NCBI GenBank assembly: GCA_017848795.1
Contig: JAFIHG010000017.1
Span: forward strand, 1 to 39,508
Source: Candidatus Nanopelagicales bacterium
GTDB lineage: Bacteria > Actinomycetota > Actinomycetes > S36-B12 > CAIYMF01
Direction of reading: 5' to 3'
DNA: 39,508 nucleotides
The notes beneath the pieces are model-generated. The model was not told the origin of the DNA, did no database searches, and was given only the letters and a program-made list of their open reading frames with translations. Numbering within the stretch: the first letter of the stretch is position 1; every line of letters begins with the position of its first letter. The position numbers were made by a program, and so were the translations under genes. Positions 1 to 39,508 of this stretch are shown piece by piece.

Positions 1-660
1 CTCGGCCGAGAGCATCCCGCGCACGTCGGTCTCATTGCCCACCCGCGTCAGGCGTAGGTGCTGGGCGTGGTAGGCCTCCTGCTCATCAGCGGTGGCCCCG
101 TCGGGGAACACCGTGGCCAGGATCCGCGCAGCGGCGGCACGGACATGGTCGGCGTTCTCGCGCTGCGCGATGTCGAGCAGCACCTGCTGGCATTCCCCGA
201 ACACCAACGCCGTCAGCTCCGCATCGGTGCGGGTCTTCTTCTCACACGCCACCAGCCCCAGGCTGATCTCCCGCACCCCCGCCCCCACGATGCGCCCGGC
301 GAGCCACGCCGAGCGGGTCGCCGCGAGCTCAGGCCGCTGCAGATCCCGTGACCGCGCGAGCAGCCGGGCCGCGTCCCGGTCCCCGCACCGGGTCGTGGCC
401 TTCAACCACGCTTTGGTCGAGACGAACCCGCGCCCGCGCAGCACCCCACAGTCGTGCGTACGACCCAACGCCGCCGTAGCGGCCGCCTGCGCGGCATCCG
501 AAACCGCGAGCAGGTCCGCGGTCAGTTCCGGCAACGCCTCGTCCGCGGTATCGATCAGCACGCCAGCAGCAACCGCTTCGTTCACCAGAGCAAGATCTGC
601 TCGCGCCCGATCCAGCGCGGCATGGACCTCCCGCGGACCGGCCGCCGGCGTCTGCAACAT
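1..660 (-). CDS. DUF222-domain protein, N-terminal part (probable HNH-endonuclease family member)
   Basis: An open frame runs from ATG at 660 off the left edge, giving 220 residues without a stop. The translation has the helical, alanine-rich pattern of DUF222, with the stretch GFVSTKAWLKATTRCGDRDA followed by ARLLARSRDL near residues 75-100 and GRIVGAGVREISLGL further on. In this actinobacterial family the DUF222 domain usually precedes a C-terminal HNH nuclease domain, which would lie outside the window, so nuclease activity is an inference. These genes are often multicopy and sit near repeats, as here. No good Shine-Dalgarno precedes the ATG. A GGAGG lies about 35 bases upstream, next to a GTG at 693, so the start is uncertain. 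Confidence 0.75.
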   Translation of the reverse strand, partial: MLQTPAAGPREVHAALDRARADLALVNEAVAAGVLIDTADEALPELTADLLAVSDAAQAAATAALGRTHDCGVLRGRGFVSTKAWLKATTRCGDRDAARLLARSRDLQRPELAATRSAWLAGRIVGAGVREISLGLVACEKKTRTDAELTALVFGECQQVLLDIAQRENADHVRAAAARILATVFPDGATADEQEAYHAQHLRLTRVGNETDVRGMLSAE

Positions 661-936
661 ACGAACAACTGTAGGAGCAGGGTCCGACAACACCCTCCGA
701 CAAGACCGGAAGACCAGCGGTCGCACAGCATGTCCACTGCCCTGCGCACCGGCGCCGAGAGCGTCACCGGCAAGGGGACCCCACGGTGATCGAGCTCAGT
801 CATGATCATCTGTGCGGGAACGGGCCTGAGTCCGAAACGGCGGCCACGACGATAGGTCGGTCGAGCGCAGTCGAGTCACCTGGCACTTGGTGGCGGCGCG
901 CCCGTCGGCGCGTGAAGGACCGGGCGAGAACTCGGT

Positions 937-990
937 GGTCGAGCGTAGTCGAGACCACGTCAGTGATCATGGTCTCGACTACGCTCGACC
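937..990. repeat. Perfect 21-bp inverted repeat (long hairpin)
   Basis: Positions 937-957 and 970-990 are exact reverse complements, separated by a 12-nt loop (958-969). This would give a very stable cruciform or RNA hairpin. It is made of two head-to-head copies of the local repeat. There is no T-run after it, so intrinsic termination is not obvious. Confidence 0.9.
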
Positions 991-1122
991 GACGGATGGT
1001 TGCGTCCGCTCTTTCGGAGCAGCAACTCGGGCCCTTCGGGCCGCCCTGGACGGTGGAGAAACTGGCCGCGGTCGCGGATCCCCTGCGTATGGCCCGCCAT
1101 TTTCGATTCAGATCCTCACGGT

Positions 1123-1313
1123 CTCGACTACGCTCGACCACCGAGTGGTAGGCGGGTCTTCAGCGCTCGCCGGCGCCGCCACCAGGTCCTAGGTGACTCG
1201 ACTGCGTCGACCGACGAGGGGTCAGCCGGCCAATTCAGCGCCGACCTGGGCGTCACCAGGCGCGAGGTGGCTCGACTACGCTCGACCACCGAGTGGTAGG
1301 TGGGTCTTTCAGC
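1123..1313. repeat. Two copies of a ~42-bp direct repeat
   Basis: The block beginning CTCGACTACGCTCGACCACC at 1123 recurs at 1271. The match extends through GAGTGGTAGG and GGGTCTT, with one or two differences and a one-base length change. It shows that the repeat unit is longer than the palindromic core. Confidence 0.85.
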
Positions 1314-1381
1314 GCCCCGACGGGGCATCGGGGTCCCGCCTGTCGAGTGCGGCTCGACGGTGAGGGGTCGTCTGACTCGAC

Positions 1382-2905
1382 TCAGTGCACGGGAACCGGG
1401 GGCGCGTCCTCGTCGGCCGGCAACTGTGGCACCAGCTTGCGCGGCAGCAGCAGCGCGGGTACCAAGCACAGCAGGACGAGCACCAGGGCGACGGTGAAGG
1501 TCGTGGCGAAGGCCTCGGCCATCTGCGCCGGGGCCGCTGCGAGCACGTCCGGGGGCAGGTCCGCCATCTGCGAGGGATCGCCGCCAGCAGCGCGTACGGC
1601 GACGACGGCCGGCTTGGACAGGTACTGGTCGGTGAGGATCACGCTCATCACCGCGGTCCCGATGGAACCGGCGGTCTGCTGCACGATGTTCATCAGCGTC
1701 GAGCCGCGGGCGACCTCGCGGTGGCTGAGCGCGGCGAGCGCGGCCGACATGATCGGCATCATCGTCATGCCCATGCCCATGCCCATGACGAACAGCGCGC
1801 CGAGCAGCAGGACGTACGAAGTCGTGGCCGTCACCTGGGTGAAGACGCCCATGCCAACAGCGATCAGCAGGATGCCGCCGAGCACCAACCCTCCCGGGCC
1901 GCGGCGGTCGGTGAGCCGGCCCGCGATCGGCATCGTCAGCATCGCGCCGAGCCCTTGTGGTGCCAGCAGCACACCGGCGGTCAGGGTCGTCTCCATCCGG
2001 ACCTGGATGAAGTACGTCGGGAACAGCAGCATCGCGCCGAAGAACGCGACGGCGAACAGCGACATCGTCACGACCGAGATCGACAGTTGCCGGTGCCCGA
2101 ACAGGCGCAGGTCGATGAGCGGGTGGGCTGCGCGGAAGGCATGGGACACGAACGCGACGACCAGGACCAGGCCGATGCCGGCGGGCAGCAGCACTCCGGT
2201 GGCCGCGACCGTGCCCGCGCCCGGGATGCTCGACACGCCGTACAGAAAGAGCGCCAGCCCGGGAGAAAGCAGCAGCATCCCCACGAAGTCGAACGACTCC
2301 GAAGGCTTCGGGTCGTCACGCGGCAGCAGCCGGGCGGCGGCCGCGAGTGCCGCGATGCCGATCGGCAAGTTGATGATGAAGATCCAGTGCCAGCTCGCGA
2401 TGCCGATGAGCCACCCGCCCAGGATCGGCCCGGCGATGGGTCCGAGCAGCATCGGTACGCCGAGCACCGCCATCACCCGGCCGACCCGCGTCGGGCCGGC
2501 CGCGTGGGTCATGATCGTCATGCCGAGCGGCATCAGCATGCCGCCGCCGAGGCCCTGCAGCACGCGGAACGTCACAAGGCTCGTGATGTCCCAGGCGAAG
2601 GCGCACAGCAGCGACCCGAGCACGAACAGCACGAGCGCGAGCATGTAGAGCCGCTTGGTACCGAACCGGTCCGCCGCCCAGCCGGTCACCGGGATGATGG
2701 TGGCGAGCGCGAGCGTGTACCCGGTCATCGTCCAGGCGACGGTCGAGTACTCGGCGTCGAACGCGGTCTGGAACGTCGGCAGCGCGACGCTGACGACCGT
2801 GACGTCGAGGATCGACATGATCGCGCCGAGTACGACCACCCCGGCGACCAGCAGCACCGCCCGGTCGAGCTTCTCGTCCTGCGGGCCGAGCGCAGCGGTC
2901 GTCAT
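1382..2905 (-). CDS. MFS exporter, DHA2 (EmrB/QacA-like, 14-TM) family
   Basis: A 507-residue membrane protein and probable proton-driven drug or metabolite exporter. The first helix carries the DHA2 signature LDVTVVSVALP at about residues 33-43. A motif-A loop (DRFGTKRLY) follows near residue 85, and an antiporter motif-C-like stretch (LGPIAGPILGGWLIG) near residue 153. The length fits 14 transmembrane segments. The start is ATG at 2905, with GGGAG six bases upstream. The substrate cannot be told from sequence. No regulator gene is adjacent, and the gene is flanked by the repeat region downstream and a possible small ORF upstream. Confidence 0.92.
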   Translation of the reverse strand: MTTAALGPQDEKLDRAVLLVAGVVVLGAIMSILDVTVVSVALPTFQTAFDAEYSTVAWTMTGYTLALATIIPVTGWAADRFGTKRLYMLALVLFVLGSLLCAFAWDITSLVTFRVLQGLGGGMLMPLGMTIMTHAAGPTRVGRVMAVLGVPMLLGPIAGPILGGWLIGIASWHWIFIINLPIGIAALAAAARLLPRDDPKPSESFDFVGMLLLSPGLALFLYGVSSIPGAGTVAATGVLLPAGIGLVLVVAFVSHAFRAAHPLIDLRLFGHRQLSISVVTMSLFAVAFFGAMLLFPTYFIQVRMETTLTAGVLLAPQGLGAMLTMPIAGRLTDRRGPGGLVLGGILLIAVGMGVFTQVTATTSYVLLLGALFVMGMGMGMTMMPIMSAALAALSHREVARGSTLMNIVQQTAGSIGTAVMSVILTDQYLSKPAVVAVRAAGGDPSQMADLPPDVLAAAPAQMAEAFATTFTVALVLVLLCLVPALLLPRKLVPQLPADEDAPPVPVH

Positions 2906-3040
2906 ACGGGTCTCCCACGATCTCGATCCCGGGTCGTGCGGCGCAGGGCCCGGGACACGTGCAACGGCGCGCGCCCGTACACCTAGCGGGCGGGGCGGCG
3001 GTACAGGTTACGGGACCCGCCACTGGTCCCCACAAGCGAG

Positions 3041-3124
3041 TTAGGCGGCCGTGGCACCGGGGTGCTTGGCAGCCACCTCCGCGGCCGCGATTCGCACGGC
3101 CTTGCCGTCGTACTGGCCGACCAT
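3041..3124 (-). CDS. Possible 27-residue small protein
   Basis: A short frame starts at ATG 3124, six bases after a clean AGGAG (3131-3135, complement), and ends at TAA 3041. The peptide begins MVGQYDGKAVRIAAAEVAAK and has a helical, alanine-rich middle. It is too short for standard gene callers. The strong ribosome binding site, the isolated position between two same-strand genes and an amino-acid composition unlike random GC-rich frames make it worth recording. I do not recognise the family. Confidence 0.4.
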   Translation of the reverse strand: MVGQYDGKAVRIAAAEVAAKHPGATAA

Positions 3125-3181
3125 CGGCTACTCCTGCCGCGCGAGCCGTCTGCGACGGCCCCGGGTCCGGCTCGGCACAGC

Positions 3182-4009
3182 TCAGGTGGTGTGGTCGGCC
3201 TCGACGTCCTGGGCGGCCGCCTCGCGCTTCCACTCCGGCTTCTGGGCGCGCCATCCCTCGTCGTCCACGCCGACCCGCCAGTAGCCACTGATCGAGAGCC
3301 GCTCACGCGGAACGTGCCTGTCCACCCGAAGGAAGCGGCGCAACTCTTTGACGAACCCGGCCTCGCCGTGGACGAACGCGTGCACGTCGTCGGAGAAGTC
3401 GAGCGCGTGCACGGCCGGCACGAGCGCCGAGCCGACGGCACCGCCTTCGCGCGAGAGCCAGGTGACGCGGGAGTCGGTCAGCGCGACCCGATCGCCGTCA
3501 TCGCCGAGCTCGACCAGGGCGTGCACCCGTGCGGTCTGCGGGATCCGCTCGAGCGCCGCCGCGATCGCGGGCAGCGCGCTCTCGTCACCGGCCAGTAGGT
3601 GCCAGGCGGCCTGCGGATCGGGGGTGTAGGCGCCGCCCGGTGGCAGCAACAGCGCTTCGTCGCCGGGCTGCACCTGCGCCGCCCACGGGCCGGCGTAGCC
3701 CGCCGCGCCGTGGACGACGAAGTCCACGGTCAGTTCACGCTGCACCGGGTCCCAACGCCGCACCGTGATACTGCGCGTATGGGGCAGGTGCTCGGGCGGC
3801 AGCTGTGCGCGTACCGCCTTCAGGTCGAGCGGCCGGGGGTACTCCACACCCGGCACCGGGAACACGAACTTCACGTACGCGTCGGCGTGCTCCGGCGCAG
3901 GGAAACGGTCGAGGTCGCGGCCACCGAGCACCAGCCGTACGAACGACGGACTGAGCCGCTCGGCACGTCGCACGGTGGTGCTGAGCGCGATGCGGGGACG
4001 GTCGGACAT
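3182..4009 (-). CDS. Siderophore-interacting protein (ViuB/SIP-type FAD-dependent ferric reductase)
   Basis: A 275-residue protein predicted to bind FAD and release iron from ferric siderophores with NAD(P)H. The N-terminal half is an FAD-binding barrel containing the HTRSITVRRWDP segment (about residues 91-102; R-x-[YS]-[TS]-like flavin-binding motif) and GPWAAQVQPGD. The C-terminal half is the SIP domain with GDESALPAIAAALERIP, a HALVELGDDGDR segment and the terminal SGYWRVGVDDEGWR signature. The start is ATG 4009, preceded by GGAGGAG at good spacing. It lies just downstream of the mannosyltransferase on the same strand, but the 77-bp gap and its own ribosome binding site suggest separate control. 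No iron box was seen in the short upstream gap. Confidence 0.9.
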   Translation of the reverse strand: MSDRPRIALSTTVRRAERLSPSFVRLVLGGRDLDRFPAPEHADAYVKFVFPVPGVEYPRPLDLKAVRAQLPPEHLPHTRSITVRRWDPVQRELTVDFVVHGAAGYAGPWAAQVQPGDEALLLPPGGAYTPDPQAAWHLLAGDESALPAIAAALERIPQTARVHALVELGDDGDRVALTDSRVTWLSREGGAVGSALVPAVHALDFSDDVHAFVHGEAGFVKELRRFLRVDRHVPRERLSISGYWRVGVDDEGWRAQKPEWKREAAAQDVEADHTT

Positions 4010-4086
4010 GGATCTCCTCCGGTCGGTGTCCCCACGGTACCCGGGGCACCGGAACGCAAGACGCCTGCGGCGGGCCGCGCGAACGA

Positions 4087-5718
4087 TCAGATCCAGGTGG
4101 GGAACCACATCCGCAGCGACCACTGGGCGTACGGGATCACCTCGGCGGTCCAGATCGGGTAGAACCAGTACGCCGCCGCCACGATCGTCAGCAGCAGTGC
4201 GCCGACGACGGTCGCCCCGACGGCGCGGCGGTTCCACGCCCCCCGGCTCGGGCCGAGCACCACGCCGAGCGACGAGGCGAGCGCCAGGGCGAGGAACGGG
4301 ACCCACACCACGGCGTAGAACGTGAAGATGGTGCGCTGCTGGAAGAACAGCCACGGCACCCAGCCGGCAGCGAACCCGACGAAGACCGCACCCGCGCGCC
4401 AGTCGCGGCGGGCGAGCATCCGCCAGGCCTGGTGCACGAGCGCGAGGGCGCCGGCCCACCAGATGATCGGGTTGCCCAGTGCGATGACCTCCGAGGCGCA
4501 CTTGTCGACGGTGCAGCCGCTCTCCCCGCGGGTCGGGCTCTCGAAGTAGTACGAGGTGGGGCGGGCCTGCAGCGGCCATCCCCACGGGTTGCTCTGGTAG
4601 GAGTGCGGAGAGGTGAGTCCGGTGTGGAACCGCAACGCCTCGACGTGGTAGTGCCACAGCGAGCGCAGTGCGTCGGGGATCATCGCGGCCAGGCCGGATG
4701 CGGGATTGTCCTGAGCCCAGTCCCGGTAGTAGCCCCCGGAGGTGAGCAGCCATCCGGTCCAGGTGGCGAGGTAGACGAGCACCGCCACGATGCCGAAGGT
4801 CACGACCAGCACCGGGACCGTGCGCGTCAACGTACGCAGCCAGGGGTTGCGGTTGCCGACCAGTCGGTGCGTGCCGGTGTCCCAGACCAGCACGAGCGCG
4901 GCGAACCCGAGCACGTAGTACGCCCCGGACCACTTGGTGCCGCACGCCAGGCCCAGCAGCACCCCGCTCACCCACAACCAGGGACGGGCCCCGAGCCGTA
5001 CGCCCAGCTGTCCCGCACGGCCGGCCGCGAGCGCCGCCCGGTCGTCGGGGAGCAGCGCGACCTGCGCCGCGACGGCCCGGCGGGTGCGGTCCCGGTCGAG
5101 CAGCAGCGCGCCGAAGGCGAGCAGCACCCAGAACATCAGGATCGGGTCGAGCAGCGCGGTCCGCGAGTGCACGATCGTCATGCCGTCGAGCGCGACGAAC
5201 AGGCCCGCAGCCGCCCCGACCAGGGTCGAGCGGGTGAGCCGGCGACCCACCCGTACCGTCACCAGCACCGCGAGCGTCCCGAGGACGGCGACCATGAACC
5301 GCCAGCCGAACGGCGTCATGCCGAACAGGTGCTCGCCGATGGCGATGACCCACTTGCCGCCGGGCGGGTGCACGACGAACTCCGGCCCGGTGCCGAAGAC
5401 GTCCTGCAGCGTCGCGGGATCTCCGTTGCTGGCGATGATGAGGTCGTTGGCCTTGTCGACGAACTCGCGTTCGTAGCCGAACTGCAGCAGCGAGAACGCG
5501 TCCTTGGCGTAGTAGGTCTCGTCGAAGACGAACGTGTGGGGCAGCGCGAGCGACGGCCAGCGCAGCCAGGCGCCGATGCCGGTGATCGCCAGCGTCACGA
5601 TCCAGGACAGCAGGCGGTCGGTCGGCAGCGGCGGGTGCAGCCGTCGTGCCAACGTCCGCCCGGGGGACCGCGCCACGTGCGGGCCGCTCAACTCCGGCTC
5701 GCGCAGCGACAGGCTCAC
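4087..5718 (-). CDS. pmt: Protein O-mannosyltransferase (dolichyl-phosphate-mannose type, GT39)
   Basis: A 543-residue integral membrane enzyme of the Pmt family. It transfers mannose from a polyprenyl-phosphate donor to Ser/Thr of exported proteins. The first extracytoplasmic loop carries the family DE pair in FDETYYAKDAFS (about residues 67-78), and HPPGGKW lies near residue 121. Many hydrophobic helices follow, with a conserved late segment PTSYYFE. The start is taken as GTG 5718 (VSLSLREPELSGPH), because the long frame continues upstream through the antisense of the MFS gene. The position next to rsmI and metG matches the conserved actinobacterial arrangement (as in mycobacteria). Confidence 0.9.
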   Translation of the reverse strand: MSLSLREPELSGPHVARSPGRTLARRLHPPLPTDRLLSWIVTLAITGIGAWLRWPSLALPHTFVFDETYYAKDAFSLLQFGYEREFVDKANDLIIASNGDPATLQDVFGTGPEFVVHPPGGKWVIAIGEHLFGMTPFGWRFMVAVLGTLAVLVTVRVGRRLTRSTLVGAAAGLFVALDGMTIVHSRTALLDPILMFWVLLAFGALLLDRDRTRRAVAAQVALLPDDRAALAAGRAGQLGVRLGARPWLWVSGVLLGLACGTKWSGAYYVLGFAALVLVWDTGTHRLVGNRNPWLRTLTRTVPVLVVTFGIVAVLVYLATWTGWLLTSGGYYRDWAQDNPASGLAAMIPDALRSLWHYHVEALRFHTGLTSPHSYQSNPWGWPLQARPTSYYFESPTRGESGCTVDKCASEVIALGNPIIWWAGALALVHQAWRMLARRDWRAGAVFVGFAAGWVPWLFFQQRTIFTFYAVVWVPFLALALASSLGVVLGPSRGAWNRRAVGATVVGALLLTIVAAAYWFYPIWTAEVIPYAQWSLRMWFPTWI

Positions 5719-5777
5719 CCGCCAGATCCTAGGAGCCGGCGCCGGCCGTACCCGACGGCGGCGACATAGTCCCGCGG

Positions 5778-7196
5778 TCAGCCGGGCGTGGAGAGTTCCT
5801 CGAGCGTGCGGCCCTTGGTCTCGCGCACCTTGGTCATCACGAAGAAGAACGAGATCAGGGCGAACGTCGTGTAGATGCCGTACGCGACGCCCAGCGACTT
5901 GGCCGCCAGCCACGGGAAGCTGGAGGAGATGACGAAGTTGGCGATCCACTGTGCGGCGGCCGCGACGGAGAGTGCCGCCGCGCGGATCCGGTTCGGGAAC
6001 ATCTCGCCGAGCAGCACCCACACGACCGGGCCCCACGAGAAGGCGAAGAAGAAGACGAAGCCGTTCGCGGCGAGCAGCGCGACCGTCGACGCGCCGCCGG
6101 CCAGCAGCGGGTTGCCGTCCGCATCGGTCGGCGAGGTCATGAAGGTCACCGTCATCGCGGCCAGGCACACGAACATCCCGAGCGAGCCGACCAGCAGCAG
6201 CTTGCGGCGCCCGACCCGGTCGATCAGCGCGATCGCGATGAAGGTCGCGACGATGTTGACGGTGCTGTTGATGACGCCGGTCAGCAGGGCGTCGTCCTCG
6301 CTGAAGCCGACCGCCTGCCAGAGCGTCGAGGAGTAGTAGAAGATCACGTTGATGCCGACGAACTGCTGGAAGATGCTCAGCAGGATGCCGACCCACACGA
6401 TCGGGAGCAGTCCGAAGCGTCCGCCGCGCAGGTCGGCGAGCGTGGGCCGCGCCTCGGTCGCGATCGACGCGCGGATCTCTCCGACACGGGTGTCGAGCGG
6501 GACGGTCCCGTCGTCGATGCCGGCGAGCACGCCGCGTGCCTCGTCGATCCGCCCCCGCGCGATCAGCCAGCGCGGCGACTCCGGGATCGTCGTCGCGAGC
6601 ACGCCGTACGCCGCGGCCGGGATGACCCCGACCAGGAACATCCACTGCCAGGCCTGCAAGCCGAACCACAGTTCGTTGCTCGCCGAGCCGCCGGCCGCCT
6701 GAGCGAGCGCGTAGTCGGAGAGCAGCGCGATGAAGATGCCGAACACGATCGCGAGCTGCTGCAGCGACCCGAGACGGCCGCGTACCCGCGCCGGGGCGAT
6801 CTCCGCGATGTACGTGGGCGCGATCACGGAGGCCGCGCCGATCGCGAAACCGCCGACGAGCCGCCAGAACATCAGGTCCCAGATGGCGAACGGCAGGGCG
6901 GTGCCGACGGCGGAGACGAGGAAGATGGTGGCCGCGACGATCATGACGCGGATCCGGCCGAACCGATCCGCGAGCGGACCGGCGAACCACGCGCCGAGCG
7001 CCGAACCGAGCAGCGCCATCGAGACCACGAAGCCGATGAGCGCGTCCCCGGTCTGGAACTCGTCGCGGATCGCGTTGACCCCGCCGTTGATGACCGAGGA
7101 GTCGAAACCGAACAGGAAGCCGCCCAGTGCCGCAACACTCGCGATCAGGACGACCCGTCCGCCGGTTCCGCTCACGCGTCGTTCCTGGGTGACCAC
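5778..7196 (-). CDS. MFS sugar porter (SP family)
   Basis: A probable sugar/proton symporter of about 472 residues with 12 helices. It shows SP-family landmarks: GGFLFGFDSSVINGG in helix 1, DRFGRIRVM after helix 2, PESPRWLIARGR closing the first half, QQFVGINVIFYYSS in helix 7, DRVGRRKLLL, and the C-terminal VRETKGRTLEEL. The start is uncertain. GTG 7196 (VVTQERRVSG) is chosen because residues further upstream read like the non-coding divergent promoter shared with rsmI. No clear Shine-Dalgarno is visible. The transported sugar cannot be assigned. Confidence 0.88.
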   Translation of the reverse strand: MVTQERRVSGTGGRVVLIASVAALGGFLFGFDSSVINGGVNAIRDEFQTGDALIGFVVSMALLGSALGAWFAGPLADRFGRIRVMIVAATIFLVSAVGTALPFAIWDLMFWRLVGGFAIGAASVIAPTYIAEIAPARVRGRLGSLQQLAIVFGIFIALLSDYALAQAAGGSASNELWFGLQAWQWMFLVGVIPAAAYGVLATTIPESPRWLIARGRIDEARGVLAGIDDGTVPLDTRVGEIRASIATEARPTLADLRGGRFGLLPIVWVGILLSIFQQFVGINVIFYYSSTLWQAVGFSEDDALLTGVINSTVNIVATFIAIALIDRVGRRKLLLVGSLGMFVCLAAMTVTFMTSPTDADGNPLLAGGASTVALLAANGFVFFFAFSWGPVVWVLLGEMFPNRIRAAALSVAAAAQWIANFVISSSFPWLAAKSLGVAYGIYTTFALISFFFVMTKVRETKGRTLEELSTPG

Positions 7197-7309
7197 GGCG
7201 GAAGGGTAGGGGCGGCGACCGTACCGACGTGGGACATCGGGCAAATCCGTACCCTCGGCAGGCCAGGTACTGGGCGGGTGCCGCAGGAGTGCGTGGGAGG
7301 GTCGTGGCC

Positions 7310-8170
7310 GTGGGCGAGCACGCGCGGACGACCGGCGAGGTTCCTGCGCGCGCGGTGGACGCGCCAGGCGGCGTACTCGTGCTCGCCGGCACCCCGATCG
7401 GGGAGGTACGCGACGCCTCGCCCCGGCTCGTCGCCGAGCTGCGTCGGGCCGACGTGATCGCCGCCGAGGACACCCGCCGGCTGCGCCGGCTGCTCGCCGA
7501 GCTCGACGTGCGAACCACCGCCCGCGTCGTCGCGTACTACGACGCGGTGGAACGCGAGCGCCTCCCGCAGCTGCTCGCCGCCCTGCGCGCCGGCGAAAGC
7601 GTCGTGCTGGTTACCGACGCAGGCATGCCCAGCGTGTCCGATCCGGGCTATCGGCTCGTCGCCGCCTGTGCTGCCGCGGAGCTCCCGGTGACCGCGGTGC
7701 CGGGTCCCTCGGCCGTGCTCACCGCGCTGGCCCTGTCGGCGCTTCCGGTGGACCGCTTCGCCTTCGAGGGCTTTGCGCCGCGCAAGGCGGGCGAGCGGAC
7801 CCGCGCGTTCGCCGCGCTGGCCGGCGATCCGCGCACCCTGGTGTTCTTCGAGGCGCCGCACCGGCTCGCGGCGTCCCTGACGGCGATGGGCGAGGCGTTC
7901 GGTGTCGACCGTCCGGCGGCGGTGTGCCGCGAGTTGACCAAGCGGTACGAGCAGGTGCGGCGCGGCTCGCTGGGCGAGCTCGCGGCGTGGGCCGCCGACG
8001 GGGTGAAGGGTGAGATCACCGTCGTGGTGCAGGGCGCGCCGGCGGGCACCGCTCCGGGTCCCGCACCCGCAGATCCCCGCAAGGCCGCCATCGCAGCGGC
8101 CGCTGCGGCGTTCGGGCTCGACAAGCGTGCCGTGTACGACGCGATCGTCGCCGCCCGCCGCGCAGACTGA
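7310..8170 (+). CDS. rsmI: 16S rRNA (cytidine1402-2'-O)-methyltransferase RsmI
   Basis: A 286-residue SAM-dependent methyltransferase of the tetrapyrrole-methylase fold. It 2'-O-methylates C1402 in the 16S rRNA decoding centre. Family motifs are present: LVLAGTPIGEVRDASPR at the N-terminus, AAEDTRRLRRLL, VLVTDAGMPSVSDPGYRLV, AVPGPSAVLTALALS and FFEAPHRL, ending in a helical C-terminal region. GTG 7310 is chosen because GGGAGG ends nine bases upstream. GTG 7304 or 7289 are alternatives. It is divergent from the sugar porter and lies in the conserved pmt-rsmI-metG neighbourhood. Confidence 0.93.
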   Translation: MGEHARTTGEVPARAVDAPGGVLVLAGTPIGEVRDASPRLVAELRRADVIAAEDTRRLRRLLAELDVRTTARVVAYYDAVERERLPQLLAALRAGESVVLVTDAGMPSVSDPGYRLVAACAAAELPVTAVPGPSAVLTALALSALPVDRFAFEGFAPRKAGERTRAFAALAGDPRTLVFFEAPHRLAASLTAMGEAFGVDRPAAVCRELTKRYEQVRRGSLGELAAWAADGVKGEITVVVQGAPAGTAPGPAPADPRKAAIAAAAAAFGLDKRAVYDAIVAARRAD

Positions 8171-8173
8171 ACG

Positions 8174-8199
8174 GCCGCGATTGCCCGCCGCGATTGCCC
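8174..8199. repeat. Tandem duplication of a 13-bp unit
   Basis: GCCGCGATTGCCC occurs twice head to tail, immediately after the rsmI stop codon. It is probably a slippage product; no function is suggested. Confidence 0.85.
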
Positions 8200-8272
8200 G
8201 GTGTCGCGGGTCGCGTGACGATGAGTGGGCTGAAGGGGCAGCGCACCCGCACCCGATCGGACCCCTCGCCCT

Positions 8273-9958
8273 GTGGCCACCTTCCGGATTCCACGATCGG
8301 CCGGACTGGTGGCGCTGTGCACGGTGCCCGTGCTGGCGGGCGCGCTGGTGCTGCGCGTGGTCGGGTTCGACTCCGCAACGGGACTGTCGCCGCAGTTGAC
8401 CGCACCTGCCGCGTACGGGGTGTTCCACGACCTGCGGTGGCTGATGGTGTACCACGAGAGCTGGCCCGGCCTGGCCGGTGAGGTGGTCGCGGCCGTGCTG
8501 CTGCGCAGCCTGCTCGTCGCTGGCATCGTGCAGCTGGCCTGGCCGGAGGACCGGCGCCGGCCGGCGTGGCGGGTGACCTGGGGACGAAGCACGTCGTACG
8601 TCGCGGTGACGCTGCTGCTGCTCTCCCCGTGGGCGGTCGTCGCCATGGCGGCCTCGGAGACGGCGCTGTCGTGGTTCCTGTTCGGCGAGCTGCTGCCCCT
8701 CGCCGTCCTCGCCGCCGCCCTCAGCCGCGGCGGGATCGAGCGGGGGTGGTGGCGCGGGCTGCCCTCGCTCGCCACGATCGGGTGGAGCATCGCGGCGTTC
8801 GGCTGGCTGACCGTCGCCGCGATGGTCGTCAGCTTCACCCCTGCAGGTTGGGACGTTCCCGTCGCTGCAGCGACAGCGGTCCCGAACGCGTTCCTCTGGC
8901 GCCGGCTCGTGGCGACCGTGCTACGCGGGCCGGCGCGCCTGCGGTGGTTCCCATCGGTGCCGGTCGTGTTCGCGCTGAGCCTGGTCTTCCTGGCGCTGCT
9001 GGGCCGGCTCTTCGGCCTCGGTCAGCAGCTCGCCGACCGGCCGCCACCGCAGATCCAGGCGGGGGCGGACCACCGCATCGCGGACGAGATCCTCTACGTC
9101 CCCGGGTACGACTCCTCGTACCAGCCGGCGAAGGGTGCACAGCGGCCAGGCGTCGTCTTCTACTCGTACGCCGGCGCGGACCACGACGGGCTCCCCGACC
9201 CGTACGACGCCGCGCAGACCCACCAGTCGCTCGACACCAGCGCCGACCTCCTCGCGCGGCAGGTGCGGGCGCTCGCGGCGCGGACCGGAAGACCGATCGC
9301 GCTGCTCGCGCAGAGCGAGGGCACTCTCGTGGTACGTGCCTACCTCGCGGAGCATGCGCACCGCGCGGTCGCGGCGGCGATCCTGCTCAGTCCGCTCGTG
9401 CAGCCCGGCCGGGTCTACTTCCCGCCGTCCGACGCGAGCGCCGGCTGGGGTCTCGCGTCGGGTTGGGAGCTGCGCGGGATGCTCGCCGTCGCCCGATGGT
9501 CCACCGGTGCGCACATATCGGCGGACGAGCCGTTCGTGCGCTCGATCCTCGCCCACGCGTCGTTCTACCGGAACCAGATGCTCTGTCCGGTGGCGGGCGT
9601 ACGCGTGCTCGCGTTCCTGCCGACGGTCAGCGCCGCCGTCGTACCGCCGGGAGCCGTCTCGCACGTGCCGACCATCGAAGTGCCCGGGCTGCACGCCAGC
9701 CTGCTGGGCCGGCCATTCGTGCAGGAGCGGATCAGCCGCTTCCTGCGGGGGTGGACACCTGGGATCGAGTCCGAGTGGTACTACGCCGTGATCCAGAAGG
9801 CGGCCGGCGCCTGGCAGGCGCCGGCCCTTGCGCTTGGGCTCAACCCGGTCTGGCAGCCGTCCACCGTCCCGGACGTCGCGTTCGGTCAGGACGGCTGCCG
9901 CGGTCAGGCGGGGCGCTTGTCGGCGACGAGCGCGACCGCGACCATCTCGCGGCGGTAG
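8273..9958 (+). CDS. Membrane-anchored alpha/beta-hydrolase-like protein
   Basis: A 561-residue protein with two parts. Residues 1 to about 260 are hydrophobic, with roughly six transmembrane helices (for example LVALCTVPVLAGALVLRVV and WFPSVPVVFALSLVFLALLG). The rest reads as a soluble alpha/beta hydrolase: ILYVPGYDSSYQP, then the nucleophile elbow LLAQSEGTLVV with Ser348 in an A-x-S-x-G context, then AAAILLSPLVQPG and a late conserved His in VPGLHASLLG. The substrate is unknown. The last 19 codons overlap the end of the convergent methyltransferase gene by 55 bp. The start at GTG 8273 has no clear Shine-Dalgarno, so it is moderately uncertain. Confidence 0.75.
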   Translation: MATFRIPRSAGLVALCTVPVLAGALVLRVVGFDSATGLSPQLTAPAAYGVFHDLRWLMVYHESWPGLAGEVVAAVLLRSLLVAGIVQLAWPEDRRRPAWRVTWGRSTSYVAVTLLLLSPWAVVAMAASETALSWFLFGELLPLAVLAAALSRGGIERGWWRGLPSLATIGWSIAAFGWLTVAAMVVSFTPAGWDVPVAAATAVPNAFLWRRLVATVLRGPARLRWFPSVPVVFALSLVFLALLGRLFGLGQQLADRPPPQIQAGADHRIADEILYVPGYDSSYQPAKGAQRPGVVFYSYAGADHDGLPDPYDAAQTHQSLDTSADLLARQVRALAARTGRPIALLAQSEGTLVVRAYLAEHAHRAVAAAILLSPLVQPGRVYFPPSDASAGWGLASGWELRGMLAVARWSTGAHISADEPFVRSILAHASFYRNQMLCPVAGVRVLAFLPTVSAAVVPPGAVSHVPTIEVPGLHASLLGRPFVQERISRFLRGWTPGIESEWYYAVIQKAAGAWQAPALALGLNPVWQPSTVPDVAFGQDGCRGQAGRLSATSATATISRR

Positions 9959-10713
9959 CGGCGGAACGTCGACCACATGTCGAGGACGCGTCGCAGCGCG
10001 GCCCGGTCCCGCAGCACGTTCCAGCTCAGCCGCAACGTGCCGCGCACCCCTTCGTCGGCCACCAGGCGCCTGGTCTGCAACAGCGCCATCGGCGCGGTGC
10101 GCACCGCCTGCACGGTAAAGCCGTTCCGCTCGAACAGCTCGCGCCACTCGGCGATCGTGAGGGGGCGGGCGTTGACCTTGATGGAGCGGGCGAGCGCGCG
10201 GCGGACTTCGGTCTTCGTGTCGTCATCGAGGTGGTCGGGGGTGAGCGCGAGCTCGTGGACGGCGTAGCGTCCGCCGGGCCGCAGCAGCCGGCGCGCCTCG
10301 GCCACGATCTCGGCCTTGCCACGGTCGGTCTGCATGGTGAGCATCGCCTCTCCCACGACGACGTCGTACGCGCCGTCCTGCAGCCCGGTGTGTTCGGCGT
10401 CCGCGTGCACGACCTGTCCGCGGCTGCCGACGACCGCGCGCACCAGGTCGACGGCGGAGGGGTCCTGGTCCACACCGGTGTACGACGCGGGGTGGGCCGC
10501 GACGATCTCGGACGCGGTACGACCGATGCCCGGGGCGAACTCGACGACGTCCGCGCCGGCGAGCCGCGCGTCTCCGAGCAGTGCCGTCGTCAACCGGGCA
10601 CCACCTGGCCGCAGCACCCGTTTGCCGAGCCGGGCGAGCAACCAGTGCCCGGGCAGATGAGCCACGTCGCGGTCCGCGAACGGCAGGCGGGTGGACGAGA
10701 CGCTGGTCGCCAT
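9904..10713 (-). CDS. Class I SAM-dependent methyltransferase, probably iron-regulated
   Basis: A 269-residue protein with a Rossmann methyltransferase core. Motif I is VVEFAPGIGRTASEIV (about residues 56-71), followed by YTGVDQDPSA (motif II), HADAEHTGLQDGAYDVVVGEAML (motifs III-IV) and ARRLLRPGGRYAVHEL (post-motif). The substrate is unknown; the layout resembles small-molecule (UbiE/COQ5-like) enzymes. The start is ATG 10713, with GGAGGT at good spacing; a longer frame upstream would run through the iron-box-like operator. It converges on the hydrolase gene and is divergent from metG, so it breaks the usual rsmI-metG neighbourhood. Confidence 0.85.
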   Translation of the reverse strand: MATSVSSTRLPFADRDVAHLPGHWLLARLGKRVLRPGGARLTTALLGDARLAGADVVEFAPGIGRTASEIVAAHPASYTGVDQDPSAVDLVRAVVGSRGQVVHADAEHTGLQDGAYDVVVGEAMLTMQTDRGKAEIVAEARRLLRPGGRYAVHELALTPDHLDDDTKTEVRRALARSIKVNARPLTIAEWRELFERNGFTVQAVRTAPMALLQTRRLVADEGVRGTLRLSWNVLRDRAALRRVLDMWSTFRRYRREMVAVALVADKRPA

Positions 10714-10728
10714 GACGCACCTCCGGAA

Positions 10729-10747
10729 GTAGGTAAGGCTCACCTTA
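10729..10747 (-). promoter_or_regulatory. IdeR/DmdR (DtxR-family) iron-box-like operator
   Basis: GTAGGTAAGGCTCACCTTA matches 15 of 19 positions of the established consensus TTAGGTTAGGCTAACCTAA and keeps its dyad symmetry. It lies 16 bp upstream of the methyltransferase start, where a bound repressor would block transcription under iron-replete conditions. It could also influence the divergent metG promoter about 60 bp away. Confidence 0.7.
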
Positions 10748-10805
10748 CTGCTCCCGGTCGCGAAGGTCAGATGTGCGCCGACACGGGTGGCGGGCCGGGC
10801 GCCCG

Positions 10806-10811
10806 TACGAT
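10806..10811 (+). promoter_or_regulatory. Probable -10 hexamer of a leaderless metG transcript
   Basis: TACGAT fits the actinobacterial TANNNT -10 pattern and ends six bases before the GTG at 10818. That places transcription start at or next to the initiation codon. No Shine-Dalgarno is present. Confidence 0.55.
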
Positions 10812-10817
10812 TGCCGG

Positions 10818-12464
10818 GTGTCCGAGCAGCCCGCGCCCAGCGCGCCCCGGCAGTCCACCGGCGGCACCAAGGCGTTCTATGTCACGACGCCGATCTACTA
10901 CGTCAACGACGCGCCGCACATCGGGCACGCGTACACGACCACGGCCGCCGACGTGCTGGCGCGCTGGCACCGGCAGCGCGGCGAGGACGTCTGGTTCCTG
11001 ACCGGGACCGACGAGCACGGCCAGAAGGTGCTGCGGACCGCCGCTGCGAACGACGCCGCACCGCAGGACTGGGCGGACCGGCTGGTGGCCACGGCGTGGC
11101 TACCGGTACTCGAGACGATCGATGCGAGCAACGACGACTTCATCCGTACCACCGAGACCCGGCACACGGAGCGCGTGCAGCAGTTCCTCACCGGGCTCAA
11201 GGACGCCGGGGAGATCTACGAGGGCGAGTACGAGGGGCCGTACTGCGTGGGCTGCGAGGAGTTCAAGCTCCCCGGCGACCTCGAGGACGGGACGGGTGAC
11301 TTCGCCGGGCAACAGGTGTGCCGCATCCATGGCAGGCCCGTCGATCTCGTCAGCGAGACCAACTGGTTCTTCCGCCTGTCGGAGTACGCCGACCGGCTGC
11401 TCGCCCACTACGAGGCGAACCCGACCGCGGTCGCGCCACCCTCGGCCTACAACGAGGTCGTCTCGTTCGTACGCCACGGGTTGCAGGACCTGTCGATCAG
11501 CCGGTCGACCTTCGACTGGGGGATCCCCGTGCCGTGGGACCCGGCGCAGGTGGTGTACGTCTGGTTCGACGCGCTGCTCAACTACTACACCGCGGTCGGG
11601 GGCGGCGACGAACCCGGCACGCCCGGTGCCACGCAGTTCGCGCGGGTCTGGCCCGCCGACGTACACCTCGTGGGCAAGGACATCCTGCGCTTCCACGCCG
11701 TCATCTGGCCCGCGATGCTCATGGCCGCCGGTCTGCCGTTGCCGCGCCAGGTCTTCGCGCACGGCTGGCTGCTCGTCGGTGGCGAGAAGATGAGCAAGAG
11801 CAAGCTCACCGGTATCGCCCCCAGCCAGATCATCGACCACTTCGGCTCGGATGCGTTCCGCTACTACTTCCTGCGCGCCATCGGGTTCGGCTCGGACGGG
11901 TCGTTCTCGTGGGAGGACATGAGCGCGCGTTACACCGCCGAGCTGGCGAACGGCCTGGGCAACCTGGCCTCCCGTGCTGCGGCGATGGTGGGGCGGTACT
12001 TCGACGGTGCTCTGCCCGCGCCGGGCGCGTACACGGACGCCGAGCACGCCCTGCAGCAGACGGTGGCGCGCGTGGCACGCGAGGCCGACGACGCCGTGGA
12101 GGTGCTCGACTTCCAGCGCGCGATCGTCGCGGTGAAGGCGTTCGTGGACGAGGTGAACCACTACGTCACCGACCAGGAGCCCTGGGTGCTCGCCAAGCAT
12201 CCCGAGCGCCGCGAGCGCCTGGCTACCGTCCTCTACACGATCTGCGAGTCGCTGCGGGCGATCGCTGTCCTCTACCACCCGGTGATGCCGAAGGCCACGA
12301 CCGCGCTGTGGGACCAGCTCGGGGCGGCGACCTCTCTCGGCCGCATCAGCGGTCAGCCGGTCGGTGAGGTCGGACGGTGGGGCCAGTTGCCGACCGGAGT
12401 GCCGGTGACCAAGGGCGCGGTCCTGTTCCCGCGGCTGGAGGAACCTGCGGAGTCCGGGACGTGA
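10818..12464 (+). CDS. metG: Methionyl-tRNA synthetase
   Basis: A 548-residue class I aminoacyl-tRNA synthetase that charges tRNA-Met. It has the HIGH motif at residues 34-37 (DAPHIGHAY), a cysteine pair in YCVGCEEF with a later C-x-x-H in the connective peptide, and KMSKS at residues 324-328. The C-terminal helical anticodon-binding domain (NGLGNLASR onward) is complete. There is no C-terminal dimerisation domain, as usual for short actinobacterial forms. The start GTG 10818 follows a -10-like hexamer by six bases. Its stop overlaps the tatD start as GTGA, indicating translational coupling. Confidence 0.97.
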   Translation: MSEQPAPSAPRQSTGGTKAFYVTTPIYYVNDAPHIGHAYTTTAADVLARWHRQRGEDVWFLTGTDEHGQKVLRTAAANDAAPQDWADRLVATAWLPVLETIDASNDDFIRTTETRHTERVQQFLTGLKDAGEIYEGEYEGPYCVGCEEFKLPGDLEDGTGDFAGQQVCRIHGRPVDLVSETNWFFRLSEYADRLLAHYEANPTAVAPPSAYNEVVSFVRHGLQDLSISRSTFDWGIPVPWDPAQVVYVWFDALLNYYTAVGGGDEPGTPGATQFARVWPADVHLVGKDILRFHAVIWPAMLMAAGLPLPRQVFAHGWLLVGGEKMSKSKLTGIAPSQIIDHFGSDAFRYYFLRAIGFGSDGSFSWEDMSARYTAELANGLGNLASRAAAMVGRYFDGALPAPGAYTDAEHALQQTVARVAREADDAVEVLDFQRAIVAVKAFVDEVNHYVTDQEPWVLAKHPERRERLATVLYTICESLRAIAVLYHPVMPKATTALWDQLGAATSLGRISGQPVGEVGRWGQLPTGVPVTKGAVLFPRLEEPAESGT

Positions 12465-13342
12465 GCCGGCGTCGCGCGGACACCGCGGCGGGCGGGCGCT
12501 CGCGCGACCTGACACGGCCGGAACCGCCCGAGCCGCTGCGCGTACCGGTCGTCGACACTCACTGCCATCTCGACATCGATGACGGCGCAGGGAGTTTCGG
12601 CGTCGACGACGCGCTGTCCGCCGCGCGTGCGGTCGGCGTGACGCGGATCGTGCAGGTGGGCTGCGAGCTGGCGAGCGCCCGGTGGTCGGCGCAGCTGGCC
12701 GCGGCGTACGACGACATCGTCGCCACGGTCGCGCTGCACCCGAACGAAGCACCGCGCATCGCCGCCGAGGAAGGGCGGGCCGCCCTCGAGGCGGCCTGGG
12801 AGGAGATCGCGACGCTCGCGCGCGAGCCGGGCGTACGGGCGGTCGGGGAGACCGGGCTGGACTTCTACCGCACCGCGGCGGAGGGCCGCGAGGTGCAGGA
12901 GGAGTCCTTCCGCCGCCACGTGCGGATCGCCGTCGAGGTCGGCAAGCCGCTCGTGATCCACGACCGTGATGCGCACGCGGACGTGCTGCGGGTGCTCGCG
13001 GACGAAGGTGCGCCGCAGACCGTGGTGTTCCACTGCTTCTCCGGCGACGTCGACATGGCGCGCTACTGCACCGAGCGCGGTTGGTACCTCTCCTTCGCCG
13101 GTACCGTCACCTTCAAGAACGCCGCCGGGCTGCGCGAAGCGCTCGCCGTCGTGCCGCTGGACCGGGTGCTGGTCGAGACCGACGCGCCGTTCCTCACCCC
13201 GATGCCGTACCGCGGCCGGCCGAACGCGTCCTACCTGGTCCCGCTGACCGTACGCGCGATGGCCGACGTGCTGCAGTGCGGCGAGGACGAGCTCTCCCAG
13301 CACTTGTGGGACAACGCGGCACGCGTCTTCGGCCCACTCTGA
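12461..13342 (+). CDS. tatD: TatD-family metal-dependent DNase
   Basis: A 293-residue TIM-barrel hydrolase. All metal-site motifs are visible: DTHCHLD (His34 and His36), GETGLDFYR (Glu), VIHDRDAHAD (His), VFHCFSGD (His) and ETDAPFLTP (Asp). Family members have 3'-5' exonuclease activity on DNA. The N-terminus has a basic, poorly conserved extension of about 30 residues. The start GTG 12461 overlaps the metG stop by four bases (GTGA). It sits in the conserved metG-tatD-rpfB-ksgA block. Confidence 0.94.
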   Translation: MSRRRADTAAGGRSRDLTRPEPPEPLRVPVVDTHCHLDIDDGAGSFGVDDALSAARAVGVTRIVQVGCELASARWSAQLAAAYDDIVATVALHPNEAPRIAAEEGRAALEAAWEEIATLAREPGVRAVGETGLDFYRTAAEGREVQEESFRRHVRIAVEVGKPLVIHDRDAHADVLRVLADEGAPQTVVFHCFSGDVDMARYCTERGWYLSFAGTVTFKNAAGLREALAVVPLDRVLVETDAPFLTPMPYRGRPNASYLVPLTVRAMADVLQCGEDELSQHLWDNAARVFGPL

Positions 13343-13399
13343 ACGTCGGCCGGCCGCCCCGACCGGTCGACCATGAGGTCGCGCGCCCTACCGCAAGTC

Positions 13400-13452
13400 G
13401 ATCATGACGTCACGGGTCGCTCCGGCGCGTACCGACCCGCAACGTCATGATC
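13400..13452. terminator. Long imperfect hairpin between tatD and rpfB
   Basis: Arms 13400-13419 and 13433-13452 pair over 18 of 20 positions (GATCATGACGT and CGGGTCG with their complements, with one two-base mismatch) around a 13-nt loop. It lies 60-110 bp after the tatD stop. There is no T-run, as is common for GC-rich terminators. It may end the metG-tatD transcript or be a dispersed repeat. Confidence 0.5.
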
Positions 13453-13499
13453 AACGCGAGGCGCTTCAGTCCGGCCGCCGGTGAGCCGATCCTCCTCCG

Positions 13500-14690
13500 G
13501 TGAGCGACGTACTGCCCGAGGGGCGATTCCTGCGGGCGCCCGGACTGCGCCGGCTCGGTCTCGGTGCGCTCGCCGTCCTCGTCACGATCGCGCTGGTCGG
13601 CTCACTGCTCGTCGTGCGGGCCCGGGCCGCGAGCCACCTGCTGCTCGTCGTCGACGGCCGGTCGACGACCGTCGTCACGGACGCCGCGACGGTGGCCGAA
13701 CTGCTCGCCGAGCAAGGAGTGCTCGTCGGCCCGCGGGACCGCGTCACGCCGGACCTCACTGCCGACCTCGGCACGACCGCCCAGGTCGACGTCGCGTTCG
13801 GGCGCCGCGTGCAGCTGACCGTCGACGACGCCACGCACGAGGTCTGGACCACCTCGACAGATGTGGGCGGGCTGCTCGCCCAGGAAGCCGTGCCGGGCGA
13901 GGCGTACGTCTCGCTGCCGGCGATCGCGCCGCTGGCGCGGACCGGCGCGCGGCTCACCGTCCGTACCCCGAAGCACGTCACGGTACGGGTGGGTGGCCGT
14001 TCGGTCCCCCTCGTCACCACCGCCGCGACGGTCGGCGAGGCGCTCGCGCAGGGGCCCGTGACGCTCGGCCCGGACGACCGGGTCTCGGCGTCCGCCCGCG
14101 CTGCCGTCGTCGAGGGCGCGACGTACACGGTGACCCGGGTGCGCCTCGTGGACCGGACCGACCGCACGCTGCTACGGGCGCAGACCCGGTGGGTGCGGCG
14201 GGCCGACCTGCCGGTCGGCACCACCCGGGTCATCGCGACCGGGCGGGACGGGGTGCAGGAGAAGCGGGTGCGCGCGCGCTACGTCGACGGCACGCAGGTG
14301 CGCCGCGAGGTACGGACGCGGGTGCTGTCCCGCGCGGTGGACTGGGTCATCGGCGTCGGGACGCGCAGCAGCGGGAGCCAGGGCAGCGGCGCGACCGGCA
14401 GCGACGTCAAGATCACCTACCCCAAGCAGTGGACCCCCGCGACCGGCAAGGTCGACGGTGAGCCGGACTTCGCCGCCCTCGCCAAGTGCGAGAGCGGCGG
14501 CAACCCTCGGGCCGTCAGCCCGACCGGGAAGTACCGCGGTCTGTACCAGTTCGACCTGCGCACCTGGCACGGTGTCGGCGGTGTCGGCGACCCGATCGAC
14601 GCCTCCCCCGCCGAACAGACCAAACGAGCGCGGATCCTCTACAACGACCGCGGCCGGGCCCCCTGGCCGTACTGCGGTCGCTACCTCTGA
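13500..14690 (+). CDS. rpfB: Resuscitation-promoting factor RpfB (secreted lytic transglycosylase)
   Basis: A 396-residue cell-wall enzyme that cleaves peptidoglycan and promotes regrowth. Residues 20-43 form a signal anchor (LGALAVLVTIALVGSLLVV). Three DUF348-type repeats follow (beginning near LLLVVDGRSTTVVT, VQLTVDDATHEVW and VTVRVGGRSVPLV). A G5 domain covers about residues 215-285. The C-terminal Rpf catalytic domain starts at FAALAKCESGGNP, with catalytic Glu331, and ends in WPYCGRYL. The usual sequence between these landmarks is intact. The GTG 13500 start has only a weak ribosome binding site. Confidence 0.93.
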   Translation: MSDVLPEGRFLRAPGLRRLGLGALAVLVTIALVGSLLVVRARAASHLLLVVDGRSTTVVTDAATVAELLAEQGVLVGPRDRVTPDLTADLGTTAQVDVAFGRRVQLTVDDATHEVWTTSTDVGGLLAQEAVPGEAYVSLPAIAPLARTGARLTVRTPKHVTVRVGGRSVPLVTTAATVGEALAQGPVTLGPDDRVSASARAAVVEGATYTVTRVRLVDRTDRTLLRAQTRWVRRADLPVGTTRVIATGRDGVQEKRVRARYVDGTQVRREVRTRVLSRAVDWVIGVGTRSSGSQGSGATGSDVKITYPKQWTPATGKVDGEPDFAALAKCESGGNPRAVSPTGKYRGLYQFDLRTWHGVGGVGDPIDASPAEQTKRARILYNDRGRAPWPYCGRYL

Positions 14691-14740
14691 GCGCCCCACC
14701 TGCCTGCCGGCGGCCCGGGGCCGGCACGCGGAACGGACGG

Positions 14741-14746
14741 TAGCGT
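14741..14746 (+). promoter_or_regulatory. Probable -10 hexamer of a leaderless ksgA transcript
   Basis: TAGCGT (TANNNT) ends six bases before the GTG at 14753, the same spacing as at metG. No Shine-Dalgarno is seen, so transcription probably starts at the initiation codon. Confidence 0.5.
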
Positions 14747-14752
14747 CGGGGT

Positions 14753-15655
14753 GTGACGGAGGACGGTGACGGGCTGCTGGGCGCCACCGACGTACGCCGC
14801 CTCGCAGCGGCGCTCGACCTCCGGCCGACCAAGGCCCGCGGGCAGAACTTCGTCATCGACGCCAACACGATCCGCCGCATCGTCGCTGCTGCCGGGCTGC
14901 TCCGCGACGACGTCGTGCTCGAGGTGGGCCCTGGTCTGGGCAGCCTGACGCTGGGGCTGCTGCCGGCGAGCGCTCACGTCACCGCTGTCGAGATCGACCC
15001 CGCGCTCGCGCGGGCGCTGCCAGCCACGGTCCGCGACCGGCGGCCCGACCTCGCCGACCGCCTCACCGTGCTCGCCGCGGATGCGCTGCGCGTCGTGCAG
15101 TTGCCCGGTCCGGAGCCGACGGCCCTTGTCGCCAACCTCCCGTACAACGTCGCGGTTCCCGTGCTGCTGCACCTGCTCGCGACCTTCCCGTCGATCGAAC
15201 GCGTGCTGGTGATGGTGCAGGCGGAGGTCGCCGACCGGCTCGCCGCCCCGCCCGGCAGCCGCACCTACGGGGTGCCGAGCGTGAAGGCGCGGTGGTACGG
15301 CGAACCGCGGCGCGCGGGCGTCGTCGGGCGCACGGTGTTCTGGCCGGCGCCGAACGTCGACAGCGGCCTCGTCGCGTTGCGGCGTACCGCCCCGCCCCTC
15401 ACCAGCGCGACGCGCGAGGCGGTGTTCGCGGTCGTCGACGCGGCGTTCGGGCAGCGCCGCAAGACGCTGCGCGCGGCACTCGCGGGCTGGGCCGGGTCAC
15501 CGGTCGCCGCCGAGCACGCGCTGCGCGCCGCCGGGATCGACCCGCGTACGCGAGGGGAGCAGCTCTCGATCGCCGACTTCGCCCGCATCGCCGAACAGCG
15601 TCAGGACGGCAAGACGGTCCGCGGCGCCGCGGTCCTGCCGACGGTGGCGCCATGA
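14753..15655 (+). CDS. rsmA (ksgA): 16S rRNA (adenine1518/1519-N6)-dimethyltransferase
   Basis: A 300-residue methyltransferase that dimethylates the two adjacent adenines of 16S helix 45. It has the N-terminal [11 protein letters not shown] substrate-site motif, SAM motif [11 protein letters not shown] at residues 56-66, the catalytic NLPYNV at residues 128-133, and the C-terminal [12 protein letters not shown] helix. GTG 14753 is used because the GTG two bases earlier is followed directly by a stop. The stop overlaps the ispE ATG (ATGA). Confidence 0.96.
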
Positions 15656-16605
15656 GCGGACTGCGCCTCACGCCGGTGTCGACCAGCGTGCCGGTGACCG
15701 TACGGGTGCCGGCGAAGGTGAACCTGCAGCTGTCGGTGGGCCCGCGCCGCCGGGACGGTTATCACAACGTGGTGAGCGTCTTCCACGCCGTCGCCCTCCA
15801 CGACGAGGTCGTCGTCAGCGAGAGTGACACGCCTGGGATCACGCTGCGCGTGGAAGGCGAGGCGGCCGCGGACGTCCCGACCGACGACTCGAACCTGGTC
15901 TGGACGGCGGCGCAGGTCGCGGCACGGGCGACCGGCCGCCGCGCCGACGTGCACATCCTGCTGCGCAAGGCGATCCCCGCGGCGGCCGGGATGGCCGGCG
16001 GCAGCGCCGACGCGGCCGGCACCCTCGTCGCCTGCGACGCACTGTGGGGCACGGGCATGGACCGCAAGCTGCTGCACCGCCTCGCCGCCGGTCTCGGGAG
16101 CGACGTCCCGTTCGCGCTGCACGGCGGTACGGCGGTGGGCACCGGCCGCGGCGAGCGTCTCACCCCCGCCCTCGCCCGCGGACAGTTCCACTGGGTCTTC
16201 GCCTTCGCCGACCGCGGCTTGTCGACCGCCCAGGTCTACCGGGAGTGCGACCGGCTGCGCGGCGACACGGCCGTCCCGCAGCCGCAGGTCAGCGAGGCGC
16301 TCATGAGCGCGTTGCGCTCCGGCGACGCGGCCGCCCTGGGCCGCGCGCTCACCAACGACCTCGAGCGGGCGGCGCTGCACCTGCGCCCGCAGCTCTCGCA
16401 GGTGCTGGAGGTGGGCCGCGACCACGGCGCGCTCGGCGCCGTCGTCTCGGGCAGCGGGCCGACGTGCGCGTTCCTCGTCGCCGACGAGGAGGCGGCGCTC
16501 GACGTCGCCGTGTCCCTCACCGCCTCGGGGGTCTGCCGTACCGTCAAGCGGGCCGCCGGCCCGGTCACCGGGGCGCGCGTCGTCGACGGTACGGGCGCGC
16601 GCTGA
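15652..16605 (+). CDS. ispE: 4-diphosphocytidyl-2-C-methyl-D-erythritol kinase
   Basis: A 317-residue GHMP kinase of the non-mevalonate isoprenoid pathway; it phosphorylates CDP-methylerythritol. It shows [22 protein letters not shown] at the N-terminus, the ATP-binding glycine loop [15 protein letters not shown] (about residues 110-124), the [13 protein letters not shown] segment and the C-terminal [15 protein letters not shown] motif. The start overlaps the ksgA stop, and the next gene begins two bases after its stop, so ksgA-ispE-ABC-F form one transcription unit. Confidence 0.96.
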
Positions 16606-17910
16606 CCATGGCCCACCTGCTCGGGGCGCACGCCCTGCGCGTGGAGTACCCCACGCGCGTGGTGCTCGAGGACGTGACCCTCGGCGTCGACGAGGGCGAC
16701 CGGATCGGCGTGCTGGGGCGCAACGGGGAAGGCAAGTCGACGCTGCTCGGGCTGCTCGCGGGCCGGCTCGAGCCGGACGCGGGCCGCGTCACCTGGCGCG
16801 GCGGGGTACGGATCGGCGTGCTCGACCAGTCCGACACCCTCCCCGACGAGCAGTCCGTCGGCCACGCGATCGTGGGCGAGCGCGCCGCGCACGAGTGGGC
16901 CGGCGACCCGGCCGTCCGGGACGTCATCGCCGGACTGGTGCCCGACCTGCCCTGGGAGGAACGCGTCCGCGACCTCAGCGGCGGCCAGCGCCGCCGGGTG
17001 GCGCTGGCCGCCCTGCTGGTCCACGAGTGGGACGTGCTCGCGCTCGACGAGCCGACCAACCACCTCGACCTGGAGGGCATCGGCTGGCTCGCACGACACC
17101 TCGCACAGCGCTGGCCGCGCGGCGCTGGTGCCCTGCTCGTCGTGTCGCACGACCGCTGGTTCCTCGACGAGGTCGTCACGAGCACGTGGGAGGTCCACGA
17201 CCGGACCGTCGAACCCTTCACCGGCGGCTACGCGGCGTACGTCCTGGCGCGGGTCGAGCGCGACCGGAAGGCGGCGCTCGCGGAATCGAAGCGCCAGAAC
17301 CTGATGCGCAAGGAGCTCGCCTGGCTGCGCCGCGGCGCGCCGGCCCGTACCGCAAAGCCGCGGTTCCGCATCGAGGCGGCGAACCAGCTGATCGCGGACG
17401 TACCGCCGCCGCGCGACCGGGTCGAGCTGTCCCGGCTCGCGACCGCGCGGCTCGGCAAGGACGTCGTCGATCTGTACGGGGCCGGCGTGGCGTACGGCGA
17501 GCGGGAAGTGCTGCGCGACGTCGAGTGGCGGATCGCGCCCGGAGAGCGCACCGCGATCCTGGGCCCCAACGGCGCGGGCAAGTCGACCCTGCTCGGGCTC
17601 ATCGCGGGCACCGTCGAGCCGAGCAGCGGCAAGGTCACGCGTGGCAAGACGGTACGGATCGGCGTGCTCGACCAGCAGTCCCGCGAGCTCACCGGACTGG
17701 GCGGTGAGCGGGTGCGCGATGTGCTCGCGCAGGCGCGCACCAGCTACCTGGTCGACGGCAAGGAGCTCACTCCGGCGCAGCTGCTGGAACGGCTCGGTTT
17801 CGCCCACGCGCACCTCTCGGCCCGGGTGGGCGAGCTCTCCGGCGGGCAACGGAGAAGGCTGCAGCTGCTCCTGGTGCTGCTCGCCGAGCCGAACGTGCTG
17901 CTGCTCGACG

Positions 17911-17917
17911 AGCCCAA
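17911..17917 (+). other. Left host/island junction (probable attL)
   Basis: Homology to ABC-F ends here. The host codons for LDEP read up to GAGCCCA, where the family would continue into ACC-AAC (TN); instead the sequence goes ACACTCAGGAACC. A short dyad follows (GGAACC...GGTTC, 17924-17939). The core size cannot be given without the right end. Confidence 0.75.
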
Positions 17918-17977
17918 CACTCAGGAACCGTATGTGGTTCGGACACCTCCATTCTACCGCTCCGAGGGGCGTTCGTG

Positions 17978-17994
17978 GGGTGCTTGCCGCACCC
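17978..17994. repeat. Small inverted repeat inside the island left end
   Basis: GGGTGC and GCACCC pair around a 5-nt loop about 60 bp from the junction. It may be a recombinase-related site or a weak terminator; its role is unknown. Confidence 0.35.
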
Positions 17995-18061
17995 GCGCCG
18001 CGCGTCGAGTCGCGCGGCCGAGGCATCCTGACCGGAGTGCGGGGAAGGCCGGTGTGCGGTA

Positions 18062-19858
18062 GTGGCTGCGCCGTTGGTGGTGGGGGAAGCCCTGCACTTG
18101 GAGTATCCGACGCGAGTGGTGTTCGACTCGGTGACGGTCGGGGTGGAGGAAGGCGATCGCGTCGGGATCGTGGGCCGCAACGGTGACGGCAAGTCGAGCC
18201 TGCTGGGGATGCTCAGCGGCCTGATCGAGCCGCAGGCGGGCCGGGTGACGCGGCGAGGCGGTGTGCGCTTCGGGGTGCTGTCGCAGTCTGACGACCTCGA
18301 AACCACTGCGACGGTCGGCGGGTCGATCGTCGGTGATCGGCCGGAGCACGAGTGGGCCGGCGACGCCAAGGTCCGCGACGTGATCGGCGGGCTGGTCGCC
18401 GATCTGCCGTGGGAGGCGAGGATCGGCGAGCTGAGCGGCGGGCAGCGCCGCCGGGTCGCGTTGGCCGCGTTGCTGATCGGCGAATGGGATGTCATCGCTC
18501 TAGATGAGCCGACGAACCATCTCGATGTCGAGGGCATCGCCTGGCTGGCCGGCCATCTGCGGAACCGCTGGGCCAAGAACTCGGGCGGACTGCTGGTCGT
18601 GACACACGACCGCTGGTTCCTCGATGAGGTCTGCACCGAGACCTGGGAGGTCCACGACGGGACCGTGGAGCCGTTCGAGGGCGGGTACGCCTCCTACGTG
18701 TTGCAGCGCGTCGAACGGGACCGGATGGCCGCGGCGACGGAGGCGAAGCGGCAGAATCTGATGCGCAAGGAGCTGGCGTGGCTACGCCGCGGAGCACCCG
18801 CCCGCACCTCCAAGCCGAAGTTCCGCATCGACGCAGCGAACCAGCTCATTGAGGACGTGCCGCCGGTGCGCAACCCGATCGAGCTGCAACGCCTCGCCGT
18901 CGTCCGCCTGGGCAAGCAGGTGGTCGACCTGGAAGACGCGGGCGTGCGCTACGGCGACCGCGACGTGTTGCGCGAGGTGACGTGGCGGCTCGCCCCCGGT
19001 GAGCGGACCGGGATACTCGGAGCGAACGGGAGCGGCAAGTCGACGCTGCTCGGCTTGATCGCCGGAACCGTGCAGCCCACGTCGGGCCGGATCAAGACGG
19101 GCAAGACGGTGCGGCTCGGGTTACTGGATCAGCAGTTCTCCCAGCTCGCGGACATCGGCGGTGACCGGGTGCGCGAAGTGCTGGCCCGCACGCAGACGAC
19201 CTTCGCGATCGACGGCAAAGACCTCACGCCGGCGCAACTGCTGGAACGCCTCGGATTCGCCCGCGCACACCTCTCCACGAGGGTCGCCGAGCTGTCGGGC
19301 GGTCAGAAGCGGCGGCTCCAACTGCTGCTCCTGCTGCTGAGCGAACCTAACCTCATCGCTCTCGATGAACCTGCGAACGATGTTGACGCCGACATGCTGG
19401 CCGCGATGGAGGACCTGCTGGACTCGTGGCCGGGAACGCTCGTCGTCGTCTCGCACGACCGCTACATGCTGGAACGGGTCACCGACCAGCAGTACGCCAT
19501 CCTCGACGGACGCTTGCGGCACCTGCCCGGCGGAGTGGACGAGTACCTGCGGCTGAGGCGCGAACAGCCGACATCGCGCACGAGTAGTCCGATCACCCCG
19601 ACGACCGCCGACGCGGGGCCGGGCGCGTCCGGGCTCTCCGGCTCCGAACGACGCACCGCGCAGAAGGAAGTCGCCTCGATCGACCGCCGTCTCGACAAGC
19701 TCCACGCTGAGGTGAAGAACCTGCACCAGCGGACGGCCGACCACGACCAGGGCGACTACGAGGGTCTACAGAGGCTCGCAGACAACCTTCGCGCCGTGGA
19801 GGACGAGACGGCAGAACTCGAAGAACGCTGGCTGGAACTCTCCGACCTGATCGACTAG
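18062..19858 (+). CDS. Complete ABC-F (Uup-like) ATPase carried by the island
   Basis: A 598-residue soluble twin-ATPase protein. ABC-F proteins act on ribosomes, rescuing stalls or tuning translation; they are not transporters. Domain 1 has GRNGDGKSS, LSGGQRRRVA, LDEPTNHLDVEG and THDR. The linker is KRQNLMRKELAWLRRGAP. Domain 2 has GANGSGKST, LSGGQKRRLQ, LDEPANDVDADM and SHDRYMLER. A C-terminal coiled coil (from SGSERRTAQKEVASIDRRLDKL) is of the Uup type. By eye it is about 70% identical to the truncated host copy next door. The start GTG 18062 shares its G with the stop TAG of the upstream frame, and its N-terminus aligns with the host protein. It ends by overlapping the convergent small membrane gene. 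Confidence 0.93.
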   Translation: MAAPLVVGEALHLEYPTRVVFDSVTVGVEEGDRVGIVGRNGDGKSSLLGMLSGLIEPQAGRVTRRGGVRFGVLSQSDDLETTATVGGSIVGDRPEHEWAGDAKVRDVIGGLVADLPWEARIGELSGGQRRRVALAALLIGEWDVIALDEPTNHLDVEGIAWLAGHLRNRWAKNSGGLLVVTHDRWFLDEVCTETWEVHDGTVEPFEGGYASYVLQRVERDRMAAATEAKRQNLMRKELAWLRRGAPARTSKPKFRIDAANQLIEDVPPVRNPIELQRLAVVRLGKQVVDLEDAGVRYGDRDVLREVTWRLAPGERTGILGANGSGKSTLLGLIAGTVQPTSGRIKTGKTVRLGLLDQQFSQLADIGGDRVREVLARTQTTFAIDGKDLTPAQLLERLGFARAHLSTRVAELSGGQKRRLQLLLLLLSEPNLIALDEPANDVDADMLAAMEDLLDSWPGTLVVVSHDRYMLERVTDQQYAILDGRLRHLPGGVDEYLRLRREQPTSRTSSPITPTTADAGPGASGLSGSERRTAQKEVASIDRRLDKLHAEVKNLHQRTADHDQGDYEGLQRLADNLRAVEDETAELEERWLELSDLID

Positions 19859-20223
19859 GCCAGTCTCTCGGCGTAGTCCTCGGGGAGCACGGCGGCGTGC
19901 ATGGTCTCGCGTCGCTGGCGTCGCTCCTGTGCGCGGACGGTGAGAAGCACGATGAGGCTGACGGGCCCGATCCAGAGGAACTTGAGGGTGTTCCAGCCGA
20001 ACAGCAGGACCAGCAGGTAGAGCGGGCTGGGGCCTTCCCGTTCGATGATCGTGTAGCAGATCGCCGTGGCGAAGTAGTAGCCGCCGCCCAGGATCAGCAT
20101 GGCGGGGATGCCCCACTTCAAGCCTCGGCGGCGGTAGCGGATCGCGGCGAGCAGCAGGTTCGTGGGCGCGTACCGGAACAGGCCGTAGCCTCGTTCGCTC
20201 AGGTTCATGGATGTGCGGAGCAT
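19855..20223 (-). CDS. Small membrane protein of actinobacterial mobile elements
   Basis: A 122-residue protein beginning MLRTSMNLSERGYGLFRYAP. It has two or three hydrophobic segments (WGIPAMLILGGGYYFATAIC and LYLLVLLFGWNTLKFLWIG, continuing into VSLIVLLTV) and a charged tail. Similar proteins next to conjugation genes are often labelled sulfate permease in databases, but nothing here supports sulfate transport; a role in transfer or exclusion is only a guess. ATG 20223 is preferred because GAGG lies five bases upstream. An in-frame ATG at 20244 would add seven residues. It is convergent with the ABC-F gene and divergent from dprA. Confidence 0.7.
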   Translation of the reverse strand: MLRTSMNLSERGYGLFRYAPTNLLLAAIRYRRRGLKWGIPAMLILGGGYYFATAICYTIIEREGPSPLYLLVLLFGWNTLKFLWIGPVSLIVLLTVRAQERRQRRETMHAAVLPEDYAERLA

Positions 20224-20342
20224 TGCGGCCTCTTTCGTCGTCATAGCGCGACGGGTGTCCGTCGTGGAGGCGGCTATGAACCGAGTGCCCGCGAGGGGCC
20301 GTCCCGAAGGACCCGCGTAGTTTGCTGAACCTGCCTCGCTCC

Positions 20343-20361
20343 CGAGTCTACGACTGACTCG
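20343..20361. repeat. Small dyad in the dprA/membrane-gene divergent region
   Basis: CGAGTC and GACTCG are separated by 7 nt between two divergent genes. It is a possible operator, with weak support. Confidence 0.3.
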
Positions 20362-20433
20362 TGACAGAGGGAACCCCGGCGGCAGATGGGCGTGTACCTC
20401 GTCGGTGACCTTGGAGCGGAAGGGACACCGATC

Positions 20434-21438
20434 ATGGCGACGTTGGCGGAGCAGGTGCAGGGTGAGCGGATGGCGCGGGTCGCGCTGTCGATGATCGCCG
20501 AACCGAACGACCCGACCACCGGGTACGTCCTGGCCCGTCACGGCGGGGTCGAGACGCTGTGGCTGATGGAGTCCGACGACGAGGTGTCTGGCCTGGCCCG
20601 CGCCGACGTACTGATGTGGCGCGAACGACTGGCTGTGCGTGTCACACCTGGCCTGCTGGATCAGGTAGCGCAGGCGGAGCGGCACGGCTTCGGCACGCTC
20701 ATCCCGGCCGACAAGGAATGGCCCGCCGGGCTGAACGACTTGGGCGAGCGTGCCCCCTACCTGCTGTGGACGCGGGGCGCGGCCTCGTTCCTGACAATGC
20801 CGCTGAGCGATCGGGCCACGATCACCGGCTCACGCGCCGCGACCTCCTACGGCGAGCAGGTCACGGGCGAGCTGGCGACGGGTCTGGCCGATGAGGAACG
20901 GGTCGTCGTCTCCGGTGGCGCATACGGGATCGAAGGGGCCGCGCACAAGAGCGTGCTCGCCGCGAGCGGTCAGACGATCGCGGTCCTGGCCGGCGGGCTG
21001 GACCGTCTCTATCCTGCCGGGCACAACGAGCTGTTGAACCGGATCGGGGATGTCGGGCTGCTGGTCAGCGAGCTGCCACCCGGAGCGACACCGACCAGAC
21101 ACAGATTCTTGGCCCGCAACCGGCTGCTCGCGGCGCTCTCGGGTGCGACCGTGATCCCTGAGGCCGGTCCCCGATCCGGGTCGATGACCACGGTCATCGC
21201 CGCACGCGAACTCAGCCGAGGCGTCGGCGCGGTGCCCGGCCCGGTGACCAGCGTCGCGAGCGCGGGGCCGAACGAACTCATCAAGCAGGGTCTCGCGTCG
21301 CTCGTCACTCAGCCCAGCGACGTGATCGCCTTGCTCGACGCCGACCCGAACCCACGGCGGGCCGTGACCCGGCCTGAGGCTGGGCGCGAGTTCGGGCACC
21401 GACACCCGTCACAGGGCACGCCCGGACGCTCTCTCTGA
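20434..21438 (+). CDS. dprA: DprA/Smf-family DNA-processing protein
   Basis: A 334-residue protein with the DprA Rossmann-like domain. Characteristic runs are TITGSRAATSYGEQV, VVSGGAYGIEGAAHKSVL, TIAVLAGGLDRLYPAGH, SELPPGATPTRHRFLARNRL (conserved FxxRNR), GSMTTVIAAREL and GAVPGPVTS. Chromosomal DprA loads RecA on incoming single-stranded DNA. In a conjugative element it could protect or process the transferred strand (inference). ATG 20434 is used because GGAAGGG lies about eight bases upstream; an upstream in-frame ATG at 20386 lacks a convincing site. The gene is unlikely to be the host's main dprA, which normally sits elsewhere beside topA/rnhB-type neighbours. Confidence 0.88.
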   Translation: MATLAEQVQGERMARVALSMIAEPNDPTTGYVLARHGGVETLWLMESDDEVSGLARADVLMWRERLAVRVTPGLLDQVAQAERHGFGTLIPADKEWPAGLNDLGERAPYLLWTRGAASFLTMPLSDRATITGSRAATSYGEQVTGELATGLADEERVVVSGGAYGIEGAAHKSVLAASGQTIAVLAGGLDRLYPAGHNELLNRIGDVGLLVSELPPGATPTRHRFLARNRLLAALSGATVIPEAGPRSGSMTTVIAARELSRGVGAVPGPVTSVASAGPNELIKQGLASLVTQPSDVIALLDADPNPRRAVTRPEAGREFGHRHPSQGTPGRSL

Positions 21439-21461
21439 CGGCCGGTTGCGCTAGCCGGGTT

Positions 21462-24400
21462 TCACAAGCTCGGTGCGGGGCGAGCCGCGGCGCTCTGCCG
21501 CGCGGGCTCGGTCGTTGTGCCCTCGATGGTGGCGGCTTGGGCGCGGTTGAGGGCGGCGCGGGCGCGGATGGCGTCGATCTTCTGGCTGGTGCTCTCTGGC
21601 GCCGCCCCGAGCGGGGTTCGGTCGTCGGTGATGCCGTAGCGGTCGCGGTAGGCGGCGACGGTGCGGGCAGCACGCCACCACACCGCCTTCTGCTTCTTGC
21701 CCCTCGGAGCCGTGCCGAGGTCGGCCGTCCACGGTTCCTTCTCGGTGAGAGCGGTACGGAGTATGGCGTCGGCGCGGGCCTCGATCAGCTCGCGGCGCTC
21801 GTCCAGTGCTTGCCGCATGTCGCCTGTCATCTGCCCGCCGGCGTGCGGGATCAGTCCGACGATCAGTCTCGGGGGTTTGCGGGTTCGGCCTGATCCGGCG
21901 GGCCGGGCGGTGGCGCGCGCGACGCGGGCGTGGAGGACGGAGGCGATGTCGTCGGCGTCGTCCAGGCTCCGCGCGGAGACCAGCCGCGGGAGCAGCGTGT
22001 CGAGGTCGTGGTGGTTGGCTTCGGCGTGGCGCAGTTCGGCCGACAGCGCGCCGTAGGCGTCGGAGGCGAGCACGTCTTCGATCTGCTCGGCGGTGAGGCC
22101 GGAGGCTTGCAGGAGGGTGGCCCAGCGGTCGTGCTGGGCGGCTTGGGCGATGGTGTCGTACTCGGCCGCGAGCTGGGCGATCGAGCCCCAGCGGTCTTGC
22201 TCGGCGGTGATCGTCTCGTGCGCGGACAGCTCGGCGCCGATGTGCTGGAGCACTCCGTAGAGGATCGAGCGGGCGGTGACGTTCGGGTTGTCGCCGGGAT
22301 GCGGCACCGCGTGTTCGGCGTCCTCTCGGTCGACGGCGACGTAGGCGTGGTTGCTGTGGGCGCCGCGGGTCATGGAGACGTAGAAGTTCTCCCGCGTTGT
22401 GGTGGCGGTGGCGACCGCGTGCGCGGTGTCGGTGGTGACGCCCTGGGCGCGGTGCGCGGTGATCGCGTAGCCGAGTTCCAGGTGCTCGGCCACGTAGTCG
22501 GCCGGCAGGACGATCCCGCCTCCGAACCGGCGCCCGGCCGGGCGGATGCTGACCGACCCGTCCTCCCGGACCCCGGTGACGATCCAGCGGGAGCCGTTGC
22601 GGACCCAGGTTCGGCCGTTGCGGAGCCGTCGGTCGTTCTCGCGGGTGATGACCAGATCGCCCTCCGAGACCGCGGTGCCGTCGTGCAGGGCGAGTTCGCG
22701 GGTGGGGTTCACGGTGCCGTCGATGATCCGATCCGCTCGCGCTCTGGCGTTCAGTTCGGTGACGGTTGCCTGGGTCTCGGTGACCAGGATCGACGCGCGC
22801 CCGGCGGCAAGATCGGCCCGCCATGCGGTGTAGGCGGCGTCGATCATCGCTTCCTCGTCGCCCCCGGTGATCCGGCCGTGCTCGATCAGGGTGTCGATCG
22901 CCTCGGCGCGGCCGTGGCGGAGCTGGAGCGAGGTGGTCTTCTCCCACTCGTTCGTGAAGCGGTGCAGATCGGTCAGCTCCGGGGCGTCGTCGCGGGCGTG
23001 CACGAGCATGGCGAAACTGCCGCCGGCGCCCGGTGATTGGAGCTGGCCCCAGTCTCCGACCAGGAGGACTTTCGCGCCGGCCTTCTCGGCTTCATGGGTG
23101 AGCCGATCCAACGACATCGTGCCGGCCAGTGAGGCTTCGTCGATGATGACGAGCTGCCCGGCCGTGAACGTGGTCCCGTACATGAGGTGGTTCTGCCACC
23201 ACTTCGCTGTGTTCTCCGTGGCGATGCCGAGGTCATCCGCGAGGACCTGCGCGGCGACCGCCGAGGGGGCGAGCCCGATCACGGAGCCGGTGTCGTGCTC
23301 CTTCTCCCACGCCCGCCGGAGGCCGTTCATCGCCGTCGTCTTACCGGCCCCGGCCGGGCCGACCAGCACGTCCACGACCCGGCCGGAGACCGCGATCGCG
23401 GCCAGGGCCGCGGCCTGATCCTCGCCGAGCACCCGGCCGCGTGCGTCGGGCTTGCGGGCGATCCTCTCGACCGTCTCCAATGGCACGGTCGGCCCGGTCG
23501 TGGCGGCGGCTCGCGTCAGGAGGCGGTCTTCGGCGGCCAGCAGGACTTCGGATGAGAACAGGGTCGAGGCGTGCGGCCGGAATCGGGAGGTGCCGTCCGT
23601 CCGGCGGAACTGCAACGGGCTGGACGCCAGCTCCGGCGGCGTCAGCCGCAGCGAAGCGTGCTCGGCGGCATCGACCACGAGCCCGGTGATCGCCTCCCGG
23701 TCTTGGATGCTGGCGAACCGCCACCCCATCAACTGCCGGGATGTTTCGGCGTGCAGGTTCCAGCGGGTCCAGGTCGAACGCTTCTCACCGACCGTCTCCA
23801 TCACGGTCTGCCCGACCTCGCGCACCACATCCAGCGGCACGTCATCGGCGCGCAGCACCCGCCGCGGCGCCTCCGCGCTGGCCGTGGTGAGCGTGCGTGC
23901 CCAGCCGTTCGCGTCGCGTCGCAGCACCCGGCTGGCGCGCTGCCGCCACTCGCGGGTGAGGTCGGCCAGCGACCGGACCTGCTTCTCCGGCCTCGTGGCG
24001 AGCGTGGCCTGCGCCCGGAGTTTCAGCACCGTTCGGGCGGAGGGCTGCCGGCCGTGCTTGGCGACGTACTCGGCGATGAGGCGGTCTTTCTCGGTCTCGA
24101 TGTGCCGGGAGCGGGTGGAGAACTCGGTCACCAGCTCGTCGGGCACGCCTTCGATTTCCCAGGCCGGGTTCCGATCCCTGCCTCGCTCGCGCGCCTCCCA
24201 CTCCACGCCGAGGACGCGGGTGAGCTGGTCGGCCAGGGTGGCGTTGTAGAGCTCGGAGACGGCGACGACCACCGCGTGCATCGGCCGGCCGGCGAGGGTC
24301 CGCCAGCGGCCGTCCTGCACGGTCAGGACTTTGTTGCTGATGACGACGTGCGTGTGCAACTGAGGGTCGCCCGCGCGGCTGTCGTAGTGATCGAACGCCG

Positions 24401-25028
24401 CCGCTACGACGCCGGCGACATCGACGTGCGCAACCGCGCCGTCCGGGCCGGTTGCACCGACACGGGTTGCCGCAACCTCGCGTTCGAGGAACGCAACCAG
24501 TTCTGCAACCGCCGCGTGATGGGCGTCCGCGATCAGAGCTTGCGTGCCGGCGTCCGCAACCGCCCAGATCGTGGAGACCGACTTCGGCACGGAGAACGTG
24601 AAGTCGTAGCCCGCGACCGCGCGGCGGGTGCCGCGCCCGGCTTCCTCCGCCTCGATCACAGCCACCTCGCGCGCCCGAGCGGACGGCCCCAGCTCGGGAT
24701 CGAGGGCGTCGACGCGCTGCCTGACACGCTCCGTGATCGACGCGAACTGCTGGTAGGCGCGGCCCAGTGGATCGCCCGTGATCGGGTCATGGCCCATCCC
24801 GATCAACAGCGCGAGCTGGGCTTCTGAGACCTGCGCTCCCTCGACCAGCTCGCCGTGCCCGAGACGGCCCAGCCCGGAGCCCATCCAGAAGCCCGGCGGT
24901 GTTCCTGCCTCCGCGTAGTAGCGGGTCAGCGGCGTGCTCAGGCTCCGGTCGCCGTCGCCGGCGGCGACGGACTTCAACAGGTACTTGTACCCATCGCCTG
25001 CGCTCATCACGCGCATCGAGACCGTCAC
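21462..25028 (-). CDS. MobF-family relaxase/helicase (TrwC/TraI type)
   Basis: A 1188-residue conjugative nickase-helicase. The N-terminal third is a TrwC relaxase domain: GYKYLLKSVAAGD, YDFTFSVPKSVS (about residues 140-151), and the metal-binding LHTHVVISNK (near residue 222). The middle is a superfamily-1 helicase, with Walker A GPAGAGKTTAM near residue 556, Walker B VIIDEAS, GDWGQLQSPG (motif III), and the late YAITAHRAQGVT and YVSMTRG motifs. The C-terminal region is basic and of unknown role. It would nick at oriT, bind the 5' end and unwind the strand for transfer. GTG 25028 is the start: AGGAG is eight bases upstream, whereas the longer frame has no ribosome binding site and runs through palindromes. 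Confidence 0.93.
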   Translation of the reverse strand: MTVSMRVMSAGDGYKYLLKSVAAGDGDRSLSTPLTRYYAEAGTPPGFWMGSGLGRLGHGELVEGAQVSEAQLALLIGMGHDPITGDPLGRAYQQFASITERVRQRVDALDPELGPSARAREVAVIEAEEAGRGTRRAVAGYDFTFSVPKSVSTIWAVADAGTQALIADAHHAAVAELVAFLEREVAATRVGATGPDGAVAHVDVAGVVAAAFDHYDSRAGDPQLHTHVVISNKVLTVQDGRWRTLAGRPMHAVVVAVSELYNATLADQLTRVLGVEWEARERGRDRNPAWEIEGVPDELVTEFSTRSRHIETEKDRLIAEYVAKHGRQPSARTVLKLRAQATLATRPEKQVRSLADLTREWRQRASRVLRRDANGWARTLTTASAEAPRRVLRADDVPLDVVREVGQTVMETVGEKRSTWTRWNLHAETSRQLMGWRFASIQDREAITGLVVDAAEHASLRLTPPELASSPLQFRRTDGTSRFRPHASTLFSSEVLLAAEDRLLTRAAATTGPTVPLETVERIARKPDARGRVLGEDQAAALAAIAVSGRVVDVLVGPAGAGKTTAMNGLRRAWEKEHDTGSVIGLAPSAVAAQVLADDLGIATENTAKWWQNHLMYGTTFTAGQLVIIDEASLAGTMSLDRLTHEAEKAGAKVLLVGDWGQLQSPGAGGSFAMLVHARDDAPELTDLHRFTNEWEKTTSLQLRHGRAEAIDTLIEHGRITGGDEEAMIDAAYTAWRADLAAGRASILVTETQATVTELNARARADRIIDGTVNPTRELALHDGTAVSEGDLVITRENDRRLRNGRTWVRNGSRWIVTGVREDGSVSIRPAGRRFGGGIVLPADYVAEHLELGYAITAHRAQGVTTDTAHAVATATTTRENFYVSMTRGAHSNHAYVAVDREDAEHAVPHPGDNPNVTARSILYGVLQHIGAELSAHETITAEQDRWGSIAQLAAEYDTIAQAAQHDRWATLLQASGLTAEQIEDVLASDAYGALSAELRHAEANHHDLDTLLPRLVSARSLDDADDIASVLHARVARATARPAGSGRTRKPPRLIVGLIPHAGGQMTGDMRQALDERRELIEARADAILRTALTEKEPWTADLGTAPRGKKQKAVWWRAARTVAAYRDRYGITDDRTPLGAAPESTSQKIDAIRARAALNRAQAATIEGTTTEPARQSAAARPAPSL

Positions 25029-25350
25029 CTGGTCTGCTCCTTCCGCCGCTGTACGGAGGGCAGGTGAGCCCGCGAGCCCGGTCGCATCTGATGCGACTCG
25101 GGACGGCTCGCGCCTCTTCTGAAAGACGTGTGATGGCTCGGGAAGCCGGCGGGCTGAGCACTCTGGCGCCGGCGCCAGAGTCGCGGATTCGGGAGCACCG
25201 GGGTGGTGCGCCAAAGTGCGGGTCGCAGCATCCGCGACGGCGAGGCGTAGCGGCGATGGTTCGGGGGGTCGTGCACCTGGTCGCTGACCAGCCCGGCGGT
25301 GACCTCATGCGTGAAGTCCGACCGGGGATCACCCGTCAGCCGGAGCCCTC
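25029..25350. other. Candidate oriT / control region with three dyads
   Basis: This 322-bp gap between the divergent relaxase and methyltransferase genes contains three inverted repeats: 25081-25097 (arms GTCGCATC/GATGCGAC, 1-nt centre), 25160-25181 (perfect 22-bp palindrome, half-site ACTCTGGCGCC) and 25277-25291 (arms CTGGTC/GACCAG, 3-nt loop). MobF origins of transfer usually lie beside the relaxase gene and carry such dyads near the nick site. The same dyads could be operators for the two divergent promoters. No nic sequence is assigned. Confidence 0.5.
25160..25181. repeat. Perfect 22-bp palindrome upstream of the relaxase
   Basis: The half-site ACTCTGGCGCC is followed directly by its exact reverse complement, with no spacer. 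It lies 132 bp upstream of the relaxase start and 170 bp upstream of the methyltransferase. It is either an oriT-associated dyad or a dimeric repressor site. Confidence 0.85.
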
Positions 25351-26502
25351 ATGCACGACCCTCACGACAGGACTCGCCCGCTCAGGGTCGGGTCGCTGTT
25401 CTCCGGGTACGGCGGGCTCGACCTCGCCGTCGAACACGCCTTGGATGCCGAGACGATCTGGTTCTCCGAGAACAACGAACACGTCTCGCGTATCTTCGCC
25501 CACCACTGGCCCGGCGCCCCCAACCTGGGCGACATCACCACCATCGACTGGCGGGCGGTGCCCCCGGTCGACGTGCTCTGCGGAGGCTTCCCCTGCCAGG
25601 ACGTCTCGACCGTGGGCAAGCGCGCCGGCCTCGCGCCCGGCACCCGCTCCGGGCTCTGGTCGTACATGGCCGCCGCGATCGAGACGCTGCAACCCCAGCT
25701 CGTCGTCATCGAGAACGTGCGCGGGCTGCTGTCGTCTCCCGCCGTCCGCGCACCCCTGGAAGGAGATGACGATGCGCAACGCAACCCCAACCACGCAACC
25801 CCCGGCGATGCAACCCTTCGCGACCTGGAATCCGACCCGTGGGGTCTGGGAGACCTCGCAGCTCGACCTCTCCGGGCAGCCGGCGCCGTACTCGGCGATC
25901 TGGCCGACCTCGGGATGGATGCGCAATGGGTCGGCCTACCAGCGTCCCTTGTCGGCGCTCCTCACCCAAGGCTTCGCATCTTCATCACCGCCCATCGCAA
26001 GAGCGTTGTTCAGGACTCCCCTCGCCACGGACTCGACTCGCGGCGGCGAGTCACTGGAACAGGTGCGGGCACGGAGAGGGACGATCGCACTCTCGCATCA
26101 GATCATCGACCTGGCACTCAACGGACCGAGTGGCTTGCCCACCAAGAGCAGCGAACCGGAGATGCTGTGGTCCCTGATCGAGGACATCTTCACCGCTGGG
26201 GACGCTACGGCCACGCGATCGCACAGTGGGAACACATCATGGGAAGACCGGCCCCCGCGCCGGCACTCCTGATTGGCGACACCGCGCCACGCCCCGCACC
26301 GGAGTTTGTGGAATGGCTCATGGGCCTCCCCGCTGGCTGGGTCACCGCTCCGACGCATCGACTGACGGCAAACCAACAGCTCACAGCACTCGGCAATGGG
26401 GTGCTACCTCAACAGGCGGTGCGCGCCCTTGGCATTCTTCTCACATCCAGAGCAACGACGAACGTCAGCGCCAATCTTGTAGGTCACGACCAGAGTATCT
26501 GA
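25351..26502 (+). CDS. DNA (cytosine-5)-methyltransferase
   Basis: A 383-residue C5-cytosine methyltransferase. Motif I is VGSLFSGYGGLDLAVE (residues 13-28). Motif IV is GGFPCQDVS with catalytic Cys82. Motif VI is IENVRGLL with Glu121. Motif VIII appears as VGAPHPRLRIFITA. Motifs IX-X appear as LTALGNGVLPQQAVRAL near residue 350. The region between VIII and IX, expected to read the target, is unusual: its codons have only about 50% G/C at third positions, and a second open frame overlaps it. No restriction enzyme gene is adjacent, so it is probably an orphan enzyme that protects the element against host restriction (inference). The start ATG 25351 has GGAG five bases upstream. Confidence 0.9.
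   Translation: MHDPHDRTRPLRVGSLFSGYGGLDLAVEHALDAETIWFSENNEHVSRIFAHHWPGAPNLGDITTIDWRAVPPVDVLCGGFPCQDVSTVGKRAGLAPGTRSGLWSYMAAAIETLQPQLVVIENVRGLLSSPAVRAPLEGDDDAQRNPNHATPGDATLRDLESDPWGLGDLAARPLRAAGAVLGDLADLGMDAQWVGLPASLVGAPHPRLRIFITAHRKSVVQDSPRHGLDSRRRVTGTGAGTERDDRTLASDHRPGTQRTEWLAHQEQRTGDAVVPDRGHLHRWGRYGHAIAQWEHIMGRPAPAPALLIGDTAPRPAPEFVEWLMGLPAGWVTAPTHRLTANQQLTALGNGVLPQQAVRALGILLTSRATTNVSANLVGHDQSI
25772..26272 (+). CDS. Nested 166-residue frame inside the methyltransferase gene (+1 frame)
   Basis: An open frame lies wholly within the methyltransferase gene in the +1 frame. Its ATG is six bases after GGAAGGAG (25758-25765). The predicted protein has ordered-looking segments: FATWNPTRGVWETSQLDL, IWPTSGWMRNGSAYQRP, LFRTPLATDSTRGGESL and IALSHQIIDLAL. 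These resemble the W-x-TSG-M/W-x-x-NG-x-AY and PTP-type proteins found beside or within DNA methyltransferase genes of phages. Hand counting 26006-26191 gives about 80% G/C at third positions in this frame, against about 50% in the methyltransferase frame. It may be a separate accessory or specificity protein, or the remnant of a target-recognition region now read in another frame. Confidence 0.55.
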   Translation: MRNATPTTQPPAMQPFATWNPTRGVWETSQLDLSGQPAPYSAIWPTSGWMRNGSAYQRPLSALLTQGFASSSPPIARALFRTPLATDSTRGGESLEQVRARRGTIALSHQIIDLALNGPSGLPTKSSEPEMLWSLIEDIFTAGDATATRSHSGNTSWEDRPPRRHS

Positions 26503-26513
26503 ACTGTCTTCCG

Positions 26514-27869
26514 CTAGCTGCCGCTGTCGGCATCGCGTTCTATCAGCATGGCGGTGAGGGCCGCTGCGACTTCGGAGAGGACGAGTTCTCCGGTGTTGGC
26601 GTCGTAATCGAAGAGTTCGCCGTAGCGACCCCAGTCGATGGCGATGTCGAGCTGTTTCTCGGTGTCCTCGGCGTTGTAGCCCCTGCGAAGCAGATCGCGG
26701 AAGAAGTCGTCGCGCAGGGCACCGCCGTCGCTGTTCTGCAGAGCCTTCACGATCGTTGCTACGAGGGGTGCATGTTCGACGGCGAGGGTGGCGAAGACCT
26801 CTTTAGAGCGCAGGATGTCGGCGGTGTACCAGGATCGTCCGGTTTCGGTGAGGAATGCTTGGGCGCCCTCGACTTCCAGAAGTCCGAGCATTTGAGCGGC
26901 ATCGACCAGGGGTAGCAGGTCATCGACCTGGAAGGAGAGTTCGTCGGCGAGGTCGGGCAAGTCGGCTTGCCCACCGTGGGCGTAGACGATTTCGACCAGG
27001 CCGGCGAGTCCGCCGACGCTGGCGTCCGGCAGCGGGTGGGTCAGGGGTCCAGGGGTGGCGGCGCGTTCGGCCGCGGACTTCTCGTCGCGGCCGGTGAGGA
27101 TGGCGTAGAGCCGATCGACGGCAGCCTCGAAAGTGGGACTGCGGCGGTCGCGGGGTCGGGGCAGGAGGATTGGGACCTCGGCCTTGATGTGGCCGGGGTT
27201 GGAGCCGAGCACAAGCACCCGGTCGGCCAGTAGCACGGCTTCCTCGATGTTGTGGGTCACGATGCAGATGCACTTGGTCGGGAAGTCCGGCCGCGCCCAC
27301 AAGGAGATGAGCTCGCCGCGCAGGTTCTCGCTGGTGAGCACGTCCAGAGCCGAGAAGGGCTCGTCCATCATGAGCACGTCGGGCTGGAGGACGAGCGCAC
27401 GGGCGAAACCGACCCTCTGCCGCATGCCGCCGGACAGTTCGCGCGGGTAGGCGGTCTCGAAGCCGTCAAGCCCGATCTGGTCGATAGCTTCCAGCGCGAG
27501 CTGGTGGCGTTCTTTCTCGGGGACGCCCGCGGCGCGCAGTCCAAGCTCGACGTTGTCTTGCACGGTGAGCCAGGGCATGAGCGCGAAGGACTGGAACACC
27601 ATCGCCGCGCCTGGGTTGGCGCCGTTGAGCGCTTTCCCGCGGTAGCGGACGTCGCCGCTGGTCGGGGCGATGAGCCCGGCGAGAGTGCGCAGCAGCGTGG
27701 ACTTGCCGGAGCCGGACTTGCCCAGCAGCGCCACGACCTCGCCCTCGTGCAGGGTCACGGTCACGTCGTCCAGGACGTGCAGGGTCGAGCCATCGGCCGA
27801 CGGGAACGACTTCGAGACGTGCTCGGCCTCGATCAGCGCGGTGCGCGTCTGCGCGGTGGGTGCGGCCAT
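26514..27869 (-). CDS. ABC transporter ATPase with C-terminal AAA-associated domain
   Basis: A 451-residue protein. Residues 1 to about 255 form an ABC ATPase of the nitrate/sulfonate/taurine type: Walker A GKSGSGKST, Q-loop QSFALMPW, LSGGMRQR, Walker B VLMMDEPFSALD and H-switch THN. Residues 285-445 match the C-terminal AAA-associated domain seen in a subgroup of these ATPases (GLAGLVEIVYAHGGQADLPDLA through IDWGRYGELFDYD). Its partner is the fused permease encoded just upstream on the same strand (34-bp gap). The substrate is not known; the neighbours point to a metal ion. The extra domain may sense ligand or regulate the ATPase. Confidence 0.9.
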   Translation of the reverse strand: MAAPTAQTRTALIEAEHVSKSFPSADGSTLHVLDDVTVTLHEGEVVALLGKSGSGKSTLLRTLAGLIAPTSGDVRYRGKALNGANPGAAMVFQSFALMPWLTVQDNVELGLRAAGVPEKERHQLALEAIDQIGLDGFETAYPRELSGGMRQRVGFARALVLQPDVLMMDEPFSALDVLTSENLRGELISLWARPDFPTKCICIVTHNIEEAVLLADRVLVLGSNPGHIKAEVPILLPRPRDRRSPTFEAAVDRLYAILTGRDEKSAAERAATPGPLTHPLPDASVGGLAGLVEIVYAHGGQADLPDLADELSFQVDDLLPLVDAAQMLGLLEVEGAQAFLTETGRSWYTADILRSKEVFATLAVEHAPLVATIVKALQNSDGGALRDDFFRDLLRRGYNAEDTEKQLDIAIDWGRYGELFDYDANTGELVLSEVAAALTAMLIERDADSGS

Positions 27870-27903
27870 GACAGTTCACGTCCTTTCACGGGTTGGTGCG
27901 GGT

Positions 27904-29646
<1,743 letters not shown>

Positions 29647-29689
29647 CACGGTCTCCTGAGGGTCGCGGAAAGGGCCGCCGCTGACAACC

Positions 29690-29755
29690 TCAGTGCATCA
29701 GCGTGGCGTGGGGGCGAGGTGAACGGTGGGCGGGTCTGGCAGGGTCGGAACTCAT
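29690..29755 (-). CDS. Possible leader peptide of the ABC-transporter operon (21 residues)
   Basis: ATG 29755 lies eight bases after a near-perfect Shine-Dalgarno (AGGAGGTGA on the complement), and the frame ends at TGA 29690, 43 bp before the permease start. The peptide starts MSSDPARPAHRSPRPHA and is rich in proline, arginine and histidine. Its position and proline content recall attenuator peptides of Mg2+ transport genes such as Salmonella mgtL; the sequence is not homologous. Translation of this leader could control the operon (inference). Confidence 0.5.
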   Translation of the reverse strand: MSSDPARPAHRSPRPHATLMH

Positions 29756-29802
29756 GCCGTTCACCTCCTCGGTCGGCGGGCTGATGGCTATCGCTACACA
29801 GC

Positions 29803-29831
29803 ATAGTCAACGTTCAATGGCTTGCGCATAT
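29803..29831. promoter_or_regulatory. Putative ArsR-type operator in the arsR/ABC divergent region
   Basis: ATAGTCAACG (29803-29812) and CTTGCGCATAT (29821-29831) recur upstream of the mgtA-type gene at 34044-34065 with closer spacing. On the minus strand the first element overlaps a possible -10 (TATGCT). The site lies between arsR and the ABC operon, where an autoregulating ArsR protein would bind. Confidence 0.5.
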
Positions 29832-29855
29832 CTCAGATCGTTGGATGATAGAGGG

Positions 29856-30251
29856 ATGGAACCGCATACGGAGCCCCGACCTGTGACCGATGCGCAACTG
29901 ACGGCGGCGGCAGCGACGTTCGACATGCTGTCCACCCCGAGTCGGCTTCACCTCGTCTGGTTGCTGGCTGCGGGCGAGTACGACGTGTCCACGCTGGCAG
30001 AGCAGTCGGGGACGAACGTCCCAGCCGCGAGCCAACACCTCGCGAAGCTGCGTGCGGCCGGGATCGTCGCCGCCAGACGCGAGGGCCGCAGGCAGCTCTA
30101 CCGCGTGGAGGACCCGCACATCCTGACGGTCATCGAGCAGATGTTCTCCCACATCGCGCCGGACGGAACCCTCGCCGGCTCGGCCGACCAGCGGCGCCCG
30201 CCCCGGCTGCCGAGGTTCGAGCCTGCCGGTGCGGTCAGTCGACGGGACTGA
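29856..30251 (+). CDS. ArsR/SmtB-family transcriptional repressor (metal sensor type)
   Basis: A winged-helix DNA-binding protein of about 131 residues. It has TFDMLSTPSRLHLVWLLAAGEYDVSTLAE, the recognition helix VPAASQHLAKLRAAGIV, the wing ARREGRRQLYRV and a final helix DPHILTVIEQMFSHIAP. It lacks the CVC-type alpha-3 arsenic/cadmium site. Asp and His residues in the last helix (DPHILTVIEQMFSH) could form an alpha-5-type site as in zinc, nickel or cobalt sensors (inference). ATG 29856 is the best supported start, although the ribosome binding site is poor; an upstream ATG at 29818 lies inside the putative operator. It overlaps the end of mgtC by 17 bp. Confidence 0.85.
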   Translation: MEPHTEPRPVTDAQLTAAAATFDMLSTPSRLHLVWLLAAGEYDVSTLAEQSGTNVPAASQHLAKLRAAGIVAARREGRRQLYRVEDPHILTVIEQMFSHIAPDGTLAGSADQRRPPRLPRFEPAGAVSRRD

Positions 30252-30951
30252 TGTCCTGAGCTGTCCACCGCACGCCGAGCACTTCCGGGGTGTGAATCAC
30301 GTCTGCGATCGCCAGCTCGATCTGATGGTCGTCACGCTCCGGGCTACTCACAGTGGCGGTGATGACCACGAGGTCGTCGGGAAGGTCGGTCGCGGCGACG
30401 GACTGCACGGTGAGGTCGGGACGGTGGACCGCGTCGAAGACGATGGCACGGACCTCAACCTCATGCTCGCGGGCGCAGCGGACCTCAAAGGTGTACTCGA
30501 CCTCGGTGTTCTTCTCCCAGCCGGTTGAGCCGGGCCGGCGATCGAGCATTCGCCCCACCGGGCGCAGCAGGACGTTTGCTGCGATCACGACAAAGGTGCC
30601 TGCGGCCGCGACCCAGACGAGGCCGCCTCCGGCGAGCGCGCCGACCGCGGCGGAGGCCCAAAGTGTGGCGGCGGTGTTCAGCCCGGAGATCGACGCACCC
30701 TGCTTCATGATGACTCCGGCGCCGAGGAAGCCGATCCCTGAGACGATCTGTGCGGCGACTCGGGTCGGATCGGCGTCCGGGCCGTTGAAGCTGTAGGCGC
30801 CCATGATCACGAACAGCGTCGCGCCCAGGCTCACCAGTGCGTTTGTGCGCACTCCGGCCGTACGGGCGCGCCATTGACGCTCAAATCCGATGAGGGTGCC
30901 AAGTCCGACGCCGGCCGCGATGCGGATGACGATATCGATCCACTCGATCAT
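30235..30951 (-). CDS. mgtC: MgtC/SapB-family membrane protein
   Basis: A 238-residue protein. The N-terminal MgtC domain has four to five helices: IRIAAGVGLGTLIGFERQWR, AGVRTNALVSLGATLF, VSGIGFLGAGVIMK and GLNTAATLWASAAVGALAG, all family signatures. It is followed by a cytoplasmic regulatory domain of about 90 residues. MgtC proteins are linked to growth at low Mg2+ and can affect ATP synthase or phosphate balance; they are not proven Mg2+ channels. ATG 30951 has AAGGAG six bases upstream. It follows the P-type ATPase gene by 110 bp on the same strand, so mgtA-mgtC cotranscription is likely. Confidence 0.93.
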   Translation of the reverse strand: MIEWIDIVIRIAAGVGLGTLIGFERQWRARTAGVRTNALVSLGATLFVIMGAYSFNGPDADPTRVAAQIVSGIGFLGAGVIMKQGASISGLNTAATLWASAAVGALAGGGLVWVAAAGTFVVIAANVLLRPVGRMLDRRPGSTGWEKNTEVEYTFEVRCAREHEVEVRAIVFDAVHRPDLTVQSVAATDLPDDLVVITATVSSPERDDHQIELAIADVIHTPEVLGVRWTAQDISPVD

Positions 30952-31061
30952 GTAGGTCTCCTTCGGGTGTCCGTATGAGCGGCGTGGCGCGCCTCGTGGG
31001 CTGCGGAGGCAGGAGTGTGGGGTGCGCCGGGTCTTCTCGGACGCACCCCACACGTTGAATG

Positions 31062-33797
31062 TCAGATCCAGGCGCCGAACCTGCGGATGAAGACCTTCTT
31101 GGCTCCCTGCACCAGGAAGCAGTAGGTCACCAGCGTGAGGATCAGCCAGGGGAAGTAGGTCCACGGCAGGGCAACCAGTCCCAGCACCTGACCCCATCCG
31201 CTGAACGGCAGGATCAGCCCGAAGACACAGACCGCCCCGGTCGCCAGCAGCACCGGCAGGCTTGCGCGGGACTGGATGAACGGGATGCGCCGGGTGCGGA
31301 GCATGTGCACGATCAACGTCTGGGAGATGATCGACTCAATGAACCAGCCGGACTGGAACAGTGAGGCCATCTCGGGCGAGTTCGCCTGGAACACAAACCA
31401 CATCAGCAGGTACGTAGTGATGTCGAAGATGGACGAGGTCGGCCCGATGAAGATCATGAACCGGGACAGGCTCTTCGACTCCCACTTACGGGGCTTGGCG
31501 ATGTCGCCTTCATCGACCTTGTCCCACGGAAGGGTGAGCATCGAGAGGTCATACGCGAGGTTCTGCACCAGGACGACGATCGGGATCATCGGCAGGAACG
31601 GCAGCATCGCGCTGGCGACCAGCACCGAGAACATGTTGCCGAAGTTCGAGGAAGCGGTCATCTTGATGTACTTCATCGTGTTGACAAACGTGCGCCGGCC
31701 CTCGATCACTCCGCCTTCCAGGACCGTGAGGTCCTTTTCCAGCAGGATGATGTCCGCGGACTCCTTCGCGATGTCCACGGCCGTGTCGACGGAGATGCCG
31801 ACGTCCGCGGTGCGCAGCGCAGGAGCGTCGTTGATGCCGTCACCCATGAAACCGACCGTGTGGCCGTTCTCCCGCATCGCCTGGACGATCCGGGCCTTCT
31901 GTGAGGGGCTCACCTTGGCGAACACAGTCGTCTGCTCGGCCAGATCGGCCAGCTCCTGGGATGTCAACTGCTCGATATCGGACCCGAGGATGACCCGGCC
32001 CGGTTCCACGCCGATCTGACGGCACACCGTGGCGGCCACGACCGGGTTGTCGCCGGTGATGATCTTGACGGCCACGCCATGCCGGTCGAGGCTGGCGATC
32101 GCGGCACCAGCGCTCGCCTTCGGCGGGTCGAGAAAGGACAGGAAGCCCACCAGGGTCATGTCCCGCTCGTCGGCGGTGGCATATTCTGCGGCCATCCGGC
32201 CCCCTGATGCCACCGAGCGCACGGCAACGGCGAGCACCCGCATCCCCAGCTCGTTCTGCTCGGCGACCAGCGCGTCCAACTCCGCTCGGCGTGTCGCGGT
32301 GAGCGAGGTCTCCTCCCCGTCGTGAAGCTCCGTGGTGCACAGAGAGAGAACCTCTTCGACTGCGCCCTTGGTGATGATGAACTGGGAGAACCTGTCGCTG
32401 ACGACCACGGACATCCGGCGCCGGACGAAGTCGAACGGCATCTCGTCCACGAACGTGTACTCGCGCTGCACTCGGCCAAGCCCCTCTGGACCTGCCGCGG
32501 TGAGGATCGCCGCATCCAGCAGATTGCGAAGCCCCGTCTGGAAATGCGCGTTCGCCGTCGCGTAGCCCAGCGTCGTCTCGCTGCTGTGACCCATCACGTC
32601 CAGGTGCCGCTCGAGAACGATGCGGTCTTCAGTCAGTGTGCCGGTCTTGTCGGTCGCTAGGACGTCCATCGCGCCGAGGTTCTGGATGCTGTTGAGCCGC
32701 TTCACGATCACCTTGCGCCGGGCCATGAACTTGGCGCCCTTGGCGAGATTCGCAGTAACGATCAGAGGCAGCATCTCCGGGGTTAGGCCCACCGCGGTGG
32801 TGACCCCGAACAGGAACGCGCTCGTCCAGTCCTTGGTGACACCGTTGATGATGAACACTGTCGGCACCATCACCAGCATGAACTTGATGAGCGTGAAGCT
32901 GACCTTCTTGATCCCCACGTCGAACGCCGTCTCCGGGCGCGCCCCGACGATCGCGGAGGACATGCTGCCGAAATAGCTCAGCCTGCCAGTACCGATCACC
33001 ACCGCAGTCCCCGACCCGGAGACCACCGACGTGCCCATGAAGCCGAGGTTCGGCGCGTCGAGGATGTTCGTGCCCGTCACCGACTCGTCAGCACCCATCG
33101 ACTTCTCGGCGGGCATGGCCTCGCCGGTGAGCATGGCCTGGTTGATCTGCAAGTCCTTTGTGCGCAGGAAGCGCACGTCGGCGGGGATCATGTCGCCGGC
33201 AGCGAGTTGCACGATGTCTCCGCGCACGATCTCTTCGATCGGCAGCTCGCCCGTCACAGGCTTGCTCCCAACCAGACGGGTGACCGCGGCAGTGGTGCGC
33301 ACCATCGCCTTCAACTGCTCCGCCGCCCGTGACGAGCGGTACTCCTGCCAGAACCGCAACGAGGCGCTGACCAGCACCATGATGCCGACTGTGATGACGC
33401 CGGTGTAGTCCGGGCCGTCTGAGGGGTCGGCGAAGATCACGTCCGTGAACGCCATCACCGCGACCAGGAACAGCAGGATCAGGATGAATGGGTTGAGGAA
33501 GGTCTTGAGGAACTGCACCAAGGCGGGCGCGGGCTTGTCGTGGCTGACCTCGTTGAGGCCGTAGCGGGCACGGCGATCCTCGACGGCCTCCTCGGTCAGC
33601 CCTGTGATGCTGGTGTTGAACGACTTGAGCGTCGCCTCGGCAGGAAGGACCGCCGACTCGACAAGAATCCGCTGCTGGCCGGCGGCAATGTTCGAGGTGG
33701 TGATGTCCGTCCGCTTCTTGTCGCGGACGGGACGGCCCGGGCCTCTGGGACCCGGCGGCGACGCCAGAAGCTCGACGTCGGTGGTGAACGTGCGCAT
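31062..33797 (-). CDS. mgtA: Mg2+-importing-type P-type ATPase (P3B, MgtA-like)
   Basis: A 911-residue cation pump. It has the N-terminal cation-ATPase domain (ITGLTEEAVEDRRARYGLNEVS), the actuator loop MLTGEAMP, the phosphorylation motif DKTGTLTE with Asp near residue 380, the nucleotide-binding KGAVEEVLSLC, the hinge VGFMGDGINDAPALR, and the C-terminal helices with NLAYDLSMLTLPWDKVD typical of MgtA/MgtB. Helix 4 shows VGLTPEMLPLIVTANLAKGA. The start is ATG 33797, with GGGAG eight bases upstream; a TTG five codons earlier is an alternative. The 5' region holds a possible 29-residue leader ORF and a TTGCGCAA operator, so both transcription and translation may be regulated. Confidence 0.95.
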   Translation of the reverse strand: MRTFTTDVELLASPPGPRGPGRPVRDKKRTDITTSNIAAGQQRILVESAVLPAEATLKSFNTSITGLTEEAVEDRRARYGLNEVSHDKPAPALVQFLKTFLNPFILILLFLVAVMAFTDVIFADPSDGPDYTGVITVGIMVLVSASLRFWQEYRSSRAAEQLKAMVRTTAAVTRLVGSKPVTGELPIEEIVRGDIVQLAAGDMIPADVRFLRTKDLQINQAMLTGEAMPAEKSMGADESVTGTNILDAPNLGFMGTSVVSGSGTAVVIGTGRLSYFGSMSSAIVGARPETAFDVGIKKVSFTLIKFMLVMVPTVFIINGVTKDWTSAFLFGVTTAVGLTPEMLPLIVTANLAKGAKFMARRKVIVKRLNSIQNLGAMDVLATDKTGTLTEDRIVLERHLDVMGHSSETTLGYATANAHFQTGLRNLLDAAILTAAGPEGLGRVQREYTFVDEMPFDFVRRRMSVVVSDRFSQFIITKGAVEEVLSLCTTELHDGEETSLTATRRAELDALVAEQNELGMRVLAVAVRSVASGGRMAAEYATADERDMTLVGFLSFLDPPKASAGAAIASLDRHGVAVKIITGDNPVVAATVCRQIGVEPGRVILGSDIEQLTSQELADLAEQTTVFAKVSPSQKARIVQAMRENGHTVGFMGDGINDAPALRTADVGISVDTAVDIAKESADIILLEKDLTVLEGGVIEGRRTFVNTMKYIKMTASSNFGNMFSVLVASAMLPFLPMIPIVVLVQNLAYDLSMLTLPWDKVDEGDIAKPRKWESKSLSRFMIFIGPTSSIFDITTYLLMWFVFQANSPEMASLFQSGWFIESIISQTLIVHMLRTRRIPFIQSRASLPVLLATGAVCVFGLILPFSGWGQVLGLVALPWTYFPWLILTLVTYCFLVQGAKKVFIRRFGAWI

Positions 33798-33893
33798 GAG
33801 AGTGTCTCCCAACTGATTCGGACGCGACGAAACCGCCGCGCGCCGAGAATCGGCAAGCGCATGCGGGTCAGAGTCGCGGAGGGGTCGTGGTTG

Positions 33894-33983
33894 TCAGGTC
33901 CCGGCGGATCGCGTCCGACCCCACGCATGGAGTCGATCCGTCGTCCCGCTCGGGCAGGTCAATCGACTGTGGTCGTCGCTCAC
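33894..33983 (-). CDS. Possible leader peptide of the mgtA operon (29 residues)
   Basis: GTG 33983 is nine bases after the consensus-like GAGGAGGTGATCC (complement), and the frame ends at TGA 33894, 96 bp before the mgtA start. The peptide begins VSDDHSRLTCPSGTTDRLHA. The ribosome binding site is stronger than that of mgtA itself. Together with the leader ORF before the ABC operon it suggests a shared translational control scheme. The peptide itself is not recognised. Confidence 0.45.
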   Translation of the reverse strand: MSDDHSRLTCPSGTTDRLHAWGRTRSAGT

Positions 33984-34043
33984 GACGGATCACCTCCTCG
34001 GCGCATGGATCGGGCCTTCTGGCCCTGGGAGCGAGCCTAGTTG

Positions 34044-34065
34044 ATAGTCAACGACTTGCGCAAAT
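34044..34065. promoter_or_regulatory. Putative ArsR-type operator upstream of mgtA
   Basis: ATAGTCAACG (34044-34053) is followed directly by ACTTGCGCAAAT (34054-34065). Both elements match the arsR/ABC intergenic site. The position, about 60 bp upstream of the leader ORF on the minus strand, fits promoter control of mgtA. Confidence 0.5.
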
Positions 34066-34117
34066 GAACGACTCTTGACCATGCGCTGTCCAGCCGGTGT
34101 CCCGTCATCAGTCTTAT

Positions 34118-34129
34118 ACTTGCGCAAGT
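34118..34129. promoter_or_regulatory. Palindromic operator-like site ACTTGCGCAAGT
   Basis: This perfect 12-bp palindrome is the most symmetric copy of the TTGCGCAA motif. A TATACT hexamer at 34115-34120 on the plus strand overlaps it and could be the -10 of the downstream membrane-protein gene. That is a typical repressor arrangement. Confidence 0.5.
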
Positions 34130-34208
34130 GACGTAGTACGGTGGGATCGTTCCGACCGGTGCTGCTGCGGCGGGAAGACCCGCGCCGCACGATCATGAGG
34201 AGGTTCGG

Positions 34209-34715
34209 ATGAGGTCACCGCACGATGAGTCGCCTGAACGCCCCCCTCGTCCCGCACCTCTTCCTCATCCGGGCGACTTCGATGCTCTCGCCTCGCAGCC
34301 TGAGCACGAACGCAACGTCGTTCCTCCGGGCGGGTGGGGCGCCGTCGCCACATGGGCTCAATGGCGGCACTATTCCTTGTTCGGCCCCCCGTCCTTTCTC
34401 GCTGCACCCGCCTTACGTGACGAAGCGAACAGCGGCGATGGTGCCGCACCTCCTAGCGACGAGCAGCCCGACCACACCCCGGCCGGTGCTCCGTCCCCGC
34501 GGTGGCGTCGCGTCGCCGTCGTGATCCTCATCGAGCTCCTGGCGGCGACGGGATTCGTCGGCGCCCTCGTTGCCTGGACCGGACACAACCTGGCGCTGGG
34601 GATGTTCGCCCTGGGAACTTCGCTCGCCGCCAACCTCATCCTCTGGACGTGGGCGCGCGGGTCTGCGCGGCGCAGAGCTTTACGGCAACGCGGTACAGGA
34701 CGTGGACACTCGTGA
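34209..34715 (+). CDS. Two-helix membrane protein of unknown function
   Basis: A 168-residue protein. The first 100 residues are proline- and charge-rich and probably disordered. Two hydrophobic helices follow (VAVVILIELLAATGFVGALV and LALGMFALGTSLAANLILW), then a short arginine-rich tail. ATG 34209 has a strong GAGGAGG at good spacing. A palindromic TTGCGCAA site lies 80 bp upstream, so it may belong to the same regulon as the metal-transport genes. I do not recognise the family. Confidence 0.75.
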   Translation: MRSPHDESPERPPRPAPLPHPGDFDALASQPEHERNVVPPGGWGAVATWAQWRHYSLFGPPSFLAAPALRDEANSGDGAAPPSDEQPDHTPAGAPSPRWRRVAVVILIELLAATGFVGALVAWTGHNLALGMFALGTSLAANLILWTWARGSARRRALRQRGTGRGHS

Positions 34716-34846
34716 GTTCTGGCGAGCGACCCGGCGGTGCTGCGCGACAGCAAGCGGCGGTGGGAGGTCAAGACGGCAGCATGAACCTGCTCACCGAGCC
34801 GATGCTTGCGCTTGTGTGCTGATGCATCGATCCAGGTGCGTCGGCC

Positions 34847-35764
34847 ATGTCCAGCACGACCAGATACCACCCGATCCTCGCTCGCACACGAGCGATGCAC
34901 TCCTACGTCGGTCCAGTCGCCTATGACTGTGTGCAGGTCATCGTCGTCAGGTCGGGATCGGCGATACTGTTCAGCGAGTTCGGACAGCGACCCGTCACCA
35001 TCGGCGACGTGATCCTCCTGGCGGCGAACACCCTGTGCTGTTGCGAACCCGAAGGACGCATCACCGTAACCACGATCTATCTGGACGTGGACTACCTCAT
35101 TGATCAGGTGCGCTGGCAGTACGCCGCGTACCTGCGGGACCGCTACGAAGCGCAGGGATTCGCCGAGACGGTGTACACGGAACCGACGCAGATTCTGCAC
35201 GCTGGCGAAGACCGGGCGGGCATGCTGATGCCCTGGCTGGATGAGTTGGTCGCCCTCAGCACCGATGGAGGATTTATTGAGAACTTCTACCGGATGCAGG
35301 CGCTGCTGTTCAACGTCCTTCACGTGATCGCACCGTTCATCAAGACTTCCCCGGTCCGCACGTCCGTGACCGAGCGCGCGAGAGCATGGCCGTCTCTGCC
35401 TCGCCTTCGCCGCTTCGCACCGTTGCGCGACGAGGCTCGCAGAATCGCGGACCTGCTCCGCAACGACCCGGAGCACCGTTGGTCGATGTCGGAGCTGGCT
35501 AACGAAGTGCATTTGTCGAAGTCGCAGGTTGGTCGCTTGTTCGCGGAGGCATACGGCAAGTCCCCGATCGCCTACCTCACCATGCTGCGAGCCGAGCGGA
35601 TGGCCGGTCTTCTCCGCACCACGGATGCACCGATCGCGGTGATCGCCCGCGAGGTCGGCTGGGGCGACCCCGACTTCGCCGCCCGCCAGTTCCGCCGCAG
35701 CGTCGGACTGCCCCCAAGTCGCTACCGGACGATCACCCGCGGGGAGGGAAGCCAGTCCGGGTGA
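34847..35764 (+). CDS. AraC-family transcriptional regulator
   Basis: A 305-residue protein. The N-terminal half is a cupin-like ligand-binding part (PVAYDCVQVIVVRSGSAILFSEFG). The C-terminal AraC DNA-binding domain runs from about residue 195: WSMSELANEVHLSKSQVGRLFAEAYGKSPIAYLTMLRAERMAGLL as first helix-turn-helix, then APIAVIAREVGWGDPDFAARQFRRSVGLPPSRYR as second. The start is uncertain because no Shine-Dalgarno precedes ATG 34847. Its targets are unknown. It ends the cargo block; the next genes belong to the element backbone. Confidence 0.85.
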   Translation: MSSTTRYHPILARTRAMHSYVGPVAYDCVQVIVVRSGSAILFSEFGQRPVTIGDVILLAANTLCCCEPEGRITVTTIYLDVDYLIDQVRWQYAAYLRDRYEAQGFAETVYTEPTQILHAGEDRAGMLMPWLDELVALSTDGGFIENFYRMQALLFNVLHVIAPFIKTSPVRTSVTERARAWPSLPRLRRFAPLRDEARRIADLLRNDPEHRWSMSELANEVHLSKSQVGRLFAEAYGKSPIAYLTMLRAERMAGLLRTTDAPIAVIAREVGWGDPDFAARQFRRSVGLPPSRYRTITRGEGSQSG

Positions 35765-35984
35765 TGTGCGCATGTAACCCGGCGATATCCGCAGGATTAG
35801 CCAGATCACACGCTCAACCGACGCCCGATCCCGTAGGCCAGTAGGGACTCGTCGGGTTCATCGCGGAGCCTGGCGGTCCGAAGCATCGCTCCGTCGTCCG
35901 TCTCGTCTCCTGATCCGCCCGGCGTACCTCGCGGTCGCACGGTCGCTCCCTCTCGGAGTGGCCCAGGCGGAGGGAGGTCAGGCG

Positions 35985-37082
35985 ATGGCTGCGAACGAGG
36001 ACAAGCAGGCGGCGCGGCAGGCGACGCTCGACGCGCTGGAAGAGCGCATTGTGCGCTCGGTCGAGGAACTGGTCTCGGGCGATGACTGGCGTCGTGCGAT
36101 CGAGTTCGCCGCGAGGTTCCGTACCCGCTCGTTCAACAACACGCTCTTGATCTGGGCGCAGCACTTGGAAGCCTACGAACAGGGCCGGGTGCCGACGCCG
36201 ACACCGACCTGGGTGGCGGGGTTCAAGGACTGGCGGAAGATGGGCCGCTGGCCGGAGAAGGACGGCGGGTATCGGATTCGCGGTCCGGTCAAGGCGAGGT
36301 TCGCATCGGCCAGCCCGCGCGATCCGGCGTCGTGGCGGCGGTTGGGGTCATGGGAGAAGCCGCGGCCCGGCGAGGTCGTGCGTCGCCGGATCGTCAGTGT
36401 CGTCCCGGCCTATGTGTGGGACGTGTCGAGGACGCACGGAGACCCGCTTCCCGAGCTGCCACGTCCGAGGCTACTGGAAGGCGAAGCCCCGGCCGGGCTG
36501 TGGGAGGGCCTGGCCGAGCAGGCGGAGTCGCTGGGGTTCGAGGTGCTGCGGATGCCGCGCGACCGCATGGAGCGGGGCGCGAACGGCTGCACGGATTTCG
36601 AGACCCGTCAGGTGATGGTCTGCGCGGACATGGACCCGGCCGCGCAGGTCAAGACCCTCGCGCACGAACTGGCGCATGTCCGGCTGGATGGCCCGAACCA
36701 GCAGGACGACGCCCGCGAACATCGCGGGATCAGCGAGGTGCGGGCCGAGTCGGTCGCGCTGATGATCGCCGCCGCGCACGGCATGGACACCAGCGACTAC
36801 ACGATCCCATATGTCGCCGGATGGGCGGCCAACGTGGACGGGAAAGACCCCGTGGCGGTCGTGCGCGCCACGGGCGAGCAGGTGCGCAGCACCGCATTCG
36901 ACATCCTCGACAAGCTCGACACCGCACAGCTCGGGAACGGGAACCCGCTGTCCCTGCGCGTGGACGGCCCGGAGCACACGTCGCAGGCCCAGGAGACGCC
37001 AGAGCAGGCCGCACGCCAGGTCGAGCCGCTGCCGGAACGGGAAACGCCGGCGACTCCGGTCGTCTCGGGACGGGGCCTGTGA
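35985..37082 (+). CDS. ArdC-like antirestriction protein with zincin domain
   Basis: A 365-residue protein. The N-terminal ~110 residues resemble the ArdC ssDNA-binding domain (SFNNTLLIWAQHLE, then VAGFKDWRKMGRWPEKDGG). A metallopeptidase-like domain follows, with HELAH at residues 227-231 and a distal Glu255 in EVRAESVAL. ArdC proteins coat incoming single-stranded DNA and block restriction during plasmid entry; the zincin part is needed in some homologues. ATG 35985 has GGGAGG seven bases upstream. Its stop overlaps the next start (TGATG), so it leads a four- or five-gene operon. Confidence 0.88.
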   Translation: MAANEDKQAARQATLDALEERIVRSVEELVSGDDWRRAIEFAARFRTRSFNNTLLIWAQHLEAYEQGRVPTPTPTWVAGFKDWRKMGRWPEKDGGYRIRGPVKARFASASPRDPASWRRLGSWEKPRPGEVVRRRIVSVVPAYVWDVSRTHGDPLPELPRPRLLEGEAPAGLWEGLAEQAESLGFEVLRMPRDRMERGANGCTDFETRQVMVCADMDPAAQVKTLAHELAHVRLDGPNQQDDAREHRGISEVRAESVALMIAAAHGMDTSDYTIPYVAGWAANVDGKDPVAVVRATGEQVRSTAFDILDKLDTAQLGNGNPLSLRVDGPEHTSQAQETPEQAARQVEPLPERETPATPVVSGRGL

Positions 37083-37996
37083 TGGTCGCCCACGCTACGG
37101 CTGCCGCCGTGTTCGGTCAGCTCGACGGGGCGCCGCTGCCGGTCGCGGCGGGTGAGCTGGCGCGAGCCGGGGTGCCGGTGTTCCCGTGCGCGCCGGGCGG
37201 GAAGCGGCCGATCCCGGAGCGCGGGTTCCACGAGGCCAGCGTCGACCTGGCCCGGGTTGAGGGGTGGTGGCGGTCGCGGCCGACCGCGAACATCGGCATC
37301 CCGACTGGCGCCGTCTCGGGGCTGGTCGTGATCGATGTGGACGTTCACGGCGTCAACGGGTATGCCGCCTATGCGCGGGCGGCGCGGGCCGGGTTGATCC
37401 CGGAGCCGTTGGCGGTCGTGCGCACACCGACCGGCGGCCAGCACGCCTACTTCCCGGCCGAGCCGAACCAGGCGCAACGATCCTGGCAGGCCGGGAAGGT
37501 CGGCATCGACTGTCGCGGGGACGGCGGCTACATCATTGCCCCGCCCTCGCTGCTGCGGCTGGACGGCGTGCGCACCCCGTACCGGATCGAGCAGGTCGCG
37601 GCCGGTGCTGCCCGGCCGATAGATGCGGGCCGGCTGCGGGACTTCCTCGATCCTCGGCCCGCGCCCCGGCCGCGCCCCGGCAGGCCGGTGCGGCGGGAGG
37701 ACGCGGAGCGGCTGGCGACGTGGCTGGGCCGGCAGGCCACCGACCGCAACCTCAAACTCTTCTGGGCCTCGTGCCGCTTGGCCGAGGGCGGGGTGCCGCT
37801 CACGGATGCTCTGGATGCGATGGTGACGGCCGCGCAGTCGGACTTCGGGGAGCGGGAAATCACTCGCACCGTCTACAGCGCCTATCGCAGCGTCGGCGCC
37901 GGAGCCCGGCCGGACCGTCCCGCCGCATCGCCTTCGGGCGAGTTCGCTCGCGGGAACGTGCAGCAGCGGGCGCTCGTCACGCGGGGGCTGCAATGA
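37082..37996 (+). CDS. Bifunctional DNA primase/polymerase (prim-pol type)
   Basis: A 304-residue protein with an archaeo-eukaryotic-primase-like fold. Landmarks are LARAGVPVFPCAPGGKRPI, NIGIPTGAVSGLVVIDVDVHG (catalytic acidic D-x-D pair near residues 84-86), VVRTPTGGQHAYF and GIDCRGDGGYIIAPPS. A short helical C-terminal part follows. Such enzymes prime second-strand synthesis or replication of mobile elements. The start overlaps the ArdC-like stop by one base, and its stop overlaps the next ATG (ATGA), so translation is coupled. Confidence 0.9.
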   Translation: MVAHATAAAVFGQLDGAPLPVAAGELARAGVPVFPCAPGGKRPIPERGFHEASVDLARVEGWWRSRPTANIGIPTGAVSGLVVIDVDVHGVNGYAAYARAARAGLIPEPLAVVRTPTGGQHAYFPAEPNQAQRSWQAGKVGIDCRGDGGYIIAPPSLLRLDGVRTPYRIEQVAAGAARPIDAGRLRDFLDPRPAPRPRPGRPVRREDAERLATWLGRQATDRNLKLFWASCRLAEGGVPLTDALDAMVTAAQSDFGEREITRTVYSAYRSVGAGARPDRPAASPSGEFARGNVQQRALVTRGLQ

Positions 37997-38703
37997 AGGA
38001 GCTGCGCGGACGCCGGTGGGCGGTCATCACCTCGGTCGCCGGGACGGTGTTCATCGCCGCCGGCGCGTTCTGGCTCAGTTTCACCTCGTTGGCCGACCTT
38101 GCTCGCCGCTCCGGGATCGGGGCCGGGCAGGCGTGGGCGTGGCCGCTGATCGTCGATGGCGTGATCGTGGTCTCCACGGTCGCCGTCGTCGCCCTCGCTG
38201 GTGAGCGGGCGGCGTGGTATCCGTGGGCGCTGCTGGTCGGCGGTGCCGCGGTGTCGGTGACGGCGAACTCTCTGCACGCGGTGGTCGCGGCCGACACCGA
38301 CGTGCCCGGCCCGCTCGCGGCCGCGGTCGCCGCCGTGCCGCCGGTCGTGCTGCTGGCGATCACCCATCTGACGGTCGTGCTGACCCGCGCCACCGCACGT
38401 CCGGCTGCTGCGCTCGAGGTGCCGCCGGCGGTCGAGCCGATCAGCGCCCTGCCACAGAGCGAAGCACTACCTCTCGACTCACCACCTGCGGCGGCAGGCG
38501 TAACCGATGCGGACGCGGACGGCGGGCCGGATCGCCGGGTGCTCGCGGCCGAGCTGCGCGAGCAGGACTGGTCGAACAAGGCCATCGCCCGGCACCTGGG
38601 CGTGCATCCCTCGACGGTGGGCCGCTGGCTGCCGCGTGCTCACCAGTCCGATGAGGCGGACCCGTCCGGGTCGCAGCCCGAGATGGAAGGAGCACTGCCA
38701 TGA
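37993..38703 (+). CDS. DUF2637 membrane protein with C-terminal helix-turn-helix
   Basis: A 236-residue protein. The first ~145 residues are four transmembrane helices with DUF2637 features (FWLSFTSLADLARRSGI, WPLIVDGVIVVSTVAVVALA, VTANSLHAVVAA). After a proline-rich linker, residues 180-215 form a helix-turn-helix (LREQDWSNKAIARHLGVHPSTVGRWL). DUF2637 proteins are common in actinobacterial plasmids and conjugative elements (SpdB-like); a role in intramycelial spread or transfer control is only suggested by context. It overlaps both neighbours by ATGA. Confidence 0.85.
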   Translation: MKELRGRRWAVITSVAGTVFIAAGAFWLSFTSLADLARRSGIGAGQAWAWPLIVDGVIVVSTVAVVALAGERAAWYPWALLVGGAAVSVTANSLHAVVAADTDVPGPLAAAVAAVPPVVLLAITHLTVVLTRATARPAAALEVPPAVEPISALPQSEALPLDSPPAAAGVTDADADGGPDRRVLAAELREQDWSNKAIARHLGVHPSTVGRWLPRAHQSDEADPSGSQPEMEGALP

Positions 38704-39113
38704 ACGACGAGGACCGGATGCGGGAGCAGCATCGCCAGCACCCCGAGCCCGAGCCGCCGCCCCCTGCGCGGAACGATCCGAACCCGGCCGAGACGACCGA
38801 CGCAGCGGGGACGCCGGATGCAGTCAAGGAAGCTGCACTTTCCCGCAAGGCCGCGAAGGAGAAGCTGGCGCGGGTGCGGGGCCGGGGCGTGGATTGGGTG
38901 CGCCCGACCGACCTGCTCGCCCAAGGCGGCGGCACGCTGTCCCGCCGGGGCATCGACCGTACCGCCGAGATGAACCGGCACGTCCGCGCCCCGATCGAGA
39001 AGGGCGCGCGCTGGGTCGCCGAGCGAGCCAAGCGGCTGCCGCCCCTGAGCGCGTTCGGCCGTCGCGGCGGCGCCGAGCAGGGACCGCGCCGCTCCGGGGT
39101 CGGGATGAGGTAG
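38700..39113 (+). CDS. Hypothetical protein of actinobacterial conjugative elements
   Basis: A 137-residue, highly charged soluble protein with no transmembrane segment. The first 45 residues are Glu/Pro-rich and probably disordered. A conserved-looking core follows (GRGVDWVRPTDLLAQGG, then GIDRTAEMNRHV), and the tail is basic. The start overlaps the DUF2637 stop (ATGA). The family is not recognised beyond its operon association. Confidence 0.75.
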   Translation: MNDEDRMREQHRQHPEPEPPPPARNDPNPAETTDAAGTPDAVKEAALSRKAAKEKLARVRGRGVDWVRPTDLLAQGGGTLSRRGIDRTAEMNRHVRAPIEKGARWVAERAKRLPPLSAFGRRGGAEQGPRRSGVGMR

Positions 39114-39157
39114 CCGGGTGGTGATGAGTCGTGGGCGCCCCTTCCGTCACAGCGAGA

Positions 39158-39175
39158 CCCGCAGTCGCCTGCGGG
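39158..39175. repeat. Hairpin CCCGCAG-TCGC-CTGCGGG
   Basis: Seven-base GC-rich arms with a 4-nt loop lie between two operon genes, 30 bp before the next start. It may reduce read-through or set mRNA stability. Confidence 0.6.
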
Positions 39176-39205
39176 TGCACCTCGCCGCCGGGAGGTGCCC
39201 AGACC

Positions 39206-39508
39206 ATGACCAACGACACCAGCACCATGAGCGAACCCAGTGGCCGGCCGGCTGAGGACTACCGCACCGGCGAGGGCCTGCGTGCCCTGCTGAAACGGCT
39301 CCACACCGCCGGTCGCGGCGCTTGGGAGCACGACCCGGAAGCGGCAGAGCTGATGGCGTTCGCGGCCGAGAAGTACGCGGCGCTGGCGCACAAGCACCGG
39401 CTCGATCCGTGGGAGGCCGCGTCGGCGGCGTTCGACGTGATGCGCACCAAGGCCGCCCGCACCGCCGATGACCCGTGGGCGGTCATCACGCACGCGGTGC
39501 GGATCACC
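39206..39508 (+). CDS. Hypothetical mobile-element protein, N-terminal part (runs off the window)
   Basis: An open frame continues to the window end (101 codons, no stop). It begins MTNDTSTMSEPSGRPAEDYR, after GGAGG ten bases upstream. The visible part is helical, with LRALLKRLHTAGRGAW, LMAFAAEKYAALAHKH and WEAASAAFDVMR. It is probably a conserved plasmid/ICE gene of unknown role in the same operon as the primase. Confidence 0.7.
   Translation, partial: MTNDTSTMSEPSGRPAEDYRTGEGLRALLKRLHTAGRGAWEHDPEAAELMAFAAEKYAALAHKHRLDPWEAASAAFDVMRTKAARTADDPWAVITHAVRIT

Follow-up and report, generated by a model that had tools for sequence, protein, structure and literature searches.

The window analysed here, a stretch of 39,508 nucleotides from Candidatus Nanopelagicales bacterium, contains the left part of a mobile island that has split the host ABC-F gene downstream of ksgA and ispE, the insertion lying in the Walker B codons of the second ATPase domain. 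The best overall reading, which we consider likely, is that the island is an insert-and-rescue ICE with a recoded and translationally coupled substitute ABC-F gene. Only its anatomy is shown; its function, its excision and its immunity are inferences, made without reads, expression, excision or transfer data. The element family hits a conserved gene at catalytic codons and offers an entire altered copy in return, frame-matched to the remains of the old gene. Genomic coordinates are given in the table.

The host ABC-F frame is normal from position 16608 up to LLLDE, and foreign sequence begins at 17912. The island, of about 36.7 kb, comprises positions 17912 to 39508 plus contig C8 and has its far end at contig C40. 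The absent 3′ part of the host gene was found there (C40:142-619), adjoining a large serine recombinase gene. The original prediction had named the lack of this piece at the far end as a refutation; it was looked for and is present. The claim that the truncated gene is followed, some 150 bp on, by a full ABC-F gene of 598 residues also held: its GTG start lies at 18062, 150 bp past the junction, and identity to the truncated gene is 71% (about 70% by eye in the prediction). The same split was found again in other genomes and is therefore not a chance event. ABC-F genes matching at E 1e-150 are present in 112 of 118 genomes of the class.

Two explanations can be practically set aside. The first is that assembly or binning wrongly joined a plasmid to the chromosome. 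The assembly has 57 contigs and the right junction was reached only via contig overlaps (141 bp between C40 and the end of C8, 85 bp between C8 and the end of the window). However, the left junction lies within one contig, the attP arms from opposite ends of the element pair, and in two other genomes (G018 and G026) cut gene, substitute, recombinase and 3′ piece are all on single contigs. The second is local tandem duplication of the host gene followed by decay of one copy, as two ABC-F genes side by side might suggest. The prediction had named it as the other refuting outcome. It was tested and is excluded, since some 36.7 kb, with the recombinase gene at the far side, separate the 3′ part from the rest of the cut gene, and the trees place the two ABC-F genes in separate supported clades.

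Table. Features of the host locus and of the integrated element (window positions unless a contig is named)
Feature	Position	Strand	Evidence or remark
ksgA (rsmA), host operon	14753..15655	+	TIGR00755, 236 bits vs cut-off 171
ispE, host operon	15652..16605	+	TIGR00154 and NF002870 above cut-off; 75% identical to congener's ispE
Host ABC-F gene, 5′ part, broken in second Walker B (LLLDE)	16608..17911	+	
Predicted crossover dinucleotide GA of attL	17910..17911	+	centre of attP palindrome, 10/10 elements tested, 8 distinct attP
Right attP arm (P′), first bases of element	17912..17941	+	16/23 arm pairs at GA centre, <=8 at shifted centres
In-frame linker prolonging host frame	17916..18062	+	stop TAG 18060-18062 overlaps GTG start (TAGTG)
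Complete element-borne ABC-F gene, 598 aa	18062..19858	+	homology; dN and dS within lineages
attB-equivalent in substitute, atypical codons	19340..19399	+	E of DEP = 19367-19369
DprA-family gene	20386..21438	+	PF02481; TIGR00732 194 bits vs cut-off 191
MobF/TrwC relaxase-helicase, start codon uncertain	21462..25214	-	PF08751; NF041492 251 bits vs cut-off 100
C5-cytosine DNA methylase	25351..26502	+	PF00145
Cargo block: ABC transporter ATPase and permease, ArsR-type regulator, MgtC, MgtA-type P-ATPase	26514..33812	.	
ArdC-N/IrrE-like protein, possible anti-restriction	35958..37082	+	PF08401, PF06114 barely above cut-off
Bifunctional primase-polymerase (Prim-Pol), exact start not fixed	37082..37996	+	PF09250
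Remaining in-window part of element, running on into C8	37997..39508	+	
SCO6880-family gene	C8:6144-7388		374 bits vs cut-off 60
Coupling protein	C8:10649-12808		PF12696, PF02534
Serine recombinase	C8:13584-15119	-	PF00239 and PF07508; beside attR
attR	C40:140-141		

The element fulfils three criteria of an ICE of the T4SS type: it has an integrase whose att sites match at the two ends, a relaxase and a coupling protein. Those of a large serine recombinase are likewise met (resolvase and recombinase domains, a two-base core, palindromic att arms). For the mating-pair apparatus (VirB4-type ATPase) the evidence is weak: the reading frame at C8:8907-10463 has no Pfam match, and its best NCBIfam match, a VirB4-like ATPase, reaches 57 bits vs a cut-off of 325. 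The prediction that mobile-element genes continue to the end of the window held in part: the window does contain genes for a relaxase, DprA, an ArdC-like protein and Prim-Pol, together with a cargo block that includes MgtA, MgtC and an ABC transporter. The five cargo genes are 74-91% identical to their counterparts in G026 (coverage 80-100%). Scans of the window found neither an Rfam family at gathering score nor a tRNA.

Reconstruction of attP produced a near-palindrome centred on GA in all ten elements tested (eight distinct attP), with 15-18 of 23 arm positions pairing at this centre vs at most 9 when it was shifted by 1-3 bases. The test set excludes G019, whose attR escaped the search pattern and whose site was entered by hand for attB scoring. 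Crossover at CC rather than GA had been raised by a difference between our own attL (GAG) and attR (GAA); it was ruled out by the symmetry of the arms about GA. Recombinase relatives, 74-98% identical, were found at 12 further actinobacterial loci, 10 of them at the same site. The predicted use of Walker B codons of a translation-factor gene as attachment site is supported by both junctions and by this recurrence, and the suggestion that the island may define a family held. Searches for the recombinase in plasmids gave no match at E 1e-60 and those in viral contigs no confirmed match; a phage search returned 64 records, all below 60% identity, with 20 of them at 37.1% or less. Carriers include the culturable type strains of Actinotalea caeni and Nesterenkonia ebinurensis. 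Related recombinases also insert into the Walker B codons of other ABC genes and once, in G019, into a gene that does not look like an ABC gene by eye; the elements of G027 and G381 likewise have other targets. The original prediction had missed these alternative targets, as it had the frame-matched left end and the altered attachment-site equivalent of the carried gene described below.

At the left end of our element the host frame enters a linker of 48 codons and then stops, and a whole gene follows. The host frame is open in all 11 left ends and terminates at the next start codon (stop and start overlapping, 9 of 11) or five bases before it (2 of 11). An open linker alone is unremarkable, as 25-51% of shuffled sequences are also open in the 7 of 11 left ends subjected to this test; the position of the stop was tested in 5 of 11. 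The carried ABC-F gene lies about 140-155 bp inside the left end, in the same direction as the cut gene, with an extra gene in between in two elements. The missing end of the host gene is not supplied in frame, so that the criterion of a gene-end-restoring island is not fulfilled.

Ten elements, ours included, carry a full ABC-F gene. The carried copies form three clades, each with its counterpart among the clades of the recombinase, whereas the split host genes are scattered among native genes; a single clade uniting all carried copies was rejected (p-AU 5e-37). Carried genes thus track the lineage of the recombinase, not that of the host. For this comparison L034, which has a frameshifted recombinase, was omitted; four long branches were left out of one tree and eight distant rows out of another. 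Within lineages, dN/dS of the carried copies, calculated by hand, is 0.07-0.13 in all seven pairs. In our genome the next-best match to the carried gene, besides both pieces of the cut gene, is only 36% identical. The predicted whole-gene substitute is supported; that it avoids a fitness cost remains an inference, without expression or fitness data.

We then considered the codons of the carried genes at the equivalent of attB. Averaged over the ten carried copies, codon surprise is highest at residue 436, which is the crossover codon, with 3.01 bits vs a gene mean of 1.51 (SD 0.36, 584 windows) and a native mean of 0.76 at this position. Singly, the site is the top window in only 4 of 10 copies; the others rank 3, 7, 11, 15, 26 and 40 of 584. 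With 15-codon windows it ranks 4, 1 and 3 of 584 in lineages A, B and C, vs 52 to 584 in 25 native genes; the ranks are 7, 8 and 7 of 588 with 11 codons and 12, 8 and 18 of 578 with 21 codons. GC3 at the site differs between 10 carried and 26 native genes (MWU p 4e-6, overstated since the rows are related). The GC3 comparison omitted 24 of 51 loci with unmatched motifs, chiefly of a distant ABC-F type, 11 of which were regained in the tree; L113 was left out of the codon-surprise, tree, attB-matrix and window-size analyses. Some of the tests for recoding are weak.

The rescue could be real and the altered codons nevertheless reflect donor base composition, a slow-translation stretch or a gene-conversion patch, without selection for immunity. 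In favour of this alternative, GC3 is low throughout lineage C (0.73-0.83), the first Walker B of our own copy is likewise atypical (rank 13 of 584), and synonymous differences from the nearest native genes, which stand out at the site in A (rank 15 of 578) and less so in C (77), are not exceptional in B (rank 242, vs L102). On the attB matrix, moreover, the site used in G019 scores only -0.8, compared with 22.8-38.2 for the altered sites of the carried genes; lower similarity to attB is therefore no proof of immunity, and we did not accept immunity from this score alone. Against it, lineages A and B have an overall GC3 of 0.84-0.87 that falls at the site, and the 15-codon ranks lie outside the range of native genes. 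We regard this alternative as unlikely. The altered patches have letters and residues in common (CCT, NLI/NLM), and the alterations in the lineages may possibly not be independent events.

Alternatively, the carried gene could be ordinary cargo, for instance for antibiotic target protection, its position beside the cut gene being incidental. Ribosome-protection factors do exist among ABC-F proteins, the NCBIfam model ribo_prot_ABC_F gives 333 bits, and the elements of G025 and G019 carry an ABC-F gene although that of the host is intact, making rescue unnecessary there. However, among 25 of the 198 matches no curated ABC-F family reached its cut-off (the best protection family scoring 333 vs 380 bits); the only model of these 25 to exceed its cut-off describes a haem exporter ATPase, and we regard this match as unspecific. 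Moreover, the tree places the carried genes among native ones, including L102-L107 with ispE upstream, and neither the altered site nor the frame-matched left end makes obvious sense in a cargo gene. This explanation appears very improbable.

In the preferred insert-and-rescue reading, the large serine recombinase of an actinobacterial ICE would join attP to DNA encoding L-D-E-P in ABC ATPase genes, the chief target being the second-domain Walker B of the ABC-F gene that follows ispE. Integration splits this gene, and the element supplies a complete one in the same direction just inside its left end; both steps are shown. With a coding motif as target, the frame of entry is fixed. The left end fits this frame, so that a ribosome translating the cut gene would terminate on or beside the next start codon and could re-initiate there; the layout is shown, the coupling inferred. 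The altered attB-equivalent carries a demonstrated signature, which most simply would spare the element's own copy from the recombinase and bar re-entry through the carried gene, an inferred immunity. The substitute is inferred to take over the job, being the only ABC-F of its type left in its genome; loss of the left end would then be costly, and precise excision would restore the native gene. A bolder version, on which we remain undecided, is that this is a natural self-immune insert-and-rescue element: its coding-motif target makes the entry frame known, its left end exploits this frame to couple the translation of a recoded substitute, and recurrent gene capture by element lineages leads, across actinobacteria, to the replacement of a translation factor by xenologues.

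The general view is that integrating elements spare their host by entering dispensable genes or tRNA genes, or by rebuilding the gene end at which they insert (PMC5704250); part of this view is common knowledge beyond that paper. Islands and prophages that restore tRNA genes or the 3′ ends of housekeeping genes are likewise site-specific in a conserved gene whose function is kept. They supply a gene end (PMC5704250, and in part general knowledge), whereas here a complete second gene with its own start is provided and the native gene is left broken. Gene-restoring islands or prophages are not known to supply anything but an end of the gene entered. Serine-recombinase IMEs inside rumA and other genes share the recombinase type, the internal site and the gene disruption; the genes they disrupt are dispensable to the host, and no substitute gene is described in the relevant sections of PMC5704250. 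Large serine recombinases with one conserved target, a magnesium chelatase or a prolyl isomerase, resemble our family in that many related recombinases use one gene site (Durrant 2022, PMC10083194); 'ABC transporter', 'ATP-binding cassette' and 'Walker' are absent from the main text of that paper (supplements not covered). RUSTI and BreLI of cheese actinobacteria are also ICEs, found in Brevibacterium and relatives and thought to use ssDNA transfer (PMC6579920); RUSTI was ruled out, its recombinase being a XerD-family tyrosine recombinase (PMC5526665). Engineered cleave-and-rescue and home-and-rescue gene drives also break a conserved gene and rescue it with a recoded copy (PMC7951863, PMC7968924). 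Part of this description is general knowledge. Those drives are nuclease-based and work in insects, whereas ours is a natural bacterial recombinase element, and the likeness is an analogy only. No element of such an insert-and-rescue type was found in the literature searched. If true, our reading shows a way for a mobile element to make itself needed and a route by which a conserved translation gene can be replaced horizontally, and it provides a recombinase with an in-frame coding target.

Two elements, in G024 and G029, differ in layout but count in favour of the insert-and-rescue reading. No carried copy was found in them; each is flanked by a full host-type gene on its left and a second 3′ piece on its right, with matches at 522 of 525 aligned bases in G024 and, for G029, at 201 of 216 over the best aligned stretch. 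C-terminal restoration was considered for both and dismissed, the full genes being host-type and unaltered and the second 3′ piece lying past the element. These two elements look as if they had decayed or been repaired.

The genome under study (3.445-Mb, 57 contigs, 98.3% complete, 0.6% contamination) holds the window as its contig C47. The host ABC-F frame is normal up to and including LLLDE, and foreign sequence begins after the predicted crossover dinucleotide, GA (17910-17911). The original prediction that a host ABC-F gene is cut at Walker B and followed by a full 598-residue ABC-F gene held. The complete gene is 71% identical to the cut one; once both pieces of the latter are set aside, the closest remaining ABC-F of this genome reaches just 36% identity. 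The rest of the host gene and a recombinase gene, expected past position 39508, were found on contigs C40 and C8, respectively, of the same genome: C8 shares its first 85 bases with the end of the window and its last 141 bases with the start of C40, and the absent 3' portion of the host gene lies at C40:142-619. The far junction being located through these overlaps, the element measures about 36.7 kb, and a large serine recombinase starts ~45 bases from that junction. C8 terminates precisely on the crossover GA (L018:140-141); such a break would be compatible with a minor fraction of circular elements or empty sites in the sampled population, but the left junction is unbroken.

The element encodes a MobF relaxase, a TraG/VirD4-type coupling protein, an SCO6880-family protein, DprA, a cytosine methylase, a primase-polymerase, an ArdC-like protein and a cargo block (MgtA, MgtC, ABC transporter); a VirB4-like gene is only a weak match (57 bits against a cut-off of 325). 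The cargo genes are 74-91% identical to those of a lineage-C element in genome G026, and appear modular since the recombinases of the two elements belong to different lineages. This anatomy is established, as are the family, the attachment sites, the lineages and the altered codons; excision and transfer are inferred. The element is likely an insert-and-rescue ICE with a recoded, translationally coupled substitute ABC-F gene, rescue itself being inferred. The literature searched (including PMC6579920, PMC5526665, PMC10669575, PMC10083194, PMC12884075 and PMC5704250; most subscription papers and all supplements lay outside it) yielded no paper recognised as describing an element that brings a complete, altered replacement for the gene it enters.

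Features of the element, its host locus and related loci (C8, contig of the same genome; G, other genomes; L, fetched loci)
Feature	Coordinates	Strand	Remarks
ksgA	14753-15655		First gene of host order; name confirmed by curated model
ispE	15652-16605		Second in host order; name confirmed by curated model
Host ABC-F, cut	16608 on		Third in host order, after ispE
Complete carried ABC-F	18062-19858		598 residues
Cargo block	26514-33812		ABC transporter, ArsR-type regulator, MgtC, MgtA
Large serine recombinase	C8:13584-15119	-	511 aa; PF00239, PF07508
Related ATPase gene between linker and carried ABC-F	L081:3916-6231; L132 upstream of 10780	-; -	G022, G025
Carriers of full ABC-F			Own genome, G017, G018, G019, G021, G022, G023, G025, G026, G028
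Loci cut at same ABC-F codon			L022, L023, L025-L029, L031, L033, L034; basis: 5' flanks
L030 (Actinotalea caeni)			Recombinase within a different ABC ATPase gene
L032 (Auritidibacter, recombinase 50%)			In first Walker B of another ABC-F
L024 (Tamaricihabitans)			In LLDE-encoding gene, by eye non-ABC, a call with no family search behind it

Scanning one genome per species gave 13 loci with a related recombinase (74-98% identity in 12, 50% in the other), and in 10 of these the 5' flank carries the same ABC-F 3' end, cut at the same codon. A fifteenth recombinase (G381, 49% identical) likewise adjoins an ABC-F-like 3' end. The recombinase is rare: 1/17 family genomes (E 1e-40), 1/166 order genomes (1e-120), 2/394 class genomes (1e-100) and 1/396 phylum genomes (1e-100), the samples overlapping and each count including our own genome. 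The recombinases of L101 and L032, only 49-50% identical, sit next to Walker B in different genes of ABC-F or ABC-F-like type; a wider clade of Walker-B-targeting recombinases is conceivable.

For 10 elements (8 distinct attP), attP was rebuilt from both element ends and attB from both host flanks. With GA as the centre, 15-18 of the 23 positions of the attP arms pair; moving the centre by 1 to 3 bases leaves 9 at most. Because the pairing arms derive from opposite element ends, boundaries and crossover are fixed.

A search of the 13 recombinase genomes and our own found the full carried ABC-F in 10. Cut gene, substitute, recombinase and 3' piece share a single contig in G018 and G026, with ~72 kb and ~55 kb between the cut ends; in several other genomes the pieces lie on separate contigs and were joined via their ends. 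The carried gene was not found in G020, where the contig stops at its start codon, nor in the distant G027, where the left end was not located. G024 and G029 also gave no carried copy: each has a full gene of host type to the left and a second 3' piece to the right; the G029 recombinase is frameshifted. In all seven within-lineage pairs of carried genes dN/dS was 0.07-0.13 (derived by hand), and the gene is therefore under constraint. In Microbacterium lacticum there is a full ABC-F of host type (L073:12279-14114) plus a ~31 kb element; the 3' piece (L072:1217-1741) is identical to that full gene at 522/525 positions, and an apparent transposase sequence (by eye) lies directly past the full gene. 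A 413-kb Tsukamurella plasmid record contains a full ABC-F (NZ_LR134465.1:61126-62931) 67% identical to the substitute.

Carried genes form three supported clades, A, B and C, amid native genes (46 rows, altered patch excluded). Grouping all ten carried copies together is rejected (p-AU 5e-37, 42 rows), and the nine split host genes are scattered among natives (8 changes, 47 rows). The recombinase tree (14 rows; labels taken from the ABC-F tree) shows the same groups. The carried gene therefore moves with its recombinase and was gained more than once. L102, a native behind ispE in G263, is sister to the lineage B copies; no recombinase match was found in the 14 kb fetched, and it could be a donor type or a domesticated copy. 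On a bolder reading, which we judge as apt to be wrong as right, the element is self-immune and its lineages drive xenologous translation-factor replacement across actinobacteria. The cut ABC-F of our genome shares only 51% identity with that of the congener, against 75% for ispE, and clusters with copies of lineage C and with the natives L104 and L105, which argues that it was itself foreign before the element arrived. The ABC-F of this locus was thus probably replaced earlier; there is no sign that an element did so, since the attachment site of the cut gene is unaltered.

In most natives examined the second Walker B reads CTSGACGARCCSACSAACGAC or nearly so, and carried copies have CCT, GAT, GAA, CTA, GCT and GTT there in differing mixtures. 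Over 13 codons, GC3 relative to the gene mean is 0.26 lower in 10 carried copies and 0.05 higher in 26 natives (MWU p 4e-6, overstated because rows are related). Averaged over carried copies, codon surprise is highest at the crossover codon, residue 436 (3.01 bits, against a gene mean of 1.51 with SD 0.36 and a native value of 0.76). Taken singly, 4/10 copies have their highest window at this site; in the others it ranks 3, 7, 11, 15, 26 and 40 of 584. For lineages A, B and C it ranks 4, 1 and 3 of 584 (15-codon windows), 7, 8 and 7 of 588 (11-codon) and 12, 8 and 18 of 578 (21-codon). These window-size and single-copy ranks are weaker than the mean peak and slightly reduce our confidence in both readings. 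Against recoding, synonymous difference from the nearest natives ranks the site 15 (A), 242 (B) and 77 (C) of 578, and native L102 is itself intermediate, its site partly atypical (rank 52 of 584). Altered patches have residues in common, so alterations may have passed between lineages. An attB matrix scored occupied ABC-F sites 50-66 (n=9, leave-one-out), natives 39-67 (n=25), carried copies 23-38 (n=10) and native first Walker B 18-45; it does not predict site use, as the occupied site of G019 scores -0.8. Immunity remains an inference.

The coupled layout of the left end is directly observed; that coupling works is inferred. The host frame stays open 42-55 codons beyond the cut in 11/11 left ends. 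Its stop overlaps the substitute's start by one base as TAGTG (our genome, G023) or TGATG (G017, G018, G019, G021, G028); in the pair G020 and G026, which do not differ from each other in this region, it ends five bases ahead of ATG. An open linker by itself is no outlier (25-51% of shuffles, 7 elements). For each of the 5 elements tested, 2.5-5.9% of shuffles place the stop within -8 to +3 of the start; the lineages are not wholly independent. Linker lengths vary among lineages, and start phase is equal in the five checked. The odd sites of G019 and G025 keep the same frame, since their targets code in frame for LDE or FDE. In G022 and G025 an inserted ATPase gene precedes the substitute, and it is the start of this gene that the stop overlaps (ATGA); in G022 the inserted gene matches defence candidate PDC-S06 (907 bits), and the host-driven left end might express defence genes too.

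Follow-up and report, generated by a model that had tools for sequence, protein, structure and literature searches.

A conserved, putatively overprinted gene in the +1 frame of an actinobacterial C5-cytosine methyltransferase gene

Can the DNA of a cytosine methyltransferase gene encode, in a second reading frame, another part of the same enzyme? The question is raised by a locus in a contig of Candidatus Nanopelagicales bacterium (JAFIHG010000017.1), analysed over a stretch of 39,508 nucleotides that is referred to here as the window. A methyltransferase gene, which we call alpha, encloses a second open frame, beta. The features outside beta are the following:

25351..26502, plus strand: alpha, predicted C5-cytosine DNA methyltransferase of 383 amino acids, with motifs I-VIII, IX and X (PF00145)
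25591..25599, plus strand: motif IV of alpha (PCQ) with the predicted catalytic Cys82; P81, C82 and Q83 are invariant in the alpha alignment
25954..25977, plus strand: motif VIII of alpha, GAPHPRLR, from the alpha alignment
26305..26418, plus strand: motifs IX and X in the alpha frame, 3´ of the end of beta, from the alpha alignment
21462..25214, minus strand: TraA/MobF-type relaxase-helicase (TrwC PF08751, 2.6e-94; MobF NF041492), given as context and lying outside the nested pair

By its profile match to PF00145 (1.2e-32) and the presence of catalytic motifs IV (PCQ), VI (ENV), VIII and X, alpha meets the description of a C5-cytosine DNA methyltransferase. TIGR00675 (dcm) is matched with 102.5 bits at a cut-off of 100.65, and M.HhaI is the top Foldseek match of the AlphaFold model of alpha (E 2.6e-11). 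Motif IX, FVEWLMGLPAGW, occupies 26305-26340 and motif X, LGNGVLPQQA, 26389-26418; the C-terminal part of alpha matches PHROG 363 and PHROG 1008, covering positions 204-323 of the latter. The preliminary description had placed motif VIII, and motifs IX-X beyond the end of beta, in the alpha frame, and the alignment bears this out.

The nested frame has its own start signal and two recognizable parts:

25760..25765, plus strand: Shine-Dalgarno sequence of beta, AAGGAG, with a spacer of 6 nt to the ATG; kept in relatives
25772..26272, plus strand: beta, 166 amino acids, +1 to alpha, made up of a W segment and, after it, a single PTP-like unit, with a PHROG 1008 match
25820..25948, plus strand: W segment of beta (ATWNPTRGVWET...IWPTSGWMRNG...), overlapping motifs VII-VIII of alpha, with both frames constrained
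26009..26125, plus strand: PTP-like unit of beta (FRTPLATDSTRGGESLEQVRARRGTIALSHQIIDLALNG), where the alpha frame is an unconserved, stop-free spacer

Beta runs for 166 codons from the ATG at 25772 to a stop codon ending at 26272, and is in the +1 frame of alpha since (25772-25351) mod 3 = 1. Its position and strong ribosome binding site agree with the preliminary description, and the hand count given there of third-position G+C over 26006-26191 (about 80% against about 50%) compares with computed values of 0.806 for beta and 0.508 for alpha. The suggestion that beta resembles W/PTP-type phage proteins linked to methyltransferases also finds support: PHROG 1008, labelled 'DNA methyltransferase', matches at 7.2e-11 (beta residues 3-95, PHROG positions 60-150 of 329), and homologues occur in 186 phage records, all from actinophages. 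On the profile match of its W and PTP segments, beta thus qualifies as a PHROG 1008 W-PTP protein. Apart from PHROG 1008, the W segment is without a known fold or family, and sequence searches of Pfam, NCBIfam, PADLOC and PDB with beta returned nothing useful. Since the AlphaFold model of beta alone is poor (pLDDT 51) and there is no PDB sequence match, structural proof of a recognition domain in beta is lacking. The openness of the frame is by itself weak proof of a gene, because in this GC-rich DNA it remains open as far back as 24782.

An alignment of alpha was searched against 84,980 species genomes, and the best 80 of 200 were retained, all of them actinobacterial loci. A beta homologue is present in the +1 frame of alpha in all 80, as well as in a viral contig (L004) and in a second locus of the window's own genome (L006). 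Because the query rows of this search all had beta and only the best 80 of 200 were kept, the result describes close relatives. The preliminary description had named regular interruption of the nested frame in homologous genes as a refutation. Such interruption was not seen among the 80 loci: two (L069 and L087) have a single in-frame beta stop beside an intact alpha, and a third (L009) has a shortened beta N-terminus. The Shine-Dalgarno sequence GAAGGAG and the ATG of beta are conserved in sequence among the relatives and shift together where their position moves. In the same-family genomes examined, no beta was found apart from the window's own genome. The second alpha-beta pair of that genome (contig C18) has a beta 76% identical to that of the window and shares an identical alpha DNA sequence with a locus from a different MAG (L019).

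If both frames encode protein, the alpha codon position that varies most freely should change within the overlap, and this predicted switch was seen. Nucleotide diversity among 74 distinct sequences at alpha codon positions 1, 2 and 3 is 0.147, 0.096 and 0.386 upstream of the overlap, 0.249, 0.214 and 0.216 over 25772-25870, 0.477, 0.207 and 0.148 over 26000-26150, and 0.26, 0.206 and 0.586 downstream. The most variable position thus moves from alpha position 3 to alpha position 1, which is beta position 3, over 26000-26150, and then returns to alpha position 3. Over the same interval, beta has a mean pairwise amino-acid identity of 0.78, compared to 0.43 for alpha. The proposal that part of this DNA codes in two frames therefore holds, with a refinement: over approximately 26000-26150 amino-acid constraint acts on beta only, and alpha is merely kept free of stops. 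Between motifs VIII and IX, alpha yielded no identifiable recognition domain; its sequence overlapping beta is unconserved there and modelled with low confidence. The AlphaFold model of alpha is of low confidence at residues 126-166 and 220-254 (pLDDT below 50 at 220-254), stretches overlapping the constrained segments of beta.

Synonymous codon shuffles address the two frames in turn. They were applied to 71 loci, leaving out the three with a visibly damaged beta (L069, L087 and L009). When alpha was preserved, 51.6 loci were expected to contain a beta stop and none did; a beta Shine-Dalgarno sequence with a start was present in 62 of the 71 at an expectation of 13.9. When beta was preserved, an alpha stop in the PTP region was expected in 30.9 loci, again against none observed. 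Alpha is thus stop-free where only beta is constrained, which argues that both frames are kept. The shuffles ignore relatedness, so that the counts are not independent events and the argument rests on the size of the differences. These results show that beta is coding and conserved, with a conserved start signal, and that both frames are maintained. As far as comparative sequence evidence can decide, the nested frame is a real gene.

The overlap extends to phages. The loci considered were phage records, some of them selected by alpha, and IMG/VR contigs selected by W. In every locus with both elements recognized (more than 100 actinophage and viral loci), the W segment is +1 to motif VIII of alpha. 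A few W matches lack a match to the motif VIII pattern, and profile matches to that part of alpha are present there. The C-terminal part with motifs IX-X is in the alpha frame in 80 phage and IMG/VR loci and in the beta frame in 13. None of 200 alpha-preserving shuffles reached the real W score in any of 96 phage loci, and with a W profile built from the genome family only the same was true of 94 of the 96. For the arginine of the alpha ENVRG sequence, the codon of which lies just 5´ of the usual GTG start of phage beta, 63 of 81 phage loci use AGA or AGG, compared to 8.4% of other arginine codons, and this choice creates an SD-like AGGGGG or AGAGGA. In a Thermus phage and one metagenomic phage methyltransferase, no W segment scored above threshold.

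In a second viral group, found with the beta of locus L008, W is again read +1 to motif VIII, and this is so in 53 of 53 recognized loci. Here, motif IX is in the beta frame wherever recognized (52 loci) and motif X in alpha in 51 of 52 nested loci. Between W and motif IX, the beta frame is open in 52 loci, and in all 52 of them the third frame is interrupted by stops. Two Paenibacillus loci of only 43-44% GC have the same layout; their beta frames stay open for 236 and 283 codons, against 24 and 50 stops in the third frame. In IMG/VR, the W query confirmed at least 259 loci and a second beta query at least 597, figures that are lower bounds for the scale of the overlap in viruses. Judged by these sequences, hundreds of phages share the overlap, for the most part without its annotation. 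Of the phage and bacterial records examined, the majority annotate only one gene of the pair, and no description of the nested arrangement in phages was found in the open-access literature. A nested methylase-domain gene is already annotated in Mycobacterium phage Babsiella (gp54/gp55) and Paenibacillus phage Leyra (gp61/gp62).

What does beta do? C5-methyltransferases have their target-recognition regions between motifs VIII and IX, the very place at which PTP units occur in cis in the alpha of single-frame phage enzymes. In split phage loci (Abidatro gp41, Jinkies gp3 and the Peaches gp76 region), W, PTP, IX and X are on one chain. That phage W-PTP proteins carry motif IX, or IX and X, in their own chain supports beta as a putative part of the methyltransferase. 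The fusion in the split phages, the PTP units in cis and the unconserved, low-confidence region of alpha together suggest that beta is a methyltransferase part supplied in trans. In such a scheme, beta would be an overprinted +1 gene with a Shine-Dalgarno sequence and ATG of its own for translation, and its product, the W segment with the PTP-like unit, would join alpha in a C5-cytosine methyltransferase of two polypeptides. Cofactor binding, catalysis and motifs IX-X would come from alpha. Beta would supply or complete target recognition, a role that is probable because alpha lacks a conserved target-recognition segment in its own frame. We consider it likely that beta is a genuine overprinted gene for a trans subunit of alpha, probably acting in target recognition, in the absence of data on expression, binding or activity. 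It is inferred without direct data that the two chains form a complex and are both required; the same holds for the role in target recognition, activity and specificity. Two observations qualify the subunit model. L069 and L087, which retain an intact alpha with a broken beta, speak against it, and in many phages (e.g., L003) alpha has PTP units in its own frame too, such that supply in trans is not the sole route. As a separate observation, VADAN-like repeats in phage alpha (loci L192-L271) appear to be the other-frame reading of the WPTPT repeats of beta.

A bolder version, to which we give slightly less than even weight, is that the W-PTP protein is an obligate, specificity-setting subunit of a large and mostly unannotated class of two-chain cytosine methyltransferases, the genes of which have been locked together by overprinting since before the phages of Actinobacteria, Bacillota and other hosts split, and never occur outside the overlap.

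Beta could also be real and have another role: it might act as a chaperone, inhibit or regulate alpha, or be a mobile-element protein in its own right. The isolation of the W segment from known folds and families leaves room for this, as does the conserved relaxase gene adjoining the pair; the fusion of phage W-PTP to IX and X, and the cis PTP units between VIII and IX, point instead to an enzyme part, and we regard a different role as unlikely, though not negligible. A programmed frameshift that joins the N-terminal part of alpha to the beta segment, with no separate beta protein, is conceivable from the split phages, where the N-terminal half and the W-PTP-C part occupy two overlapping frames that a single +1 shift could join. 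We find it improbable, as beta has its own Shine-Dalgarno sequence and start, conserved in the genome family and in phages, and regaining IX-X in the window would need two shifts (data on slippery sites are lacking). The notion that the beta frame is a mechanical other-frame reading of a conserved methyltransferase without a product has in its favour that GC-rich DNA keeps long frames open and that LADLG-YDA-W of alpha yields a PTSG-like string in +1, giving alpha-preserving shuffles about 29 bits against the W profile, and is scarcely credible in the face of real W scores above every shuffle, the better conservation of beta over 26000-26150, the start and stop shuffle tests and the open Paenibacillus frames. 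Chance openness in GC-rich DNA was ruled out by the codon-position, shuffle and low-GC Paenibacillus results, and beta as a trivial by-product of conserved alpha motifs by the shuffle tests.

The trans-subunit reading has precedents in M.EcoHK31I (YGGCCR) and M.AquI (CYCGRG), C5-methyltransferases that share with the window pair the idea of two polypeptides. The M.AquI subunits are encoded by partly overlapping open reading frames. The gene for the small subunit of M.EcoHK31I lies within that for the large subunit, in a different frame, and the window similarly has a second conserved polypeptide in another frame inside alpha. The larger chain of M.EcoHK31I has motifs I-VIII and X and the predicted target domain, and the smaller chain has only motif IX; in M.AquI, motifs I-VIII are on a large subunit, which is accompanied by a smaller one (PMC3404938). 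In contrast to M.EcoHK31I, motif IX of the window is in alpha and not in beta, and IX-X, present in the small subunit of M.AquI, are also in alpha. From its motif layout, the window pair would therefore fit the general two-polypeptide idea and be a member of neither type. The second phage group has the M.EcoHK31I layout (IX in beta, X in alpha), and the split actinophages Abidatro, Jinkies and Peaches have an M.AquI-like one. The W-PTP and IX-X regions matched in PHROG 1008 proteins are in the window on different chains and in different frames. Among the matches listed, no enterobacterial nested pair was found as a plasmid relative of M.EcoHK31I.

If the interpretation is correct, gene callers miss one chain of a common methyltransferase of phages and mobile elements, and alpha expressed alone from annotation may seem inactive or of the wrong specificity. 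The locus would also be a deeply conserved and easily tested case of overlapping genes that encode parts of one enzyme.

A MobF/TrwC-type relaxase gene is divergent and upstream of alpha in 75 of 82 relatives. Further along the window, on the plus strand, 35958-37082, 36332-37996 and 37264-38703 encode ArdC N-terminal-like plus M78 peptidase, prim-pol and DUF2637 genes, which suggests an integrative or plasmid-derived element. Together, the relaxase neighbour and the ArdC-like and prim-pol genes place the pair in an element that is conjugative or mobilisable. Protection of the DNA of this element is a plausible role, without test data. In a Microbacterium plasmid (NZ_CP072877; L101), beta is annotated as a hypothetical protein and alpha is unannotated, with a break of the alpha frame near the N-terminus. 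An Embleya plasmid (L103) has two tandem methyltransferase loci, the first split and the second apparently nested.
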